Source: an uncultured Alphaproteobacteria bacterium (GTDB lineage Bacteria; Pseudomonadota; Alphaproteobacteria; Geminicoccales; Geminicoccaceae). From it: 64,000 nucleotides of DNA. Shown piece by piece: positions 1 through 64,000 of the stretch. The first letter of the stretch is position 1. Each line of letters opens with the position of its first letter. Below the pieces are notes generated by a model, which saw nothing but the letters and a program-made list of their open reading frames with translations, had not been told where the DNA came from and made no database searches. Position numbers and translations under genes: made by a program. The stretch is from the NCBI GenBank assembly GCA_937926445.1, contig CALBAK010000065.1, forward strand, positions 1 through 64,000. The letters run 5' to 3'.

Positions 1-170
1 ACTTCCCGGGGCTCAAACCGGGCGATCGCTGGTGCCTGTGCGCCCCGCGCTGGCAGCAGGCGCTCGAGGCCGGCAAGGCCCCCAAGGTCGTGCTCGCCGC
101 CACCCACGCCCGCGCCCTCGACTGGTGTCGGCTCGAGGACCTCAAGCGCCATGCCGTCGATCTCTCCTGA
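1..170 (+). CDS. DUF2237 family protein, C-terminal end (partial)
   Basis: Only the last 55 codons are in the window; the frame is open from base 3 and stops at TGA 168-170. The visible end contains FPGLKPGDRWCLCAPRW, then a VVLAATHARAL segment and LEDLKRHAVDLS at the C-terminus. These are characteristic of the small DUF2237 proteins of proteobacteria and cyanobacteria, whose biochemical role is unknown. The next gene starts 20 bases before this stop in another frame, so the two may be co-transcribed. The upstream part and the start lie outside the window. Confidence 0.75.
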   Translation, partial: FPGLKPGDRWCLCAPRWQQALEAGKAPKVVLAATHARALDWCRLEDLKRHAVDLS

Positions 171-492
171 ACCCAACCGCGGCTTCGTGCTCGCTCTGGC
201 GCTCCTGGCGTTCAGCTGGGCAGCGCCTTCGCGTGCTGGCGACAAGTCCGGCCAGCTCTGCGAGGTCACGAGTGTCGTGAGCGGCGAGGGCCAGCTCCGC
301 GACCGCACGAAACGCTGCAAGAAGGACGACGTGCTGATCGTGCCGCTCGCGACCGCGGCGATCGCGGCGACCCGGGTGGCCGCCTTCGTGTGCGACCTTT
401 CCGCCCAGGTCCTGATCGAGGAGGCGACCGAGGCCCCCGGTGTGGCGCGGGTCACCTGCAGCTATGCCGGCGCTTTCCGCTCCAAGCGATGA
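151..492 (+). CDS. small exported four-cysteine protein of unknown function
   Basis: A 113-residue protein starting at ATG 151. Residues 11-29 form a hydrophobic signal-peptide core (FVLALALLAFSWA) ending in APSRAGD, a good signal peptidase I site, so export to the periplasm is likely. The mature part has four cysteines (LCEV, RCKK, VCDL, TCSY), which suggests two disulfides, and no motif that I recognise. It overlaps the end of the DUF2237 gene by 20 bases and ends 31 bases before the likely start of the ABC ATPase. The small overlap and consistent G/C third positions argue for a real gene; the function is unknown. Confidence 0.6.
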   Translation: MPSISPEPNRGFVLALALLAFSWAAPSRAGDKSGQLCEVTSVVSGEGQLRDRTKRCKKDDVLIVPLATAAIAATRVAAFVCDLSAQVLIEEATEAPGVARVTCSYAGAFRSKR

Positions 493-523
493 GGGGCCGG
501 CGGCGCATCGGGAACGGTCGCCC

Positions 524-2140
524 TTGAGCCGGCCGGTCCTCGAGATCGAAGGACTCTCGGTCGCCCTGCCCTCGGGCGGCGAACGACGGCTCGCGGTCGA
601 CGGCGTGTCGCTTCGGGTCGAGCCGGGCGAGATCCTCTGCCTGGTCGGCGAATCGGGATCCGGCAAGTCGGTCACCGCCCAGGCGGTGATGGGGCTCTTG
701 CCCAAGGGTCAGCTCGAGGTCGCGGGCGGCCGGATCCGCCTCGAAGGCGAGAGCCTGCTCGATGCCGGGCCGGCGCGGCTCCGGGAACTCCGCGGCTCGC
801 GGATGGCGATGATCTTCCAGGAGCCGATGACCGCGCTCAACCCCGTGATGCGCTGCGGCCGGCAGATCGACGAGGTGTTGACCTGCCATCTGCGCCTTTC
901 TCCGGCCGAGCGGGCGCGGCGGATCCAGCGGATCCTCGAGGAGGTGCGCCTGCCCGATCCCGAGCGGATCGCGAGTGCTTATCCGCACGAGCTCTCGGGC
1001 GGGCAGAGGCAGCGCATCATGATCGCCATGGCGCTCGTGCTCGAGCCCGCGCTTCTGATCGCAGACGAACCGACGACCGCCCTCGACGTCACGACGCAAG
1101 CGCAGATCCTCAAGCTTATCAAGGATCTGCAGGCGCGGCACGGGACCGGCGTCCTGTTCATCACGCACGATTTCGGGGTGGTGGCCGAGATCGCCGATCG
1201 GGTCGCGGTGATGCGGCACGGGCGGCTGGTCGAAGAGGGCCCGCGCGATCGGGTGCTGAGGCGGCCCGAGCATCCCTACACTCGGATGCTGATCGGGGCC
1301 GTGCCTTCGCTCGAGCCGCGCCATCCGAGAAGCCGCGCGGGAGCGCCGATCGTGCTGCGCACCGAGGGGCTCGGCAAGGCCTATACGACCGGGGGCTGGC
1401 TCGGGAAGCGGCGCGTGGTCCGGGCGGCCGAGGGCGTGACCCTCGCGGTGCGCAAGGCCGAGACGCTCGGCATCGTCGGCGAATCGGGCTCCGGCAAGTC
1501 GACCGTGGCGCGCTGCATCGCCCGGCTTACCGATCCGAGCGAGGGCGAGGTCTGGCTCGGTGCGGATCCGATCGGCCGGCTGCCGAAGCGGCGGCTGCGG
1601 CCGCACCGCCGCCGGGTCCAGGTGGTCTTCCAGGACCCCTACCGTTCCTTGAATCCGCGGCGGACCGTGGGTCAATCGATCGTCGAAGGTCCGGTCAATT
1701 TCGGCATACCCCCCGAGCGGGCGCGCGAGCGAGCGGAAGAGCTCATGCGCCTCGTCCGGCTCGATCCGGCCGCGCTCGACCGCTACCCACACCAGTTCTC
1801 GGGCGGCCAGCGCCAGCGGATCGCGATCGCCCGAGCACTCGCCATGGAGCCGGAGCTGTTGATCGCCGACGAGGCGGTCTCGGCCCTCGACGTCTCGGTC
1901 CAGGCCCAGGTGCTCGAGCTCCTCGACGAGATCCGCACCCGGCTCGAGCTCGCGGTACTGTTCATCACCCACGATCTCCGGGTAGCGGCCCAGGTCTGCG
2001 ACCGGGTGGCGGTGATGCGGCAGGGGCAGGTGGTCGAGGAGGGCGAGGCGGCCGAGGTGCTGACCGCCCCGCGGCACGAGTACACGCGCGCGCTGATCGA
2101 GGCCGCCCCAGGCCGCGGCTACCCGTTCGCTTCGGGCTAG
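524..2140 (+). CDS. fused double-ATPase of a peptide/nickel-type ABC importer (YejF/GsiA type)
   Basis: About 538 residues holding two complete ABC nucleotide-binding domains of the DppD/DppF family. Walker A GESGSGKS occurs near residues 42-49 and 319-326. Signatures LSGGQRQR and FSGGQRQR lie near 157 and 425. Walker B motifs are LLIADEPTTALD and LLIADEAVSALD; the second has Ala where Pro is usual. Such fused subunits energise uptake of peptides, glutathione or microcins in the inner membrane. TTG 524 (MSRPVLEIEGL) was chosen because it matches family N-termini; ATG 464 and GTG 440 are in frame but add unrelated residues. No permease or binding protein adjoins it here. Its stop shares the bases CTAG with the convergent RTX gene. 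Confidence 0.88.
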   Translation: MSRPVLEIEGLSVALPSGGERRLAVDGVSLRVEPGEILCLVGESGSGKSVTAQAVMGLLPKGQLEVAGGRIRLEGESLLDAGPARLRELRGSRMAMIFQEPMTALNPVMRCGRQIDEVLTCHLRLSPAERARRIQRILEEVRLPDPERIASAYPHELSGGQRQRIMIAMALVLEPALLIADEPTTALDVTTQAQILKLIKDLQARHGTGVLFITHDFGVVAEIADRVAVMRHGRLVEEGPRDRVLRRPEHPYTRMLIGAVPSLEPRHPRSRAGAPIVLRTEGLGKAYTTGGWLGKRRVVRAAEGVTLAVRKAETLGIVGESGSGKSTVARCIARLTDPSEGEVWLGADPIGRLPKRRLRPHRRRVQVVFQDPYRSLNPRRTVGQSIVEGPVNFGIPPERARERAEELMRLVRLDPAALDRYPHQFSGGQRQRIAIARALAMEPELLIADEAVSALDVSVQAQVLELLDEIRTRLELAVLFITHDLRVAAQVCDRVAVMRQGQVVEEGEAAEVLTAPRHEYTRALIEAAPGRGYPFASG

Positions 2141-3363
2141 GCCGTCGGAGAAAGGGGCACGAAGTGGTCGAGCCGCAGGCTCGACACGCCCTCTAGGATC
2201 ACGACCGCCCGATCGGGATCGGCGAGGCCGCTCGCCGCGCCGAGGTCGATCACGAGGTTGCCCGCACCGTCGCCGAACACCGCGTCGTCGCCGTCGCCTA
2301 TTACCCCGTTCTCGTCGGTGTCGAGTGCGGTTCCATCGAGGCCCCAAAGGGTCAGGTCGAGCTTGTCGAGGCCGCGGCCGAAGTCGAGGATCCGGTCGAT
2401 CTCGACTTCGGATTCGTATCGGTAGGTCGGGAAGAAGAGGAAGATGTCGCTACCGCTGCCGCCAGTCAGCTCGTCGCTGCCCGCCCCGCCCACGAGCAGA
2501 TCGTCGCCCGCCCCGCCGTCCAGGAAGTCGTCGCCGCCCCATTGCGCGTAGTAGAGGTCGTTCGGGAAATCGGCGGATCGAGAGCCGGCGATCCGTTCGA
2601 AGTCGACACCGAGCGGCGTGTCGCCGTAGAGCCGATCGTTCCCCGTCCCGCCGATCAGGCGATCGTCGCCGCCGCCGGCATCCTCGAGGACCCCGTCGCC
2701 GATCAGGACGTCGTCGCCCGCGCCGCCGTCGAGGAAATCGCTGCCCGCCGAGCCCTGGAAATAGATGAAGGGTGCGTCTCCGATCAGCAGATCGTTGCCG
2801 AAGCCGCCGAAGAGCGAATCGTCGCCGCCCCGGCCGACCCGACCGATCGATTCGCTGCAGTCGCCGTAGACGACGTCGTTGCCGGCGCCCCCGAAGATCC
2901 GGTCGTTGCCGCCCGTCAGACCATAGACGAGCCCTCCGGTGTCGCCGACGAGCGTGTCGTCGCCCGGGCCGCCGTCGATCCAGTCGTCGCCGCAGGAGGC
3001 ATTGGACAAGGGGAGGCTCGGCCCTTCGCCCCAGATCACGTCGTTGCCGGCACCCCCTTTGAGGCGGTCGTTCCCGCCGCGATAGTCTGCGGTCGGATCC
3101 GTGCCGGAGGTCGAGGCGAAGTCGCCGAAGACCTCGTCGTCGCCGCCGGAGGCGTCGATCTGGTCGTTTCCGCCGCGGCCCTCGATGCGATCGGCGCCCT
3201 TGGTCGGCCGGCCGCCGCCCGGCCGCGAGCCGCCGCGCCGCGGCAGGAGAACGTCGTCGCCTTCGGTGCCGGTGACGATCGTGACCGGCTGCGCCGCCGC
3301 GGCGGCCCGCGGCTCGTCGTCGAGCGCCGCTCCTTTCCCCCGGACAACCCGGCTCGAGATCAT
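2137..3363 (-). CDS. RTX-type calcium-binding secreted protein 1
   Basis: 408 residues from ATG 3363, preceded by a strong GGGAGGAAACC ribosome site; the longer open frame upstream is not used. Most of the protein consists of glycine/aspartate nonapeptides such as GGAGNDVVYGD and GGAGDDVLIGD, the haemolysin-type Ca2+-binding beta-roll. The last ~80 residues (RILDFGRGLDKLDL, a D-T-D-E-N-G loop, VVILEGVSSLRLDHFV) look like the M10/serralysin C-terminal region that carries type I export signals. There is no N-terminal signal peptide, as expected for type I export. No catalytic domain is visible, so a structural or adhesive role outside the cell is an inference. The ABC/HlyD pair at 20.4-23.9 kb is a candidate exporter. 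Confidence 0.88.
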   Translation of the reverse strand: MISSRVVRGKGAALDDEPRAAAAAQPVTIVTGTEGDDVLLPRRGGSRPGGGRPTKGADRIEGRGGNDQIDASGGDDEVFGDFASTSGTDPTADYRGGNDRLKGGAGNDVIWGEGPSLPLSNASCGDDWIDGGPGDDTLVGDTGGLVYGLTGGNDRIFGGAGNDVVYGDCSESIGRVGRGGDDSLFGGFGNDLLIGDAPFIYFQGSAGSDFLDGGAGDDVLIGDGVLEDAGGGDDRLIGGTGNDRLYGDTPLGVDFERIAGSRSADFPNDLYYAQWGGDDFLDGGAGDDLLVGGAGSDELTGGSGSDIFLFFPTYRYESEVEIDRILDFGRGLDKLDLTLWGLDGTALDTDENGVIGDGDDAVFGDGAGNLVIDLGAASGLADPDRAVVILEGVSSLRLDHFVPLSPTA

Positions 3364-3511
3364 GGTTTCCTCCCCTGGTGCGGTCGGATCGCGGCCGACC
3401 GTCCCGTCCGTTTCGTTAGCCGGAACCGACGGCATTTTAGGCGATTTCGTCGCGACTTCGTTCGATAGTACGCGATTCGCGAAGGTTATGTGGGCGAATT
3501 GCTGCAGGCGT

Positions 3512-5080
3512 TCAGAAACTTTCGAGCGAGGGCAAAGCGACGGCGAGCCGCGCGTCGCGGCCGTAGACGTCCTCGCGGAACCGGACCGTGCCGTCGGGAT
3601 CGACCGCCGCACCGAGATAGGTGACGTGGACGAGCGCCTGCCTGCGCAGAGGGATCGTGCGCGGGCCCGAGGTTTCGATCGCCGCCTCGATGCCGGCGAG
3701 ATCCCAGCCCTGCTCCTGGAGCACGAACGAAGCGAGCTCATGCATCCGCGCCACCCGCATGCAACCGTGGCTGAAGGTCCGCTCGGCCCGGGCGAAGAGC
3801 TCCTTCTTGGGGGTGTCGTGGAGGTAGACGTCGAACCGGTTCGGCATCTCGAGCTTGATCCGGCCGAGCGGGTTGTCGGAACCCCAGTCTTGGCGCAGGC
3901 GGTAGGGGAAGTCGGCGGGCCCGAGCGCCTGCCAGTCGATCCTCGCCGGATCGACTCGCTGCCCGGTGCGATCGAAGACCGCCATGCGATTGCGGGCGAG
4001 CCAGCCGCGATCCTTTTGGACCTCCGGTAGAATCTCTTTCGCGGCGATGCCGCGCGGCACGTGCCAGAAGGGGTTGAGTGTCACCGCCACGGCGCGGGCA
4101 GAAAGCTCCGGCGTCTGGTTGTAGCGCGTGCCGACGATGATCGGGCTCTCGAGCAGCACCCGCTCCACCCCGGGCTCGGGCTCCTCGATCAGCTCGAGGC
4201 GGAAACCCGCGATGTCGACGAGGAGCCAGCGCGGGCGACGCGCCGGCGGCAGCCGCCGCAACCGTTCGAGCGCCAGGATCACTTGGGCGATCCGCCATTC
4301 GACCGGGCGCGCGAGGGCGGCTGCGGTCCGCCGGCCGAGCACGCCGTCGGGCTCGAGCCCGTGGCGCTCCTGGAAACGGAGGAGTGCAGTGACGAGCGGC
4401 GGATCGAGCTCCTCGCCCTCGAGGGGGCCGCCGAAACCGTCGGTCTCGGCGAGGCGCCGGCGGAGCGCCGGCACGACCGGATGACGGTCGCCGGGCTGGA
4501 TCTTCCGCTCGGGCGCCGGAACCGGGGTCCAGCCGCCGCGGGCCGCCACTTTCCGCAGGTCGGCGAGGAGGGTCAGGAGCCGGCCGTAGCGCGGCGTGGC
4601 CGGTTCGAGACTTGCGAACAGCCTCGCCGGGTCGGGTGCGAGGCCCATCCGGTCGAGCAGGGCCGCCGGCGCCTCGGCGGGCTCGGCCGGCCGCGGCGGC
4701 AGGTCCGGCAGGGGCCGACCGCGCGCGAGGTCGCGGGCATAGGCCAGGAAGGCGGCCGAGGCGGCGAGCTCGAAACGTGCCGGATCGGCGCGCAGCCGGA
4801 CCAGGTGCGCCAAACCGTAATCCTCGGGCGCGAGACCGTGCCGCTCGGCCGCGCCCAGGGCCGCGAGCAGAGCCGCCGCGCGCTGCTCCGCCGCGCCCTC
4901 GCCGTGCCAGAGCGGCCGGGCCGCGGGCCGGCCGAGAAAGCGCCCGATCGCCGCTCGTTCCTCGCCCTCGAGGCGGGGCCGGTCCGCCCGATGGCCGTTC
5001 GCCCGTGCCGGCGAGGAGGCACCCGCGCCGGCGAACCCCGCGCCCAGGAGGAGGAGCCGCCGGCGGTCGATCCGATGCAT
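3512..5080 (-). CDS. L,D-transpeptidase, YcbB/LdtD type
   Basis: 522 residues. The N-terminus (RIDRRRLLLLGAGFAGAGASSPARA) is a twin-arginine-like export signal, placing the enzyme in the periplasm. A peptidoglycan-binding helical domain lies around 197-255 (LLRFQERHGLEPDGVLG). The YkuD catalytic domain follows at about 290-470 with HDTP, then the active-site SHGCMRV at 437-443 (catalytic Cys 440). Enzymes of this class form meso-DAP 3-3 cross-links or attach proteins to peptidoglycan. Length fits the large YcbB subgroup. It lies between two RTX genes on the same strand, which suggests an envelope-related locus; whether it acts on the RTX proteins is unknown. Confidence 0.9.
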   Translation of the reverse strand: MHRIDRRRLLLLGAGFAGAGASSPARANGHRADRPRLEGEERAAIGRFLGRPAARPLWHGEGAAEQRAAALLAALGAAERHGLAPEDYGLAHLVRLRADPARFELAASAAFLAYARDLARGRPLPDLPPRPAEPAEAPAALLDRMGLAPDPARLFASLEPATPRYGRLLTLLADLRKVAARGGWTPVPAPERKIQPGDRHPVVPALRRRLAETDGFGGPLEGEELDPPLVTALLRFQERHGLEPDGVLGRRTAAALARPVEWRIAQVILALERLRRLPPARRPRWLLVDIAGFRLELIEEPEPGVERVLLESPIIVGTRYNQTPELSARAVAVTLNPFWHVPRGIAAKEILPEVQKDRGWLARNRMAVFDRTGQRVDPARIDWQALGPADFPYRLRQDWGSDNPLGRIKLEMPNRFDVYLHDTPKKELFARAERTFSHGCMRVARMHELASFVLQEQGWDLAGIEAAIETSGPRTIPLRRQALVHVTYLGAAVDPDGTVRFREDVYGRDARLAVALPSLESF

Positions 5081-5106
5081 GGGCGTGAGGTGCGCGAGCG
5101 GTCGAG

Positions 5107-5140
5107 GAAAAGCAAGACGGCCCCCGAAGGGACCGTCCGC
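5107..5140 (-). terminator. probable Rho-independent terminator of RTX gene 2
   Basis: Read leftward, GACGG and CCGTC form a stem around a CCCTTCGGGGG core at 5116-5137. It is followed by TTGCTTTTCC, about 30 bases after the stop of the RTX gene at 5166. It sits in the 85-base gap before the L,D-transpeptidase, so the two genes probably have separate transcripts. Confidence 0.5.
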
Positions 5141-5165
5141 GAGGACAAGCGATCGGCTCGGCCGC

Positions 5166-5972
5166 TCAGAGCGGCGTGCCGACCGGCGTGGTCGTGTCGA
5201 AGTCGGAGAGACCGAGTACCACCCCTTTGGCGACCGTGATCGTGGTCACGTCGACGCCGGCCGTGCCGCCGGCCGCCGCACCCAGGTCGATCGTGACCTT
5301 GGTCCCTTTGGCGGTGACGAAGCTGTCGGCCGAGGTGAGCTGGCCGTCGCCGTTCGTGTCGAGATCGGCGAAGGTCAGCTTGGTTCCTCCGAAGTTCAAA
5401 TACTGGAGGTTGAGCTTGTCCTCACCCTGGACGAAATCGCGGATCACGTCGCGACCCTTGCCCAAGAAAAAGATGTCGTTTCCGCTTCCTCCCACGAGGA
5501 GATCCTTGCCGCCCAGTGTACTGCCGTCGTCGAGGGCGAAATCGCCGAACAGGAGGTCGTTGCCGTCGCCCCCGTAGATCTTGTCCGCACCGCCCCGCGA
5601 GCCGCTCTCGCCTCGATAGGCGTCGCCGAAGATGTAATCGTCGCCGGCGTCGCCGTTGAGGATGTCGGCACCACCGACGGCGTTGTTGCGCATGATTTGG
5701 CCGTCGCCCTGGATGCTGTCGTTGCCGCCACCGCCGGAGATCCTGTCCTTGCCGCCGATGGCACCGTCCAAGATGCCGTTGCCGAAGGGAGGTGTACTGT
5801 CGTCCTGGTCGCCGGCATCGCCGTAGAGAATGTCGTCGCCGAGGCCGCCGACGATCGTGTCCGCCCCGCCCCGCTCGCCGGAAGTCAGGTTGAGCGCGTC
5901 ACCGACCAGAATGTCGTCCTCGTCGGTCCCGGTCAGCCGGTCCCTGCCGAGCGTACCCGTCTGTCTCGCCAT
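5166..5972 (-). CDS. RTX-type calcium-binding secreted protein 2
   Basis: 268 residues from ATG 5972 with a GAGGAGAT ribosome site 7 bases upstream. RTX nonapeptides run from about residue 10 to 170 (GTDEDDILVGD, GGLGDDILYGD, GGDGNDLLFGD). A C-terminal segment follows with GKGRDVIRDFVQGEDKLNL and a DTNGDGQLT EF-hand-like loop, again typical of type I secretion substrates. There is no N-terminal signal peptide and no enzymatic domain. It is a shorter paralogue of the protein at 2137-3363 with the same architecture but divergent repeats, and probably uses the same exporter. The gene is followed by a hairpin terminator and preceded by a relatively AT-rich leader. Confidence 0.87.
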   Translation of the reverse strand: MARQTGTLGRDRLTGTDEDDILVGDALNLTSGERGGADTIVGGLGDDILYGDAGDQDDSTPPFGNGILDGAIGGKDRISGGGGNDSIQGDGQIMRNNAVGGADILNGDAGDDYIFGDAYRGESGSRGGADKIYGGDGNDLLFGDFALDDGSTLGGKDLLVGGSGNDIFFLGKGRDVIRDFVQGEDKLNLQYLNFGGTKLTFADLDTNGDGQLTSADSFVTAKGTKVTIDLGAAAGGTAGVDVTTITVAKGVVLGLSDFDTTTPVGTPL

Positions 5973-6175
5973 GTCCGATCTCCTCTAGGCTCCCTCCTCG
6001 CGCTTCGCAGCGACCCTCTCGGCCGACGCGAGGCGCGATTCCGCACCTGCGGTAGCGTGTCGTACCGGATCGGGCAAGGACCGTAATCATTAACCCGCCG
6101 GTGAGCCGTGCTCCGATACGCATGCGCCTCGACCCTCGTGGAAGCTCGGGACGAGCTGCGAGCTCCAGCGAGAAC

Positions 6176-6385
6176 TCAGACCGGCCGCTCCGTACCGAGG
6201 CGCACGACGGTCGCGTCGGGACGCGCGCGGACGAGCCGGGCGAGCCGGTCGGGATCGTCGACGAGCCGGCACACCCCGGGAACCGCCACCCGCCAGAGCG
6301 GGTTCGGCCTCGCCTCTCGGGCCGCCGTCGCTATCCGCGCCGGGCCGCCTTCGTACCCCACGGGCGCCGGCTGGCTCGTCCTCAT
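6176..6385 (-). CDS. small protein of unknown function (69 aa)
   Basis: An ATG at 6385 preceded by GGGGAGGAGACG gives a 69-residue product (MRTSQPAPVGYEGGP to VVRLGTERPV). It is the only reading frame in this stretch with a good ribosome site. The sequence is arginine/alanine-rich with a single cysteine; no transmembrane segment or known motif is visible. It could be a genuine small conserved protein or a chance frame in GC-rich DNA. It sits about 200 bases upstream of RTX gene 2 on the same strand. Confidence 0.4.
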   Translation of the reverse strand: MRTSQPAPVGYEGGPARIATAAREARPNPLWRVAVPGVCRLVDDPDRLARLVRARPDATVVRLGTERPV

Positions 6386-6894
6386 CCGCGTCTCCTCCCC
6401 TGGCTCGGTACCACACCATCCAGGTAGACCAATCCCGCAGACAGCACTGTAACCCCGATCACACGTCGGCGCTCGCGGAGCCCCCCGGCGCCGCCCTTTC
6501 GGGAAGAGGAGCGAGCCGCGGTCGGCCCCGACGGCGGGAGCCACGATCGCGTCGGCGGCTCGCGGGTGGGATTCGTCGGAAAAAGTCGGCCGCAGGTTCC
6601 GGCATTTCTCGGTACGTTCCGACGGGAACCGCCGGCGACGCGCTCGAGGCCAGCGACCCCGTCGCGGTGGGCGGGCTCGGGCGACCGTGAGCGTCGTCCT
6701 GGGCGACCGCGGCGGTGCTCCGCGGCTGCCGCGGCTGCCGGGCGGCGCCTCGTTCGGTTCGCGCGAGGGTTGGACGGCAGCCGGCGGCAGTCCGAGGCTT
6801 CGGGAGGGTCGCGCGGCTTCGCGGTCGGCGTGTGGCAGCCGTGTGGCAGCCGCGGCGGACCGGACGCCCGCGAGCCGCGTCGAGCGCGCCCGTA
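6386..6894. other. non-coding stretch with an 11-bp tandem duplication
   Basis: No frame on either strand here has both a plausible start signal and protein-like composition. The one visible structure is an exact tandem copy of GTGTGGCAGCC at 6830-6840 and 6841-6851. The stretch separates the leftward small gene from the rightward decarboxylase, so it probably contains divergent promoters; I cannot place them with confidence. Confidence 0.4.
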
Positions 6895-6907
6895 ACGCCC
6901 TGCCGGG

Positions 6908-7040
6908 CCAGCGAAATTTTTGCTCTTTACAAGGCCGCCGATCGATCCCATATGGGCGCTCCCGAGAAGGAAGCCCAAGCACTGCGGCGCGCGCGGCGGC
7001 GGCTGACTGATCGTCTTGACTCCCCTTGGGGTTGGGAGGT
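6908..7040 (+). promoter_or_regulatory. leader of the ornithine decarboxylase gene; candidate speF-type RNA motif
   Basis: The 140 bases before the decarboxylase break from local composition: an AT-rich block (GCGAAATTTTTGCTCTTTACAA) at 6911-6932 leads into a CCCATATGGG palindrome and a TCCCCTTGGGG hairpin just upstream of the GGGAGG ribosome site. A structured 'speF' element is known upstream of alphaproteobacterial ornithine decarboxylase genes, and position and composition fit. I recognise this from memory of the motif, not from an alignment. An in-frame ATG at 6952 would add 31 low-complexity residues to the enzyme and is not preferred. Confidence 0.45.
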
Positions 7041-7044
7041 CGGT

Positions 7045-8211
7045 ATGGCTGACACCTTCGGCAGCGCCGCGGCGCTGCTCGCTCTGCGCTCCCCGGAGAG
7101 CCCGGTAATCTGTGTCCGCCCGCACCTGATCGAGGCGCGGGCGCGGCGGACCGTCGCGGCGTTCCCCGGAGACGTCCTCTACGCGGTCAAGTGCAACGAT
7201 ACGCCGGTCGTCCTCGAGGCCCTGTGGCGAGGCGGCGTGCGCCACTTCGACACCGCCTCGATCGGCGAGGTGCGCCTCGTCCGGCGGCTGTTGCCGCAGG
7301 CGCGCTGCCACTTCATGCATCCGGTCAAGAGTGCCGAGGCGATCGCCGAGGCCTATCACCGGCACGGCGTGCGGCGCTTCGTCTTCGACCACGAGGACGA
7401 GCTCGCCAAGATCGTGGCGGCGACCGACCGCGCCCGCGATCTCGAGCTGTTCCTGCGCCTCGCCGTGCCGGGCCAGGGCTCGCTCCTCTCGCTCACCGGC
7501 AAGTTCGGCGTCGAGCGCGAGGAGGCGGTGCGGCTCTTGCGCCGGGCCCGCGGCATGGCGCGCGAGCTCGGCCTCACCTTCCACGTGGGCTCGCAGTGCA
7601 TCGACCCCGAGGCGTTCGAGCGGGCGATCGCGATCGCCGCGGAGGTCGCGCACGCGGTGGGCGGGGTCGAGCATCTCGACGTCGGCGGCGGCTTCCCCGC
7701 CCTCTACAAGGGCGACGAGCCGGAGTTCGAGGCGTTCGTCACCACGATCGTGGGAGCGGTCGTGGCGCACGGCCTCACCTGCCGGCTGCAGTGCGAGCCG
7801 GGCCGGCTCCTCGTGGCCGACGGGGCCTCGGTCCTGACCCGGGTCGAGCTGCGCCGCGGCCGGGCCCTCTATCTCAACGACGGTGTCTACGGGAACCTGG
7901 CCGAGCTCAAGTGGATCGGTCCGCAGTTCCCGATCCGCCTCGTTCGCCCCTCGGGTCCGGTGTTCGGCGAGACCGACGCCTTCGATCTCTACGGCCCGAC
8001 CTGCGACAGCATCGACAGTATGCCGGGCCCGCACCGGATCGTCGCCGAGGTCGGCGAGGGCGACTGGCTCGAGGTCGGCATGATGGGTGCCTACTCGAAC
8101 GCCTTGAAGACCGCCTTCAACGGATTCGAGAGCGAGGGCGTGGCGATCCTGCGCGATCGCGGCTGGTACCTCGAAAGCCCGCGCGCCGAGACGACCGCGC
8201 TCGCCGCCTGA
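7045..8211 (+). CDS. ornithine decarboxylase (fold type III PLP enzyme)
   Basis: 388 residues from ATG 7045, behind GGGAGG. The protein has the alanine-racemase-fold PLP barrel, with the cofactor lysine in DVLYAVKCN (Lys49). HVGSQ, DVGGGFPALY and EPGRLLVADG follow in order, then the second-subunit active-site motif GPTCDSID (Cys320) and the terminal GAYSNALKTAFNGF. This pattern is that of eukaryotic-type ornithine decarboxylases found in alphaproteobacteria, which convert ornithine to putrescine in polyamine synthesis. Lysine decarboxylation as a second activity cannot be excluded. It stands alone, so control is probably through its own leader. Confidence 0.9.
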   Translation: MADTFGSAAALLALRSPESPVICVRPHLIEARARRTVAAFPGDVLYAVKCNDTPVVLEALWRGGVRHFDTASIGEVRLVRRLLPQARCHFMHPVKSAEAIAEAYHRHGVRRFVFDHEDELAKIVAATDRARDLELFLRLAVPGQGSLLSLTGKFGVEREEAVRLLRRARGMARELGLTFHVGSQCIDPEAFERAIAIAAEVAHAVGGVEHLDVGGGFPALYKGDEPEFEAFVTTIVGAVVAHGLTCRLQCEPGRLLVADGASVLTRVELRRGRALYLNDGVYGNLAELKWIGPQFPIRLVRPSGPVFGETDAFDLYGPTCDSIDSMPGPHRIVAEVGEGDWLEVGMMGAYSNALKTAFNGFESEGVAILRDRGWYLESPRAETTALAA

Positions 8212-8266
8212 GGCGGCCCGGCTCGCGAGCCCGGGTCGGCGCGAGGAATCGCGGACGGCCGGCGGG

Positions 8267-10666
8267 CTAAGGGGGGCTCGTGGCGGCGCCCGCCTCGCCC
8301 TCGCGCTCGGCGAGCAGGCGCCCGATCGCCGGATAGTCGGGCTTGCCGGTCGCCAGGCGCGGCAGGCTCTCGAGGCGGACGATCTCGGCCGGCAGGAGGA
8401 GCTCGCTCGCGCCCACCTCCCGCGCGACGCGGACGAGATCGGCGCGGGCGAGCCGGAGTGCGGTCGTGACGAGCACGAGCCGCTCGCCCTTCTTGGCGTC
8501 GCCGAGGGCAAGGACGGCGTGGCTCTCTTCGGGTGCGGCCCTGAGCGCCAGCTCCTCGGCCGCGGCCAGGCTCACCATCTCGCCACCCACTTTCGCGAAG
8601 CGCTTGGCCCGACCGAGAATCGCGACGTGGCCCTCGGGGTCGAGGGCGACGATGTCGCCCGTGTCGTACCAGCCGTTTTCGGGCGGCAGGAGCCCGCCCG
8701 GACGCGCGGGGTCGAGATAGCCCTTCATGAGGTTGGGCCCGCGCACGAAGAGACGCCCGCCGCCCTCGATGCCGGCTACCGGCTCGAGCCGCCACTCGAT
8801 CCCGGGCAGGAAGCGGCCGACCGTGCCCGGCCGGTTGTGGTGCGGGGTGTTGACGGCGAGGACGGGACCGGTCTCGGTCGCGCCGTAGCCCTCGAGAACG
8901 CGGACCCCGAAGCGGTCCTGCCAGAGCCGCCGGGTCTCCTCCTGGAGCTTCTCGGCTCCCGCGAAGAGATAGCGCAGCGAGCGGAAGTCCAAGGGATCGG
9001 CGACCCGGGCGTAGCCTCGAAGGAAGGTGTCGGTGCCGAAGAGGATGGTGGAATCGGTGCCGTAGACCAGCTCGCTGACCGTCCGGTAATGCAAGGGCGA
9101 GGGGTAGAGGAAGAGCCGGGCACCGGTGACGAGCGGCAGGACGAAGCCGCCCAGGAGGCCGAAGCCGTGGAACAGCGGCAGGGCCGCGAAGCAGCGGTCG
9201 TGCCGGCCGAAGTCGAAGAGCGCTGCGACCTGCGCGGCGTTGGCGAGGAGGGCCCGGTGCGGCAGCGCCACGGCTTTGGGCCTGCCCTCCGAGCCCGAGG
9301 TGAAGAGGAGGACCGCGGTCTCCTCCTGCTCGACGGCGAAACGGCGGTGGAAGCGCCGCGGGCAGAGCGAATCGAGGAAGGCCAGAAGCCGCGCGGCCGC
9401 ACCGAGCTCGGCCCGCAGATCCTCGAGGAACAGGACCCGCGCCCGCTCGGCCACCGCGGCGAGCTCGCGCTGGAGCCGGGCCTCTTCGACGAAGCCGCGC
9501 GAGGCGAGGACGAGGCCGATCCGGCCGACCTCGAGCGCCGCCCGCAGATTGGCGCTGCCGGCGGCGTAGTTGAGCATGGCCGGCACCCGACCGATCGCCT
9601 GCAGCGCCATGAAGGCGGCGAGCGTGGCGCAGGCGTTGGGCAGGAACAGGCCGACCGCCTCGCCGCGCGCGCACTCCCTCTCGAGCCGGCGGCCGAGGAG
9701 GAGGGCGCCGAGCAGGAGCCGGTCGAGCGAGAGCCGGGTGGCGCGGACGTCGAGCGCGAAGGTCCCCCTTCCGCCGTGCCGGGCCCGGGCCTCGAGCAGT
9801 GCCTCGAACAGGCTCGAGCCGCGATCGGTCGTACGGAACAGGGCGTCCACGAGGAGATCGTGCAGGACCGTCGCCGCCCGCAGGCGGCGGGCCCGACCGC
9901 GGAGATCCGGGGGCAGCTCGAGCCGGCGCGGCTCGAGGATCGTCACGCGCAGCTTCGGCAAGAGACGGCGGCGAACCTGGCCCGTGCGCAGCCGGGAAAG
10001 GAGGCTCAGCTCGGCACCCCCGATGCGTGCCGGGGCGATCGTCGCAGCCGCCCGATCGGCGATCCAGGCCGGGCCGGCGTAGATCTTCATGAGCCCGCCC
10101 GTGACCGTGATCCGGCCTTCGGGGAAGATGGCTAGCGGCGTCCCTGCCGCGACGAGATCGGCGAGCCTGCGGGCCTCGAGCGGGCGGGTCGGGTCGATCG
10201 GGACGAGCCGCAGGGGTGTGCGGAACGGGGCGAGCCACCAGCGCGCGAGCCAGTCGTGCCAGATCGCGAAGACCGGGATCTCGGGAAGTGCGGCGAGGAG
10301 GAGCGGCCCGTCGAGGAAGGAGACGTGGTTGGCGACCAGGATCCGCCGCGGGCCGGCGGTCGCGAACCGCTCGGCGCCCTCGACCTCGAGGCGGAAGAGG
10401 AGCCGGAAGAGGGCGCGGAAGAGCCGTTGGATCGTCGGGCCGGGCAGGAACGGCAGGGCGAGGACGAGCCCGCTCGGAAGCGCGAGGAGGAGGCCGAGTG
10501 CGGCTGCGGCGCGCGGCGCGCCCAGGCCCAGGAGCATCGCCGCCGGAAGGAGGGCCGCGGCGAGTACGATCGCAACCACCCGCCAGAGCCAGGCGAGGAG
10601 GACCGCCCGGCGCTCGGCCGCCGCCTCGGCGAGCGGGCCAGGCCTCGGGGCGTGCGGCCCGTTCAC
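8267..10666 (-). CDS. PlsC acyltransferase / acyl-activating enzyme fusion (Aas-like, no LplT domain)
   Basis: 799 residues from a GTG whose bases overlap the stop of the preceding gene (GTGA), implying translational coupling. Two hydrophobic helices (about 22-75) precede a PlsC domain with NHVSFLD at 113-119 and FPEGR at 181-185. The second half is an ANL adenylating domain: LLFTSGSEGRPKAV for ATP, YGATETGP, GWYDTGD, and a C-terminal GKPDYPA lysine loop. Aas proteins re-acylate lysophospholipids via acyl-ACP at the inner membrane; here the lysophospholipid flippase domain of longer fusions is absent. Coupling to a 2-keto acid decarboxylase makes another acyl substrate possible. Confidence 0.85.
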   Translation of the reverse strand: MNGPHAPRPGPLAEAAAERRAVLLAWLWRVVAIVLAAALLPAAMLLGLGAPRAAAALGLLLALPSGLVLALPFLPGPTIQRLFRALFRLLFRLEVEGAERFATAGPRRILVANHVSFLDGPLLLAALPEIPVFAIWHDWLARWWLAPFRTPLRLVPIDPTRPLEARRLADLVAAGTPLAIFPEGRITVTGGLMKIYAGPAWIADRAAATIAPARIGGAELSLLSRLRTGQVRRRLLPKLRVTILEPRRLELPPDLRGRARRLRAATVLHDLLVDALFRTTDRGSSLFEALLEARARHGGRGTFALDVRATRLSLDRLLLGALLLGRRLERECARGEAVGLFLPNACATLAAFMALQAIGRVPAMLNYAAGSANLRAALEVGRIGLVLASRGFVEEARLQRELAAVAERARVLFLEDLRAELGAAARLLAFLDSLCPRRFHRRFAVEQEETAVLLFTSGSEGRPKAVALPHRALLANAAQVAALFDFGRHDRCFAALPLFHGFGLLGGFVLPLVTGARLFLYPSPLHYRTVSELVYGTDSTILFGTDTFLRGYARVADPLDFRSLRYLFAGAEKLQEETRRLWQDRFGVRVLEGYGATETGPVLAVNTPHHNRPGTVGRFLPGIEWRLEPVAGIEGGGRLFVRGPNLMKGYLDPARPGGLLPPENGWYDTGDIVALDPEGHVAILGRAKRFAKVGGEMVSLAAAEELALRAAPEESHAVLALGDAKKGERLVLVTTALRLARADLVRVAREVGASELLLPAEIVRLESLPRLATGKPDYPAIGRLLAEREGEAGAATSPP

Positions 10667-12288
10667 GAAGCGGGCCGGCGCAGGCGCTGCACACCTTCGA
10701 CGAAGCGGCGCAGCGTCTCGGAGACGACTCCGCGCGGGATCATCGCCTCGATCAGGCGGAAACGGCCGCGCGCCGCCACCGCGCTCTCGAGGGCGGCGGC
10801 GAGCTCGGCGCAGGTGGTCACGCGCACCCCTTCCCCGCCGAGGGCGGCGGCCGCCTCGGCGAAACGCCAGTCGTCGAGGTCGTTGAAGCGGCTGTCGGGC
10901 TCGAAAACCCGGAGCATCTCCCAGCTCCGGTTGTTGAAGACGATCACGATGGGGTCGATGCCGAGCCTTCGGCAATTGCCGAGCTCCCAGCCCGTCATCT
11001 GGAAGGCACCGTCGCCCACGAGCACGAGCGTCCGCCGCCCGGTGACGAGCTGGGCGGCCATGCCGGCCGGCACACCGTAGCCCATGCCGGCGTAATAGGC
11101 CGGGGCGGTGAGCGGCCCGTGATCGAGCGACATGGCGGTGAAGAGGCAGTCGCCCACGTCGCAGGCGATCGGCATCACCCCGTGCCGGGCGAACAGATCG
11201 TTGAGCCCGCGCGCGAGATCGTCCGGGGTGATCGGCCGGCCGTCGGCCACGAGGCCGCGCGGCGGGGCGGGTCGCGGGGCGGCGACCGCGGCACCGAGCG
11301 GGCGGGCCCGCTCGAGCAGCGCGGCGACGAGGGCGGAAAGCGGGATGTCGGGGAACACGTGGAAGCCCATGGCGACGCTGCGGTCGCAGGCCCGGATCGC
11401 GCGCCGCAGGTCGATCTTGCCGGCACTCACCCCGAAATTGGTGTCGGAGAGGATCACGCCCAAAAGCAGGAGGCCGTCCGAGCCCTCGACGAGCTCGGCG
11501 ATCGCCGGATCGCCCGCCGGTCCGAGATAGGTGCCGACCAGGGGCGCATCCGCTTCGGAGAGCAGCCCTCGGCCCATGAAGCTCGTGACGACGGGGATGG
11601 CGAGCCTTCGGGCGAGCTCGGCCACCCGGGCCTCGAGCCCGAAGCGGCGGATTTCGACATCCACGAGGAGAACCGGCCGGCGGGCGGCGGCGAGCCGCTC
11701 CATCACCGCATCGGCGCAAGCCGCGACGGCCTCGGAGTCGAACGGCCAGGGGGCGGGCGGCGGCACGGGCTCGATCGGCACCGCCACCATGTCGCGCGGG
11801 ATCTCGAGATAGACCGGCCGGCTCTCCTCGACCGCGGCCTGCAGCACGCGCGCGATCTCGGTGGGGGCGGTCCGCGGGTCGTCGAGACGGGCCTGGGCGG
11901 TGGTGATTTCGCCGAAGACGCGGAACTGGGTGTCGGTGCGCGGGCCCTGATGATGCAGGAGGAGGCCCGAGCGCAGCTCGTGTCGGCCGGGCGCCCCCGA
12001 GATCACGACCACGGGCGACTTTTCGGCATAGGCCGCGGCCACCGCGTTGACGATGTTGAAGGCGCCCGCCCCCCAGGTCACGGCCGCCACCGAAGGTGCG
12101 GAACGGAAGCGGGCGGCGGCATCGGCGGCGAAGCCCAAGGCCGGCTCGTGCGAGAGGGTCCGGATCGGCAGAATGCCGCTCCGCTCGGCGAGGGCGAACA
12201 AAGGAAGCGCGAAATCGCCCGGGATCCCGAAGATCTCGCGTACGCCGCGCGCCTCGAGCGCGCGCAGGAGGGCTTCGACCAGCGTCAA
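10663..12288 (-). CDS. ipdC: phenylpyruvate/indole-3-pyruvate decarboxylase (TPP enzyme)
   Basis: 541 residues from TTG 12288 with a GGGAGGA site; this start gives MTLVEALLRAL, matching the N-terminus of Azospirillum IpdC (about 545 aa). The whole length resembles that enzyme: GIPGDFALP, SHEPA with the TPP-activating Glu, LLLHHQG, and the C-terminal TPP/Mg motif GDGAFQMTGWELGN ending in FNN. Such enzymes decarboxylate phenylpyruvate and indolepyruvate to the aldehydes, in the Ehrlich pathway or indole-acetic acid synthesis. Substrate preference cannot be read from the sequence. Its stop overlaps the start of the Aas-like gene by 4 bases, so the two products are probably made together. Confidence 0.85.
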   Translation of the reverse strand: MTLVEALLRALEARGVREIFGIPGDFALPLFALAERSGILPIRTLSHEPALGFAADAAARFRSAPSVAAVTWGAGAFNIVNAVAAAYAEKSPVVVISGAPGRHELRSGLLLHHQGPRTDTQFRVFGEITTAQARLDDPRTAPTEIARVLQAAVEESRPVYLEIPRDMVAVPIEPVPPPAPWPFDSEAVAACADAVMERLAAARRPVLLVDVEIRRFGLEARVAELARRLAIPVVTSFMGRGLLSEADAPLVGTYLGPAGDPAIAELVEGSDGLLLLGVILSDTNFGVSAGKIDLRRAIRACDRSVAMGFHVFPDIPLSALVAALLERARPLGAAVAAPRPAPPRGLVADGRPITPDDLARGLNDLFARHGVMPIACDVGDCLFTAMSLDHGPLTAPAYYAGMGYGVPAGMAAQLVTGRRTLVLVGDGAFQMTGWELGNCRRLGIDPIVIVFNNRSWEMLRVFEPDSRFNDLDDWRFAEAAAALGGEGVRVTTCAELAAALESAVAARGRFRLIEAMIPRGVVSETLRRFVEGVQRLRRPAS

Positions 12289-12469
12289 CGTCTCGTCCTC
12301 CCTCTTCGCGCGCGGGAAGCTAGCACGCACGGCCGGGAAGGGCACGGGGCGCCCGTGGTCGACCGGCGTGGCGGAGCCACCCGATGCGCCCACCGCGGCC
12401 GGCCGGGCCCGGCGGCGGGATCGTCTTCCGAGCCGGGCCGCTCGGGTCCCGGCGAGCGTCGGCGGGGCG

Positions 12470-12725
12470 GCGAGTGCGGCGACCGGGTGCCGGCCGAGGG
12501 CGCCGGCGGCCGGGTTGCGCCGGCCCTCGGGGCGGCCGAGCGCGATCGCCATCGCCTCGAGCTCGGGCAGGCGATCCGGTAGCGCCGCCCGGCCTCGGCG
12601 AGGGCGGAGAGCGCCGCTCGGCGGAAAGCGCGGCCGGGATGGAAGAGGGCGAACGGCAGAGGATCGCGCGAGGCGGTCGCAGCCGCTCGCCGAGCAGCGG
12701 GTCCGCCGGGCGCTGCTTGCGCCGA
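12470..12725 (-). pseudogene. remnant of a LysR-type regulator (C-terminal domain)
   Basis: No intact gene fills 12289-12898, but reading leftward three frames successively give LysR-like effector-domain sequence. First comes RPADPLLGERLRPPR, then DPLPFALFHPGRAFRRAAL continuing to LAEAGRRYRIAC, then PELEAMAIAL. In intact LysR proteins these blocks are contiguous (…PLPLVLF…RRAALAALDAAGR…). At least two frame changes are needed, and no helix-turn-helix half is recognisable, so this looks like a decayed, truncated gene. The call rests on family pattern recognition. The rest of the gap shows nothing I can support. Confidence 0.42.
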
Positions 12726-12898
12726 GCCGTGTGCAGCTGCGCGACATCGGCCCTCGGCGTGGCACCGTCCCGGCGCTGCGGCGGATCGAGCGGCTCGAGC
12801 CGCAGCGCCGGCGCGACGGCCGGAGCCTGCGAGCCCGCTCGACGGCGACCGGCCCGCGTGCGAAATGGGCCGCGGATCGGTCGTACGGGGGTGAGGAG

Positions 12899-13213
12899 GT
12901 GCGAATCCGCCTTTCGATCGTGGCACTCGGGCTCCTGGGTGCGGGGACGACCGCGGCGCAGCCGGCCGATCCCGCGGTCGGCCGGGCGCTCGCCGTCGAG
13001 CTCTGCTCGAACTGCCATCTGGTGCCGGACCTCGAGCGCGGACCGGTACCCGACGGGGTGCCGAGCTTCGCCGCGATCGCCCGGCGCTGGAGCGACGCGC
13101 AGGCGCTGGCCGACCGGCTGCTCGCGCCGCCGCACCCCGACATGCCGCCACCGCCGCTCGGCAACCGGCAACGGCGGGACGTCGCCGCCTGGATCCTCTC
13201 GCTTCGCCCCTGA
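12899..13213 (+). CDS. small class I cytochrome c
   Basis: 104 residues from GTG 12899. A signal peptide (RIRLSIVALGLLGAGTTAAQP) is followed by one heme-c site CSNCH near residue 40, and a C-terminal MPPPPLG whose Met is a candidate axial ligand, then the final helix DVAAWILSL. This is the minimal cytochrome c fold; it would act as a periplasmic single-electron carrier. It is single on this strand between two leftward clusters, so its redox partner is not evident. Start choice is limited: GTG 12899 is the only candidate giving a complete signal peptide. Confidence 0.72.
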   Translation: MRIRLSIVALGLLGAGTTAAQPADPAVGRALAVELCSNCHLVPDLERGPVPDGVPSFAAIARRWSDAQALADRLLAPPHPDMPPPPLGNRQRRDVAAWILSLRP

Positions 13214-13290
13214 GCCCGCCGCGGCCGCGAGCGCGCCGAAGACCCCCCGGCGAGCCGTCGCCGTGGGCCGCCGCGGACCATCGGGCTCGC

Positions 13291-14196
13291 TCAGCCGGCG
13301 CGGACGATCTGGGTGCCGAAGCCGCCCGCGGTGAAGAGCTCGAGGAGGATGGCGTGCGGCACCCGGCCGTCGAGGATGACGGCCGCCTCCACCCCCTGCT
13401 CGACCGCGGAAAGGCAGGTTTCGACCTTGGGGATCATGCCGCCCGAGATCACCCCGTCGCGGATCCAGGCTCGGGCGGTCCCGGCATCGAGTGTGGCGAC
13501 GAAGCGCTTGTCGGCATCGAGCACGCCCCGGACGTCGGTGAGCATGAGGAGCTTGCGGGCCTTGAGCGCGCCCGCGACCGCACCGGCCGCGGTGTCGGCG
13601 TTGATGTTGAAGGTCTGGCCGTCGACGCCGACGCCGATCGGGGCGATGACCGGGACGATGTCGCTCTGGGTCAACACGTCGAGGACGTGGGTGTTGACGC
13701 GGCTGGGCTCGCCCACGAAGCCGAGGTCGACCACCTGCTCGATGGCGCTGCCCGGGTCCTTGCGGGTGCGGGTGAGCTTGGTGGCCTCGATGAGCCTGCC
13801 GTCCTTGCCGCAGAGCCCGACGGCCACCCCGCCCGCCTCTTGGATGGCGGTGACGATCTCTTTGTTGATGCGGCCGGCCAGGACCATCTCGACCACCTCG
13901 ACGGTGGCGGCGTCGGTGACCCTGAGGCCGTCGACGAAGCTCGACTGGATCTTGAGCCGATCGAGCATCGCCTTGATCTGCGGCCCGCCGCCGTGGACCA
14001 CCACCGGGTGGATGCCGACCTGCTTCAAGAGCACGATGTCGCGCGCGAAGTCGGCCGCGACCCGCTCGTCGCCCATGGCGTGGCCGCCGTACTTCACGAC
14101 CATGACGGCACCGCGATAGCGCCGCATGTAGGGCAGCGCCTCGATCAGCGTCATGGCGATCCGCTGGATGTCGGGCGGCGGGCTGTCCTGGCTCAT
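13291..14196 (-). CDS. argB: acetylglutamate kinase
   Basis: 301 residues from ATG 14196, whose first bases overlap the stop of engB (ATGA). It has VVKYGGHAM and [10 protein letters not shown], the ATP/substrate glycine loops of the amino-acid kinase fold. [21 protein letters not shown] and [11 protein letters not shown] are also present, as in ArgB. The enzyme phosphorylates N-acetylglutamate, step two of arginine synthesis, and is usually feedback-inhibited by arginine. Its place last in the yidC-engB-argB run is common in alphaproteobacteria. No lesion is visible. Confidence 0.95.
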
Positions 14197-14861
14197 GCGG
14201 GCTCTCCGGCGACGGGGGCGGCGCGGGCGGCGAGATCGGCGCGCAACCGCTCGATGCCGAGGCGGGTGCGGGCCGAGGTGGCGATCGGCTCGGGCAGCGC
14301 CCCGGGCTTGCGAGCGAGCAGCTCGCGCAGCTCCGCGACCCGCTCGGCGAGGGCGGTCGGGCGCAGGAGATCGGCCTTGGTGAGCACGACCCGGAAGGGG
14401 ACGGCGGCCCGCGCCAGAAGCCGCATGGTCTCGAGATCGCTCGCCTTCGCACCGTGGCGGGCGTCGATCAAGAGGCAGCATAGGGCGAGGCCCGGCCGGC
14501 CGCGCAGATAGGTGAAGACGAGCTCCGTCCAAGCCTCGACCATCGCCTTGGGCACCCGGGCGTAACCGTAGCCCGGCATGTCGACGAGCCGGAGGCGGCC
14601 GCAGAGATCGTAGAAATTGAGCTCGCGCGTACGGCCGGGCGTATCCGAGGTCCGGGCGAGGCCGGTTCGGCCCACGAGCGCGTTGAGGAGCGAGCTCTTG
14701 CCGACGTTCGAGCGGCCGGCGAGAGCGATCTCGGGCGGGCCTTCGGCCGGCAGCTGGTCGAGCCGGGCCACGCCCAGAAGAAAGCGCGCCGGCCGGGCGA
14801 ACAGCAGCCGCCCGGCCTCGAGCGCGGCCGGCTCGATCGCGGGCTCGGCCGAGCCGCTCAC
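14193..14861 (-). CDS. engB: ribosome biogenesis GTPase EngB/YihA
   Basis: 222 residues from GTG 14861, preceded by GGGGGAGGTGGC. G motifs are in order: GRSNVGKSS (G1), DTPGRT (G2 region), DMPGYGYA (G3) and TKAD (G4). These are diagnostic of the EngB family, which assists late 50S subunit assembly. It lies 20 bases after yidC and overlaps argB by 4 bases, so it is probably part of the same transcript. Length is normal. Confidence 0.95.
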
Positions 14862-14881
14862 GCCACCTCCCCCGCTCGCGC

Positions 14882-16615
14882 TCAGCCCGGCTCGACCCCC
14901 ATCCGCTTCATGATCAGCCATTGCTGGCCGATCGAGAGCAGATTGTTCCAGGTCCAGTAGATGACGAGCCCGGCCGGGAAGGTCGCGAACAGGAAGGTGA
15001 AGAAGATCGGCAGGAGGTTCATCACGCGCGCCTGGACCGGGTCGGCCGGCTGCGGGTTGAGCTTCTGCTGCAGCCACATCGTGCCACCCATGAGGATCGG
15101 CCAGACGCCGATGGTGAGGAAGGCCGGGGTATCGAACGGCAACAGGCCGAACAGATTGAAGATGCTGGTCGGATCCGGCGCCGAGAGGTCCTTGATCCAG
15201 CCGAAGAACGGCGCGTGCCTCATCTCGATGTTGACGAACAGGACCTTGTAGAGCGCGAAGAACACCGGGATCTGGACGACGACCGGCAGGCAGCCGGCCA
15301 TCGGATTGACCTTCTCCCGCTTGTAGAGCGCCATGAGCTCCTGGTTCATCTTGACCTTGTCGTCGGCGTAGAGCTCGCGCAGCCGCATCATTTCGGGCTG
15401 CAGCCGCTTCATGTGGCTCATCGCCCGATACGACTTGTTGGCGAGCGGGAAGAAGGCGATCTTGACCAGGAGCGTGAGCAGCAGGATCGCGATCCCGTAA
15501 TTGCCCGTCCACTTGTAGAAGAAGTGGAGAATGTGGAAGATCGGCTTCGTCAAGAAATAGAACCAGCCGAAATCGACCGCCCGGTCGAACAGCGGGATGC
15601 CGTAAGCCTCTCCGTAGCGGTCGAGCTTGTCGACCTCCTTGGCACCGACGAAGAATTTGTCGACGATCTCGACAGTTCGGCCCGGCTCGACCACGACCGG
15701 TTCGCCGCGGAAGTCGACCTGGTAGCGGTCGCGACCGTCGATCGGAACCCAGCGGAAGGTGGCGGTCAGCTTGCGGTCCTGTTGCGGGACGAGGGCCGCG
15801 AGCCAGTATTTGTCGGTGATGCCGAGCCAGCCGCCACGGCTCTCGAATTCACGCGCCTTGCCGCCTTTGAGATCGTCGTAGTCGATCTCGTGCAGGGTGC
15901 CGTCGAGGACACCGAGCGGACCCTCGTGGAGGATGTAGAAGCCCATGGTGGGCGGGGTGTCCCAGCGGCTCACGAGGCCGTAGGGATAGAGGGTGACCGG
16001 CTCGCGGCCGTCGTTGCGGACGGTGCGGCGCACACTGATCATGAAGTCGCCGTCGACCTCGAAGGTCTTGCCGAAGACGAGGCCCCGGCCGTTGTCGAAC
16101 CGCAGCCGGGCCGGCCGATCCGGAGTCAGTCTATCGGTCTCGGCCTGCCAGAGGGTGCGCGAATCGGGCACGACCACGCCCGGGGTGGCGGCCACCCAGC
16201 CCCATTCGGCGAAATAGGGATGGCCGGTTCCGACGGGCGAGAGGATGCGGATCTCGGGCGAGCTCCGATCCGGCCTTTCGTGATAGTCGGCGAGCGTGAC
16301 GTCGTCGATACGCGCGCCGGTGAGCGCGATCGAGCCGTGCAGCCGACCGTTGTCGATCCGGATCCGCGGCCCTCCGCTCGCCGCTTCGCCGTCGCCGCGG
16401 CCGGTGCCGGGAGTCGAGGGTAGGCCGGGCGGGACCGCTCCGGCCGTGGTCGCGGCCGAGGAGCCCTGCTCGGCGATCTCGGCCTGACGGGCGAGCTCGG
16501 CCTGGCGGGCCTGCTGCTCGCGGAGCCGGGGGATCTCGTAGAAGTACTGGAAGATCAGGATGATCCCGACCGACAGCACGATCGCGAGCACGAGGTTCTT
16601 CTGATCACCCATCAT
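14882..16615 (-). CDS. yidC: membrane protein insertase YidC
   Basis: 577 residues beginning [21 protein letters not shown], the first transmembrane helix. A large periplasmic beta domain follows (about 85-350), including [21 protein letters not shown] and FFVGAKEVD. The conserved insertase core starts at [23 protein letters not shown], with [17 protein letters not shown] and a final helix ending near MKRMGVEPG. YidC inserts and folds inner-membrane proteins alone or with SecYEG. The upstream neighbours yidD, rnpA and rpmH lie in the order seen in most proteobacteria. Confidence 0.96.
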
Positions 16616-16649
16616 CGTGCGGGCGGACTCCCGATGGCTTCGCGGGCGC

Positions 16650-16988
16650 TCACGTCGGGCGGGCGCCGGACGGGTCGGAACGGATGCGGGAGGGGGCCGC
16701 GGGCGGCACCGGATCGTAGCCCCAGCCGCCCCAGGGATGGCAGCGGGCGACGCGTCGCAAGGCGAGGAGCGTGCCGCGCACGGGGCCGTGCAGGGCGAGG
16801 GCTTCGCGGGCGTAGTCGGAGCAGGTCGGAAGATAACGGCAAGAGGGCCCGAGCACCGGCGAGACCAGCAAGCGGTAGACCTGGACGAGCCCGATCAGGA
16901 GGAGGCCCGCGAGCCGGTCCGGGCGGAGCCGCGCGGCGGCCGCGCGAAGGCCTCGCGGAGTTGGGCGACGAGCTGGTCGAAGGGACAT
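16650..16988 (-). CDS. yidD: membrane protein insertion efficiency factor YidD
   Basis: 112 residues. The family core is clear: an amphipathic helix with [20 protein letters not shown], then [16 protein letters not shown] and [17 protein letters not shown] with the conserved cysteines. YidD is a small inner-face membrane protein that helps YidC. ATG 16988 is the only in-frame start and makes a 94-base overlap with rnpA, so the first ~30 residues are unusually basic and may not be part of the core domain. The spacing to yidC is 34 bases. Confidence 0.9.
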
Positions 16989-17242
16989 GTGAGGGCCGCC
17001 TGTCGGGCCACGATCACGAGGTCGACACCGCCGGCCGAGAGCGCGTCGGCCGCCGCCCGGACGGCCGCCCGCAGCCGCCGGCGGATCCGGTTGCGGACCA
17101 CCGCGCCACCGAGCTTCTTGGTGACCGTGAAGCCGATGCCGACCCGATCGGGCGCGTCGGGCCGCAGACCGACCTGGAGGACGAAGGCCGGCCTGTGCAG
17201 GCGCGGACCCTTGGCCGCGGCGAGGAACTCGGCGCGGCGCAC
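16895..17242 (-). CDS. rnpA: ribonuclease P protein component
   Basis: 115 residues. It has the RNR signature ([17 protein letters not shown]) and the preceding GFTVTKKLG strand, the RNA-binding face of RnpA, which assists the RNase P ribozyme in 5' maturation of tRNA. GTG 17242 gives VRRAEFL, the usual N-terminal helix, but no good ribosome site precedes it. The frame is open further upstream to an unusual CTG start overlapping the rpmH stop, so translation may be coupled to rpmH. The 3' end overlaps yidD. Confidence 0.92.
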
Positions 17243-17283
17243 GAGCCCGACCAGCTTCGGCCGGCCACCCGCTCCTTCCGGGC

Positions 17284-17418
17284 TCAGGCCGTGAGCCGCT
17301 TGCGCCCGCGGGCGCGGCGCCGGGCGATCACCAGACGTCCGCCCTTGGTCGCCATTCGGGCTCGAAAGCCGTGGCGACGCTTGCGCACGAGCCGACTAGG
17401 CTGGTAGGTCCGCTTCAC
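17284..17418 (-). CDS. rpmH: 50S ribosomal protein L34
   Basis: 44 residues from GTG 17418 with a GAGGTG site. The product begins [18 protein letters not shown] and ends [12 protein letters not shown], essentially the universal L34 sequence, a basic peptide buried in 23S rRNA. It opens the rpmH-rnpA-yidD-yidC series; the 170 bases upstream, shared with the divergent DUF547 gene, should hold the promoter. Confidence 0.96.
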
Positions 17419-17590
17419 GAATCACCTCTGTCTCGGGGGCGTCGTCGCGACCCGTGGGGATATAGGGGGCGGCCGGTGGCATGTCAAACCGCGGCCGCTC
17501 GCCGCATCGTGAGGTCGCGTGACTGGACCGTGCCGCCGCTCGACGCGATCTCTTGCGGTGGACCTGTGGTGTCAACCCCGCGAATCAACC

Positions 17591-18415
17591 GTGCGCCGTC
17601 GCCCGCTCCTCTTCCTGGCCGCAGCATGCCTCGTTCCGGCCCGTCCCTCTGCCGCCGCTCGCGCAGCGCGGCTCTGGCCGCGCTGGGAGGCGCACGAGCC
17701 GAACTCCACTCGGCGGGTCGATCACGCCCGCTGGGCCGACCTCCTTCGCACGCTGCTGCGACCGCAGCCGAACGGCCGCTGGCTGGTCGCCTACGCGGCC
17801 GCCGGTGCCGAGGAACGGACAGCGCTCGAGGCCTATCTCGCGGGGCTCGCCGCCGTGCCGGTCTCGGCGCTCGCCCGACCCGAGCAGATGGCCTTCTGGA
17901 TCAACCTCTACAACGCGCTCACGGTGAAGGTGGTGCTCGACCACTGGCCGGTCCGCTCGATCCGCGACATCGACATCTCGCCCGGCCTCTTCGCCGACGG
18001 GCCCTGGGGGGCGAAGCTGATCGCGGTCGAGGGCGAGGTCCTCTCGCTCGACGATGTCGAGCACCGCATCCTTCGGCCGATCTGGCGCGACCCCCGGGTC
18101 CACTACGCCGTGAACTGCGCCTCCATGGGCTGCCCGGACCTCGCCCCCGAGCCCTACCGGGCCGACCGGCTCGACGACCAGCTCGATGCCGCCGGTCATC
18201 GCTTCGTCAACCATCCGCGCGCCGTCCGGCTCGAGGGCGGCAAGCTCTTCGTCTCGAGCATCTATCATTGGTTCAAGAACGATTTCGGCGGCGACGATCG
18301 CTCGGTCATCAAGCATCTCTGCGCCTACGCCGCACCGCCGCTCGCCATGGCCCTGCAGACGCGGGCGCGGATCGACGGCCACGCCTACGACTGGGCGATC
18401 AACGCCGCACCTTGA
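17591..18415 (+). CDS. exported DUF547 protein
   Basis: 274 residues from GTG 17591 (a GTG at 17519 is also in frame). A signal peptide (RRRPLLFLAAACLVPARPSAAARA) is followed by the DUF547 domain: MAFWINLYNALTVKVV, VLSLDDVEHRILRP, HYAVNCASMGCPDL and YHWFKNDFGG. The invariant Cys in NCASMGCP and the His in YHW fit the idea that the domain is a transglutaminase/papain-like fold, but no enzymatic activity is established. It is directly followed by a histidine kinase on the same strand (55-base gap). Confidence 0.85.
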   Translation: MRRRPLLFLAAACLVPARPSAAARAARLWPRWEAHEPNSTRRVDHARWADLLRTLLRPQPNGRWLVAYAAAGAEERTALEAYLAGLAAVPVSALARPEQMAFWINLYNALTVKVVLDHWPVRSIRDIDISPGLFADGPWGAKLIAVEGEVLSLDDVEHRILRPIWRDPRVHYAVNCASMGCPDLAPEPYRADRLDDQLDAAGHRFVNHPRAVRLEGGKLFVSSIYHWFKNDFGGDDRSVIKHLCAYAAPPLAMALQTRARIDGHAYDWAINAAP

Positions 18416-18469
18416 CCGCCCCGGGCGGTGGGCGCAGGAGGCTCGCTCCGAGGGCAGGCGCGAGGTGGC

Positions 18470-19888
18470 ATGGCCGAACGGGCCTTCCGTCCCCGTCCCG
18501 GGCGCGGGCTGTCGGCCCGCATCCTGCTCCTCTCCTGTTTCTTCGTGCTCGTGGGCGAGGTGCTGATCTATCTGCCCTCGATCGCCCGCTTCCGCCTGGT
18601 CTTCCTCGAGGAGCGGCTGGCCGCGGCCGAGCTCGCCGCCGCGAGCCTCGAGGCCGCCCCCGACGGCCGGATCGACCCCGCCCTCGAAGCACGGCTCCTG
18701 GCCTATGCCGGGGTCGAGGCCGTCACCCTCTGGCGCAACGGTGCCGATCTCGTGCTCGGCCGGATCGAGCCGGTCGATCTGGTGATCGATCTCGCCGAGC
18801 GCACGCCCTGGCGGCTCGTGCCGGACGCGCTCGGCGTGCTCGTGGCCGAACCCGGCCGCTGCCTTCGCGTGGTCGGCCCCTCCCGCCACGAGCCGGGCAC
18901 GGTGATCGACGTGATCCTGCCGGAGGCACCCCTGCGTGCCGCCATGCTCGACTATTCCGTGCGCATCCTCACCTTGAGCGTGTTCCTTTCGCTGCTCGTG
19001 GCCGTCCTCCTCGTGGCGAGCCTCTGGCGGCTCGTCGTCCGGCCCTTGCGCGGCCTCACCGCCCGGCTCGAGCGCTTCCGCCTGCGACCCGAGGAGGTGG
19101 ACCCCGAGCCGCTCGGGACGCGCGGCGACGAGATCGGCATCGTCGAACAGGAGCTGAGCCGGATGCAGGAGGGGCTCAGGCGGGCGCTCGCCGAGAAGAC
19201 GCGGCTCGCGGCGCTCGGCGCGGCGGTCGGCACGCTCGCCCACGACCTCAAGGGCATGCTGGCCACGGCGGTACTCGTTTCGGACCGCCTCGAAGCCAGC
19301 GCCGACCCCGAGGTCCGGCGGATCGCCCCGCGCCTGGTCGCGAGCCTCGACCGGGCGATCCGGCTCTGCACCGACACCCTCGCCTTCGCCCGCGAGCGCC
19401 CCCCGCCGCCCCGGCCCTCGCGCTTTCCGCTCGCCGCACTCGTGGAGGAGGCCCGGGCCGAGGCCCTCGCGGGCGCGGACGCGATCGCCTTCGTGGCCGA
19501 GCTGCCGAGCGACCTCGAGCTCGAGGCCGACCGCGACCAGCTCCACCGCGTGCTCGTCAACCTCCTCCGCAACGCCCGCGAGGCGCTCGACGGCAGGCCC
19601 GGCACGGTGCGGGTGCGGGCCCGCATCGCCGGCGAGCGGATCGCGATCTCGGTGATCGACGACGGACCGGGCGTGCCCGAGTCGATCCGCGGCGCCCTGT
19701 TCACGAGCTTCGCCACCGCCGGCAAGCCCGACGGCAGCGGCCTCGGCCTCGCCATTTGCCGCGAGCTCGTGAGCGCCCAGGGGGGCGACATCGTGCTCGA
19801 GCGGACCGGCCCAGACGGTACTATATTCACGGTGACCTTGCCCCACCCCCCGGCCGCCGCTGCGAGCGGACGGCGGGCAGCGGCCTGA
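18470..19888 (+). CDS. membrane sensor histidine kinase
   Basis: 472 residues from ATG 18470 behind GAGGTGGC. Transmembrane helices lie at about 18-40 and 165-185 and flank a ~125-residue periplasmic sensor. A HAMP linker follows (VVRPLRGLTARL), then a HisKA box AHDLKGML in which the residue after the phospho-acceptor His is Asp rather than the usual Glu. The ATPase domain has NLLRNAREAL, DDGPGVPESIR and GSGLGLAICREL. No response regulator is adjacent, so the partner is unknown. The next gene, a lipoprotein, starts 17 bases after the stop and may be co-transcribed. Confidence 0.88.
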   Translation: MAERAFRPRPGRGLSARILLLSCFFVLVGEVLIYLPSIARFRLVFLEERLAAAELAAASLEAAPDGRIDPALEARLLAYAGVEAVTLWRNGADLVLGRIEPVDLVIDLAERTPWRLVPDALGVLVAEPGRCLRVVGPSRHEPGTVIDVILPEAPLRAAMLDYSVRILTLSVFLSLLVAVLLVASLWRLVVRPLRGLTARLERFRLRPEEVDPEPLGTRGDEIGIVEQELSRMQEGLRRALAEKTRLAALGAAVGTLAHDLKGMLATAVLVSDRLEASADPEVRRIAPRLVASLDRAIRLCTDTLAFARERPPPPRPSRFPLAALVEEARAEALAGADAIAFVAELPSDLELEADRDQLHRVLVNLLRNAREALDGRPGTVRVRARIAGERIAISVIDDGPGVPESIRGALFTSFATAGKPDGSGLGLAICRELVSAQGGDIVLERTGPDGTIFTVTLPHPPAAAASGRRAAA

Positions 19889-19905
19889 GGTCCGGAGCCC
19901 TTGCC

Positions 19906-20304
19906 ATGCGTGCCTTTTCGCTGCTGCTCTCGTTGTTGCCGCTTTCGCTCGGCCTCGCCGCCTGCGCGGAGCGGAATCCCGAGCTCGCCGGTTATCGCAA
20001 TCTCGCCTTCGAAATCGAATCGTTCTACGAGACCTACGCCTGGGAGCGGAACGCCACCTGTCTTCGGCCCGAGATGGCGATCGCCCGGATCGAGACGCTC
20101 GAGGACACGCCCGAGAAGCTCGTTGTGAAAGTCCGCTACCATTGGGAGGACAAGAGCTTCGGTCGAGACCAGGAGATGTTCCCCTGGCGCGGTGGCGGCG
20201 GCTGGTGCTCCGATTGGGGCGAGCGGATCTTCACCCTGACCAAGCGACCGGACGGTCGCGTCGCGGTCGTCGCCATGACCGGGCCGCAGCGCGAGCGCGG
20301 CTGA
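19906..20304 (+). CDS. small lipoprotein of unknown function
   Basis: 132 residues from ATG 19906. The N-terminus (MRAFSLLLSLLPLSLGLAAC) is a lipoprotein signal with lipobox LAAC, so Cys20 should be lipidated. The mature part contains ERNATCLRPEMA, a pair of aromatic-rich strands and GGGGWCSDWGERIFTL, with two further cysteines likely to form a disulfide. No family is recognised. It lies 17 bases after the histidine kinase, so it might be an accessory of that sensor; this is inference from position only. Confidence 0.72.
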   Translation: MRAFSLLLSLLPLSLGLAACAERNPELAGYRNLAFEIESFYETYAWERNATCLRPEMAIARIETLEDTPEKLVVKVRYHWEDKSFGRDQEMFPWRGGGGWCSDWGERIFTLTKRPDGRVAVVAMTGPQRERG

Positions 20305-20381
20305 GCCGGCGCCGCACCCGGCACCGGGCCCGGCGGCAGTCGCGAGCGCGAGCGCGGCCGGGTCCGCTCGGGGCCGCGCGT

Positions 20382-21713
20382 TCAGCCCTCGCGGAAGGCC
20401 TCGGCCTTGGCGCGCCACAGTCGGTCCGTCAGGTAGGAGAGGATGGTCCGCTCGCCGACCTTGAGCTCGACGTCGACCAGCATGCCCGAGCCGAGGGCGA
20501 GCTCGCCCGGTCGGCCGCCGAGCTCCTGCCGTTCGGTCGCCACCGTCACGAGATAGGCGGCCGTCTTTCCTTCGGGGTCGGGGCTCGCGTCGGCCGCCAC
20601 CTCGAGCACCTTGCCGGGCAGGGTTCCGTAGCGCAGGAAGTCGAAGGTGCGGACCTTCACCACGGCCTCGAGGCCCGGCTTCACCTTGCCGATGTCCTCG
20701 TTGGCGACCCGCGCCTGGACGACGAGTCCCTCGCCTTCCGGCACGAGGCGCAGGATCGGCTCGTTGGCGCCGATCGACTGGCCGGGGCCGGTGACCGCGA
20801 GGTCCTGGACGATGCCCGCGACCGGCGCCGTGACGAGCAGCGTGTCGAGCATGCCGACCTGGGCGGTGACCTGCTCGTAGAGCCGGTCGCGCTCGGCCAC
20901 GGTGCGCTGCAGCTCGTCCAGCACCTCGCTCTTCGCTTCCTCCTCGAGCAGGGCGAGCCGCGCCTCGGCCTCGGCCAGCGCGGTGCGTGCCCCGGCGAGC
21001 GCCGCCTCGGCTTTGGCCCGCTCGCCCTCGGCGGCGGCGACCTGGCGCTCGACCTCGACCTGCTTGAGCTTGGGGTAGAGGCCGCGCTCGGTGAGCTCGT
21101 TCACCGCCTCCAGCTGCTGACGCAGGAGGACGAGGCTGTTGCGGACCCGGCCGAGCTCGGCGGCCGCCCCCTTGAGCTCGCTGGCACGGGTCTGGACCAG
21201 CCGCTGGGCCGCCTCGCGGCGGGCGGCGAGGGCCGCCGCCCGGGCCGCCTTGAGCCGCTCCTGGGCCGCGACGAGATCGGGGCGGTCGCGCGCGAGCTGC
21301 GGGTCGACCGCGATCGGCCCGCCCTCGGCCTCGGCGCGCAGCCGCGCCGCCTCGACCGCCTTCACCTGCCAGCGGCCGAGAAGCTCGGCGTAAACGCCCT
21401 CCTCGCCGAGCCCCTCGAGCCGGAGGAGGGGCGCTCCCGCCGCCACCCGATCGCCGTTGCGGACGAACAGCTCGGCGACGCGGCCACCGCGGGGATGGTT
21501 GACGAGCTTGACGCGGCCCGCGGGTTCGACCCGGCCGGTGGCGGTCACCACCTCCTCGACCCGGGCCCAGGCGGTCCAGGCGACGGCGGTGCCGACCAGG
21601 AGCGCGATCGCGAGGACGAGCGCCCCGGCCCAGGGCGAGGTGCGGCTCTCGAGCAGCGAGCGGGCGTCGTGGAAGAGGCCCGTCTCGTCCTGTGCCCGGG
21701 TCACGGCCGACAC
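20382..21713 (-). CDS. HlyD-family periplasmic adaptor of a type I secretion system
   Basis: 443 residues from GTG 21713, one base after the stop of the upstream ABC gene. One N-terminal transmembrane helix (GALVLAIALLVGTAVAW) is followed by a lipoyl half-motif (GRVKLVNHPRGGRVAELFVRNGD), a long alanine/glutamate coiled coil (about 100-280), a second lipoyl half and a beta-barrel ending in a C-terminal hairpin. The adaptor bridges the inner-membrane ABC protein to an outer-membrane TolC-type channel, which is not encoded here. Substrates are probably RTX proteins. Confidence 0.92.
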   Translation of the reverse strand: MSAVTRAQDETGLFHDARSLLESRTSPWAGALVLAIALLVGTAVAWTAWARVEEVVTATGRVEPAGRVKLVNHPRGGRVAELFVRNGDRVAAGAPLLRLEGLGEEGVYAELLGRWQVKAVEAARLRAEAEGGPIAVDPQLARDRPDLVAAQERLKAARAAALAARREAAQRLVQTRASELKGAAAELGRVRNSLVLLRQQLEAVNELTERGLYPKLKQVEVERQVAAAEGERAKAEAALAGARTALAEAEARLALLEEEAKSEVLDELQRTVAERDRLYEQVTAQVGMLDTLLVTAPVAGIVQDLAVTGPGQSIGANEPILRLVPEGEGLVVQARVANEDIGKVKPGLEAVVKVRTFDFLRYGTLPGKVLEVAADASPDPEGKTAAYLVTVATERQELGGRPGELALGSGMLVDVELKVGERTILSYLTDRLWRAKAEAFREG

Positions 21714-21714
21714 C

Positions 21715-23871
21715 TCAGGTCACGGCCTGCAGACCGGGACGGCCGCCGCCCGGGGCGCGCAGGCGCTTGAGGATCTCGCCGGGGGAACCGTCCGCGACGA
21801 TACGGCCGGCCTCGAGCAGCACGGCCCGATCGCAGGCCTCGACCACCGCCGGGCGATGGGTGACGAGCAGGATCGTACGGCCGGAGCCCGCGCGCCGGAG
21901 ATTGGCGAGGAGCGCCGCCTCGCTCGCCGGATCGAGCGCGCTCGTCGCCTCGTCGAGCAAGAGGATGCGGGGGTTGCGGACGAGGGCTCGGGCGAGGGCC
22001 ACGAGCTGGCGCTGGCCGGTCGAGAGCCCATGGCCGCGCTCGCCGAGCCGGGTCTCGTAGCCGTCCGGCAGCCGCTGCACGATCTCGTGCAGGCCCACGA
22101 ACTTGGCGGCCGCGACGACCCGGGCGAAGGAGCGGTCGCGGGCCCCCATCGCGACGTTCTCGGCGATCGTGCCGGCGAAGAGCTCGAGTTCCTGCGGCAC
22201 GCAGCCGATCTGCGCCCGCACTTCCGACGGGGCGAGTCGGCGCAGATCGTGGCCGTCGATCAGCACCCGGCCCTCCTGCGGCACCTCGAGCCCCAGGATC
22301 ATCTTCAAGAGCGTGCTCTTGCCGGAACCGGGCGGGCCCACGATCGCCAGCATGGTGCCCGGCGCCACCTCGAGGTCGATCGCGTCGAGGGCCGGCGGCC
22401 GGTCCTCGCCATAGGCGAAGCGCACGCCCTCGAGGCGGATGCGGCCGACGAGCGGCGGGGTGACCGGTCGGCTGCCGGGCAGCGCCTCGACCGGCTCGGC
22501 CAGCACCGCGCCGAGCCGACTCCAGGCGGTGCGCGCCTGCTGGAGTTGGTGGAAGGCGCCGAACACTTGGCGCATGGGTGCTACCGCCCGGGCCGAGAGG
22601 ATCGAGCCCGCCACGAGGGCTCCGATGCTGAGCTCGCCCGCGACGATCTGGCGTGCCCCGACATAGACGAGGGCAAGGGCCGTCAGATGCTGGAGCGCCT
22701 GGGCCACGCCGCCCACGAGCCCGGCCGTGCTCTGGGCCCGGAAGCTGGTCCAGGCGGCCTCGACCAGGCGGCGCTCGAAGCGGCGCTCGACCACGGGCTC
22801 GAGGGCGAGCGCCTTGACCGTCAGCGCCTGGCCGAAGGCCTCGGAGAGGCAGGCCTGCTTGGCCACCGCGGCCCGGCTCGCCGCCCGCGAGAGCCGCTCC
22901 TGGCGACCGTGCGCGAGTGCGGAGAGGAGGACGAAGAGCGGCAAGACCGCGAGGGTGAGCCAGCCGAGGCTCGGTGCGATCAGGAAGAGGGCCGCCACGA
23001 ACAGACCGACGAAGCCGAGATCGACCAGGAGAAGCGGCAGCTGGCCCGTGAGGAAGCCGCGCAACTGGTCGAGCTCGCGCAGCCGTTCGGCGAGGGCACC
23101 GGAGCTCGCACCGGCGAGCGCCCGATAGGGCAGGCCCAGGAGGTGGTGGACGACCTCGCTGCCGAGGGCGGCATCGACGCGCGCCCCGGTGTGGCTCGCG
23201 ACGTGCGCCCGCAGTGCCCGCAAGACGAGCTCGAAGGCGAGGAGTGTCAGCATACCGACCGCCAGCACGTCGAGGGTGGCGAGCGCGGCGTGGCCGATGA
23301 CCTTGTTGTAGACGGTCATCATGAAGATCGGGGTGGCGAGTGCCAGGAGGTTGAGCACCACCGAGGCGAGTGCCACCTCGCCGAGCGCGGGCCAGAGCCG
23401 GCGCAGCACGAGATCGCGGCCTGAAGCGGCGGGCCGCGGCACCGCTTCCGCGCGCAGGAGGAGGGCCCGCCGGACCCGAGGGGCGAGGCTCTTCGGGGTG
23501 ACGGCGGTCGTCTCGCCCGTGAGCGGGTCGACCACCACGAGATGCTGCCCGGTCCGGGCCCGCAGCACGCGGACATCCTCCGGCCGGTCGCCGAGGAGTA
23601 GGCAGGGGGTCGGCAGGGCCCCGAGCGCGCGCCGGCCGCGCACCCGCTCGAGCCGGGCGAGGAGGCCCAGGCGGGTGGCGAGGCGGACGAGCTCGGCCGG
23701 CTCCGGCCGCTCGCCGACCGCGGGCCAGGCGGCCAGGAGCTCGGCCTCGCCGACCGGCCGGTCGAGCAGGGCGAGGAGCCGGGCTAAGCCCTTGAGGGCG
23801 AGTGGCGGCCCGTCTCCGATCGGCTCCGGTTGCCCGCCTCGATCCGGTGTTTCCGCCCGATCCGCCCGCAT
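21715..23871 (-). CDS. type I secretion ABC transporter with degenerate C39-like domain
   Basis: 718 residues. Residues ~20-145 resemble the C39-like domain of HlyB-type exporters; no catalytic cysteine is present in the expected position, so it would bind rather than cut the substrate. Six transmembrane helices (about 160-430) are followed by the ATPase domain: GPPGSGKST, LSTGQRQLVALARAL and ILLLDEATSALD. It couples ATP hydrolysis to export of unfolded RTX-type proteins. It forms a one-base-spaced pair with the HlyD adaptor. The two RTX genes in this window are 16-20 kb away but are the only visible candidate substrates. Confidence 0.92.
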   Translation of the reverse strand: MRADRAETPDRGGQPEPIGDGPPLALKGLARLLALLDRPVGEAELLAAWPAVGERPEPAELVRLATRLGLLARLERVRGRRALGALPTPCLLLGDRPEDVRVLRARTGQHLVVVDPLTGETTAVTPKSLAPRVRRALLLRAEAVPRPAASGRDLVLRRLWPALGEVALASVVLNLLALATPIFMMTVYNKVIGHAALATLDVLAVGMLTLLAFELVLRALRAHVASHTGARVDAALGSEVVHHLLGLPYRALAGASSGALAERLRELDQLRGFLTGQLPLLLVDLGFVGLFVAALFLIAPSLGWLTLAVLPLFVLLSALAHGRQERLSRAASRAAVAKQACLSEAFGQALTVKALALEPVVERRFERRLVEAAWTSFRAQSTAGLVGGVAQALQHLTALALVYVGARQIVAGELSIGALVAGSILSARAVAPMRQVFGAFHQLQQARTAWSRLGAVLAEPVEALPGSRPVTPPLVGRIRLEGVRFAYGEDRPPALDAIDLEVAPGTMLAIVGPPGSGKSTLLKMILGLEVPQEGRVLIDGHDLRRLAPSEVRAQIGCVPQELELFAGTIAENVAMGARDRSFARVVAAAKFVGLHEIVQRLPDGYETRLGERGHGLSTGQRQLVALARALVRNPRILLLDEATSALDPASEAALLANLRRAGSGRTILLVTHRPAVVEACDRAVLLEAGRIVADGSPGEILKRLRAPGGGRPGLQAVT

Positions 23872-23988
23872 CCCGACCTCCCGGGCCGCTCCGCTCTGCG
23901 AAAGGCTCCCGGGATCACGTTATAGTTTTTTAACGAGCCGACTTCAACAACTTAAGATTGACTGACCGGCCCCGGCATCGGGGCGGGC

Positions 23989-25197
23989 TCAGTCGAGGGC
24001 GTAGGCGTGGAACTTGAGGTAAGCGCCTTCGGGCAGGGCCGGGTGGACCGGGTGGTCGGGTCCGGCGAAGCCGCGATGGAGCAGCCGGGCGCCGCGGCCG
24101 GCGGCGCGGATCCCGGCGAAGACCTCGCGGGCGAAGTCCTCCTCGCTCACCTGGTGCGAGCAGGAGGCGATGCAGAGAAAGCCGGCCTCGGCGACGAGCG
24201 TGGCGGCCTGGCGCGCGAGCTTGCGGTAGCCCCGCAGGCCCACCGCGAGGTCCTTCTTGCTCTTCACGAAGGCCGGCGGGTCGGCGATCACGAGGCCGAA
24301 GCGGGCCTTCTCGGCGGCGAGCTCCTCGCAGGCCTCGAACACCTCCTTCTTGAGGAAGGTGCAGCGCTCGACCACCCCCTGCCGCTCGGCCGAGCCGCGG
24401 GCGAGTGCCAGGGCCCCCTCGGCCCGGTCGATCAGGACCGCCTCGCGGGCACCGTTGGCGAGCGCGGTGAGCGCGAAGCCGCCGCCGTAAGCATAGAGGT
24501 CGAGTACCCGCTGGTCCCTGGCGAGCCGGGCGGCGAAGGCCCGGTTCGGGCGCTGGTCGTAGAACCAGCCGGTCTTCTGCCCCTGGAGCACATCGGCGAG
24601 GAACGGCACGCCGTTCTCCTCGAGCTCGACCCGCGCCGGCACGGTTCCCTTGGCGACCCGCACCTCCTCGGGCAGACCCTCGAGGGCGCGGATCGCACTG
24701 TCGTTCCTGAGCACGACGGCTCGCGGGGCGAGCGTCTGCTCGATCGCCTCGAGCAGCGAGGGTTCGAGGCGCTGCATCCCGATCGTATTGATCTGGAGAA
24801 CGAGGATGTCCCCGTAACGATCGACGATCAGGCCCGGAAGCCCGTCGGCCTCGGCATGGGCGAGGCGATAGAAGGGGCGCTCGAACAGGCGCTCCCGCAG
24901 GGCCAGGGCGCGTTCGAACCGACGGGCGAGGAAGCGGACGTCGATCGAAACCTCGGTGTTGCGGGTCAGGACCCGGGCGCAGATCAGCGAATGGGCGTTG
25001 AACTGGGCGATCGCCATCGCCTTGCCGTCGTGGCTCACCAGGCGCACGAGGCTGCCGGGCTCGAGGCTCTTGGCCGCCCGATCCATCTGCACCTCGTTGG
25101 AGTAGAGCCAGGGGCCACCGCCGCGCAGGCGCCGGTCGTGGCCGGGCAGGATTCGGACGACGGGCAGGCTCTGGGGCTGGCTCTCGGGTTCGGTCAT
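23989..25197 (-). CDS. class I rRNA (cytosine-5) methyltransferase, RlmI family
   Basis: 402 residues from ATG 25197. A PUA-like domain (VVRILPGHDRRLRGGGPWLYSNE) leads to an EEHEA-like middle domain and the methyltransferase fold with VLDLYAYGGGFAL (SAM loop), VIADPPAFVKSKK and CIASCSHQV, whose Cys is the candidate catalytic residue. RlmI makes m5C1962 in 23S rRNA; some relatives have other targets. It is a single gene between the type I exporter and the cytochrome locus. An in-frame start further upstream exists but adds no conserved sequence. Confidence 0.9.
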   Translation of the reverse strand: MTEPESQPQSLPVVRILPGHDRRLRGGGPWLYSNEVQMDRAAKSLEPGSLVRLVSHDGKAMAIAQFNAHSLICARVLTRNTEVSIDVRFLARRFERALALRERLFERPFYRLAHAEADGLPGLIVDRYGDILVLQINTIGMQRLEPSLLEAIEQTLAPRAVVLRNDSAIRALEGLPEEVRVAKGTVPARVELEENGVPFLADVLQGQKTGWFYDQRPNRAFAARLARDQRVLDLYAYGGGFALTALANGAREAVLIDRAEGALALARGSAERQGVVERCTFLKKEVFEACEELAAEKARFGLVIADPPAFVKSKKDLAVGLRGYRKLARQAATLVAEAGFLCIASCSHQVSEEDFAREVFAGIRAAGRGARLLHRGFAGPDHPVHPALPEGAYLKFHAYALD

Positions 25198-25437
25198 ACG
25201 GGCTCGGTCGTGAAGGCGGCTCGGCGGCTCCGGGCGCCGCGTCCCGGGGCGGGATCGGCCGACGCGGAGGTCTTCGTCTAGCGCAACCAGGGTCGAGTGC
25301 AACCGCTCGCCGGAACCGCCGCTCGGTCGGTCGGTGCGGACCGGCCGGCACCCGGGGAGGCGAATGGCGCCGACCTCGACGCGAAGCTTGCGCGAACGTT
25401 AGGGAATGATTTCATAAAGTTGAAACCGGGAGGCAGC

Positions 25438-25944
25438 ATGCACCGCGCTCTGCTGCGGGTCTTCTTTTCGGCCTCGGCGCTCGCCGCGATGGTCGCAGCC
25501 GGCGCTGCAGAGACCGAGGGCCGCCCGCCCCATGATCCGAGGGCCCAGGACGTCGTCCACGGCGCCCCGGCAGAGCCGTCGGAGACCTGGACGATCGCCG
25601 CCGGAGGCCGGATCTACGACAATCGGTGGGAAGCTCTCGATCGGCCCGAGCCGACCACCACCAACCCGGCCTATCCGAAGACGGCCAAGCAGACGGGTGC
25701 CGCCACCTGGCGGTGCAAAGAGTGTCACGGCTGGGACTACAAAAGAAAGGACGGAATCTACCGCGAGGGTAGCCATTACGCGGCAATCGAGGGAATCGAC
25801 GGGGCGATCGGCCGGCCGGTCGAACAGATCGAGGCGATCCTGCGGGATGCCAACCATCCCTACACGCGCGCGATGATCCGCGACGAGGAGATGCGGCGGG
25901 TCGCGCTCTTCGTGAGCAAAGGCCAGGTCGACATGAGCCGTTGA
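25438..25944 (+). CDS. diheme cytochrome c, N-terminal half (ends at an in-frame TGA)
   Basis: 168 residues from ATG 25438 behind GGGAGG. A signal peptide (RALLRVFFSASALAAMVAAGAAE) is followed by a first cytochrome domain with heme site WRCKECHGWDYK and a conserved GSHYAAIEGIDGAIG segment. The frame stops at TGA 25942-25944 right after FVSKGQVDMSR. It then continues in the same frame into a second heme domain (25966-26310). In diheme cytochromes of this type the two domains form one chain, so this is probably the front half of an interrupted gene. A truncated monoheme product is the alternative. Periplasmic electron transfer is the expected role. Confidence 0.7.
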   Translation: MHRALLRVFFSASALAAMVAAGAAETEGRPPHDPRAQDVVHGAPAEPSETWTIAAGGRIYDNRWEALDRPEPTTTNPAYPKTAKQTGAATWRCKECHGWDYKRKDGIYREGSHYAAIEGIDGAIGRPVEQIEAILRDANHPYTRAMIRDEEMRRVALFVSKGQVDMSR

Positions 25945-25965
25945 ATCGATCTCGAAACCCGAAGA

Positions 25966-26310
25966 GTGAAAGCCGGCGACATAGAGCGTGGCAAAGCGAT
26001 CTTCCAGACGATCTGCGCCACCTGCCACGGCTTCGACGGCAAGCTCCTCGATTGGGGGGAAGAAGGCCGACACGCCTATGTCGGGACGGAGGCGGCGTCC
26101 TTGCCCGACGAGGTCTTCAACAAGATCTTGAATTCGCATCCCGACGTGCAGATGGTCAATCTGCGCGCCTTCCCGGTCGAGGACGCGGCCGCCGTCCTCG
26201 CTCGCGCCGCGACCCTGCCGACCGAGTGCCAGCGAGCGGGGCGGCAGGCGGTCCCTCGGGGGAAGCGCCGTCCTTCGCGCGTCCGGTTGACGCACCGCAC
26301 GGCGCGCTAG
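25966..26310 (+). CDS. diheme cytochrome c, C-terminal half (same frame, after the TGA)
   Basis: In the same frame as the preceding half, 21 bases after its stop, a GTG at 25966 opens KAGDIERGKAIFQ, the heme site CATCHGFDGK and LLDWGEEGRHAYVGTEA, a typical second domain of sulfur-oxidation-type diheme cytochromes. It has no signal peptide of its own, so as a separate protein it would not be exported or receive heme. The codons between stop and GTG (IDLETRRV) also look like native linker. The last ~30 residues are arginine-rich and may lie past the original end. Confidence 0.6.
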   Translation: MKAGDIERGKAIFQTICATCHGFDGKLLDWGEEGRHAYVGTEAASLPDEVFNKILNSHPDVQMVNLRAFPVEDAAAVLARAATLPTECQRAGRQAVPRGKRRPSRVRLTHRTAR

Positions 26311-26363
26311 CGAAACGACAACCTTTCTTCGCTACCTTCTGCTGCACGGACCTGCGGACGAGG

Positions 26364-26627
26364 GTGACGGTGGTGCGATGGGCTAGCGGCGGGCCCGTGG
26401 CCCGCGCGATCGGGCTCGGCCGGCCGGATGCGGCCGAGCTGCTCGGGCGGCTGGAACACGAGTTCCGCACGCCGCTCGCGGCGATCCGGGCGATCGCCGA
26501 GATCCTCAAGGACGAGCCCGATCTCCGGCCCGAGGAGCGCGCGATGATGCTCGATGCCATCTTGGTCGAGCAGGCGCGCCTCGCCCGAACGCTCGAGGCG
26601 CTGCTCGACGAGCTGGCCGCCCGCTGA
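26364..26627 (+). CDS. HisKA-only protein (histidine kinase dimerisation domain without ATPase)
   Basis: About 87 residues; GTG codons at 26364, 26370 and 26373 are all possible starts. The core is a classical phospho-acceptor helix pair: LLGRLEHEFRTPLAAIRAIAEI followed by RAMMLDAILVEQARLARTLEALLDEL. The H-box His-Glu is intact, yet the frame ends immediately after the second helix and no HATPase domain follows. It may serve as a phosphotransfer or dimerisation partner for another kinase, or be what remains of a longer one. It lies in the 340-base gap between the cytochrome and the convergent ymdB-like gene. Confidence 0.6.
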   Translation: MTVVRWASGGPVARAIGLGRPDAAELLGRLEHEFRTPLAAIRAIAEILKDEPDLRPEERAMMLDAILVEQARLARTLEALLDELAAR

Positions 26628-26649
26628 AGGGGTCGGGTCCGCCCGGTTC

Positions 26650-27471
26650 TCAGCCGTCCCAGTCGGGCCAGGCGGGGGCGAGCCGACCGCCGAGGCGGAC
26701 AGGGGCCACCCGCCGGGCGAGCCCGGTGCGGTCGTCGGTCTCGACCAGGACCGCACAGAGCGTGGCCTCGCCGCCCGCGGGCTCGAGCCGTTTGCCCGGC
26801 AGGTCGCAGCGCCAGCGGCGGAGCGAGCCCTCCTTGTCCATGCCGATCACGCTGTCGTAGTCGCCGGTCATCCCGACGTCGCTGATATAGGCGGTACCAC
26901 CCGGCAGGATCCGGGCGTCCGCGGTCGGCACATGGGTGTGGGTGCCGGCCACGAGCGAGACGCGGCCGTCGAGGAAATGGGCGAGCGCCATCTTCTCGCT
27001 GGTCGCCTCGGCGTGCACGTCGACCAGGATGGCATCCACCGTGCCGCCGAGCCGGTGGCGGGCGAGCTCGGCCTCGAGCGCCCGGAACGGATCGTCCCAG
27101 AGGCCCATGAAGAGCCGGCCCATGACCTGCAGCACGAGGAGCCGGCGGCCGCGCGCGGTCCGCACCTCGCCCACGCCCCGACCGGGCGTGCCCGGGGCCA
27201 TGTTCAACGGCCGGAGCACCCGGGGCTCGCCGGCGATGGCCGAAATCAGCTCCTTTTGGTCGAAGACGTGGTTGCCGGTGGTGACCAGATCCGCGCCGGC
27301 GGCGAAGAGCTCGGCGGCGATTCCGGGCGTGAGGCCGTAACCGCCGGCCGCGTTCTCGCCGTTGACCACGAGCGCATCGAGCGAGAGGCGCTCCTTGAGC
27401 TCGCCCGCCCGCGCCGAAACGGCGCTGCGGCCGGCCCGGCCGACGACGTCGCCCACGTAGAGGATCCGCAC
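26650..27471 (-). CDS. YmdB-family metallophosphoesterase (2',3'-cAMP phosphodiesterase type)
   Basis: 273 residues from GTG 27471. The dimetal site motifs are complete: YVGDVVGRAGR (Asp), VVNGENAAGG (Asn-Glu-Asn), TTGNHVFDQ (Asn-His), DVHAEATSEK and AGTHTHVPTAD, then GMTGDYDSVIG. This is the TIGR00282/YmdB family of calcineurin-like phosphoesterases. It starts 6 bases after 5-formyl-THF cyclo-ligase, an association common in alphaproteobacteria, so the two are probably co-transcribed. The biological substrate in proteobacteria is not established. Confidence 0.9.
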   Translation of the reverse strand: MRILYVGDVVGRAGRSAVSARAGELKERLSLDALVVNGENAAGGYGLTPGIAAELFAAGADLVTTGNHVFDQKELISAIAGEPRVLRPLNMAPGTPGRGVGEVRTARGRRLLVLQVMGRLFMGLWDDPFRALEAELARHRLGGTVDAILVDVHAEATSEKMALAHFLDGRVSLVAGTHTHVPTADARILPGGTAYISDVGMTGDYDSVIGMDKEGSLRRWRCDLPGKRLEPAGGEATLCAVLVETDDRTGLARRVAPVRLGGRLAPAWPDWDG

Positions 27472-27477
27472 CGGGGC

Positions 27478-28083
27478 TCAGCCCGGGAGGATGGTGCGAT
27501 CGTCCGCCGGCTCCGCGCAGCGGACGATCTCGCCTTCGGTGACCACGAGATCGAGCCGGGCATCGCTCGGCCCGAGCGGCACGCTGGCCACCTCCTGGAA
27601 GGCGAAGGCGAAGCCGATGGCCGGCGGAGCGGCGCCGCGGGCGCGTAGAGCCGCGATCGTGCGGTCGTAGAAGCCGGCGCCGTAGCCGAGCCGGCCGCCG
27701 CGCCGGTCGAAGGCCAAAAGCGGCACGATCAGGACCGCGGGCTCGAGCCGCGGGGCGACGGCGATCGGCTCGAGTACCCCGAACGGTCCCGGCATGAGCG
27801 GGTCGCCGGGGCGAAAGGCGTGGAAGTCGAGCGGGCGGGCACGCCCGGCCTGGCGCGGCAGGACCACGCTGCGGCCGGCGGCGGCGATCGCGCGGATCGC
27901 CGGTCCTGTGTCGATCTCTTCGGGCAGGGCGTGGAAGATCGCGATCGGCCCCGGGGGAAAGCGCGGGAGGAGCTCGGCGAGGAAGCGGGCCGCCGACTCG
28001 CCGGCCGGGCCGCGCGAGGCGGGCCCGCGGGCCTTGCGCAGGGCACGGATCTCGGCCCGAAGCGCCGCCTTGGCTTCGCGCAC
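27478..28083 (-). CDS. 5-formyltetrahydrofolate cyclo-ligase
   Basis: 201 residues from GTG 28083. It begins with a basic helix ([16 protein letters not shown]) and contains the substrate/ATP motifs IPVLAFD-like [23 protein letters not shown] and the FAFAFQE segment. It converts 5-formyl-THF to 5,10-methenyl-THF with ATP in the cytoplasm. It lies downstream of zapA with a ~240-base untranslated stretch between them, the classical position of 6S RNA. Confidence 0.92.
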
Positions 28084-28195
28084 CGACAGCTGGCCCGTCT
28101 TCGCGGTCGGGGGACTGGTCGCGGCAGTCAGGGATCGGCTCCGGGGGAGGAACGTGGCGGCGCCGCCCTGGCCGTCTCGCGCTCGGCTCGTCCCG

Positions 28196-28322
28196 AGTCC
28201 TGCTACGCAGGTGGGCGCCATGTGACGTGGCCACGACCACGCCAGGGACAGCTCCCTTGGGAACGAACTAGGCCCGGGCGATGACGAGCGCTCCTCGAAC
28301 CGGGCAGCAACCGCCACCTCCA
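28196..28322 (-). ncRNA. ssrS: probable 6S RNA
   Basis: The 241 bases between zapA and the cyclo-ligase gene contain no coding frame. In many proteobacteria exactly this interval encodes 6S RNA, the regulator that binds sigma-70 RNA polymerase. Read leftward, GAGGTGGCG near 28320 can pair with CGCCCACCTG near 28210 as a closing stem. Internal blocks resemble a long imperfect hairpin (GGGAGCTGTCCC, GTGGTCGTGGCCAC). The ends are approximate and the call rests on position and foldability. Confidence 0.55.
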
Positions 28323-28324
28323 AC

Positions 28325-28654
28325 CTAGGCTTTACCCACCGCTCGGGCAAGCTCGTCGAGCCGATCGGCGACCCGTTCGAGCACGCGGGCCGCATCCGCT
28401 TCGCTCGCGCGCGCCTCTTGGCCGAGCCGGCCGCGGAGCTGCTGGATCTCGTCGTAGGCGTCGAACAGCTCGTCGGCGACGACCAGGGCCGCGAGCAGCA
28501 GCACCCGGGCCTCGCCGAGCTGCGGGCTCGCTCGGGCGATCTCGCCGGCCTTGCCGTCGAGATAGGCGGCGAGGCGCTTGAGCCGCCCCTCCTGACCCTC
28601 GTCGCACTGGACGGGATAGCGGCGGCCCACGACCGTGATCTCGACCGTCGGCAT
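28325..28654 (-). CDS. zapA: cell division protein ZapA
   Basis: 109 residues from ATG 28654. The N-terminal globular part ([32 protein letters not shown]) is followed by a C-terminal coiled coil ([16 protein letters not shown] to the end). ZapA bundles FtsZ filaments at the division site. It sits between a DUF4164 coiled-coil gene upstream and the 6S/cyclo-ligase region downstream, the usual alphaproteobacterial arrangement. Confidence 0.92.
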
Positions 28655-28747
28655 GGTTCGGCTGCGCTCCCCTGGACCCCTTCCCTCTCCCGCCCCGTGC
28701 GACCCGCCCGCCGCACCCGGGCTCGGTGGCCGCGGCGCCGGGTGACG

Positions 28748-29041
28748 TCAGCTCCGGCCGAGCTCGTCGAGCTCCTCGATCAGCCCGCCGAGCCGCGCTT
28801 CGACGCTCTCCGCCGCCTCGCGCAGCCGGGCGTGGCGGGTCTGCAGCGTCTCGAGCTCGCGCCGCAGCCGGTCGCACTCGGCCCGCAAGAGATCGCAATC
28901 GCGGTCGAGCGTGGCGAGCTGCGCCTCGAGCCGCTGCCGCTCGGCCGACCAGCTGTCGGGCCCGGGCCGCAGCAGCATCGCCGCCTCGAGCCGCGCGAGC
29001 GCGTCGGTCAAGCGTCGCTCGGCCGCTTCCAGAGCCGACAT
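28748..29041 (-). CDS. DUF4164-type coiled-coil protein
   Basis: 97 residues from ATG 29041, almost entirely predicted coiled coil (heptads from [16 protein letters not shown] through [23 protein letters not shown]). It is the usual partner gene immediately upstream of zapA in alphaproteobacteria, 93 bases away here. A cell-division accessory role is inferred from that position; no enzymatic motif is present. Confidence 0.8.
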
Positions 29042-29239
29042 CGGACAGCGACTTGCGCCCCTAGCTCGTTGAATATCGTCTGCTCTGGCACGGAGCCGTC
29101 GGCTTCGTCAATCACTACGCCGGGGTGCGGCAATATCCCGGTTGCTTTTTGCGTGGCCGCGGCCACGTTGCCCGCCATAGGCCCGCGTTCCCGGACCGTC
29201 GCGGCCGCGCACCCACAGCCGATCGGGGGAGTGAGCGAG

Positions 29240-30244
29240 ATGACCGTCAGAATCGCCATCAACGGCTTCGGCCGCATCGGCCGCAACGTGCTCCGCGCCA
29301 TCGTCGAAAGCGGTCGCAACGACGTCGTCGTGGTGGCCGTCAACGACCTCGCCCCGCCCGCCACCAATGCCCATCTGTTGCGCTACGACAGCGTCCACGG
29401 CCGCTTCCCGGGCAAGGTGACCCTCGAGGGCGACATCATGGACGCGGGCCGCGGGCCGATCACCGTCACCGCCGAGCGCGATCTCGCCAAGCTCCCCTGG
29501 GGCCGGCTCGGCGTCGACATCGTCATGGAATGCACCGGCGTCTTCACGAGCAAGGAGAAGGCCTCGGGCCATCTCGGTGCCGGTGCCAAGAAAGTGCTGA
29601 TCTCGGCGCCCGCCGACGGGGCCGACATCACGGTCGTGTGGGGGGTCAACCAGGACAAGCTGCGGCCCGAGCACACGGTCGCGAGCAACGCCTCCTGCAC
29701 GACCAACTGCCTCGCCCCGCTCGCCAAGGTCCTGCACGAGGGGATCGGGATCGAGCGCGGCCACATGACCACGATCCACGCCTTCACCAACGATCAGAAC
29801 CTGTTGGACGTCTTCCACAAGGACCTCTACCGGGCCCGCGCCGCCACCTGCTCGATGATCCCGACCTCGACCGGCGCGGCGCGCGCGGTCGGTCTCGTCC
29901 TGCCCGAGCTCAAGGGCAAGCTCGACGGCGTGGCGATCCGCGTGCCGACCCAGAACGTGAGCCTCGTGGACCTCACCTTCGTGCCCGCGCGCGAGACCAC
30001 GGTCGAGGAGGTGAACGGTCTGCTCGAGCAGGCCGCTCGCGGGCCCTTGAAGGGCGTGCTCGACGTCACCCGCGAGCCCTTGGTCTCGATCGACCTCAAC
30101 CACCAGCCGGCGAGCTCGACGGTCGATCTGAACGCGACCAAGGTGCTCGAAGGTCGGCTCGTCCGGGTGGCCTCGTGGTACGACAACGAGTGGGGCTTCT
30201 CGAACCGGATGGTGGACGTGGCGGCACTCATGGGTCGGCTCTGA
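29240..30244 (+). CDS. gap: glyceraldehyde-3-phosphate dehydrogenase, type I
   Basis: 334 residues from ATG 29240. The NAD-binding start [13 protein letters not shown], the catalytic [12 protein letters not shown] (Cys153), the His in [10 protein letters not shown] and the C-terminal [12 protein letters not shown] are all intact. It interconverts glyceraldehyde-3-phosphate and 1,3-bisphosphoglycerate. It opens a rightward series that continues, after two lipid-related genes, with pgk and fructose-bisphosphate aldolase, so glycolysis/gluconeogenesis genes are grouped. About 200 bases of untranslated DNA precede it. Confidence 0.96.
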
Positions 30245-30393
30245 GCCGCTCGGCGGATGGGGTCGCGGGCGAAGCGCGCACGCTACCGTCACGCGATCGG
30301 CGCGCGGTCGTCATGAACGCGTCGTAACGTCGATCGCGAGGGAGGACCGGCCCGGCCGAAAGGCTCGCGGCCGGTCTCGCACGCGAGGCCGCC

Positions 30394-31155
30394 ATGCCGC
30401 GACGCGTCGGCCGCCCGGCCCCCGAGATCCGGCGGGTCGGGTCGGCGACCGAGCCCAGGACCGAAACGCTCGTTCTCTCCGACCTCCACCTGGGCCTGCG
30501 CACCGCCCGGCCCGAGGCGGTGCTCGCGACCCTCGAGCGCTGGCGGTTCGGCCGGCTCCTCCTGCTCGGCGACATTCTCCACGACGGCGGCTTCGAGAGC
30601 CTTCGCGGCGAGGCGTGGCGGCTTTTGCGCCGGCTCGGGACCCTGGCGCGCGAGGGCGAGGCCGAGCTCGTCTGGCTCGCCGGCAACCACGACCGCCATC
30701 TCGCCCCGGCGATCCGCGACCTTCTCGGCGTCACCGTGGTCGAGAGCTACGCCTGGCGCAGCGGCGGGCGGCGGATCCTCGCGGTCCACGGCGACGGCTT
30801 CGATCCGACCCTGCCGCGGCGCCCCTCGGTCGCCCGCCTGATCGGACTCGGCTACGCCTGGTGCATGCGGCGGCTCTCGCGGGAGGGCGAGTGGCCGCGC
30901 CGGCTCGACCGCTGGTGGTCGAAGCGCGCCGGCCTGCACGGGCTCGTGGCCGCCGGCGCGGCCGCCTGGGCGGCGGCACTCGACGCCGACACGGTGCTGT
31001 GCGGCCACACCCACGCCCCGCTCGCCCGCCGCTTCGAGAACGCCCGGCCGGATCGGGCACCGCTCACCTACGTCAACGCCGGCTCGTGGGTGGAGCGGCG
31101 AGCGAGCTTCCTCGCCGTCGATCCCGACGGCATCCGGCTCGTCCACGCCCACTGA
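30394..31155 (+). CDS. LpxH-like metallophosphoesterase
   Basis: 253 residues from ATG 30394. The calcineurin-like dimetal motifs are TLVLSDLHLGLRT (Asp-x-His), LLLLGDILHDGG, WLAGNHDRHL, AVHGDGFDP and LCGHTHAPLA, in the order seen in UDP-2,3-diacylglucosamine hydrolases (LpxH/LpxH2) and their relatives. Activity on lipid A precursors is possible but not proven. The gene is 35 bases upstream of btaA in the same direction, so its product may belong to the same lipid-remodelling unit. Confidence 0.82.
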   Translation: MPRRVGRPAPEIRRVGSATEPRTETLVLSDLHLGLRTARPEAVLATLERWRFGRLLLLGDILHDGGFESLRGEAWRLLRRLGTLAREGEAELVWLAGNHDRHLAPAIRDLLGVTVVESYAWRSGGRRILAVHGDGFDPTLPRRPSVARLIGLGYAWCMRRLSREGEWPRRLDRWWSKRAGLHGLVAAGAAAWAAALDADTVLCGHTHAPLARRFENARPDRAPLTYVNAGSWVERRASFLAVDPDGIRLVHAH

Positions 31156-31190
31156 CCCGAAGCCCGGCGGCCCTACCCGGAAGAGCCCGC

Positions 31191-32396
31191 ATGGCCCGCA
31201 CCCTCGCCGCCTCCGCCGCCCGCACGACCGCCGCCTGGAGTCCGCGCGGCCTGCTCGAGGGCCTTTTCGCCAAGGCCTTCGACGGGCTCGTCTACCCGCA
31301 GATCTGGGAAGACCCCCTCGTGGACATGGAGGCGCTCGCTCCGCTCGAGGGTGCCCGCATCGTCGCGATCGCCTCGGGCGGCTGCAACGTCATGAGCTAC
31401 CTGGCGAGCCGGCCGGCGCACATCCTCGCGGTCGACCTCTCCCCGGCGCACACCGCCCTCCTCGAGCTCAAACTCGCGGCCGCCCGCCGGCTCGACCAGC
31501 CCGAGTTCTTCGCCCTCTTCGGGACGGCCGAGGGGGCCCGCAACCTCGATCTCTGGACGAGGCTGCGCCCGCATCTGCCGGCCGCGGCGCGGGCTTTCTG
31601 GGAGAGCCGCGGGGCCCTCGGCGGGCGGCGGATCGATGCTTTCGCCCGCGGCTTCCACCGTTCGGGCCTGCTCGGCCGGTTCATCGGGCTCGGCCATCGG
31701 GTGCTCCGCCTGCACGGCCGCGACCCGGGCCGGATCCTGGGCGCGCGCGATGTTGCCGAGCAGCGGGCGATCTTCGAGCGCGAGCTCGCGCCGGTGCTCG
31801 AGAGCCCCCTCGTGCGGCTCGCGACCGCCTTTCCGGTCACCTGGTTCGGCCTCGGCATCCCGCCCGCTCAGCTCGAGGCGCTCGCGCGCGCCGATCGGGG
31901 CGGGCTGCGCACCGTGCTGCGCGAACGGCTCGAGCGCCTGGCCTGTGGCTTCCCGGTGGCGGACAACTACTTCGCCTGGCAGGCCTTCGCCCGTCGCTAC
32001 GATCCGAACCGCCGCTCGCTGCCGCCCTATCTCGAGGCGCGGCATTTCGAGACGGTGCGGGCGCACGCCGACCGCGTCACCGTGCGCCGGGCGACGCTCA
32101 CCGAGGCGCTCGCGGGCGAGGATGCCTCTAGCCTCGACGGCTTCGTCCTGCTCGACGCGCAGGACTGGATGACGCCCGCCGGCCTCGCCCGCCTCTGGGC
32201 CCAGATCGGCCGCACGGCGGCTCCCGGTGCCCGGGTGATCTTCCGCACCGCGGCCGCCGAATCGCCGCTCGAGCGGAGCCTGCCCCCGACCCTGCTCCAG
32301 GGCTGGGTCTACGAGCGCGAGCGCTCGGCCGCTTTCTTCGCCCGCGATCGCTCCGCGATCTATGGCGGCTTCCACCTCTACCGGCGGCAGGGCTGA
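31191..32396 (+). CDS. btaA: BtaA: SAM-diacylglycerol 3-amino-3-carboxypropyl transferase (DUF3419)
   Basis: 401 residues from ATG 31191. The protein has the DUF3419 features: VYPQIWEDPLVDMEAL near the N-terminus, a SAM-fold strand and loop IVAIASGGCNVMSYL, ILAVDLSPAHTALLELKL, and later DNYFAWQAFARRYD and FVLLDAQDWMTP. BtaA moves the aminocarboxypropyl group of S-adenosylmethionine to diacylglycerol, giving diacylglyceryl-homoserine, the first step of betaine lipid synthesis. It is followed 3 bases later by the N-methyltransferase BtaB. In other bacteria this pair replaces phospholipids under phosphate starvation; I could not find a convincing Pho box here. Confidence 0.9.
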   Translation: MARTLAASAARTTAAWSPRGLLEGLFAKAFDGLVYPQIWEDPLVDMEALAPLEGARIVAIASGGCNVMSYLASRPAHILAVDLSPAHTALLELKLAAARRLDQPEFFALFGTAEGARNLDLWTRLRPHLPAAARAFWESRGALGGRRIDAFARGFHRSGLLGRFIGLGHRVLRLHGRDPGRILGARDVAEQRAIFERELAPVLESPLVRLATAFPVTWFGLGIPPAQLEALARADRGGLRTVLRERLERLACGFPVADNYFAWQAFARRYDPNRRSLPPYLEARHFETVRAHADRVTVRRATLTEALAGEDASSLDGFVLLDAQDWMTPAGLARLWAQIGRTAAPGARVIFRTAAAESPLERSLPPTLLQGWVYERERSAAFFARDRSAIYGGFHLYRRQG

Positions 32397-32399
32397 GCC

Positions 32400-33122
32400 G
32401 TGGCCGGCCAAACGTTCGATCCGGCCCTCGTCCACGAGCGCATGGAGAAGATGTACCGCCCGCAGCGGCGGATCTACGACCTCACCCGCAAAGGCTACCT
32501 TTTGGGGCGCGACCGGCTGCTCGATTCGATCGCGGCACCGCCCGGGACGCGGATCCTCGAGATCGGCTGCGGCACCGGCCGTAACCTCGTCCGGCTCGGC
32601 CGGCGGCTGCCCGGCGTCCTGCTGTGCGGAGTAGAGCCCGCCCGCTCGATGCTCGAGACGGCCGAGGCGGCGCTCGCCCGGGCGGGTTTCGCCGGGCGCA
32701 CCCGGCTCGCCTATGCCACGGCCGAGAGCCTGGATGCGGAGCGCCAGCTCGGCGCGCGCGCCTTCGAGCACGTCGTGCTGAGCTATTGCCTCTCGATCGT
32801 ACCGGAGCCGCTTGCGGCCCTCGATCGAGCCCTCGACCTCCTCGCCCCGGGCGGGACCCTGCACCTCGTCGATTTCGGGCCGATGGAAGGTCTGCCCGGC
32901 TGGGCGCGCGCGGCGATGTGCGCCTGGCTCGACCGGTTCGGCGTGCGCCATCGGCCGGAGGTGGCTGTCGAACTCCACCGCCGAGCCGCCCACGGCGAGG
33001 GCCGGCTCGAGGCGGAATCGATCGCCGGCGGCTACGCCGAAGTCTTCCGCTTCGCCCGCCCCGGTGCAGCCGCGGCCCGTGACCACGCCGTCGCGTGGAC
33101 AGGAGTGCGCACTCCGTGCTAG
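32400..33122 (+). CDS. btaB: BtaB: diacylglyceryl-homoserine N-methyltransferase
   Basis: 240 residues from GTG 32400, three bases after btaA. A class I SAM methyltransferase with ILEIGCGTGRNLVRLGR (motif I), GVEPARSMLE, VVLSYCLSIVP and LHLVDFGPM. The early YRPQRRIYDLTRKGYLLGRD segment is typical of BtaB. It adds three methyl groups to diacylglyceryl-homoserine to give the betaine lipid DGTS. The tight linkage to btaA makes the assignment firm despite the generic fold. It ends 42 bases before pgk. Confidence 0.88.
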   Translation: MAGQTFDPALVHERMEKMYRPQRRIYDLTRKGYLLGRDRLLDSIAAPPGTRILEIGCGTGRNLVRLGRRLPGVLLCGVEPARSMLETAEAALARAGFAGRTRLAYATAESLDAERQLGARAFEHVVLSYCLSIVPEPLAALDRALDLLAPGGTLHLVDFGPMEGLPGWARAAMCAWLDRFGVRHRPEVAVELHRRAAHGEGRLEAESIAGGYAEVFRFARPGAAAARDHAVAWTGVRTPC

Positions 33123-33164
33123 CCGCGCGAGCGGGAGAGAAGCTCGGGGCGGGGGCGAAGGGCG

Positions 33165-34361
<1,197 letters not shown>

Positions 34362-34420
34362 GCCCTGCCGGCACCGGCCCGGCGTCGGCGGACCGCCTCT
34401 CGGCCCCGGCCCCCGAGAAG

Positions 34421-34870
34421 GTGCCGGCAGCAGCGTCGGATCCGCGGGTCCCGAGCGTCGCGATCCACGACCTCGCGCAGGGGCGAGCCGTGCTCGCCGC
34501 CGCCAGGGCGGGCGGGCTTTCGGTCCAGCTCGTGAGCGCACCGGGTCTCGCCCGCTTCGCGGGCGCGGGCTTCTGCGTGGCATTGGAGCGCCTGCTCGGT
34601 CGGCCGCTCCTGATCGACTGCGCGGACGAGCCCGGCCTCGCCCTCGCCGCCCTGCGGGCCGGGGCCCGGCGGGTGCTCGTACGGGGCGCGCCCGGGGTCG
34701 AAGGGGCGCTTTTCGACATCGCGCGGCGGCTCGGTGCCGAGCTCGCGACCCGGCCCCCCTCCCCGCTCCTCGTCCTCGCTCCGGGCGAGGATGCCGCCGC
34801 GGCCCTCGGCCGCACAGTCGGCCCCGGCTGCGCCCGCGGCCCTTCATCGCCCGCGAGCGAGCGGCTATAG
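34421..34870 (+). CDS. conserved-looking small protein between pgk and fbaB
   Basis: About 149 residues from GTG 34421, the only usual start codon in frame after the pgk stop. The central part (VAIHDLAQGRAVLAAARAGG, LLIDCADEPGLALAALRAGARRVLVRG, LFDIARRLGAEL) has regular alternating strands and helices like a small alpha/beta domain, and its codon bias equals that of its neighbours. The sequence between pgk and aldolase genes often holds a comparable small gene in Rhodospirillales, as far as I remember. No function can be given; location suggests a link to glycolytic flux. Confidence 0.55.
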   Translation: MPAAASDPRVPSVAIHDLAQGRAVLAAARAGGLSVQLVSAPGLARFAGAGFCVALERLLGRPLLIDCADEPGLALAALRAGARRVLVRGAPGVEGALFDIARRLGAELATRPPSPLLVLAPGEDAAAALGRTVGPGCARGPSSPASERL

Positions 34871-34920
34871 GGCCGCCGCCGGCGCGCGCCGCCGGCACGA
34901 GCGACGGGGGAGCGGACAGC

Positions 34921-35844
34921 ATGCGGGTCAGCCGGAAGGTCAAAGAGATCCTCTCCTGGTACGAATCCGAGAATCCCGGGGTCAAGACCAACCTCGTGCG
35001 GCTGTTGAGCCACGGCCGGCTGGGCGGTACCGGCAAGCTCGTCATCCTGCCCGTCGACCAGGGCTTCGAGCACGGCCCGGCCCGGAGCTTCGCGCCCAAT
35101 CCGGCGGCGTACGACCCGCATTATCTATTCGAGCTCGCGATCGACGCCGGGCTCTCGGCCTACGCCGCCCCCTTGGGCCCGCTCGAGGCGGGTGCGGCGA
35201 GCTACGCCGGCCAGGTGCCGCTCATCCTCAAGCTCAACAGCGCCAACAGCCTCGCCGCCGGCACCCCGGACCAGGCGATCACCGCCTCGGTCGACGACGC
35301 GCTCAGGCTCGGGTGCATCGGTGTCGGCTTCACGATCTACCCCGGCTCGGATGCCTGCTACGCCCAGCAGGAGGAGCTGCGCGAGATCACCCGCGAGGCC
35401 AAGGCCAAGGGCCTCCTGGTCGTCGTCTGGTCCTATCCGCGCGGCGGCAAGGTCAGCAAGGAGGGCGAGACCGCGCTCGACATCGTGGCCTACGCCGCGC
35501 ACATGGCGGCTCTCATGGGTGCGCACGTGATCAAGGTGAAGCCCCCCACCGCGCGGATCGACCTCGATGCAGCCAAGCCCGTTTACGAGAAGGCCAAGAT
35601 CCCCGCGGGTACGCTCGCCGAGCGGGTCGCCCACGTCGTGCAGGCGGCGTTCGCCGGCAAGCGCCTCGTCGTCTTCTCGGGCGGCGAGGCCAAGGACACC
35701 GAGGGCGTGCTCGCCGAGATCCGCCAGATCCGGGACGGCGGCGGCCACGGCTCGATCATCGGCCGCAACAGCTTCCAGCGGAACAAGGAGGACGCCCTCG
35801 CGCTGCTCGATCAGGTGGTCCGGATCTACCAGGGCAAGGCGTGA
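34921..35844 (+). CDS. fbaB: class I fructose-bisphosphate aldolase (FbaB/DhnA type)
   Basis: 307 residues from ATG 34921. The archaeal-type class I aldolase pattern is clear: LVILPVDQGFEHGP, LKLNSANSL, VGFTIYPGSD, VVVWSYPRGG and the Schiff-base lysine region AHVIKVKPPT, then VVFSGGEAKD and GRNSFQR for phosphate binding. It cleaves or forms fructose-1,6-bisphosphate. Its last bases overlap the GTG of the next gene (GTGA). Confidence 0.94.
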   Translation: MRVSRKVKEILSWYESENPGVKTNLVRLLSHGRLGGTGKLVILPVDQGFEHGPARSFAPNPAAYDPHYLFELAIDAGLSAYAAPLGPLEAGAASYAGQVPLILKLNSANSLAAGTPDQAITASVDDALRLGCIGVGFTIYPGSDACYAQQEELREITREAKAKGLLVVVWSYPRGGKVSKEGETALDIVAYAAHMAALMGAHVIKVKPPTARIDLDAAKPVYEKAKIPAGTLAERVAHVVQAAFAGKRLVVFSGGEAKDTEGVLAEIRQIRDGGGHGSIIGRNSFQRNKEDALALLDQVVRIYQGKA

Positions 35845-36509
35845 GCCGGACCGGGCGAGCGGCTCCCGGGGGCCGAAGCGGCGAAGCGCCGGCCGGCCCC
35901 TGGCTCGAGCCCGGCGAGATCGAACCGGCGCTGATCCTGCCGACCCCCGAGCGGCTCGATGCCGGCTTTCCCGTCGCCCTCGCCCGCGCACTCGCGGGCG
36001 GGCGGGTGGCGGCCGTTCTGCTCGACCCCACGGGCTGCCCGGCCGCGCTGCGAACCGAGCTTCTCGCCGCGTGCCGGGCCCATTGTCGGGATGCCACGGT
36101 CGCCCTCTTCCTCGAGGGTGATCCGGCGACGGTGATCGAGGCGGCTGCCGACGGGCTCCTTCTGCGCGCGCTCGAGACGGTCGAGCCGGCCCGCCGGGTC
36201 CTGGGGCTCGAGCGGCCGATCGGCGTGGCGACAGGCGGCTCGCGCCACGCTGCCATGGAGGCCGGCGAGGCCGGCGCCGACTGGCTCCTGCTCGGCGAGG
36301 GTCTGCCGGTGGAGCGGCGGGCCGAGCTCGTGGCCTGGTGGAGCGGGCTCTTCGTGCTGCCCTGTGCCGTTCCCTGCCCCGGCCCGGAAGCGGCGGCCGA
36401 GCTGCTCGCCGCCGGTGCCGACTTCCTGATCCCGCCCGCTTCGATCTGGAGCGAACCGGAGGCCGCGCTCGCGCCCTTCCGTACCGCCCTCGCAGCGAAG
36501 CGTACCTAG
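35841..36509 (+). CDS. ThiE/TenI-like thiamine-phosphate synthase family protein
   Basis: 222 residues from GTG 35841, overlapping the aldolase stop by 4 bases. The TIM-barrel order of thiamine phosphate synthase can be followed: VAAVLLDPTG, ATVALFLEGDPATV, ADGLLLRALE, GVATGGSRHAAMEAGEAGADWLLLGE and AAAELLAAGADFLI. Several residues that bind pyrophosphate and Mg in true ThiE (the usual DxxG/GPxxxT patterns) are not obvious, so it may have a different or lost activity. Coupling to aldolase is a feature I associate with this lineage. Confidence 0.65.
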   Translation: MSRTGRAAPGGRSGEAPAGPWLEPGEIEPALILPTPERLDAGFPVALARALAGGRVAAVLLDPTGCPAALRTELLAACRAHCRDATVALFLEGDPATVIEAAADGLLLRALETVEPARRVLGLERPIGVATGGSRHAAMEAGEAGADWLLLGEGLPVERRAELVAWWSGLFVLPCAVPCPGPEAAAELLAAGADFLIPPASIWSEPEAALAPFRTALAAKRT

Positions 36510-36591
36510 CCGAGTCCACCCGGGCACTGGCCGCGGGCCGCGAGCCCACCTATCTTGGGGATACTCCCCATCGAACCGTCCGGAGCCGCGC

Positions 36592-37395
36592 GTGGCCCGC
36601 TGGTCCGCCAATGTCGAGGTCATGATCCGCGCCGCGCGCGCCGCGGCCCGCCATCTCGTGCGCGATTTCGGCGAAGTCGAGCAGCTCCAGGTCTCGATCA
36701 AGGGGCCGGGCGACTTCGTCTCCGCTGCCGACCGGCGGGCCGAGCAGGTGATCCGCGAGGCACTGCACAAGGCCCGGCCCGATTGGGGTTTCCTGCTCGA
36801 GGAGACGGGCGCGATCGAGGGCCGCTCGAAGTTCAACCGCTGGATCGTCGACCCGCTCGACGGCACCACGAATTTCCTCCACGGCCTGCCTCACTGGTCG
36901 ATCTCGATCGCCCTCGAACAACAGGGCGAGATCACGGCGGGCCTGGTCTACGATCCCGTGAAGGAGGAGCTGTTCGTCGCCGAGAAGGGAGCCGGGGCCT
37001 ATCTCAACGACCGGCGGCTCCGGGTCTCGCGCCGCTGGCGGCTCGAGGAGGCGCTCGTGGGCTGCGGCCTGCCGGTCCAGGACTGGCCGGCGCGGGCCAA
37101 AGGCTTCGCCCGCCAGCTCGATGCCGTCGCCGACCACGTGGCGGGCCTGCGCCGGCTCGGCACCTGCTCGCTCGACCTCGCCTATATCGCCGCCGGCCGC
37201 CAGGACGGGTTCTGGGAGTACGGCGTCAAGCCCTGGGACATCGCCGCGGGCGTGCTCCTCGTTCGCGAAGCGGGCGGCCGGGTCGGCCGGCTCGAGGGCG
37301 ACGAGGACCTGATGGCGCCCGGCACGATCGTGGCGGGCAACCCCGAGATCTACACTCGGCTTCGGACGCTGCTCGCGACCGCCACGCCCGCTTGA
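36592..37395 (+). CDS. inositol monophosphatase family protein (SuhB-like)
   Basis: 267 residues from GTG 36592. The metal and phosphate site motifs are complete: GFLLEETG (Glu-Glu), WIVDPLDGTTNFLHGLP and KPWDIAAGVLLVREAGGRV. These magnesium phosphatases act on inositol-1-phosphate and related sugar phosphates; SuhB also binds rRNA antitermination complexes in enterobacteria. It ends the rightward series begun by gap. An 82-base gap separates it from the ThiE-like gene. Confidence 0.92.
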   Translation: MARWSANVEVMIRAARAAARHLVRDFGEVEQLQVSIKGPGDFVSAADRRAEQVIREALHKARPDWGFLLEETGAIEGRSKFNRWIVDPLDGTTNFLHGLPHWSISIALEQQGEITAGLVYDPVKEELFVAEKGAGAYLNDRRLRVSRRWRLEEALVGCGLPVQDWPARAKGFARQLDAVADHVAGLRRLGTCSLDLAYIAAGRQDGFWEYGVKPWDIAAGVLLVREAGGRVGRLEGDEDLMAPGTIVAGNPEIYTRLRTLLATATPA

Positions 37396-37487
37396 GAGTT
37401 TCCGCGGGAGCCGGGCTGCGACCGCACTTCCCGCCCCGCGGGAAACGCCCGGGGTCGGAGACCGCTCGACCGGTGGCGGGGGTGCCG

Positions 37488-39110
37488 TCAGGCGGCGGCG
37501 CGCAGGCCGCGATCGGCGCGCAGGAAATCGGCGCAGCGTTCGCCGATCATGATGCAGGCGGCATTGGTGTTGCCGGAGACCACGGTCGGCATGATCGAGG
37601 CATCGGCTACCCGCAGTCCCTCGATGCCGTGCACCCTGAGCCTGGGGTCGACGACCGCCATGGGATCGCTCGCCGGCCCCATGGCGCAGGTGCTGGTGGG
37701 GTGGAAGATCGTCGTTCCCTTCTCGCGCACGTAGGCGAGGAGCTCCTCACGGGTGCGGCAGTCGGGCCCGGGCAGGTGCTCGGCCTCGACATAGGGGCGC
37801 ATCGCCGGCTGGCCCACGATGCGGCGGATCAGGAGGAGCCCGTCGACCATGGTCCGCCGGTCGGTCTCGGTGGCGAGATAATTCGCGAAGATCTTCGGTG
37901 CGGCGGCCGGATCGGCCGAGGCGAGCTCGAGCCGGCCACGGCTCTCGGGGCGGAGCTGGCAGGTCGAGACGGTGAAGCCGGGGAAGGGGTGCAAGGGCTC
38001 GCCCGGCCGGTCGGCGCTGAAGGGGATGACGTGGAACTCGATGTCGGGGGTCGCGAGTTCCTCGCGGGTCCGCCAGAAGAGGACCACCACCCCGGCCCCG
38101 ACCGTGAGCGGCCCGGTCCGGCGCACCGCCCATTCGACCCCGGCCAGTGCCTTGCGCCAGAGGCTGTGGCTCACCTCGTTCAGGGTGATCGGCCGGGTGC
38201 AGCGGTAGACGATCCGGCACTGATAGTGGTCTTGGAGGTTCTGCCCGACCCCGGGCAGATGGTGGCGGACCTCGATGCCGTGCGCGGCCAGATGCTCGGC
38301 CGGGCCGATGCCGGAGAGCATGAGCAGCTGCGGCGAGGCGATGGCACCGGCGGCGAGCACGACCTCGCCGGCTTCGACCCGGTGCTCCTGCCCGCCGCGG
38401 CGATAGACGAGGCCCACCACCCGCCGCCCCTCGAACAGGAGCCGGCAGGCGAGCGCGTCCGTGCGGATCACGAGGTTGGGGCGCCTTCGGGCCGGCCGCA
38501 GATAGGCGACGGCGGCGCTGCAGCGAAAGCCGTTCTTGATCGAGAGCTGGAAATAGCCGACGCCGTCCTGGCGCGGGCCGTTGTAGTCGGGGTTGGTCGG
38601 GATCCCGGCCTGGTTCGCGGCGGCGATGAAGGCGTCGAGCAGCTCCATCCGGTAGCGGGGCCCCGAGACGCAGAGCGGCCCCTCGCGGCCGCGCCATTCG
38701 GGATCACCCTCCGCATAGGCCTCGAGCCGCTTGAAGACCGGTAAGACGTCCGCGAACGACCAACCCTCGCAGCCGCGCTGGCGCCAATGGTCGTAGTCCG
38801 CGGCCTGGCCGCGGACCCAGGCGAGCCCGTTGATCGAGGAGCAGCCGCCCAGCACCCGGCCGCGCGGCCAGAGAATCGAGCGGCCGGCCACCCCCTCTTC
38901 GGGTTCGGTGCGATAAGTCCGGGCGGTGCCCTCGTCGAAGATGGTTCGATAATAGCCGATCGGCAGGTGGATCCAGGGGTTCCGGTCCTCGGGCCCGGCC
39001 TCGAGCAGGAGCACGCGGGTGCCCGGATCCTCGGAGAGCCGGGCGGCCACGGCACAGCCCGCCGATCCCGCCCCCACCACGACGACGTCGAACCGTTCCG
39101 CCCCGGCCAC
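37488..39110 (-). CDS. GMC oxidoreductase (choline/alcohol dehydrogenase type)
   Basis: 540 residues from GTG 39110 behind a GGAGG site. The FAD dinucleotide fold is at the N-terminus (FDVVVVGAGSAGCAVAARLSE), followed by GRVLGGCSSINGLAWVRG (GMC signature 1), GAIASPQLLMLSGIGP (signature 2) and the catalytic IFHPTSTCAMGP with NTNAACIMIGERCA at the end. The family oxidises alcohols to aldehydes; choline dehydrogenase is one member but the substrate here is unknown. It is single-gene, with the leftward hydrolase gene 150 bases upstream. Confidence 0.88.
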   Translation of the reverse strand: MAGAERFDVVVVGAGSAGCAVAARLSEDPGTRVLLLEAGPEDRNPWIHLPIGYYRTIFDEGTARTYRTEPEEGVAGRSILWPRGRVLGGCSSINGLAWVRGQAADYDHWRQRGCEGWSFADVLPVFKRLEAYAEGDPEWRGREGPLCVSGPRYRMELLDAFIAAANQAGIPTNPDYNGPRQDGVGYFQLSIKNGFRCSAAVAYLRPARRRPNLVIRTDALACRLLFEGRRVVGLVYRRGGQEHRVEAGEVVLAAGAIASPQLLMLSGIGPAEHLAAHGIEVRHHLPGVGQNLQDHYQCRIVYRCTRPITLNEVSHSLWRKALAGVEWAVRRTGPLTVGAGVVVLFWRTREELATPDIEFHVIPFSADRPGEPLHPFPGFTVSTCQLRPESRGRLELASADPAAAPKIFANYLATETDRRTMVDGLLLIRRIVGQPAMRPYVEAEHLPGPDCRTREELLAYVREKGTTIFHPTSTCAMGPASDPMAVVDPRLRVHGIEGLRVADASIMPTVVSGNTNAACIMIGERCADFLRADRGLRAAA

Positions 39111-39259
39111 CCCCGCCTCCCCGCGACCGTCCCTCGGCGGCGCCGGATCATCCTCGCGACGATCCCGACCGGCAAGCGCACGGGCCGCTCGCCCCGTTGC
39201 ACGGGCGCCGGGGGTCGACCGGGCACCGCGGCCGGCGCGCTCTCGGCCGCCGGGCGGGC

Positions 39260-40048
39260 TCAGCTGCCGGGCAGCACGAGCACGGTGCGGACCGGTAGGG
39301 TGGCCCGGGCGAGCAGGAGCTCGGGGCTCGCCGCCCGCTCGATGCGCCAGCCGGCCGCTTCCGCCAGGCGGAGGAAGCGGTCGAGGGTCGAGGGCCCGAA
39401 ATAGTGCATCGGCAGCACGAGCTGCGGGCGGATCTGCTCGATCACCTCGAGCATCGCCTCCTGGTTCATCGTGTAGGCGCCGTCGATCGGCGCCATCAGC
39501 ACGTCGATCCGGCCGAGCTCGCCGAGCTGCGCCTCGGTTAGCGGGTGGTGCAGATGCCCGAGATGGGCGATGCAGATATCGCCCACCTCGAAGACGAAGA
39601 TCGAATTGGAGAGTGCCTGGTCGCCGAAGCGGCCGTGCACCGCCGTAGGCACGTTGCGGATACGCAGATCCTGCACGACCAGATCGTGCTCGGCCCAGCC
39701 GCCGGCCGGGTTCCAGCCGCGGAGTACGTGCTCGATCCGGGGATCCGGCCGGTTCGTGTAATGCGTGTCGTGGGCGTTGTTCATGGTCACCACGCGCGGC
39801 AGGAAGGGCGGGCGGATGTAGTCGTTGTGGTCGGTGACGGCGCTCGCACCCTCGGCTGTTTCGATCAGGAAGGTCGAATGGCCGAGGAAGGTGAGCTTGA
39901 CGGTCGCCCCTTCCGGCAGGGCCGCGAGCCGCACGGCGACCGGCAGGATCCGGCGCGGCGCCTCGGCGACCGGGAAGCAACCGCCGGCGAACGCCGTGGT
40001 GGCGAGCGGCCCCAGGAACAGGGCGAGGAGCGCGACTGCGAGGCGCAT
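39260..40048 (-). CDS. exported metallo-beta-lactamase-fold hydrolase (UlaG-like)
   Basis: 262 residues from ATG 40048 after GGAGGGCTCCC. A signal peptide (RLAVALLALFLGPLATTAFA) puts it outside the cytoplasm. The domain has LTFLGHSTFLIET, VTDHNDYIRPP, NNAHDTHYT, CIAHLGHLHHPL, a late Asp in LMAPIDGAYT, and LPMHYFGP, the metal-ligand order of the UlaG/L-ascorbate-lactonase-like branch. The first metal motif is NAHDTHYT rather than the usual HxHxDH, so the metal site is modified. The substrate is unknown. It is divergent from the MFS gene, 82 bases away. Confidence 0.8.
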   Translation of the reverse strand: MRLAVALLALFLGPLATTAFAGGCFPVAEAPRRILPVAVRLAALPEGATVKLTFLGHSTFLIETAEGASAVTDHNDYIRPPFLPRVVTMNNAHDTHYTNRPDPRIEHVLRGWNPAGGWAEHDLVVQDLRIRNVPTAVHGRFGDQALSNSIFVFEVGDICIAHLGHLHHPLTEAQLGELGRIDVLMAPIDGAYTMNQEAMLEVIEQIRPQLVLPMHYFGPSTLDRFLRLAEAAGWRIERAASPELLLARATLPVRTVLVLPGS

Positions 40049-40130
40049 GGGAGCCCTCCGCGCGGCGCGGGTGGGGGGCGTGCGATCCTGTCCGCTTCCC
40101 TGCGACCCGCGGCTCCGATAGAGCCGAGCT

Positions 40131-41372
40131 ATGGCCCGTCCCCACTTCGTCAAGAACCTGGGCGTCTTGGCCTTCGCCCAGGCCGTCTTCTTCATGGCCA
40201 ACACGATCGTCATCAGCACGGCCCCCTTCGTGGGCCTGCAATACGCGCCCACACCCTGGCTCGCCACCGTTCCGCTCGGGGTGCAGTTCCTGGGCACGAT
40301 GAGCGCCACCATGCCGGCCTCGCTCTTGATGCAGCGGGTCGGCAGACGGCCCGGTCTGGTGCTCGGCATGGCGCTCGGCGTGCTCGCCGGCCTTCTGGGT
40401 GCGTTCGCCATCCGCGAGGCGAGCTTCCTTCTGTTCTGTCTCGCCGGCGTGTTCTACGGCTCCTTTTCGGCTTTCGCCCAATATCTGCGCTTCACCGCCG
40501 CCGATGCGGCGGATGCCGCGGGCTTCCCCGACCGCACGGCGGCCCGCGGCCGGGCGATCGCCTGGGTGATGGCCGGTGGCGTGGCGGCGGCCGTGCTCGG
40601 ACCCGAACTCGCCGACCGGACGCGCGAGCTCACCGGCCCGATCCTGTTCGCCGGCAGCTATCTGGCGATCGCCGCACTGGCCGGCTCGGGGCTTTTGGCC
40701 CTTCTCCTTTTGGACCTGCCGCGGTCCCCGGCGACGGACAAGGCGGAGGAGATGGAGGGCCGGCCGCTCGGGGTGATCGCTCGCCAGCCGGTGGCGATCG
40801 CCGCCTTCTCCGCCGCGCTCGTCGGCTATGTCACGATGAACCTGCTCATGACCGCTACACCGCTCGCCATGCTCGCCTGCGGTTTCGGCTTCGGCGACAC
40901 CAAGCAGGTCATCCAATGGCACGTGCTCGGCATGTTCCTGCCGAGCTTTTTGACCGGCCGGCTGATCACCCGCTTCGGGGTCGAGCGGGTGATCCTCGCC
41001 GGCGTCGCGCTCAACCTTCTCTGTGTGGCGATCGCCGTGGCCGGCCTCGAGATCGCCAATTTCGCGATCGCGCTCTTCCTCCTGGGCGTGGGCTGGAACT
41101 TCATGTTCGTGGGCGGGACCACGCTTTTGACCACCTGTCACGGGCCCGCCGAGAAGGCCCGGGTCCAGGGCCTCAACGACCTCTTGGTCTTCACGAGTGT
41201 GGCCGCCTCGGCCTCGCTCGCTGGCTTCGTGCAGAGCACGCTCGGCTGGCGGACCATGAACCTCTTGGCGATCCCGGGCCTCGTGCTGGTCGCGGCGTTG
41301 ATCCTGGCGCGGCTTCGCCCGGGCTTCGGCGCTGCGACGTCGGGCTTGTCTTCGGCCGGCGGCGGTCGATGA
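40131..41372 (+). CDS. MFS transporter
   Basis: 413 residues with 12 predicted transmembrane segments from FVKNLGVLAFAQAVFFMANTIVI to LAIPGLVLVAALILARL. The loop 2-3 motif is MQRVGRRPGLVLGMALG, close to the MFS A-motif, and the equivalent in the second half is LITRFGVERVILAG. It most resembles small drug/metabolite exporters of the YfcJ/YnfM-like kind; the substrate cannot be deduced. Intact and of normal length. Confidence 0.88.
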   Translation: MARPHFVKNLGVLAFAQAVFFMANTIVISTAPFVGLQYAPTPWLATVPLGVQFLGTMSATMPASLLMQRVGRRPGLVLGMALGVLAGLLGAFAIREASFLLFCLAGVFYGSFSAFAQYLRFTAADAADAAGFPDRTAARGRAIAWVMAGGVAAAVLGPELADRTRELTGPILFAGSYLAIAALAGSGLLALLLLDLPRSPATDKAEEMEGRPLGVIARQPVAIAAFSAALVGYVTMNLLMTATPLAMLACGFGFGDTKQVIQWHVLGMFLPSFLTGRLITRFGVERVILAGVALNLLCVAIAVAGLEIANFAIALFLLGVGWNFMFVGGTTLLTTCHGPAEKARVQGLNDLLVFTSVAASASLAGFVQSTLGWRTMNLLAIPGLVLVAALILARLRPGFGAATSGLSSAGGGR

Positions 41373-41440
41373 TGGTCGCGGACCGATTCGGCGGCGGCGA
41401 CCGTCGAGCGGACCTGTGCCATCGAAGAGGAGCGAGGTCG

Positions 41441-41761
41441 GTGTTCGAGAGATGGAACCGCTTCGTGTTCGTCGCCGTCTCGGGGGTCGCCGCGGCGGCC
41501 GGTCTTCCGGCCGATCCAGCGTTCGCCCAACCGCGCGGTCCGCTCGGCTGGGCCGATGTCGATCGCGACGGGACGATCACCCGCCAGGAATTCGACGAGG
41601 TCCGGGCGAAGCGCTTCGAGCGGCTCGACACCAACAAGGACGGCGTGGTCACGCGCGAGGAGTTCATGGCCGTCGACGCGCCGGCCTTCGAACGGCTGGA
41701 CCGCAACAAGGACGGCAAGATCACGCCCGAGGAGATGCCGCGCCGACGCGGCGGGCGCTGA
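41441..41761 (+). CDS. exported EF-hand protein
   Basis: 106 residues from GTG 41441, downstream of GAGGAGCGAGG. An N-terminal hydrophobic segment (RFVFVAVSGVAAAAGLPADPAFA) is a likely signal peptide. Three EF-hand loops follow: DVDRDGTITRQE, DTNKDGVVTREE and DRNKDGKITPEE, each with canonical Asp/Asn positions and terminal Glu, so Ca2+ binding is expected. A short basic tail (PRRRGGR) ends the protein. Such periplasmic EF-hand proteins are common and mostly uncharacterised. It converges with the ABC permease gene, 8 bases away. Confidence 0.85.
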   Translation: MFERWNRFVFVAVSGVAAAAGLPADPAFAQPRGPLGWADVDRDGTITRQEFDEVRAKRFERLDTNKDGVVTREEFMAVDAPAFERLDRNKDGKITPEEMPRRRGGR

Positions 41762-41769
41762 CCGCGGGC

Positions 41770-42543
41770 TCAGCGGCGGGCTTCGCCTGGCAGCGCGAGG
41801 CGCCGCTCGAGACGCCGTACGGCGGCGGAGACGAGCAGAATCAGCACGAGATACTCGAGAACCAACACGGTGTAGATCTCGAGCGGCCGGTATTCGACGA
41901 CCACCAGCTCGTTGGCGCGCCGGGTGAGCTCCTGCATGCCGATCACCGAGACGAGCGAGCTCATCTTGAGCATGTAGACGAACTGGTTGCCGAGGGCGGG
42001 GAGGATCCGGCGGAGCGCCTGGGGCAGGATCACGAGCCGGTATTTACGCCAGCCGGAAAGACCCAGCGCTTGCGCGGCCTCGTGCTGGCCGCGCTCGATC
42101 GACTGGATCCCGGCCCGGAATATCTCGGCTTCAAAGGCCGAATCGGAGAGGGCGAGCGCGATCACACCCGCTGCGAACACGCCGACCGAGAGGCCCGTTA
42201 CGATCGGCAGGCCGTAATAGACCCAGAGGATCATGACCAGGACCGGCACCGCCCGCACGAGCTCGACGAAAACGCGGTTGAGGACGCGAAGGCGCGGTCG
42301 CTTCGAAAGCCCGGGCAGGGCCACCAGGAGGCCGAGGGCGATCGAGATCGTGATCGCGCTCGCCGAGAGCGCCACCGTCCAGACCATGCCGTCCAAGAGG
42401 AAGAGCAGGTTGGCGCGGCCCTGGGCAGTCGTGGGCGCCACCACGTACCAGCCGAAGGAGGACCCGCAGCCGGCCAAGAGCGGCGCCGTGGCCAGGAGGA
42501 CGATCCTCCACCGCCGGCCGCCTCGCCGCCCCTCGCCCGCCAT
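41770..42543 (-). CDS. ABC transporter permease, amino-acid (HisMQ) family
   Basis: 257 residues from ATG 42543. Transmembrane helices and the EAA loop are clear (QHEAAQALGLSGWRKYRLVILPQALRRILPALGNQF), as is the N-terminal hydrophobic stretch LLATAPLLAGCGSSFGWYVV, which oddly contains a lipobox-like LAGC. Permeases of this family form the membrane channel for polar amino acid uptake. The binding protein is encoded divergently 99 bases away, but neither a second permease nor an ATPase is in the neighbourhood, so the ATPase must come from elsewhere. Confidence 0.87.
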   Translation of the reverse strand: MAGEGRRGGRRWRIVLLATAPLLAGCGSSFGWYVVAPTTAQGRANLLFLLDGMVWTVALSASAITISIALGLLVALPGLSKRPRLRVLNRVFVELVRAVPVLVMILWVYYGLPIVTGLSVGVFAAGVIALALSDSAFEAEIFRAGIQSIERGQHEAAQALGLSGWRKYRLVILPQALRRILPALGNQFVYMLKMSSLVSVIGMQELTRRANELVVVEYRPLEIYTVLVLEYLVLILLVSAAVRRLERRLALPGEARR

Positions 42544-42642
42544 GGCTCCCGCCCGCTTGTCACCCCCCGCGGCCGCATGCCATGGATCGCGGTGACGGGG
42601 GAAGCCCGGGCCGATGCGGCCCCACGAGCCATCGGAGCAACC

Positions 42643-43428
42643 ATGCGACGCAGGAGCCTGATCGGGGCCTTGACCGCGCTCGCCGTGTCGGCGGCGGCGA
42701 CCGCCCAAGCGGCTGACTCGCGCCTGAAGCGCATCCTCGATTCCGGGGTGCTTCGGGCCGGGACGACCGGGGACTGGAACCCGATGACGATCCGCGACCC
42801 GGCCACCAACAGCTACAAGGGCTACGACATCGACATGCTCTCGGAGCTGGCGGCCGACCTGGGTGTGCGGATCGCGTTCGTGCCCACCGACTGGAAGACG
42901 ATCGTCCAGGGGATCCAGGCGGACAAATACGACATCACGGGCTCGGCCTCGCTGAGCCCGGCGCGGGCCAAGGTGGCGGGCTTCTCCGACCCCTATTTCG
43001 AGCTCGCGACCGTGCCCTTGACTCTCAAGAAGAACGCCGGCCGCTTCAGGGACTGGGGCGATCTCGACCGCCCGGACGTCACGGTCGCGGCCACCCTCGG
43101 CACGGTTCAGGAGCAGCAGGTCAAGCAGTTCTTCCCGAACGCCAAGCACAAGATCGTGGAATCGCCGGCGCGCGATTTCCAGGAGGTACTGGCCGGCCGG
43201 GCGGACGCCCACATCACCTCGAACGTCGAGGCAGCGACGCTGGTCGAGCGCTATCCGGAGATGATGATCGTGCCGGTCTCGGCGCCGCGCGCCCGCACCC
43301 CGATCGCCATGCTGCTGCCGCAGGACGATCAGGTCTGGATCAACTACGTCAACCACTGGATCCGGCTCAAGCGGGCCCGCGGCTTCTTCGACGAACTCGC
43401 CACGAAGTGGCGGCTGCGCAACGAGTAG
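42643..43428 (+). CDS. periplasmic amino-acid-type binding protein (cyclohexadienyl dehydratase-like)
   Basis: 261 residues from ATG 42643. A signal peptide (RRRSLIGALTALAVSAAATAQAAD) precedes a family 3 solute-binding fold: LKRILDSGVLRAGTTGDWNPMT, YKGYDIDMLSELAADLGV, YDITGSASLSPARAKVAGFSDPYFE and TVAATLGTVQEQQV. The domain start resembles periplasmic cyclohexadienyl/arogenate dehydratases (PheC) as much as amino-acid binding proteins, so an enzyme is possible. It is divergent from a single permease gene, with which it probably functions. Confidence 0.83.
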   Translation: MRRRSLIGALTALAVSAAATAQAADSRLKRILDSGVLRAGTTGDWNPMTIRDPATNSYKGYDIDMLSELAADLGVRIAFVPTDWKTIVQGIQADKYDITGSASLSPARAKVAGFSDPYFELATVPLTLKKNAGRFRDWGDLDRPDVTVAATLGTVQEQQVKQFFPNAKHKIVESPARDFQEVLAGRADAHITSNVEAATLVERYPEMMIVPVSAPRARTPIAMLLPQDDQVWINYVNHWIRLKRARGFFDELATKWRLRNE

Positions 43429-43452
43429 GGTAGCCCTCCCGGAGGGCCGCCC

Positions 43453-44677
43453 TCAGCTCCTGGTCGAATCGAGCGCTTCGAAGAACCGCTCGCGCCAGCG
43501 GGCGGCGGTGTTCTCGCGCAGCACCGCCATCGCCGCCGCCCAACGCTCGCGGCGTTCGGCGAGCGGCACAGCGAGCGCCCGCTCGAGAGCTTCCGCCACC
43601 CCTTCGGTGTCGAGCGGATCGACCCGGAGCGCGCTCTTGAGCTCGTCGGCGGCACCGGCCAGTCGGGACGAGACCAGCACGCCCGGCTGCCCCGGGTCCT
43701 GAGCCGCCACGTACTCCTTGGCCACGAGGTTCATGCCGTCGCGCAGGGGCGTGACCAGCCCCACCCGGGCGACCCGCAGATAGCCCGCCAGTACGGGCCG
43801 CGGCACGGCACGATTGACCCAGCGGATCGGTGTCCAGTCGACCTCGGCGAAGCGGGCGTTGATCCGTCCGGCGAGCTGGTCGAGCTCGCTCCGCAATGCC
43901 CGGTATTGGCGCAGCTCGCCTCGCGAGATCGGGGCGATCTGCAGGAACGTGACCGCACGCCGCCGCTGCGGCTGACGCTCCAGGAGCTCGGCCACCGCCT
44001 GGAACCGGCCGGGCAGGCCCTTGGAGTAGTCCAGCCGGTCCACGCCGAGGATCAACGCCCGGTCGCCGAGGCTCTGGGCGAGCCTGCCGACCTCGGGCCC
44101 CGCCGCCGCCGCGCGTTTGGATGCCCACGAGGTCGTAGGTCGCCGTCTCGCGCAGCAGGCCCTCGTGCCCGGGCAGGGCGCGCAGCACCTCGGGTGCTGG
44201 AAACGGAACGTGCAAGAACAGGCCGATCCGGTTGGCCACCCCGAGCCGGCGGAGCGCCGCTGCGAGCGACAGGAAGTGATAGTCGTGGACCCAGACCAGA
44301 TCGTCGGGCCGCAGGAGCTCCGCGAACCCCCGAGCGAAGGTCTCGTTGACCGCCCGATAGGCCTCGAGCTCGGCCCGGCGGAAGCCGATCAGCCGGAGCC
44401 GGTAATGGCAGAGCGGCCAGAGCGTCCCGTTGGCGAAGCCCTCGTTGAACGCTCGGTAGGTCTCCCGCTCGAGATCGAGGGTGACCCAGCAGGTCCGGCC
44501 GCGGCGCACCGACCGGGGCGGCCCCGGCTCACCGTCCACGACTTGGCCGCTCCAGCCGATCCAGACCCCGCCGCGCCGGCGCAGCGCATCCCGAAGAGCG
44601 ACGACAAGTCCCCCCGCGCTGCGAGCCTCGCTGCCCGGGATGCCGACCCGGTTGGATACGATCACGAGCCGCGCCAA
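43453..44677 (-). pseudogene. otsA: trehalose-6-phosphate synthase, broken by internal deletion and frameshift
   Basis: Starting at TTG 44677 (GGGAGGAGG site), the first ~187 codons are a good GT20 N-terminus: LVIVSNRVGIPG, WIGWSG, FNEGFANGTLWPLCHY, VWVHDYHFL and ending TYDLVGIQT. The frame then runs into nonsense, while another frame, open from about 44115, gives GPEVGRLAQSLGDRALILGVDRLDYSKG and continues to the normal end DGMNLVAKEYVA…FFEALDSTRS. Intact OtsA has some 45-60 residues between these blocks, including the substrate loop; they are missing. The product would be inactive. An assembly deletion is the alternative. Confidence 0.82.
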
Positions 44678-46460
44678 AAGGCCTCCTCCCAGCTCTTCGA
44701 TAGACGCATGGCGCCGGTGATCAGTCCGACCATCGAATAGGTCTGCGGGAAGTTGCCCCAAGGGAGGCCGGTGCGCGTGTCGATGTCTTGGGAGAGCAAG
44801 CCGAGCGAGGTGCGGGCTGCGAGCATCCCCTCGAAAAGAGCACGGGCCTCCTCGCGCCGCCCGAGCGAGGCGAGCGCGTCGATGTACCAGAAGGTGCAGA
44901 CGTCGAAGGAAGTCTCGGGCAGGCCGAAATCGTCCTCGCGGTCGTAGCGCAGGACATGGTCGCCACGCCGCAGCGCCCGACCGATCGCTTCGACCGTCCC
45001 CGCGAAGCGCGGATCGTCGGTCGCGAGGAACCCGATCTCGTGCAAAAGAAGGAGGGGCTCGCGTCGAGTCCCTCGCCGCCGAAGGTTGCGACGAAGCTGC
45101 CGAGTTCCGGGCGCCAGGCCTCGGCCAGGATCGCTTTCCGGATCCGTTCGGCTTCGCTGCGCCAGTGGCTCGCCCGCTCGGCGAAACCGAGACGCTGGGC
45201 GATCTTGCCGAGGTGGTAGCAGGCGGCCCGGCACATCGCCGCCGAATGGGTGTGTACGGCACGGCAGCCGCGATATTCCCAGAGGCTCGCATCGGGTTCG
45301 AGCGCCATCCGAGCGGCGGTCGCGCCGAGATCTTCGAGGACCCGGAACAGCGCCGCGTAGTCGCGCCGCGGCAGACGGTGGTCGTAGAACACCTGTGCGG
45401 CGGCCATCACCACGCTGCCGTAGGAATCGTTCTGCCGCTGCTCGGCCGCCTGGTTGCCGATCCGCACCGGTCCCTGGCCGCCGAACCCGCGCAGGTTCGG
45501 GGCGATCCGCTCGACGAGCGGCTCGCCCGGGAGAATCCCATGGACCGGGCGCAGTTCGGCCCCGGGCTCGAGCGCCAACACGGTGGCGATCCAGTCGAGG
45601 AAGTCCTCCATGGTGCGGGCGGCACCCAGCCGGTTCAGCGCTCGCACCACGAAGAATGCGTCCCGCAGCCAGCAGTAGCGATAGTCCCAGGTGCGCGCGG
45701 TGCCGGGTGCCTCGGGGATCGAGGTCGTGAGCGCCGCCGAGATGGCGCCGGTCTCCTCGAAGCTGCACAGCTTCGGGGTAATGGCGGCGCGGTTCACCGC
45801 CTGCTGCCACTCGAACGGGACCGAAAGATAGCGGGTCCACTCGCTCCAATAGTCGAGCGTACGCTCGAGGAACTCGCGGCAGGTGGGATCGAGCGGGGCG
45901 GCGAAGCTCTCGTCCGGCCCGAGCACGAGCCAGGCCGGGCGGGTGAGTGCGAAAGCCGCTTCCCGCTCGAGCGCCGCCACTGCCAGATCGGTCGTAACCC
46001 GAAGCGCCCCGGCGACCGCCACGAAACGCAGATGGTTGGAACCCGGAACCCGCTGCGGTACCGCCGCGCCGTAGTCGAAGAGAGGCCGGATCCTCAAGCG
46101 CAGGAGCGGCGCGCCGCCCACCGGCTCGAGCCGGCGGACCAGGATCGGCGGGCGGAAGATGCGGTCGTGCCGACGAAAGCGCGGCGCGAAGTCGGTGATT
46201 CGCAGGCCGCAGCCGGCGGCGTCGAAGAGCGTGTTGCGCGAAACCGCACTGTTGCCGAGATACTCCCGTTCGCTGCGCACGCAGCCGTCCAATTCGATCG
46301 CGAAACGTCCCTCCCGAGGCCCGGCCGTCGGCTCGAGCAGCCCGCAGAAAACGGGATCGCTGCCGAGGCGCGGCTGGCAGTGCCAGACGATCGCACCGCG
46401 CGCGTCGATCGGCGCGGCGACGATGCAATTGCCGATTACGCCGAGATCGAGACCGCTCAT
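44662..46460 (-). pseudogene. glycoside hydrolase family 15 (glucoamylase/trehalase-like), frameshifted
   Basis: From ATG 46460 the frame encodes a typical bacterial GH15 protein: LGVIGNCIVAAPIDARGAIVWHC, TWDYRYCWLRDAFFVVRAL with the catalytic-site arginine/aspartate region, GNQAAEQRQNDSYG and LWEYRG. After EGLDASPS the frame is lost at a four-G run (45054-45057). A neighbouring frame carries on with LLLLHEIGFLATDDPRFAG and ends at 44662 with FPQTYSMVGLITGAMRLS. Joined, the length (~598 codons) is normal. One missing base or two extra bases explain it. The gene lies between otsB and otsA, a common trehalose operon order. Confidence 0.85.
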
Positions 46461-47209
46461 CAGCGATCTCCGGGTCCGGGCAAAAACGGTCCGCCCGCCG
46501 CCACCTCGGCTAGCCAGGCGCGCACCGCAGCCGGTCCCGCGAACGCCGACGGCCGGCCTTTGGGCGGCACGTGCCGGACCGCGAGCGCGATGCCGCCCGC
46601 CTCTTCGGCCGCCCGGAACGTCTCGAGATCGGTCCGATCGTCGCCCACGACGAGCGGCCACCGACCGAGGATGGGCGGCACGGCAAGGAGCGCGGTCACG
46701 GCGCGCCCCTTGTCGACCCCTGCCCCCCGGAGCTCGAGCACGGCCTTGCCGGCGACCGCTTCGATCGCCCCGCGGGACTCCTCGACCACCGCCAGCAACC
46801 GCTCGATCAGGACGATCGGCGGCACGACCGCGGCGCGCCAGTGGAGCGCCAGAGCCGCCCCCTTGTCCTCGACCGGCACTCCCGCCAGCAGGGTCGCCGC
46901 GGCGAGGAGCGCCCGCGCCGCGGCGAGCACCGGCGCCGCCAGCCGGCGCTCGATCGGCCAGTCCGGCCGCAGCCGGAACTCGGCCCCGTGCACCCCTGCA
47001 GCTGCGGCCCGCAAGGGCGCGAGAAGCCGGTCGAGCTCCGCGATCGGCCGGCCGCTCACGAGCGCGAGCGCGCCCGCGACCCGTCGCCGTACCGCCTCGA
47101 GGATGGCGACGAGTCCGTCCGGCACGATCACGACCTCCGGCCGCTCGGCGATCTCGAGCAAGGTACCGTCGACGTCGAGCAGAAGGCAGACCCGTTCCGC
47201 CTCGCGCAC
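46460..47209 (-). CDS. otsB: trehalose-6-phosphate phosphatase
   Basis: 249 residues. A HAD phosphatase with motif I LLLDVDGTLLE, motif II ALVSGRPIAEL, EDKGAALALHWR (typical of OtsB) and motif IV as GDDRTDLETF. It removes phosphate from trehalose-6-phosphate, giving trehalose, an osmoprotectant. Its stop overlaps the start of the GH15 gene (TGATG). Unlike its two partner genes it shows no lesion, but with otsA broken the pathway has no substrate unless another synthase exists. Confidence 0.9.
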   Translation of the reverse strand: MREAERVCLLLDVDGTLLEIAERPEVVIVPDGLVAILEAVRRRVAGALALVSGRPIAELDRLLAPLRAAAAGVHGAEFRLRPDWPIERRLAAPVLAAARALLAAATLLAGVPVEDKGAALALHWRAAVVPPIVLIERLLAVVEESRGAIEAVAGKAVLELRGAGVDKGRAVTALLAVPPILGRWPLVVGDDRTDLETFRAAEEAGGIALAVRHVPPKGRPSAFAGPAAVRAWLAEVAAGGPFLPGPGDR

Positions 47210-47234
47210 CGAGGGCCCCCGTCTCTGCCCTACT

Positions 47235-48696
47235 TCAGCCCCGCACGAGCCGGGCGAGCTCGTCGGTGGCCACCTCGAGGGCCCGGGCGAAGCGGTCGAC
47301 CGCTTCTTCCGCCTCTTCCTCGCGCATGCACGAGGGTGGCTAGAAGGGAATCGCCTCGATGAAGGGCAGCGCCCGCACCATCACCCCCGCCTCGGCCGCC
47401 TCGGCCACTACGAGGCGATGTGCCCCCTGCTCCGGCCGGAAGGGCCGCCGGCTCGCCTTGTCGGCCAGGAACTCGACCGCATTGAGCATCCCCACCCCGC
47501 GGATCTCGCCCACGAAGGGGTGATCGCCGATCCGCTCCTCGAGCCGACGCTTGAGATGGGAACCGATCCGGGCGCCGTTCTCGACCATGCCCTCGCGCTC
47601 CATGATGTCGAGATCGGTGAGGCCGACGGCACCGCCCACGGGATGGCCGGAATAAGTGAAGCCTTGCATCACCGGGCCTCGTTCGGGCGAGGCCTTTTCG
47701 AGCACCTCGAAGATCCGCTCCGAGATCACCGAGGCGGAGACCGGGAAATAGGAGGAGGTGAATGCCCTTGGCGAGGGTGACGATGTCGGGCTCGAGACCG
47801 TAGAGGCCGCAGGCGAACCACTGCCCCGTGCGACCGAAGCCCGTGATCACCTCGTCGACGATCGGGAGCATGTCGTTCTTGCGGCAGATCTCCTGCACTC
47901 GAGGCCAGTAGTCGGCGGGCGGCATCAGCACCCCGCCCGTGCCCGTGATGGGCTCGCCGATGAAGGCGGCGACGGTCTCCGGCCCTTCCCGTTCGATCAC
48001 CGCGTCGAGCTCGGCCACCTGCCGGTCGCAGAAGGCCTGCTCGCTCTCGCCCGGGCGGGCGAAGCGGAAGGCGTGCGGGCAGGAGAGATGGATCGCGCCC
48101 GGCACCGGCAGGTCGAAGGCCTCGTGGTAGACCGGGATGCCGGTGAGGCTGCCGGAGGCGAGCGTGAGGCCGTGACAACCGCCGTAGCGGCCCAAGATCT
48201 TCTTCTTTTCGGACTTGCCGCGCAGATTGTTGTAGTAGCGGACGAGTTTGACGTTCGTGTCGTTGGCGTCCGAACCCGAGGTGCCAAAGAACACCTTGGA
48301 AAGGCCGCGCACGCCGGCCTTCTCGCGGAACAGCGTCAGCACTCGGTCGGCGAGCCGGATCATGGGCTCGTTCGAGGCCGAGCCGAACAGGTGGTAGTAG
48401 GAGAGCTTCTCGATCGCGGCGCGCGCCGCCTCGGCGATCTCCGGCCGACCGTAGCCGATGTTGACGCACCAGAGGCCGGCGCCGCAGTCGATGTAATCCT
48501 TGCACCGATGGTCGCGGATCCGCACGCCTTAGCCCTGCCCGACGATGGTCGGGCCCTTCGCGAAATGCTGGACGATCGAGGTGTTGGGATGGAGCAGGCT
48601 CGCCTTGTCCATCCCCTCGAGCGTCCAGTTGGCAGGCGCCTGGAGGATGGGAACCTCCCGCAGCGGGCCCGGCTCGGGCCGGTGAACCGGTGTGGC
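47235..48696 (-). pseudogene. class III aminotransferase (omega-transaminase type), multiple lesions
   Basis: Reading leftward, LQAPANWTLEGMDKASLLHPNT and QHFAKGPTIVGQG are followed by an in-frame TAA at 48529-48531. Next come VRIRDH, DYIDCGAGLWCVNIGYGRPE, HLFGSASNEP, YYNNLRGKSEKKKI, YGGCHGLTLASGSLTG and VDEVITGFGRTGQW. After the PLP-lysine strand TLAKGI one base (near 47760) is extra. The other frame continues with SSYFPVSASVISERIFEV and GFTYSGHPVGGAVGL. A TAG at 47340-47342 then interrupts …LPFIEAIPF before the final MREEEAEEAVDRFARAL. Three independent lesions mean no functional enzyme. Similarity extends upstream of the ATG at 48612, so the exact start is uncertain. Confidence 0.87.
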
Positions 48697-48812
48697 TTAG
48701 CCCGAGGCGCGGGGGCTCCGCCAGCCGGTCCGCTGCGGGCGGGCCATCGCGTGCCTCGGTACGGCCGGGCCGCCTTGCGGCGGATCCGCCACCGGCTATA
48801 GTCGGCGCGGCC

Positions 48813-48888
48813 GCCGCAGTAGCTCAGCTGGTAGAGCAGCGCATTCGTAATGCGCGGGTCGGGGGTTCGAGTCCCTCCTGCGGCACCA
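48813..48888 (+). tRNA. tRNA-Thr (anticodon CGU)
   Basis: A 76-base cloverleaf: acceptor GCCGCAG pairs with CTGCGGC, D arm with AGCTCAGCTGGTAGAGC, anticodon stem-loop GCGCATTCGTAATGCGC with CGT in the centre, T arm GGGGGTTCGAGTCCCTC, discriminator A and an encoded CCA. CGU reads ACG threonine codons. It stands alone, just upstream of the start of the degraded aminotransferase gene on the opposite strand; tRNA genes are frequent integration sites, though no flanking repeat is obvious. Confidence 0.95.
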
Positions 48889-48992
48889 GCGAGGCGGTCG
48901 CAGCGAACGCTTCCTGCGCGTGGCGGCGGTCGCCGCTTCGCGTGCGGCCTCGGATGTCGGCAGGCCCGAGCCGAGGCCGCCTCGATCGCGCA

Positions 48993-49304
48993 TCAGGGCA
49001 CCTCGACGTCGAACAGAGGTGCGTATCGCTGCGCACCGAACACGTCGGTCTCGCCCGGGCTGCCCGAGGGCCGGAGCCGCCGGATCGTGAACTCGATCGC
49101 TTGCGCCGGCTCGAAGACGCAGTGATGGGTGAGCCGCTCGCGCGGGATCTTGAAGAGCGCGCAGATCCGCTCCGGGTCGAGGGCGCCCGAATCGCGCACC
49201 CGCTCGAAGGCGGTGCGGTCGTGGAAGATGATGTCGAAGGTGAGATGATCCACACCCGCGTTTTTCGAGCGAATGGTGGAGGCGAGCTCGCGCAGGCTCG
49301 GCAT
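48993..49304 (-). CDS. DUF4387 protein
   Basis: 103 residues from ATG 49304, whose first base is the last of the upstream stop (TGATG). The conserved start LRELASTIRSKNAGVDHLTFDIIF is typical of DUF4387, a small domain of unknown function that is nearly always encoded beside a DUF1446/AtuA-type protein, as here. The remainder (FERVRDSGALDPERICALFKIP, IEFTIRRLRPSGSPGETDVFG) matches family length. It probably forms a complex or two-subunit enzyme with the larger neighbour; this is inferred from constant linkage. Confidence 0.85.
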   Translation of the reverse strand: MPSLRELASTIRSKNAGVDHLTFDIIFHDRTAFERVRDSGALDPERICALFKIPRERLTHHCVFEPAQAIEFTIRRLRPSGSPGETDVFGAQRYAPLFDVEVP

Positions 49305-50689
49305 CAGCGTCCCTCCCCCGCCCGGCCGTCGATCACGAGTTGGCGGATCCGCACGAGCTCCATGACGTCCTCGACCTCGATCACGTGATTGAGGGTCCAT
49401 TCGTAGCCCGGCTCGCGGATCAGGATCTCGTCCGACATGAGCGCCGCCGCCCCGACCGTGCCCTTGGTGCCGGAAAGCCGGGCGTAGAAAAGGTTGCGGG
49501 CGGCGAGCGCGGCGATCTCCTCGGCGATGCGGGCATCGTCGTGGACCGCCTCGACGACGATGCCGAGCTCGTGCGATGCAGCCGGCGGGTCCGGGTCGAG
49601 CTCCTTCATGACCGCGTCGCGACCGTAGCGGTGGTAGAAGAGCCGGTAGCCCTCCCCTTCCGGGCCGAACCGTTCGACGACCTTGCCCCTCGCCCAGGCG
49701 ATCGCATCGTCGATCCGGGCGATCGTCTGCGGGTCGCGCACGCCGACGATCACGAGCCGCCGCTCGCCGATCCGGCCGGCCCCCTCGAGCTCGACCTTGA
49801 TCGTCGGGGTGGGGTGGAACACCGCACCGGAAGCGCGCGTGCTCTTCTCGTCGACCCGCTCGTAGCAGCAGGCCGACATGTCGATCCAGCCGCCCGCCAC
49901 GTGCTCGCGCAGAGGGTCGGTGCGCTCGTACACGGCGTGGCTCGCGAGCGAGGCCGGCGTACACCGCTGCGCCGGATGCATCGCCCGCACCCGCACACTC
50001 TCCCCCTCGACCGTCCCGAGGATCGTCTCCTTGCCCATGTAGGGCTCGCAGGCGAAGCTCGCGCACTCCATGAGCTTACCGGTGTAGTACGCGATGGCGG
50101 GCGAGAAGCCGGCCTGGAGCAGGGGTGCGGCGAAGAGCGCGCAGTCGGAAGCGCGGCCGGCGATCACGACTTCCGCTCCCTCGCGCGGTGCGCGGCGGAT
50201 CGGCTCGGCGTTCATCACCGCGACCACCCGGGAGGTCCGGCGCAAGGTCGAGGCGTCGGCGTCGGGGCGGCCGTCGAGCCCCTCGATGCGCGCGCCGCGG
50301 GCGAGCCGATCGAGCAGATCCTCGATCTTCTGCTCGGAATAGATCGCCGCCGGGCGAAAGGGTGCGAGCCGGTGCTCGGCCGCGATGGCGCGCAGAAGGC
50401 CCACGAACTGGTCGACCCCGCGGTCGGTGCCGGTGTCGGAGGCCGAGCCCACGATCATGGGTACGCCGAGCCGGCGGGCCTCGAGCAACATGATCTCGAG
50501 GTCGTGACGCTGGTGCACCTCGAGGCTGACGTGGCGGTCGGCGCGCAACGGCCGTGGGCCGATGTCGCAGGAACCGGCATAGGCGACGATCGCATAGGGC
50601 GAAAGCCGGCAGCCCGCGAGGAAACTTTCCTTCTCGAGCGGGGTGAAGGCCAGATGGCCGGTCGGACAGGCGATGGTGAAGGGTTTCAA
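49304..50689 (-). CDS. DUF1446/AtuA-like acyclic terpene utilisation family protein
   Basis: 461 residues. The start TTG 50689 overlaps the stop of the upstream gene (TTGA) and gives LKPFTIACPTGHLAF, the family N-terminus. Other conserved blocks are YAGSCDIGPRPL, MIVGSASDTGTDRG, VVIAGRASDCALFAAPLL, HPAQRCTPASLASHAVYE and GTKGTVGAAALMSDEI. AtuA of Pseudomonas is needed for growth on citronellol/geraniol, but most family members occur in other catabolic clusters and their reaction is unknown. It is intact, although both the upstream hydrolase and transporter genes are broken. Confidence 0.85.
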   Translation of the reverse strand: MKPFTIACPTGHLAFTPLEKESFLAGCRLSPYAIVAYAGSCDIGPRPLRADRHVSLEVHQRHDLEIMLLEARRLGVPMIVGSASDTGTDRGVDQFVGLLRAIAAEHRLAPFRPAAIYSEQKIEDLLDRLARGARIEGLDGRPDADASTLRRTSRVVAVMNAEPIRRAPREGAEVVIAGRASDCALFAAPLLQAGFSPAIAYYTGKLMECASFACEPYMGKETILGTVEGESVRVRAMHPAQRCTPASLASHAVYERTDPLREHVAGGWIDMSACCYERVDEKSTRASGAVFHPTPTIKVELEGAGRIGERRLVIVGVRDPQTIARIDDAIAWARGKVVERFGPEGEGYRLFYHRYGRDAVMKELDPDPPAASHELGIVVEAVHDDARIAEEIAALAARNLFYARLSGTKGTVGAAALMSDEILIREPGYEWTLNHVIEVEDVMELVRIRQLVIDGRAGEGR

Positions 50690-51805
50690 GCGCAGGGGCT
50701 CCCGGAAGGCGTGGGTTCGAGTTCGAAGCGGCGGCAGGCCCCGCTGCAGGGCGGGCCGCCGCAGAAGAGCAGGCGGAGCGAAGCCGTGTTCCAGATCGCC
50801 CCCGATATCGTGGCGGCGAGATCCGCGCCGCCGTGGCGGCAGAAGGCAGGGCCGTCGCCGTCGCCGTGGCGGGCGAGCAGAGCCGCGACCGCTTCGGGCG
50901 CGGCGGGTGCGGGAAGCCGCGCGAGGGCGAGCCGCAACGCGGCCGCCCGGGCGATCGAGTTGGCCTGCGCGGCCGCGAACTCGGCGCCGATCAGATTGTC
51001 CGCCGCGGCTTCGGGCGGGCAGTGATGGTTGGTGCGACCGATCCGGCCCGCCTCTCCGCGCGCGATCCCGACCCGGCGATGGCCGAGCTCGACCGCGGCG
51101 ACCCGGCCCGAAGCGTCGGCCAGCACGAGCAGCCCGCTGCCGGTGTGCGGCAGGCGGCGGATCAGCGCCAGCGCCGCCTCGACGTCGGCGCAGCGCTCGA
51201 GCAGGAGCGTCGAGAGGAAATAGCGGTGCAGCCCGGGCCCGAGATCGGCGGCGCGGCTCGCCGTGTCGGCGAGCGCGAGCCCATCGGCGTTGAGCCCGGA
51301 GGAGAAGCAGCCGGGCGCCCCGAGCGAGCCCACGACCAGGAAGCTGCGGCCGCGCTCGGGCCGGTGCAGCAGGACCTGCTGGAGCTCGCGGTGCTCGTCG
51401 CGGTAGTCGCGGTTCTTGGCGAGCAGCGCACCGTCCGCGGTGCGGACCGCGAAGGCGGTGCAGCCCTCCGCGGTGGCCGCCGCCTGGTCGACCAGATCGG
51501 CGATCGTCGCGGCGTGCAGGAAGGCGAACAGGCGCGCCGCGTCGATGCCGAAGCCGTCGGCGATGCCGGCGATTTCCGCCAGGACCTCCGGATAGAGGCG
51601 CTCGGTGGCGGCCCGCTGCTCGGCGAGGAACGAGCGGATGTCCGGCCGCTCCAGCGCGCCGCCCACCTCGGCGAGCCGCAACGCGACCGCGGCCCGGACC
51701 GCGGGCACCAGATCGGGCCGGGCGCGCGCCTGGGCGCGGCCGCGCTCGAGCGGGTCGCCCCCGCAGGCAAAGGGGCGCGGCGCGCGGGGCCTCGGATGGC
51801 CGCAT
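50686..51805 (-). pseudogene. C45 autoproteolytic acyltransferase/hydrolase, frameshifted near the start
   Basis: ATG 51805 (TGATG with the oppF stop) opens RPSEAPRAAPLCLRG; the frame is then lost at a five-C run (51758-51762 on the plus strand). A second frame continues exactly where expected: DPLERGRAQARARPDLVPAVR, then AEGCTAFAVRTADGALLAKNRDY, whose Cys is the autoprocessing nucleophile of C45 (isopenicillin-N acyltransferase-like) enzymes, and FLVVGSLGAPGCFSSGLNADGL. One extra G explains the break. GTG 51708 could restart a shortened protein that retains the nucleophile but lacks the first strand. Family members hydrolyse or transfer acyl groups on amides. Confidence 0.78.
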
Positions 51806-52763
51806 CAGGCAGCCGCCCGGTGCAGGTGGCAGGCGCTCGCGTGGCCCGGCGCCACCTCGAGGAGCGCCGGTGCCAGCTCGCGGCAAACCGGCAGGGCATG
51901 CGGGCAGCGCGGGTGGAAGCGGCAGCCGGCGGGCGGGCGGACCGGCGAGGGCGGCTCGCCCGCGAGGCGGCCAGCACCTCGCTCCCGGCGGCCGTCCAGT
52001 GGCGGCACGGCGGCCAGGAGCGCGCGGGTGTAGGGATGCGCCGGTTCGGCGAGGACCACGCGGGTCGGGCCGAGCTCGGGGATCCGCCCGAGACAGAGCA
52101 CGGCCACCCGATCGCCGACGTGCGCGACCACGGCCAGGTCGTGAGCGATGAAGAGATAGGTCAGCCCGAGCTCCTCCTGGAGCTCCCGCAAGAGAGCCAG
52201 GATCTGCGCCTGGATGGAAACGTCGAGGGCGGAGACCGGCTCGTCGAGGACGAGGAGCTCGGGGCGGAGCACGAGGGCTCGGGCGATCCCGATCCGTTGG
52301 CGTTGGCCACCCGAGAACTGGTGGGGACAGCGGTCGAGGTGGGCAGCGGAAAGCCCCACTCGCTCGAGCATCGCCGCCACCCGCGCCCGGGCCGCGGCGC
52401 GATCGAGCCGCTCGTGCACGACGAGGCCGAGGCTCACGATCTCGGCCTCCGTACGGCGCGGATTGAGGCTCGCACAAGGGACCTGGAAGACGATCTGCGC
52501 CCTCCGTCGGAAGCGGCGCAGTTCGGGGCCGTCGAGCGTGCGCAGATCGGTTCCGTCGAAGCGAACCGTCCCGGCGGTGGGCTCGATCAAGCGCAGGACG
52601 CAGCGGCCGAGCGTGCTCTTGCCCGAGCCCTATTCGCCGACCACGCCCAGGCACTCGCCCGGGAAGACCCCGAGATCGACGCCGTCGACGGCGCGCACGC
52701 GAGGCCGTCCCGGGTGGGAAAGACGACCTCGAGGCCGCGGATTTCGAGCAGAGGCGCGCTCAT
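51805..52763 (-). pseudogene. peptide ABC transporter ATPase (OppF/DppF), stop in Walker A plus frameshift
   Basis: ATG 52763 opens SAPLLEIRGLEVVFPTRDGLA; one base is missing near 52699, after which a new frame reads VRAVDGVDLGVFPGECLGVVGE. A TAG (52630-52632) then replaces the serine codon in the Walker A motif GE-S-GSGKST. The rest is perfect: RRRAQIVFQVPCASLNPRR, QFSGGQRQRIGIARAL, LLVLDEPVSALDVSIQ and the CHLH C-terminus. Restart at a later codon would lack Walker A, so no ATPase. No DppD partner is present. The ATPase at 524-2140 has TCG at the equivalent position. Confidence 0.87.
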
Positions 52764-53683
52764 GCCCGAAGCCTCGGGTCGAAGGCGTCCCGCAGGCCCT
52801 GGCTCGCGAGATTGATCGCGAGGACCAGAACGAAGATGGCGACACCGGGCAGGGTGGCGACCCACCAGGCATCGAGGAGGAAGGCGCGGCCATCGGCCAC
52901 CATCGAGCCCCAGGAGGGGACCGGCGGCTGGACACCGAGACCCAGGAAGGAGAGGCTCGCCTCGAGGACGACGATCGTCGCCATGCGGAAGGTGGCGACC
53001 ACGAGCACGGGCGAGAGGATGTTGGGCAGGATCTCGCCGAGCATGATGTGGAGGGGCGAGGCGCCGAGCGCGCGGGCGGCCTCGACATACTCCCGCTCGC
53101 GCGCGGAGAGCGTGTCGGCGCGCGCGACCCGGCAGGTCAAGACCCACTCTTTGAGAACGAGAGCCAAGCCAATGTTGGCGAGGCCGGGGCCCATCGCCGC
53201 CATCAGGCCGATCGGGAAGATCAGGTAAGGAAATCCCAGGAGTCTATCGACGATGCGGCCGATGACGATGTCGACGAAGCCGCGCCGATAGCCCGCGAGC
53301 AGGCCGAGCGTGGTACCGATCAGAGCGGCGATGCCGATGACGACGAGACCGATCGTCATCGACACCCGAGCACCTTGGAGGATGCGCGAGAGGATGTCGC
53401 GGCCCAGCGGGTCGCAGCCCAGTGGATGCGCCCAGTCGCCGCCCTCGAGCCAGACCGGTGGCTGCAGGCGGCGGAACAGATCGGCCTCGTAAGGATCGTG
53501 GGGGGCGAGCCAGGGAGCGAAGACCGCGACCAGAGCGGCGAGCAGCACGACCGCGAGGGCGCTCACGGTCGTACGGTCGGCGAGCAGACCGCGCAGATCG
53601 GCGAGGAGGGGCGAAGCGGCGCGCTGCCCCGGTTCGCCGCCTGGGGCCGTGCGCGTGCCGGTCTCGACCGCCTCGAGCCTCAA
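52760..53683 (-). CDS. peptide ABC transporter permease (OppC/DppC)
   Basis: 307 residues from TTG 53683, which overlaps the original oppB stop (TTGA). The N-terminal OppC_N helix (TTVSALAVVLLAALVAVFAPWLAPHDP) is followed by HPLGCDPLGRDILSRILQGARVS and the EAA region REREYVEAARALGASPLHIMLGEILPNILSP. It is one half of the membrane channel of a dipeptide/oligopeptide importer. It is the only intact gene of this transporter; oppB, oppF and the binding protein are damaged. Confidence 0.9.
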   Translation of the reverse strand: MRLEAVETGTRTAPGGEPGQRAASPLLADLRGLLADRTTVSALAVVLLAALVAVFAPWLAPHDPYEADLFRRLQPPVWLEGGDWAHPLGCDPLGRDILSRILQGARVSMTIGLVVIGIAALIGTTLGLLAGYRRGFVDIVIGRIVDRLLGFPYLIFPIGLMAAMGPGLANIGLALVLKEWVLTCRVARADTLSAREREYVEAARALGASPLHIMLGEILPNILSPVLVVATFRMATIVVLEASLSFLGLGVQPPVPSWGSMVADGRAFLLDAWWVATLPGVAIFVLVLAINLASQGLRDAFDPRLRA

Positions 53684-54474
53684 AGCCGTACCCTCGGATC
53701 GAGCACGGTCTGGAGGATGTCGGCGAGAAGATTGAGGAGCACTTAGGTCACGGCGTAGAGCAGCACCGCTGCCTGCACGAGCGGATAGTTGCGGGTGAAG
53801 ATCCCCTCGACGACGAGCCGGCCGAGCCCCGGCCAGCCGAACACGGTCTCGACGATCATGTTGCCGCCGAGAAGTGTGCCGGTCTCGATCGCCGCCACGG
53901 TGATCGTCGCGGTGAGTGCGTTGCGGAGCGCGTGGCGGACCAGCACCCGCCGGCGCGGCAGGCCCTTGGCGGTGGCGAAGGTGACGTAGTCCTGGCGCAG
54001 GGCCTCGAGCATCGAGGTCCGGGTCACCCGCATGAGGATGGCCGCCATCGCGAGGCCCAGGGTCGCGGCCGGCAAGAGGAGGTGGCGCAGGGCCTCGAGG
54101 AAGCTCGCCGGCCGCCCGGCCAGGAGGGTGTCGAGGAGGAGGAAGCCGGTCAGCGCCGGCACCTCGGCGCCGAAGCCTATCCGACCCGACACCGGCAGCC
54201 AGCCGAGCTGGACGGAGAACAGCAAGATGAGAAGGATACCGAGCCAGAAGCCGGGCATCGAGGCGCCGGCCAAGGCGACGACGGTGACGAGGCGGTCGAG
54301 CGAGCCGCCGCGTCGCACCGCCGCCCGCTGTTCCGGAGTGGCGAGCGCGTCACCGAGCATGAGCTCGACCGGATCGCCCGGCGTCGCCTGCATCGTCAGG
54401 GAGACGACGAAGGTGATCCCGAGCAGGACCGGAACGAGCTGGAGCAGCCGCTCGACCAGCACCGAGGGCCGCAT
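53680..54474 (-). pseudogene. peptide ABC transporter permease (OppB/DppB), internal deletion and stop
   Basis: ATG 54474 opens RPSVLVERLLQLVPVLLGITFVV and PGDPVELMLGDALATPEQRAAVRR, which is joined directly to GGSLDRLVTVVALAGASMPGFW. In intact DppB about 70 residues, including transmembrane helix 2 and part of the periplasmic domain, lie between. The frame goes on normally through the EAA loop to LLYAVT, where TAA (53743-53745) interrupts; VLLNLLADILQTVLDPRVRL follows in frame to a TGA that overlaps the oppC start. Both lesions are in a sequence otherwise free of error. Confidence 0.82.
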
Positions 54475-54519
54475 CGATGCGCGCTCCGCTCCTGTGCCGC
54501 CGGGGCCGCGCCGCCGCCC

Positions 54520-56045
54520 TCAGTCGGCGAGGGCCGTGCGATGCGATTTGACGATGCCGCGTGGCGAGGGCTGCCAGTCGACCAGCCGCCGGCTCGCCCC
54601 GTAGACGTCCTGCGGCAGCCAGAGGAACAGCAGGGGCGCCTCCTCGCGGATGATCGCCTGCGCCTTCTGGTAGTATTCCGAGCGCTTGGTCTGGTCGGGC
54701 TCGGTGTCGGTCGCGGTCAGCAGCCGATCGACCTCGGCGTTGCTGTAGCCCGAGAAATTGCCGCGATCCTTGGTCTTGAGGACGGGAACGAAGATGCCGA
54801 CCGGATCGAGCGTACCGTCGCCCCAGGAGCGGAAGAGCATCGTGCAGTCGTGCTTGCTCGGGTCTTTCCACAGATGGATGAGCGCTGTCCGCTCCCAGAG
54901 CTGGACCTTGGTCCGGATGCCGACCCGGGTGAGCATCGCCGCCACCGCCTCCGCCTGCTCTTTGAAGGGATTGTCGACGTCGAGGGTCACGTCGACGCCG
55001 TTCGGATAGCCGGCTTCGGCGAGCAGCGCCTTGGCCTTCTCGGGGTCGTAGGACCAGGGTTCGAAGTTCGGATTGTAGCCGAAAGAATCCGGGCCGATCA
55101 ACGTGGTGAGCGGCACGGCGAGCCCGTTCAGGATCTTGTCGATCACGAGCTTTCTGTCGACCGCGTGATTGGCCGCTCGGCACACCTCGACTTTGTCGAA
55201 GGGCGGCCGGGTGGTGTTGAAATCGAAGAAGAAGCTCCGCGTGCCGTTGCTCTTGAGGACCTTGGTGCGAGGATTGGCTTCGACCTGCTTGATCGCGTGG
55301 TGGGGCAGCTCGTCGACGAGGTCGACCTCGCCGGCGAGCAGGGCGGCGACGCGCGAAGCGGGCTCCGGATGATCTTGAAGATCACCCGCTCGACCCGCGC
55401 CGGGCCTATCGGTGGAATGTCGCTCGCGCCGCCGTAATAGTCGGGGAAGCGCTCGAGGATCACCGAATCGCCCTTGCGCCACTCGACCAGACGGAAGGGG
55501 CCGGTGCCCATCGGCCGGGTCGCCATCCCGTCGCTGCCGACCTTCTCGACATAGGTCTTCGACACGACCTCGTTGAAGGGCAGATAGGCGGGAAAGACCG
55601 GCCAGGGTGCAGCGAGCCGGAAGCGGACGGTGAGGGGGTGGACCACATTCGTTTCGGCGAGCGGACCCACGAGGCTCTTGCGGGGGCTCGTCTCGCCCTC
55701 CATCGCCCCGTCCTCGGTGGGCCGGTCGAAGGTGAACTTGACGTCCTCGGCGGTCAGCGTGCTGCCGTCGTGGAAGCGGATGCCCGGCCGCAGCCGTGCC
55801 TCGTAGGTCGTGGCATCGAGCTGGCGGAAGCTCTCGGCGAGTTCGGGAACCACCTTCATGTCGACGGCGCGGGTCAGGACCGCGTCGTACATGTTGTGGA
55901 TCACACTTTCGGTGACCCGCGAGCGATGGTTGGCCGGATCGAGGGTGACGATGTCGGCCGAATAGCCGACCCGGAGTTCCTTGGCGGCGAGTCGCACCGT
56001 CGGCAGGGCCACCCCGAGCACGGCCAGGACGGTTCACGAACGCAT
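54520..56045 (-). pseudogene. peptide ABC transporter substrate-binding protein, early stop and frameshift
   Basis: The natural start is ATG 56045 after GGGAGGCGAGGC, but codon 4 is TGA (56034-56036). Beyond it, TVLAVLGVALPTVRLAA completes a signal peptide. The family 5 binding-protein fold follows: LRVGYSADIVTLDPAN, YEARLRPGIRFHDGS and MGTGPFRLVEW. At about 55369 one base is missing after RVIFKII; the next frame resumes with PEPASRVAALLAGEVDLVDEL and continues intact to VDWQPSPRGIVKSHRTALAD. Two lesions disable the gene. It would bind peptides in the periplasm for the adjacent permeases. Confidence 0.85.
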
Positions 56046-56160
56046 GCCTCGCCTCCCGATCCTGCCCCGAAGATCCACGTCAGGATCTCGCCGAACGACC
56101 GAGAGGTCAGTTTTCTTTTCGAAATCGACGATGAAACGAGCTGATGATATTTTTTTTCTG

Positions 56161-57132
56161 TTACATCCGATCGCGCCCGACGCTCACGGCCGGCGCGGGC
56201 CCGAGCCAGCTCGGCTCCTCGCCCATCGCCCGGCGGGCGAGCCCGGCCACCGCCCGGACCGCCGGCGAGGGCGGCTCGCCGGCCACGGCGAGGACATAGT
56301 CGAGCCCCGGCAGCGGCGGGTGGGTCGGCAAAAGGCGCAGACTGCCCGCGGCCAGTTCCCGGCAGGCCACCGCCGCCGGCGCCATCGCCACGTCGAGCCC
56401 CGGCGCGGCGAGCCGGATCCGGGTCGGCAGGCTCGAGCAGGCGTGATGCCGGCTCGGCTCCACGCCGCCGCTGCGGAACCATTCGAGCGCCAGGCGGTGG
56501 GGGTGGCTCCCGGGGGTGTCGGTGACGAGTGGCACACGGGCGAGCTCGGGGAGCCCCAGAGGTCCCGCCGGGAGCTCCAGCCCGGGTCCGGCGAGCCAGG
56601 CCATGGGCACACTGCCGAGCGGCTCCACCCGAACCACAGGCAGCTCGAGCGGCCCGGCCAGACAGGCGATGTCGAGGTCACCGGCACGCAACAGGGCGCG
56701 CAACCTGTCGCTCGCCTCGACCACGACCTCCAGGCGGATCCCGGGATGCGAGCGCTCGAGCCGAGCCACGAGCCGGGGCAGCCACGTGACCGCCGGGATC
56801 GCGGTGAGTCCGAGCCGCACCCGACCGGTCGGGCGATCCCGGGCGCCGACTCGCTCGACCGCCTCGCGGCCGAGCGCCAGCATCCGCTCGGCATAGTCGA
56901 GAAGCTCGCGACCCTCCGGGGTCGGGTGCGGTCGGCGGCCGCCGCGCTCGACCAGGACGACGCCGAGGAGGGCTTCGAGCTCCTTGAGCCGGGCCGGGAC
57001 CGAGGGTTGGGCGACGCCCAGCCGGCGGGCCGCGGCGTGGAAGCCGCCGGCGCGGACGATTTCGCGAAACGCCAAGAGCTGCTCGGGCTTGGGCAGCCGC
57101 GGCGATCCCTCCCCATCGCGCTGCACCGCCAC
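56161..57132 (-). CDS. LysR-family transcriptional regulator
   Basis: 323 residues from GTG 57132 with GGGAGG nearby. The winged helix-turn-helix is canonical: LLAFREIVRAGGFHAAARRLGVAQPSVPARLKELEALLG, shown here as the region 18-56, followed by the linker helix and an effector domain beginning VRLGLTAIPAVTWLPRLV. It is upstream of the peptide-uptake genes and transcribed the same way, so it may have controlled them; LysR proteins usually regulate a divergent or adjacent catabolic operon with a small-molecule inducer. It is intact, in contrast to the cluster below it. An A-rich tract (AGAAAAAAAA on the coding strand) directly follows the stop. Confidence 0.9.
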   Translation of the reverse strand: MAVQRDGEGSPRLPKPEQLLAFREIVRAGGFHAAARRLGVAQPSVPARLKELEALLGVVLVERGGRRPHPTPEGRELLDYAERMLALGREAVERVGARDRPTGRVRLGLTAIPAVTWLPRLVARLERSHPGIRLEVVVEASDRLRALLRAGDLDIACLAGPLELPVVRVEPLGSVPMAWLAGPGLELPAGPLGLPELARVPLVTDTPGSHPHRLALEWFRSGGVEPSRHHACSSLPTRIRLAAPGLDVAMAPAAVACRELAAGSLRLLPTHPPLPGLDYVLAVAGEPPSPAVRAVAGLARRAMGEEPSWLGPAPAVSVGRDRM

Positions 57133-57196
57133 CTCCCAAACGCGACGTCGGGGCGATCTTGGCCCGGATCGAGGCCGGGCGGGGAGCCCTCGAACG

Positions 57197-57231
57197 AAAA
57201 GCGCCCCCGGGATCGCTCCCGGGGGCGCTCG
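57197..57231 (-). terminator. Rho-independent terminator of the cold-shock gene
   Basis: A perfect 13-bp stem (AGCGCCCCCGGGA / TCCCGGGGGCGCT, tetraloop between) at 57200-57229. Read leftward it is followed by TTTTCG. It lies 24 bases after the cold-shock stop codon and is the clearest intrinsic terminator in the window. Confidence 0.85.
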
Positions 57232-57252
57232 CTCGATCGTCGATCCGGCGGA

Positions 57253-57462
57253 TCAGCCGATCAGCTTGAGGTTCTCCGCCGAGCTCTTGCCGTTGCGGCC
57301 GCGGACCAGCTCGTACTGGACCCGCTGACCCTCGCGCAGGCCGTCGAGGCCAGCGCGCTCCACGGCACTGATGTGCACGAAGGCGTCAGGACCGCCCTTC
57401 TCGGGCTGCAGGAAGCCGTAGCCCTTCGTCGCATTGAACCACTTGACCGTACCCGTCTGCAA
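57253..57462 (-). CDS. cold-shock domain protein
   Basis: 69 residues. The CSD is complete, with RNP1 (KGYGFLQP) and RNP2 (DAFVHIS) single-strand nucleic-acid-binding motifs, after MQTGTVKWFNATK. It is an RNA chaperone/antiterminator. The start codon is TTG 57462, unusual for this normally ATG-started, highly expressed gene, and the preceding bases have only a weak GAG. A perfect hairpin terminator follows. The 440 bases upstream are without genes and could form a long cold-responsive leader. Confidence 0.93.
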   Translation of the reverse strand: MQTGTVKWFNATKGYGFLQPEKGGPDAFVHISAVERAGLDGLREGQRVQYELVRGRNGKSSAENLKLIG

Positions 57463-57906
57463 ACTCGTGACTCACTCGCTCAGGTGCGCGGCCGGCACCC
57501 TTGCCGACCACGGGATGGAAAGCTCTGGGCGAGGGAGGTCGCTTCGACGGCCGACGCGCAGGGCTCGTTCCACCACGACACTCCATATGGCCCCGATCCG
57601 AGCCCGGCACAAGGCCCGATCGCGTGATCGTCGGCCCCGGGCCGCCCGCGGGGCGCCGCCCCTGCACGCCTCCTCTCCCCGCTCCCACCGACCCCGCCGG
57701 CCGGCGGGTGGTCGGATCGCGAGCGCTCACGGGCCCGCCTAGGACCGACCCGACGGCCACCGCCGCGCGGCCACTCGGGACGAAGGCACCGGGTTCGTAC
57801 CGTCGCAGGGGCTCTCGACCGTCGCCGAAGACCGGGCCGGCGCGCCGCGACGAACTGCCGCCGTCGATCCTTTACGAGCCGAGGCCCCGAAGGGGGAACC
57901 CGTGGC
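57463..57906. other. gene-free interval upstream of the cold-shock gene
   Basis: No reading frame of either strand shows a start signal together with protein-like composition. The sequence is uniformly GC-rich apart from a short less-GC segment at about 57570-57600. Since cold-shock genes often have long 5' leaders, part of this may be transcribed leftward; I see no recognisable motif. Confidence 0.4.
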
Positions 57907-58677
57907 TCAAGCCGCACCCTGGACGGAGTAGCCGCCGTCGACCGGGATCGCCGTGCCGGTCAGGAAATCCGAGGCCGGCGAGCAGAGGAAGACGGCGATG
58001 CCGGCGAAGTCGTCGGGCACCCCCCAGCGGCCGGCCGGGGTACGGGCCACCACCTTCTCGTGCAGGCCCGGGATCTGCGCCCGCGCCTGGCGCGTCAAGG
58101 CCGTGTCGATCCAGCCCGGCAGGACGGCGTTGACCTGGATGTTGTCCTGTGCCCAGGCGCAGGCCATGGCCTTGGTCATCTGGACGATGCCACCCTTGCT
58201 CGCGGCATAGGGTGTCGTGAAGGTGGCGCCGAAGATCGACATCATCGAGCCGATGTTGACGATCTTGCCGCCACCCGCCTTCTTCATCTCGGGATAGACG
58301 GCGAGCGAACAGACGAAGGCCGAGGTGAGGTTGGTCTCGAGAACGAAGCGCCATTCGGCGAGGGTGTATTCCTCGGGGCGCTTCCTGATGTTGGTACCGG
58401 CATTGTTGATCAGGATGTCGCAGCGGCCGAGCTCCTGGACAGTGCGGGCGACCATGGCCTTGCACGACTCTTCGTTCGTCACGTCGACCGGAACCGCGAT
58501 CGCCCGCGCGCCGAGCCGGGCGAGCTCGGCCACCGCCTCGGCGTTCTTGGCGGCGTCGCGGCCGGCCACCGCCAAAGCCGCACCGGCCTCGGCCAAGCCC
58601 TTGGCCATGCCGAGCCCGATCCCGCCGTTGCCGCCCGTGACGATCGCCACCTTGCCCGACAGATCGAACAGCCGCAT
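57907..58677 (-). CDS. short-chain dehydrogenase/reductase (gluconate-5-/KduD-like)
   Basis: 256 residues from ATG 58677. Rossmann start VAIVTGGNGGIGLGMAKGLAE, NNAG (ILINNAGTNIRK), catalytic Ser in NIGSMMSIFG, YAASK (Tyr-x-x-x-Lys) and the C-terminal GTAIPVDGGYSVQ. The closest pattern is that of 2-deoxy-gluconate 3-dehydrogenase or gluconate 5-dehydrogenase, enzymes of sugar-acid catabolism; substrate is not certain. It stands alone between the cold-shock gene and a divergent membrane protein. Confidence 0.9.
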   Translation of the reverse strand: MRLFDLSGKVAIVTGGNGGIGLGMAKGLAEAGAALAVAGRDAAKNAEAVAELARLGARAIAVPVDVTNEESCKAMVARTVQELGRCDILINNAGTNIRKRPEEYTLAEWRFVLETNLTSAFVCSLAVYPEMKKAGGGKIVNIGSMMSIFGATFTTPYAASKGGIVQMTKAMACAWAQDNIQVNAVLPGWIDTALTRQARAQIPGLHEKVVARTPAGRWGVPDDFAGIAVFLCSPASDFLTGTAIPVDGGYSVQGAA

Positions 58678-58769
58678 CGCGGGTCCCTCCCCTCGCTTTC
58701 ACCTCGAGCCGCCGCGGCGGCGCTAGCAAGCGGCGGCGTGGTCGTCCATGACGCCGAGGCGAGGCAGCC

Positions 58770-59618
58770 GTGCCGCCACCGAACGGTCACCGCCGCGCGC
58801 CATTGCCGGGACCCGGACAGGCAAAGCAGACGGATCGGACCAGGACACGCAGCGAGCGCGCCGGCGCCGAGCATCGCCCGGGCTTCCGGGTGCGGGCCTT
58901 CGTCGTCTTCCTCGTCGCCGCGACCTTCCTGATCATGCTCGTGACGGGGCTCGTCCTGTTCGTGGCACCGCACGGTCGCATCGCCCGCTGGAACGACTGG
59001 AAGCTCCTGGGGCTGGGGCCCGACCCCTGGACCTGGATCCACGTGTTCGCGAGCCTCCTCTTCGTGCTGGCGATCCCGGTGCACCTGTTCTTCAATTGTA
59101 AGCCGTTCACGAAGTATCTCGCCGAGCCCTGGCACGAGCATCTGCGCCCCCGCCAGGAGCTCGTGAGCGGCGTCGCGGTCGCCTCGGCTCTCGCGGTGCT
59201 CGCCGGCCTCGTCCAGCCCCACGAGCTCGATCGCCGCGGGCGAGGCCACGCCGATGCCGAGCGCGGCGGCCCGGGCGAGCCGCCGCGGCCGGCTCACGAG
59301 CGCACGCTCTGCATACATCCGGGCGACGTCGCTGCTCGCACCGCCGCGACCCCGGCCCGGGTTCGGCCCTCGGCCATGGCGAGGGCGATGCGGACCGCCT
59401 CGAGGCTCGGGCCGAGGGAGGCCTTGGCGGTGCCGACGATGTCGAAGGCGGTGCCGTGGGCGGGTGTGGTGACCGGCACCGGCAGACCCCAGAGCACCGT
59501 GACCCCGCTCTCGAAGCCCAGGAGCTTGATCGCGATCTGGCCCTGGTCGTGGTACATGCTCACGACCGCATCGAACGCGCCGGCCTTGGCCCGTACGAAG
59601 ACGGTGTCCGCCGGATAG
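58770..59618 (+). CDS. DUF4405-type membrane protein with a doubtful C-terminal tail
   Basis: From GTG 58770 the first ~150 residues are protein-like: a basic N-terminus, a transmembrane helix (RAFVVFLVAATFLIMLVTGLVLFVAPHGR), DWKLLGLGPDPWTWIHVFASLLFVLAIPVHLFF with the histidines that may bind heme b, KPFTKYL, and a third helix (ASALAVLAGLV). After about 59220 the frame stays open but its composition is that of DNA antisense to pdxA, which ends at 59294. The true end is therefore probably near 59220-59300 and has been lost by frameshift or truncation. Such proteins are cytochrome b-like subunits of unknown role. Confidence 0.55.
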   Translation: MPPPNGHRRAPLPGPGQAKQTDRTRTRSERAGAEHRPGFRVRAFVVFLVAATFLIMLVTGLVLFVAPHGRIARWNDWKLLGLGPDPWTWIHVFASLLFVLAIPVHLFFNCKPFTKYLAEPWHEHLRPRQELVSGVAVASALAVLAGLVQPHELDRRGRGHADAERGGPGEPPRPAHERTLCIHPGDVAARTAATPARVRPSAMARAMRTASRLGPREALAVPTMSKAVPWAGVVTGTGRPQSTVTPLSKPRSLIAIWPWSWYMLTTASNAPALARTKTVSAG

Positions 59619-60361
59619 GGTCCTTCGGCCGGCAGACCGAGAGCACGCGCCCGCTCGACCGCGGGTCCGATCACCTCGATCTCTTCCGAGCCGAAGGCGC
59701 CGCCCTCCCCGGCGTGCGGGTTCAAGGCGGCGACCGCGATCCGCGGTCGCGCGATGCCGGCGGCGCAGAGCGCGTCTCGGGTCGTGGCGATCCGCTCGAC
59801 GATCCGCTCGATCGAGAGGAGGCCCGCGACGTCTTTCAACGGCACGTGCGAGGTCACCCGCGCGTTCCAGAAGGCCGCGATCACGTTGAACTCCGCAGAG
59901 GGTGTCTCGAGGCCCAGATGTTCCACGGCCTCGACCGCTTCGTCCTCGTAGCTCGGATGGACGAGCCGGATCGCTTGCTTGTTGAAGGGGGTGAAGGTGA
60001 TCGCATCGATCCGGCCGGTGCGCGCCAGATCGAGGGCCGCGCGATAGCCCCCGAGGGCCGCCCGGCCGGCGGCCGCCGAGACGCGCCCCGGCGGGCAGTC
60101 GGCCGGATCGCAATCGGCCCGATCCCAGAAGGCCGGCCGGCCGGGGGCCGCCCGGGCGAGCGCCACCTCGAGCTCGCGCTCGACCCGGACCGCCGGCCGC
60201 AACCCCGCCTGCTCCGTCGCGCGGGCGAGCACCCGCGCATCGCCGATTCCGAGGATCGCCGCCCGCTCGCGCACCTCCGGCCGGTCGAGCAGCCGCACGA
60301 AGAGCTCCGGCCCGATGCCGGCCGCATCGCCCATGACGAGGGCGAGCCGCAGGGCGCTCAT
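59294..60361 (-). CDS. PdxA2-family 4-phosphoerythronate/4-hydroxythreonine-phosphate dehydrogenase
   Basis: 355 residues from ATG 60361 overlapping the CaiB stop (ATGA). The NAD/metal motifs are those of PdxA: RLALVMGDAAGIGPEL, ITFTPFNKQAIRLVHPSYEDE, ALNPHAGEGGAFGSEE and VSMYHDQGQIAIKLLGFESGV with VTTPAHGTAFDIVG. PdxA makes pyridoxal precursors; the PdxA2 subgroup acts in sugar-acid catabolism. The operon here (CoA-transferase, hydratase, TRAP carrier) points to the catabolic subgroup. The last ~25 residues are less conserved. Confidence 0.85.
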   Translation of the reverse strand: MSALRLALVMGDAAGIGPELFVRLLDRPEVRERAAILGIGDARVLARATEQAGLRPAVRVERELEVALARAAPGRPAFWDRADCDPADCPPGRVSAAAGRAALGGYRAALDLARTGRIDAITFTPFNKQAIRLVHPSYEDEAVEAVEHLGLETPSAEFNVIAAFWNARVTSHVPLKDVAGLLSIERIVERIATTRDALCAAGIARPRIAVAALNPHAGEGGAFGSEEIEVIGPAVERARALGLPAEGPYPADTVFVRAKAGAFDAVVSMYHDQGQIAIKLLGFESGVTVLWGLPVPVTTPAHGTAFDIVGTAKASLGPSLEAVRIALAMAEGRTRAGVAAVRAATSPGCMQSVRS

Positions 60362-61599
60362 CCTGCCGCCTGCGCTGCCGGTCGGTCAGGAGCTCCGACC
60401 GCGCCTTCGGCCAGGAGAGCCGCGATCTCGGGCTCCGAGAAACCGCACTCTGCGAGGATCGCGACCGTGTCCTCGCCGAGCCGCGGCGGGCCCTTGCGCG
60501 GGCCGGTCTCCGCCCCCTCGACCTTGATCGGGCAACCGAGGGCGCGTACCCGACCGACGCTCGAATGCTCGACCTCGACCACCATCTTCCGCGCCCGGGT
60601 CTGCGGATCGGCGAGCATCTCGAGCACGTCGTTGACCGGACCCGCCGGCACACCCGCCGCATCGAGCCGGGCGAGCCATTCGCCGGCCGGCCGGCGGCGG
60701 AAGAGATCGGACAGGATCGCGCGCAGAGCCTCGAGATTGCGCATCCGATCGGCGTTGGTGGAAAAGCGCGGATCGTCGGCGAGCGTGGGCGCGTCGAGGA
60801 TCGCGCACAGCCGGCGCCAGTTGGCCTGGTTGGCCCCGCCCACCACGATCCAGCGCCCGTCCGCGGTCGGGAAGGCCTCGTAGGGTGCGGAGAGCGGGTG
60901 CGCCGAGCCGAGCGGCCCCGGTGCCGTGCCGGTCGCGAGCGCGATCGCGGATTGCCAGTAAGTGAAGACGATGCCGGCCTCGAACAGCGAGGTCTCGACC
61001 AGCCGGCCGCGGCCGGTCCGCGCCCGCTCGACCAGCGCCGCCAGAACGCCGACCGCCGCCAACATCCCGGCGCCGATGTCGGTCAAGGGCGGGCCGCACT
61101 TGACGGGCGGCTCGCCGCGCCGCGTGCCGGTGATGCTCATGATCCCGGACATCGCCTGGGCGACGAGGTCGAAGCCGCCCTTGTCGGCATAGGGTCCGGT
61201 CCGGCCGAAGCCCGTGATCGCGCAATAGACGAGGGCCGGCCAGCGCTCCCGCACCTGCGCCCAGCCTAAGCCGAGCCGCTCGAGCGTGCCGACCCGATAG
61301 TTCTCGACCAGCACATCCGCGCGATCGAGCAACCGGCCGAGTACCAGCCGGCCGCCCTCCTTTTTGAGGTCGAGGGCCAGGCCGCGCTTGCCCCGGTTCA
61401 TCGTGCAGAAGGCGGCCGATTCCTCCGCCCCGGTCGGCCCGCGCCAGGTGGGCGGGACGGCGCGGCGACTGTCGTCGCCGTCCGGCAGCCGCTCGACCTT
61501 GATCACCTCCGCACCGAGATCGGCCAAAAGCTGGGTACAGGTGGGCCCGGCCATCACGTGGGTGAGATCGACCACCCGGATGCCTTCGAGCAGGCTCAC
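60358..61599 (-). CDS. CaiB/BaiF-family CoA-transferase
   Basis: 413 residues from ATG 61599. Family III CoA-transferase hallmarks: GIRVVDLTHVMAGPTCTQLLADLGAEVIKVE at the start (region 6-36), NRGKRGLALDLKKEGG, LVENYRVGTLERLGLG with the catalytic Asp region, and PPLTDIGAGMLAAVGVLAAL. It moves CoA between organic acids. It lies 12 bases after the enoyl-CoA hydratase gene and overlaps pdxA2 by 4 bases. The acid substrate is unknown. Confidence 0.92.
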   Translation of the reverse strand: MSLLEGIRVVDLTHVMAGPTCTQLLADLGAEVIKVERLPDGDDSRRAVPPTWRGPTGAEESAAFCTMNRGKRGLALDLKKEGGRLVLGRLLDRADVLVENYRVGTLERLGLGWAQVRERWPALVYCAITGFGRTGPYADKGGFDLVAQAMSGIMSITGTRRGEPPVKCGPPLTDIGAGMLAAVGVLAALVERARTGRGRLVETSLFEAGIVFTYWQSAIALATGTAPGPLGSAHPLSAPYEAFPTADGRWIVVGGANQANWRRLCAILDAPTLADDPRFSTNADRMRNLEALRAILSDLFRRRPAGEWLARLDAAGVPAGPVNDVLEMLADPQTRARKMVVEVEHSSVGRVRALGCPIKVEGAETGPRKGPPRLGEDTVAILAECGFSEPEIAALLAEGAVGAPDRPAAQAAG

Positions 61600-61611
61600 C
61601 GCGCATCTCCC

Positions 61612-62394
61612 TCAGCGGCCGCGGAAGACCGGCTCGCGCTTCTCGAGGAAGGCGCGGGTGCCCTCGGCGAAATCCTCGGTGCCGAAGCAGAGGTAGGACT
61701 CCTCCTCTTCCTCGGGCGCGAGCGGCCGCGGATCCATCAGGCGATTGGCGAACTTCTTGTGCCAGCGGGCGACGAGCGGGGCGCCCTCGGCGATCCGCCG
61801 AGCCGTCGCGAGCGCCTCCTCCATCACCCGGCCGTCGGCCACGACGCGGTTGACGAGGCCGATGCGCAGCGCCTCCTCCGATCCCAAGAGATCGCCCTCG
61901 AGCAGGATGCGGAGCGTGTTCGACTTGCCGACCAGCCGGATCAGGGGTGCGAGTTCGCCATAGGCCACGACGAGCCCGAGCCGCTTGATCGGGATGCCGA
62001 AGCGGGAGCTCGTGCCGCAGATCCGCAGATCGGCGTTGCTGGCGAGCTCGAGACCGCCGCCCACGCACAACCCCTCGATCGCCGCGACAACGGGATGGCG
62101 GATCGAGCGGAGCGCATCGAGGGTCGCATGGGTGCGCTCGGCGTAGGCCTTGGCCTTCTCGACGGTCGAGCGGATCGCCGCGAACTCGGTGATGTCGGCG
62201 CCGACCGAGAAGGCCCGCTCGCCCGCACCGCTCAGGATCACGCAGCGCAGCGTCTCGTCGCGGTCGAGTTCGGTCAGGACGGCCCCCAACCGGTCCCACA
62301 TGGCTTGCGAGATCGCGTTGAGGCGCGCCGGCTGGTCGAGCACGACCCGGGCGATGCCGGGCTCCACGGTCTCGAGGTGCACGGTCCCGGCCAT
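61612..62394 (-). CDS. enoyl-CoA hydratase/isomerase family protein
   Basis: 260 residues from ATG 62394. Crotonase fold with LNAISQAMWDRL, the oxyanion motif SGAGERAFSVGADITEF, and HPVVAAIEGLCVGGGLELASNADLRI (region ~97-122), followed by FGIPIKRLGLV. The Glu usually needed for hydration is in the expected GGGLELA helix. It would hydrate an unsaturated acyl-CoA or catalyse a related reaction for the CoA ester made by the neighbouring CoA-transferase. It lies 9 bases after the TRAP permease gene. Confidence 0.9.
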   Translation of the reverse strand: MAGTVHLETVEPGIARVVLDQPARLNAISQAMWDRLGAVLTELDRDETLRCVILSGAGERAFSVGADITEFAAIRSTVEKAKAYAERTHATLDALRSIRHPVVAAIEGLCVGGGLELASNADLRICGTSSRFGIPIKRLGLVVAYGELAPLIRLVGKSNTLRILLEGDLLGSEEALRIGLVNRVVADGRVMEEALATARRIAEGAPLVARWHKKFANRLMDPRPLAPEEEEESYLCFGTEDFAEGTRAFLEKREPVFRGR

Positions 62395-62403
62395 CCGCGG
62401 CTC

Positions 62404-63684
62404 CTAGCGGTAGAGGAGGTCGACGAGGAAGAGGGGAATGGCGGGAACGTAGGTCACGAGCAAGAGCACGAGGAGCAGCACGCCTATGAAGGGGAGGTTC
62501 CAGCGGCTGACCGCCCAGATGTCGGCCCTGGCGATCGAGCAGGCGGTCATGAGCACGCTCGCGACGGGCGGGGTCTGCTGGCCGATCGCGATGTTCAAGG
62601 TGACGACCAGGCCGAAATGGACCGGGTCGATGCCGACCGCGCGCACGATCGGCATGACGATCGGCACGACCAGGACGATCGCCGCGGCACCGTGCAGGAA
62701 GCAGCCGAGCACCAAGAAGAGGAGGTTCAAGAGCGCGAGCACCGCCCAGGGCTCGGCGGTGAGAGCGGTGATCGCCCGGGCGAGGGCCTGCGGGATGCGG
62801 GCTTCGGTGAGATACTCGCCGAGCAGCGCCGAGGTCGCGATGAGCAGCATCACGACCGCGGTCTGCACCACCCCGTCGCGCGCGCCGTCCAGGATCGCCC
62901 GAAACGACAGCTCGCGATAGAGCGCGCCCACGAAGAGCGCCGCCACGACGGCGAGGCCGGCGGCCTCGGTCGCGGTCACGAGGCCCGTGAAGATTCCGCC
63001 CAGGATGATCGCCGGCAGAAGGAGCGCCCAGCCGGCTTCGCGGGTTGCGGTCCAGAGCCGGCAGAGATCGAAGGCCTGCTCGACCGGAAAGCCGTAGCGG
63101 CGGGCGTAGAAGGCGCAGAGCAGCATCATGAGGGCGCCACCCAGAAAGCCCGGGACGAAACCCGCGACGAACAGCTGGACCACCGAAGCGTCGGCCATGA
63201 CCGCGTAGAGGATCATGGGGATGCTGGGTGGGACGACGATCGCGAGGCTCGCCGAGCTCGAGGTGACCGCGGCCGCGAACGCCTTGGGATAGCCGCGCCG
63301 CTCCATGGCCGGAAGGAGCACCGAGCCGAGGGCCGCCACATCCGCTACCGCCGAGCCCGAGATCTCGGCGAAGAAGAGCGAGGCCGCGACGTTGACCATG
63401 GCGAGCCCGCCGCGCACGAAGCCCACGAGGGCGGAGGCGAGGGCCACGAGCCGGCGGGTGATGCCGGCCGTGTTCATGATCGTGCCGGCCAGCACGAAGA
63501 GCGGGATGGCGAGGAGCGGGAAGTTGGTCGAGGCGCTGAAGAGGGTCACCGCGCTCGTGACCAGGGAGTCGAAGCCCTGCGCCGCCCAGAAGGCGCCGAG
63601 CGCGAGGATTGCGAGCGCGACCGCGATCGGCACGTCGAGCAGGACGAGCACGATCAGAAAGAGCAGGAGCAGGAGCCCGTTCAT
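62404..63684 (-). CDS. TRAP transporter large permease (DctM)
   Basis: 426 residues from ATG 63684, overlapping the small-permease stop (ATGA). Twelve or so hydrophobic segments and the DctM motifs FAEISGSAVADVAALGSVLLPAMERRGY and AAAVTSSSASLAIVVPPSIPMILYAV are present. It carries organic acids across the inner membrane using the sodium gradient, with a periplasmic binding protein (DctP) that must lie to the right of this window. Confidence 0.94.
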   Translation of the reverse strand: MNGLLLLLFLIVLVLLDVPIAVALAILALGAFWAAQGFDSLVTSAVTLFSASTNFPLLAIPLFVLAGTIMNTAGITRRLVALASALVGFVRGGLAMVNVAASLFFAEISGSAVADVAALGSVLLPAMERRGYPKAFAAAVTSSSASLAIVVPPSIPMILYAVMADASVVQLFVAGFVPGFLGGALMMLLCAFYARRYGFPVEQAFDLCRLWTATREAGWALLLPAIILGGIFTGLVTATEAAGLAVVAALFVGALYRELSFRAILDGARDGVVQTAVVMLLIATSALLGEYLTEARIPQALARAITALTAEPWAVLALLNLLFLVLGCFLHGAAAIVLVVPIVMPIVRAVGIDPVHFGLVVTLNIAIGQQTPPVASVLMTACSIARADIWAVSRWNLPFIGVLLLVLLLVTYVPAIPLFLVDLLYR

Positions 63685-64000
63685 CGCGCGCCCTCGACCG
63701 ACACCCGCTCGCGATCGAACGCGGCGGCCCCTCGGCGCGCTTCGGCGAGCCGCTCGGGCAGCGTCAGGAGCTCGGCCAGGACGAACAGAGCGGCGGCGAT
63801 CGGAATCGCCGACTGGCTCACGCCGACCGTGAGCCAGGGCAGGGTGACGAGCCGTTCGTCGCCCAGGATCGCCACGGTCTGCCAGCCGAACCAAGCGATC
63901 AGGCCCATGGCGCCGCAAACGAACGCGGCACGGAGGAGGACGAGCGGGACCCGTAGCCCCGGCGGGGCCAGGGCCACGAGGTCCGGCATGCCGAGATGAG
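63681..64000 (-). CDS. TRAP transporter small permease (DctQ), partial
   Basis: The visible 105 codons are the C-terminal part of a DctQ subunit: HLGMPDLVALAPPGLRVPLV, a transmembrane helix (AAFVCGAMGLIAWFGWQTVAIL), TVGVSQSAIPIAAALFVLAELL and a basic tail. The segment HLG before the ATG at 63989 is the usual loop preceding the third helix in this family, so the ATG is internal and the gene continues past the right edge. DctQ couples DctM to the binding protein. Confidence 0.82.
   Translation of the reverse strand, partial: HLGMPDLVALAPPGLRVPLVLLRAAFVCGAMGLIAWFGWQTVAILGDERLVTLPWLTVGVSQSAIPIAAALFVLAELLTLPERLAEARRGAAAFDRERVSVEGAR

Follow-up and report, generated by a model that had tools for sequence, protein, structure and literature searches.

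In Shigella, one gene of an operon is lost and the rest of the operon then decays (PMC3218036). For Salmonella, a survey records 346 of 378 pseudogenes with one inactivating change (Kuo and Ochman 2010, PMC2916853). Our literature search found no paper joining Geminicoccaceae, metagenome-assembled and pseudogene, and searches on clustered recent pseudogenes and on indel errors returned nothing usable.

The locus described here lies in a window of 64,000 nucleotides (the whole stretch of DNA that was analysed) from genome G000, that of a relative of family Geminicoccaceae. A preliminary description had proposed a cluster of broken genes at 43453-56045, and alignments to orthologues in G004, the closest relative compared (same genus, about 80-85% DNA identity), confirm it. 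This 12.6 kb stretch most likely represents ordinary, recent bacterial gene loss in progress, because the broken genes have intact counterparts in a close relative.

Damaged and open genes

Lesions were called against G004 by frameshift-aware alignment to its proteins, together with translations and DNA alignment, those of otsA, GH15 and the aminotransferase being additionally scored against G005 frames. The G004 assembly is thin (6.3x). Its oppF is divided between two contigs and its C45 start codon reads ATC. The features of the block and its right-hand border are as follows.

43453-44665 (upper end approximate), minus strand: otsA pseudogene (trehalose-6-phosphate synthase, GT20), from PF00982 and alignment to G004
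44662-46460, minus strand: GH15 pseudogene, +2 bases at 45,056 by alignment to G004
46460-47209, minus strand: otsB (trehalose-phosphatase), open frame, PF02358
47233-48747, minus strand: class-III aminotransferase pseudogene, from alignment to relatives' frames
48813-48888, plus strand: undamaged tRNA-Thr (CGT), where the cassette common to G000 and G004 has its left edge
49304-50698, minus strand: AtuA-family gene, open, 87% amino acid identity to G004
50686-51805, minus strand: C45 family acyltransferase/hydrolase gene, +1 at about 51,763, remaining frame open
51805-52763, minus strand: oppD-oppF fusion pseudogene, from alignment to G004
52760-53683, minus strand: oppC, open, from alignment to G004 and Pfam
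53683-54474, minus strand: oppB pseudogene, with 213 bases lost in frame after 54,325 and a stop at 53,745
54520-56045, minus strand: extracellular solute-binding protein (SBP, family 5) pseudogene, from alignment to relatives
56161-57132, minus strand: LysR regulator of the cassette, open
57253-57471, minus strand: cold-shock protein gene, the first conserved gene right of the cassette

Scored against their orthologues in G004, eight genes within 43.45-56.05 kb are damaged, namely otsA, GH15, the class-III aminotransferase, C45 (doubtful), oppD, oppF, oppB and the binding protein, whilst otsB, AtuA and oppC, and LysR next to the interval, have open frames in translations, in alignment to G004 and by Pfam. 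The lesions are disabling relative to syntenic orthologues whose frames are open, as expected of a pseudogene cluster. An earlier count of seven damaged genes in twelve becomes eight of the 11 in the interval, or seven without C45; twelve is reached by adding LysR, which lies just outside.

A deletion at about 44,099-44,110, 152 bases net relative to G004, breaks the otsA frame, and PF00982 matches the gene in two pieces (43471-44085 and 44111-44626). This deletion and that in oppB, likewise measured against G004, bear out the internal deletions first reported for these genes, and the in-frame stops reported for the aminotransferase, oppF, oppB and the binding protein could each be located by alignment to G004. 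The aminotransferase has the most lesions of any gene in the block, with stops at 48,699, 48,531 and 47,342 and a +1 at 47,760; in the binding protein, codon 4 is a stop (56,036) and a -1 lies at 55,369. The frameshifts listed earlier stand in otsA, GH15, the aminotransferase, oppF and the binding protein, but the sixth, in C45, is present yet marginal as a lesion: it falls no more than about 15 codons into the frame that starts at the ATG, and nearly the whole family model matches one open frame from 51,762. C45 as an intact gene was rejected on its 5' alignment and the starts in relatives. Damage to oppD had been missed altogether. Nearly all of the gene has gone, its first 45 or so codons being joined to oppF at the Walker A motif by a deletion of ~1 kb relative to G004, and the fused gene has further lesions (+2 at about 52,689; an oppF stop at 52,630-52,632). 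Alternative decoding behind the stops was rejected, as TAA, TAG and TGA are all represented and sense codons stand at these positions in relatives.

Ancestral genes and a patchy cassette

The otsA-GH15-otsB group and the aminotransferase are the ancestral part of the block. Five of the six genus members have otsA and GH15 at one place, and only in G000 are the two genes in two pieces. Both are absent from G002, which retains the aminotransferase and has about 1.5 kb at the expected otsA-GH15-otsB site without a tblastn trace of the group. A search of the six genomes for treS, the sole alternative trehalose route searched, gave no match above the cut-off and some weak partial matches below it, two of which fall in genes that we take to be glycogen genes.

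The remaining genes occur patchily. In G000 and G004 the cassette lies between the tRNA-Thr and cold-shock genes; in G001, G003 and G005 the tRNA side passes straight to the cold-shock side without it. A close C45 relative is present in two of 31 family genomes, again G000 and G004. Presence or absence beside a tRNA gene among close relatives is a pattern expected of a tRNA-borne integrative island. When 48,781-48,960 was compared with 55,901-57,700, however, the tRNA 3' end proved not to be directly repeated at the far cassette edge; three exact runs of at least 9 bases are common to the two segments (the longest of 11), none in the tRNA 3' part, and a tRNA att repeat was rejected on this ground. 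No integrase was seen among the Pfam matches of the cassette genes scanned (a scan of genes only), and a mobile element was likewise rejected, no such match being present in those genes of the stretch that were scanned.

Clustering relative to control genes

The claim that the flanking genes are nearly all intact holds up well: by judgement, a convincing mid-gene lesion is present in one of 104 control orthologues, comprising 54 on the contig and 50 in four other stretches (four of six 20 kb samples of the genome), with raw automatic flags in 16. When the block is taken as 43.45-57.47 kb, with LysR and the cold-shock gene included, 8 of 13 genes are damaged against 1/104 by judgement (Fisher p = 1.6e-8) or against 16/104 with every raw control flag taken as a lesion (p = 7e-4), block and controls having been scored by non-identical procedures and a G005-based census having flagged only GH15 and the aminotransferase in the interval. 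Lesions are thus commoner in the block than in the sampled rest of the genome (contig flanks and four samples). For the four genes (~4 kb) in the block without a lesion the post hoc value is 0.004.

Several control flags were judged to be artefacts. For those at 18,439 and 34,899 in the flanks, the reference frame extends beyond the likely start on the upstream side; a stop flagged in the second C64 gene was assessed from its alignment, and the C69 flag and those of four C95 genes from 25-residue contexts. Contig flags at 17,398; 30,839; 60,388 and 59,361; 89,356; and 92,969, as well as two contig genes flagged for in-frame gaps, were judged on position and local identity only. A slightly different flag rule marked two more, at residue 6 of the references (67,179 and 72,762). 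The reverse census, in which window genes were set against relatives, raised flags in 8/55 genes of G005 and 2/14 in C69 of G004, which shows the method's false-flag rate.

Selection and age

The signal of relaxation is clear in the aminotransferase, whose dN is 0.093 to G004 and 0.078 to G005 against 0.027 between G004 and G005, and is raised on the G000 branch. It is weak or absent in GH15, oppB and SBP, where dN/dS to G004 is not raised (0.22, 0.14 and 0.14), and therefore substitutions alone are no proof of relaxation for these three genes. Damaged genes as a whole have dN/dS to G004 of 0.14-0.35, within the flank range of 0.06-0.39, which supports the original suggestion of a recent event; the open oppC, AtuA and LysR genes have 0.16-0.20. 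Substitutions on the G000 branch, split by codon position, differ little from the flanks (220:271 against 447:633).

Codon bias had been described as normal right up to each lesion. This is only roughly true, for third-position G+C is falling. In otsA, GH15 and the aminotransferase, the three damaged genes that could be polarised, it was lost at 103 of 1027 sites compared with 168 of 2755 across 12 genes of the flanks (Fisher p = 5e-5), G+C being gained at second positions. An unpolarised pairwise comparison of six broken genes was not significant (p = 0.61, 0.05 and 0.12 for positions 1, 2 and 3), and third-position G+C falls in the four open block genes too (p = 0.04, unpolarised). For six stops to arise, roughly 240 substitutions would be expected under a uniform spectrum and up to 440 under a biased one, or 3-5% neutral change, calculated over six genes and 8,151 bases without oppF, although oppF holds one of the six stops. 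Arithmetically, this agrees in order of magnitude with the aminotransferase's excess dN.

Relaxed selection and other explanations

Two adjacent minus-strand gene sets have very probably undergone genuine, recent pseudogenisation under relaxed selection. One set would comprise the aminotransferase gene and the ancestral otsA-GH15-otsB group, and the second would be the LysR-SBP-oppBCDF-C45-AtuA uptake and hydrolysis cassette. We infer that selection was relaxed operon by operon, in the following order of events: loss of one pathway member would leave the remaining operon no longer useful, and its genes would then accumulate stops, small indels and deletions, one of which may have joined oppD to oppF where their Walker A stretches resemble each other. 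Against this reading, operon logic alone does not predict that two functionally unrelated sets should decay together with their flanks spared.

A locally poor consensus had been offered beside relaxed selection, the lesions being assembly errors produced by thin or mixed coverage over 43-57 kb. This is unlikely, even though the lesions crowd together, several involve just one or two bases, and the G000 assembly is in 120 contigs with 2.5% contamination. Relaxed selection is better supported because of the deletions of 152, 213 and ~1,000 bases, which are atypical of consensus errors, the raised aminotransferase dN, the G+C loss, whose direction in the three polarised damaged genes is unlike random errors, and the absence of otsA and GH15 from G002. 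For six stops to be errors, moreover, a few per cent of bases would have to be wrongly substituted, and the tRNA, otsB, AtuA, oppC and LysR, all within or next to this stretch, remain open; the consensus is probably correct.

Many contigs and some contamination would also suit a strain mixture or chimera, in which a decayed copy came from a co-occurring relative and the main strain's intact block lies elsewhere. We consider this improbable: whole-genome family searches of G000 found no second otsA or GH15, C45 occurs at this locus only, and identity to G004 is much the same in stretch and flanks, about 80-85%. It is equally improbable that decay over the whole 12.6 kb around tRNA-Thr has a shared origin, for example silencing of transcription across the region or a locally raised mutation rate; on that view AtuA, oppC and LysR would stay open because they serve another role or simply because no lesion has reached them yet. 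Residual function, with the oppD-oppF fusion and shortened OppB forming a reduced transporter and stops or shifts bypassed, is scarcely credible: the oppB deletion is in frame, the Walker A junction keeps one reading frame, and oppC, AtuA and LysR are open with the dN/dS given above, but oppB and the fusion are each disrupted again by stops or a shift, and both a codon-4 stop and a frameshift affect the binding protein.

Comparison with known systems

Pseudogenisation under relaxed selection would make the locus a snapshot of ongoing gene loss, in which a trehalose-type group lacking in the congener G002 and a patchily distributed uptake cassette are already being lost, G004 showing the state before most lesions. 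Automated annotation could wrongly report OtsAB trehalose synthesis and peptide uptake by this transporter despite the broken genes.

SBP, oppB, oppC, C45 and AtuA also occur together in Loclat bin-04156 and in Chelatococcus asaccharovorans (oppD and oppF being outside the search), with a LysR match additionally in the former. Their genes give near full-length single matches, whereas most of the cassette is broken here. As in the Shigella account (PMC3218036), broken and still open genes lie within one operon; decay there is spread widely over the genome and tied to host adaptation, in contrast to the single control gene of 104 judged broken here. Small indels, stops and deletions against syntenic intact relatives resemble the young Salmonella pseudogenes (Kuo and Ochman 2010, PMC2916853), but, unlike most of that set, the aminotransferase, oppD-oppF, oppB and the binding protein each carry at least two inactivating changes.

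Lesions in the block

The preliminary description reported a cluster of broken genes within the 43.45-56.05 kb block, and the stops, indels and deletions on which it relied were found again when the genes of the 43.4-57.2 kb interval were aligned, by a frameshift-tolerant method, to the proteins of G004, a congener and the closest relative among the genomes compared with the one under study (G000). The lesions are as follows.

Lesions in block genes (minus strand; window coordinates; relative to G004)
otsA: ~44,099-44,110, net 152 bases deleted
GH15: 45,056, +2 bases
class-III aminotransferase: stops at 48,699, 48,531 and 47,342; +1 base at 47,760
oppB: 213 bases deleted in frame; stop at 53,745
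solute-binding protein (SBP): stop at codon 4; -1 base at 55,369

No lesion was seen in four genes that lie within the block or next to it: otsB (46460-47209) has an open frame, and AtuA (49304-50698), oppC (52760-53683) and LysR (56161-57132) are open across their aligned length against G004. The chance of this, calculated post hoc, is ~0.004, and AtuA, oppC, LysR or otsB may therefore still be kept by selection.

The C45 gene carries an extra base at ~51,763. Its ATG overlaps the oppF stop and opens a frame that matches G004 for ~15 codons before departing, and an ATG lies near the corresponding place in Loclat bin-04156 (L063) and Chelatococcus asaccharovorans (L064). We count C45 as damaged with doubt, since the rest of the gene is open and its later frame matches nearly the whole C45 family model. 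In G004, assembled at a coverage of 6.3, the codon matching the ATG is ATC (L062, ~base 194); the G004 start may have been lost or changed, or this may be a sequence error at 6x coverage.

Fusion of oppD and oppF

The preliminary description was right to list oppF as damaged but missed the loss of oppD: window positions 52,615-52,698 have two matches in G004, one in oppF and one in oppD, ~1 kb apart. Read along the minus strand, the first codons of oppD (MSAPLLEIRGLEVVFPTRDG) are followed by a two-base shift, a Walker A motif containing a stop and then oppF from TLGRC onwards. The Walker A stretches of G004 oppD and oppF share identical runs of 10, 11 and 13 bases in one register, and the simplest reading of these sequences is that recombination between the two stretches would have deleted the intervening DNA, the stop and two-base shift arising before or after the deletion. 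G004 oppD is whole, whilst its oppF is split across the ends of contigs C187 and C69, both pieces being open. The assembly breaks within oppF, and bases 1-58 of C187 (L043) are a short contig-end stretch unrelated to the gene, which we take to resemble adapter-type residue.

Comparison with control genes

G000 comprises 3.71 Mb in 120 contigs, and its contig C65 (98,517 bases), whose first 64,000 bases form the window, is collinear along nearly its entire length with G005, a relative assembled as a single 3.76 Mb contig. Automatic selection yielded 56 G005 orthologues for C65, and each was aligned; two of them (GH15 and the aminotransferase) lie inside the interval. The other 54 gave nine raw flags (seven by events, two by in-frame gaps), none a true mid-gene lesion by judgement, the flags at 18,439 and 34,899 being the two inspected as sequence. 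Four further 20 kb stretches of G000 gave 0, 2, 1 and 4 raw flags and true lesions in 0/12, 1/10, 0/14 and 0/14 genes. The control genes are nearly free of damage, with one of 104 orthologues broken by judgement (16 on raw flags). That sole true lesion is a +2 frameshift at position 2,789 of contig C64 (L057), an isolated broken gene of 452 residues with 95% identity to G005 on both sides. Damage affects 8/13 genes between 43.45 and 57.47 kb, LysR and the cold-shock gene included, against 1/104 controls by judgement (p = 1.6e-8) or 16/104 with raw flags at face value (p = 7e-4), the 8/13 figure being hand-counted, mostly against G004, and the controls scored by a differing procedure.

Origin of the block

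Judged by gene order, the genes to the left of the tRNA-Thr gene are ancestral: otsA, GH15 and the aminotransferase gene occupy this position in both G004 and G005. In two other congeners, G001 and G003, otsA and GH15 lie on a different contig from the one syntenic with the block. The G002 assembly (95% complete, 430 contigs) has the aminotransferase but yielded neither otsA nor GH15; at the expected otsA-GH15-otsB site (C321, ~20,625-22,112), none of the G004 query proteins gave a tblastn match over ~1.5 kb. Translations of this stretch (L047/L048) look repetitive by eye.

To the right of the tRNA, G005, G001 and G003 run straight into the cold-shock gene. A close C45 relative occurs in two of 31 family genomes, G000 and G004, three others having distant matches only. 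L063 and L064 also contain the SBP-oppB-oppC-C45-AtuA cluster, and L063 has a LysR match too. We read the cassette as gained by the common ancestor of G000 and G004, or retained by these two alone. No integrase was seen among Pfam matches of the cassette genes scanned, and no att repeat at the cassette edges.

Real decay or poor consensus

The alternative to relaxed selection is a locally poor consensus. Changes unique to G000 were polarised with G005 as outgroup, comparing otsA, GH15 and the aminotransferase with 12 flanking genes. Third-position G/C to A/T changes fall on 103/1027 sites in the three genes versus 168/2755 in the flanking set (p = 5e-5), and second-position A/T to G/C changes on 42/720 versus 58/1757. 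Neutral drift of a former gene erases the usual contrast between codon positions, and the pattern is therefore that expected of neutrally drifting former genes. Aminotransferase dN is 0.093 for G000-G004 and 0.078 for G000-G005 versus 0.027 for G004-G005, with a smaller rise in dS, 0.46-0.48 to G000 versus 0.30 between the relatives. Other observations weigh against decay. The G000 branch is faster in flanking genes also, and no rise in dN/dS was seen in GH15, oppB or SBP. An unpolarised pairwise G+C test on six broken genes was not significant (positions 1, 2 and 3: p = 0.61, 0.05 and 0.12), and the same kind of test showed a third-position fall in the four open block genes as well (p = 0.04). 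Given the codon-position pattern and the aminotransferase dN, together with three large deletions, we prefer relaxed selection to a faulty consensus, and consider it likely that the decay is real.

Probable course of decay and parallels

The uptake cassette and trehalose group would have fallen out of use, after which changes would have accumulated. The aminotransferase, with its four lesions and raised dN, was probably the first gene lost. That two unrelated adjoining gene sets decayed jointly is not what operon-wise loss by itself would predict. Operon-wise gene decay, similar to that of the G000 block, is described for Shigella (PMC3218036). In Salmonella, 346 of 378 pseudogenes have one inactivating change (PMC2916853), whereas four damaged units in G000 have at least two lesions each and may therefore have persisted longer than is usual for Salmonella pseudogenes.
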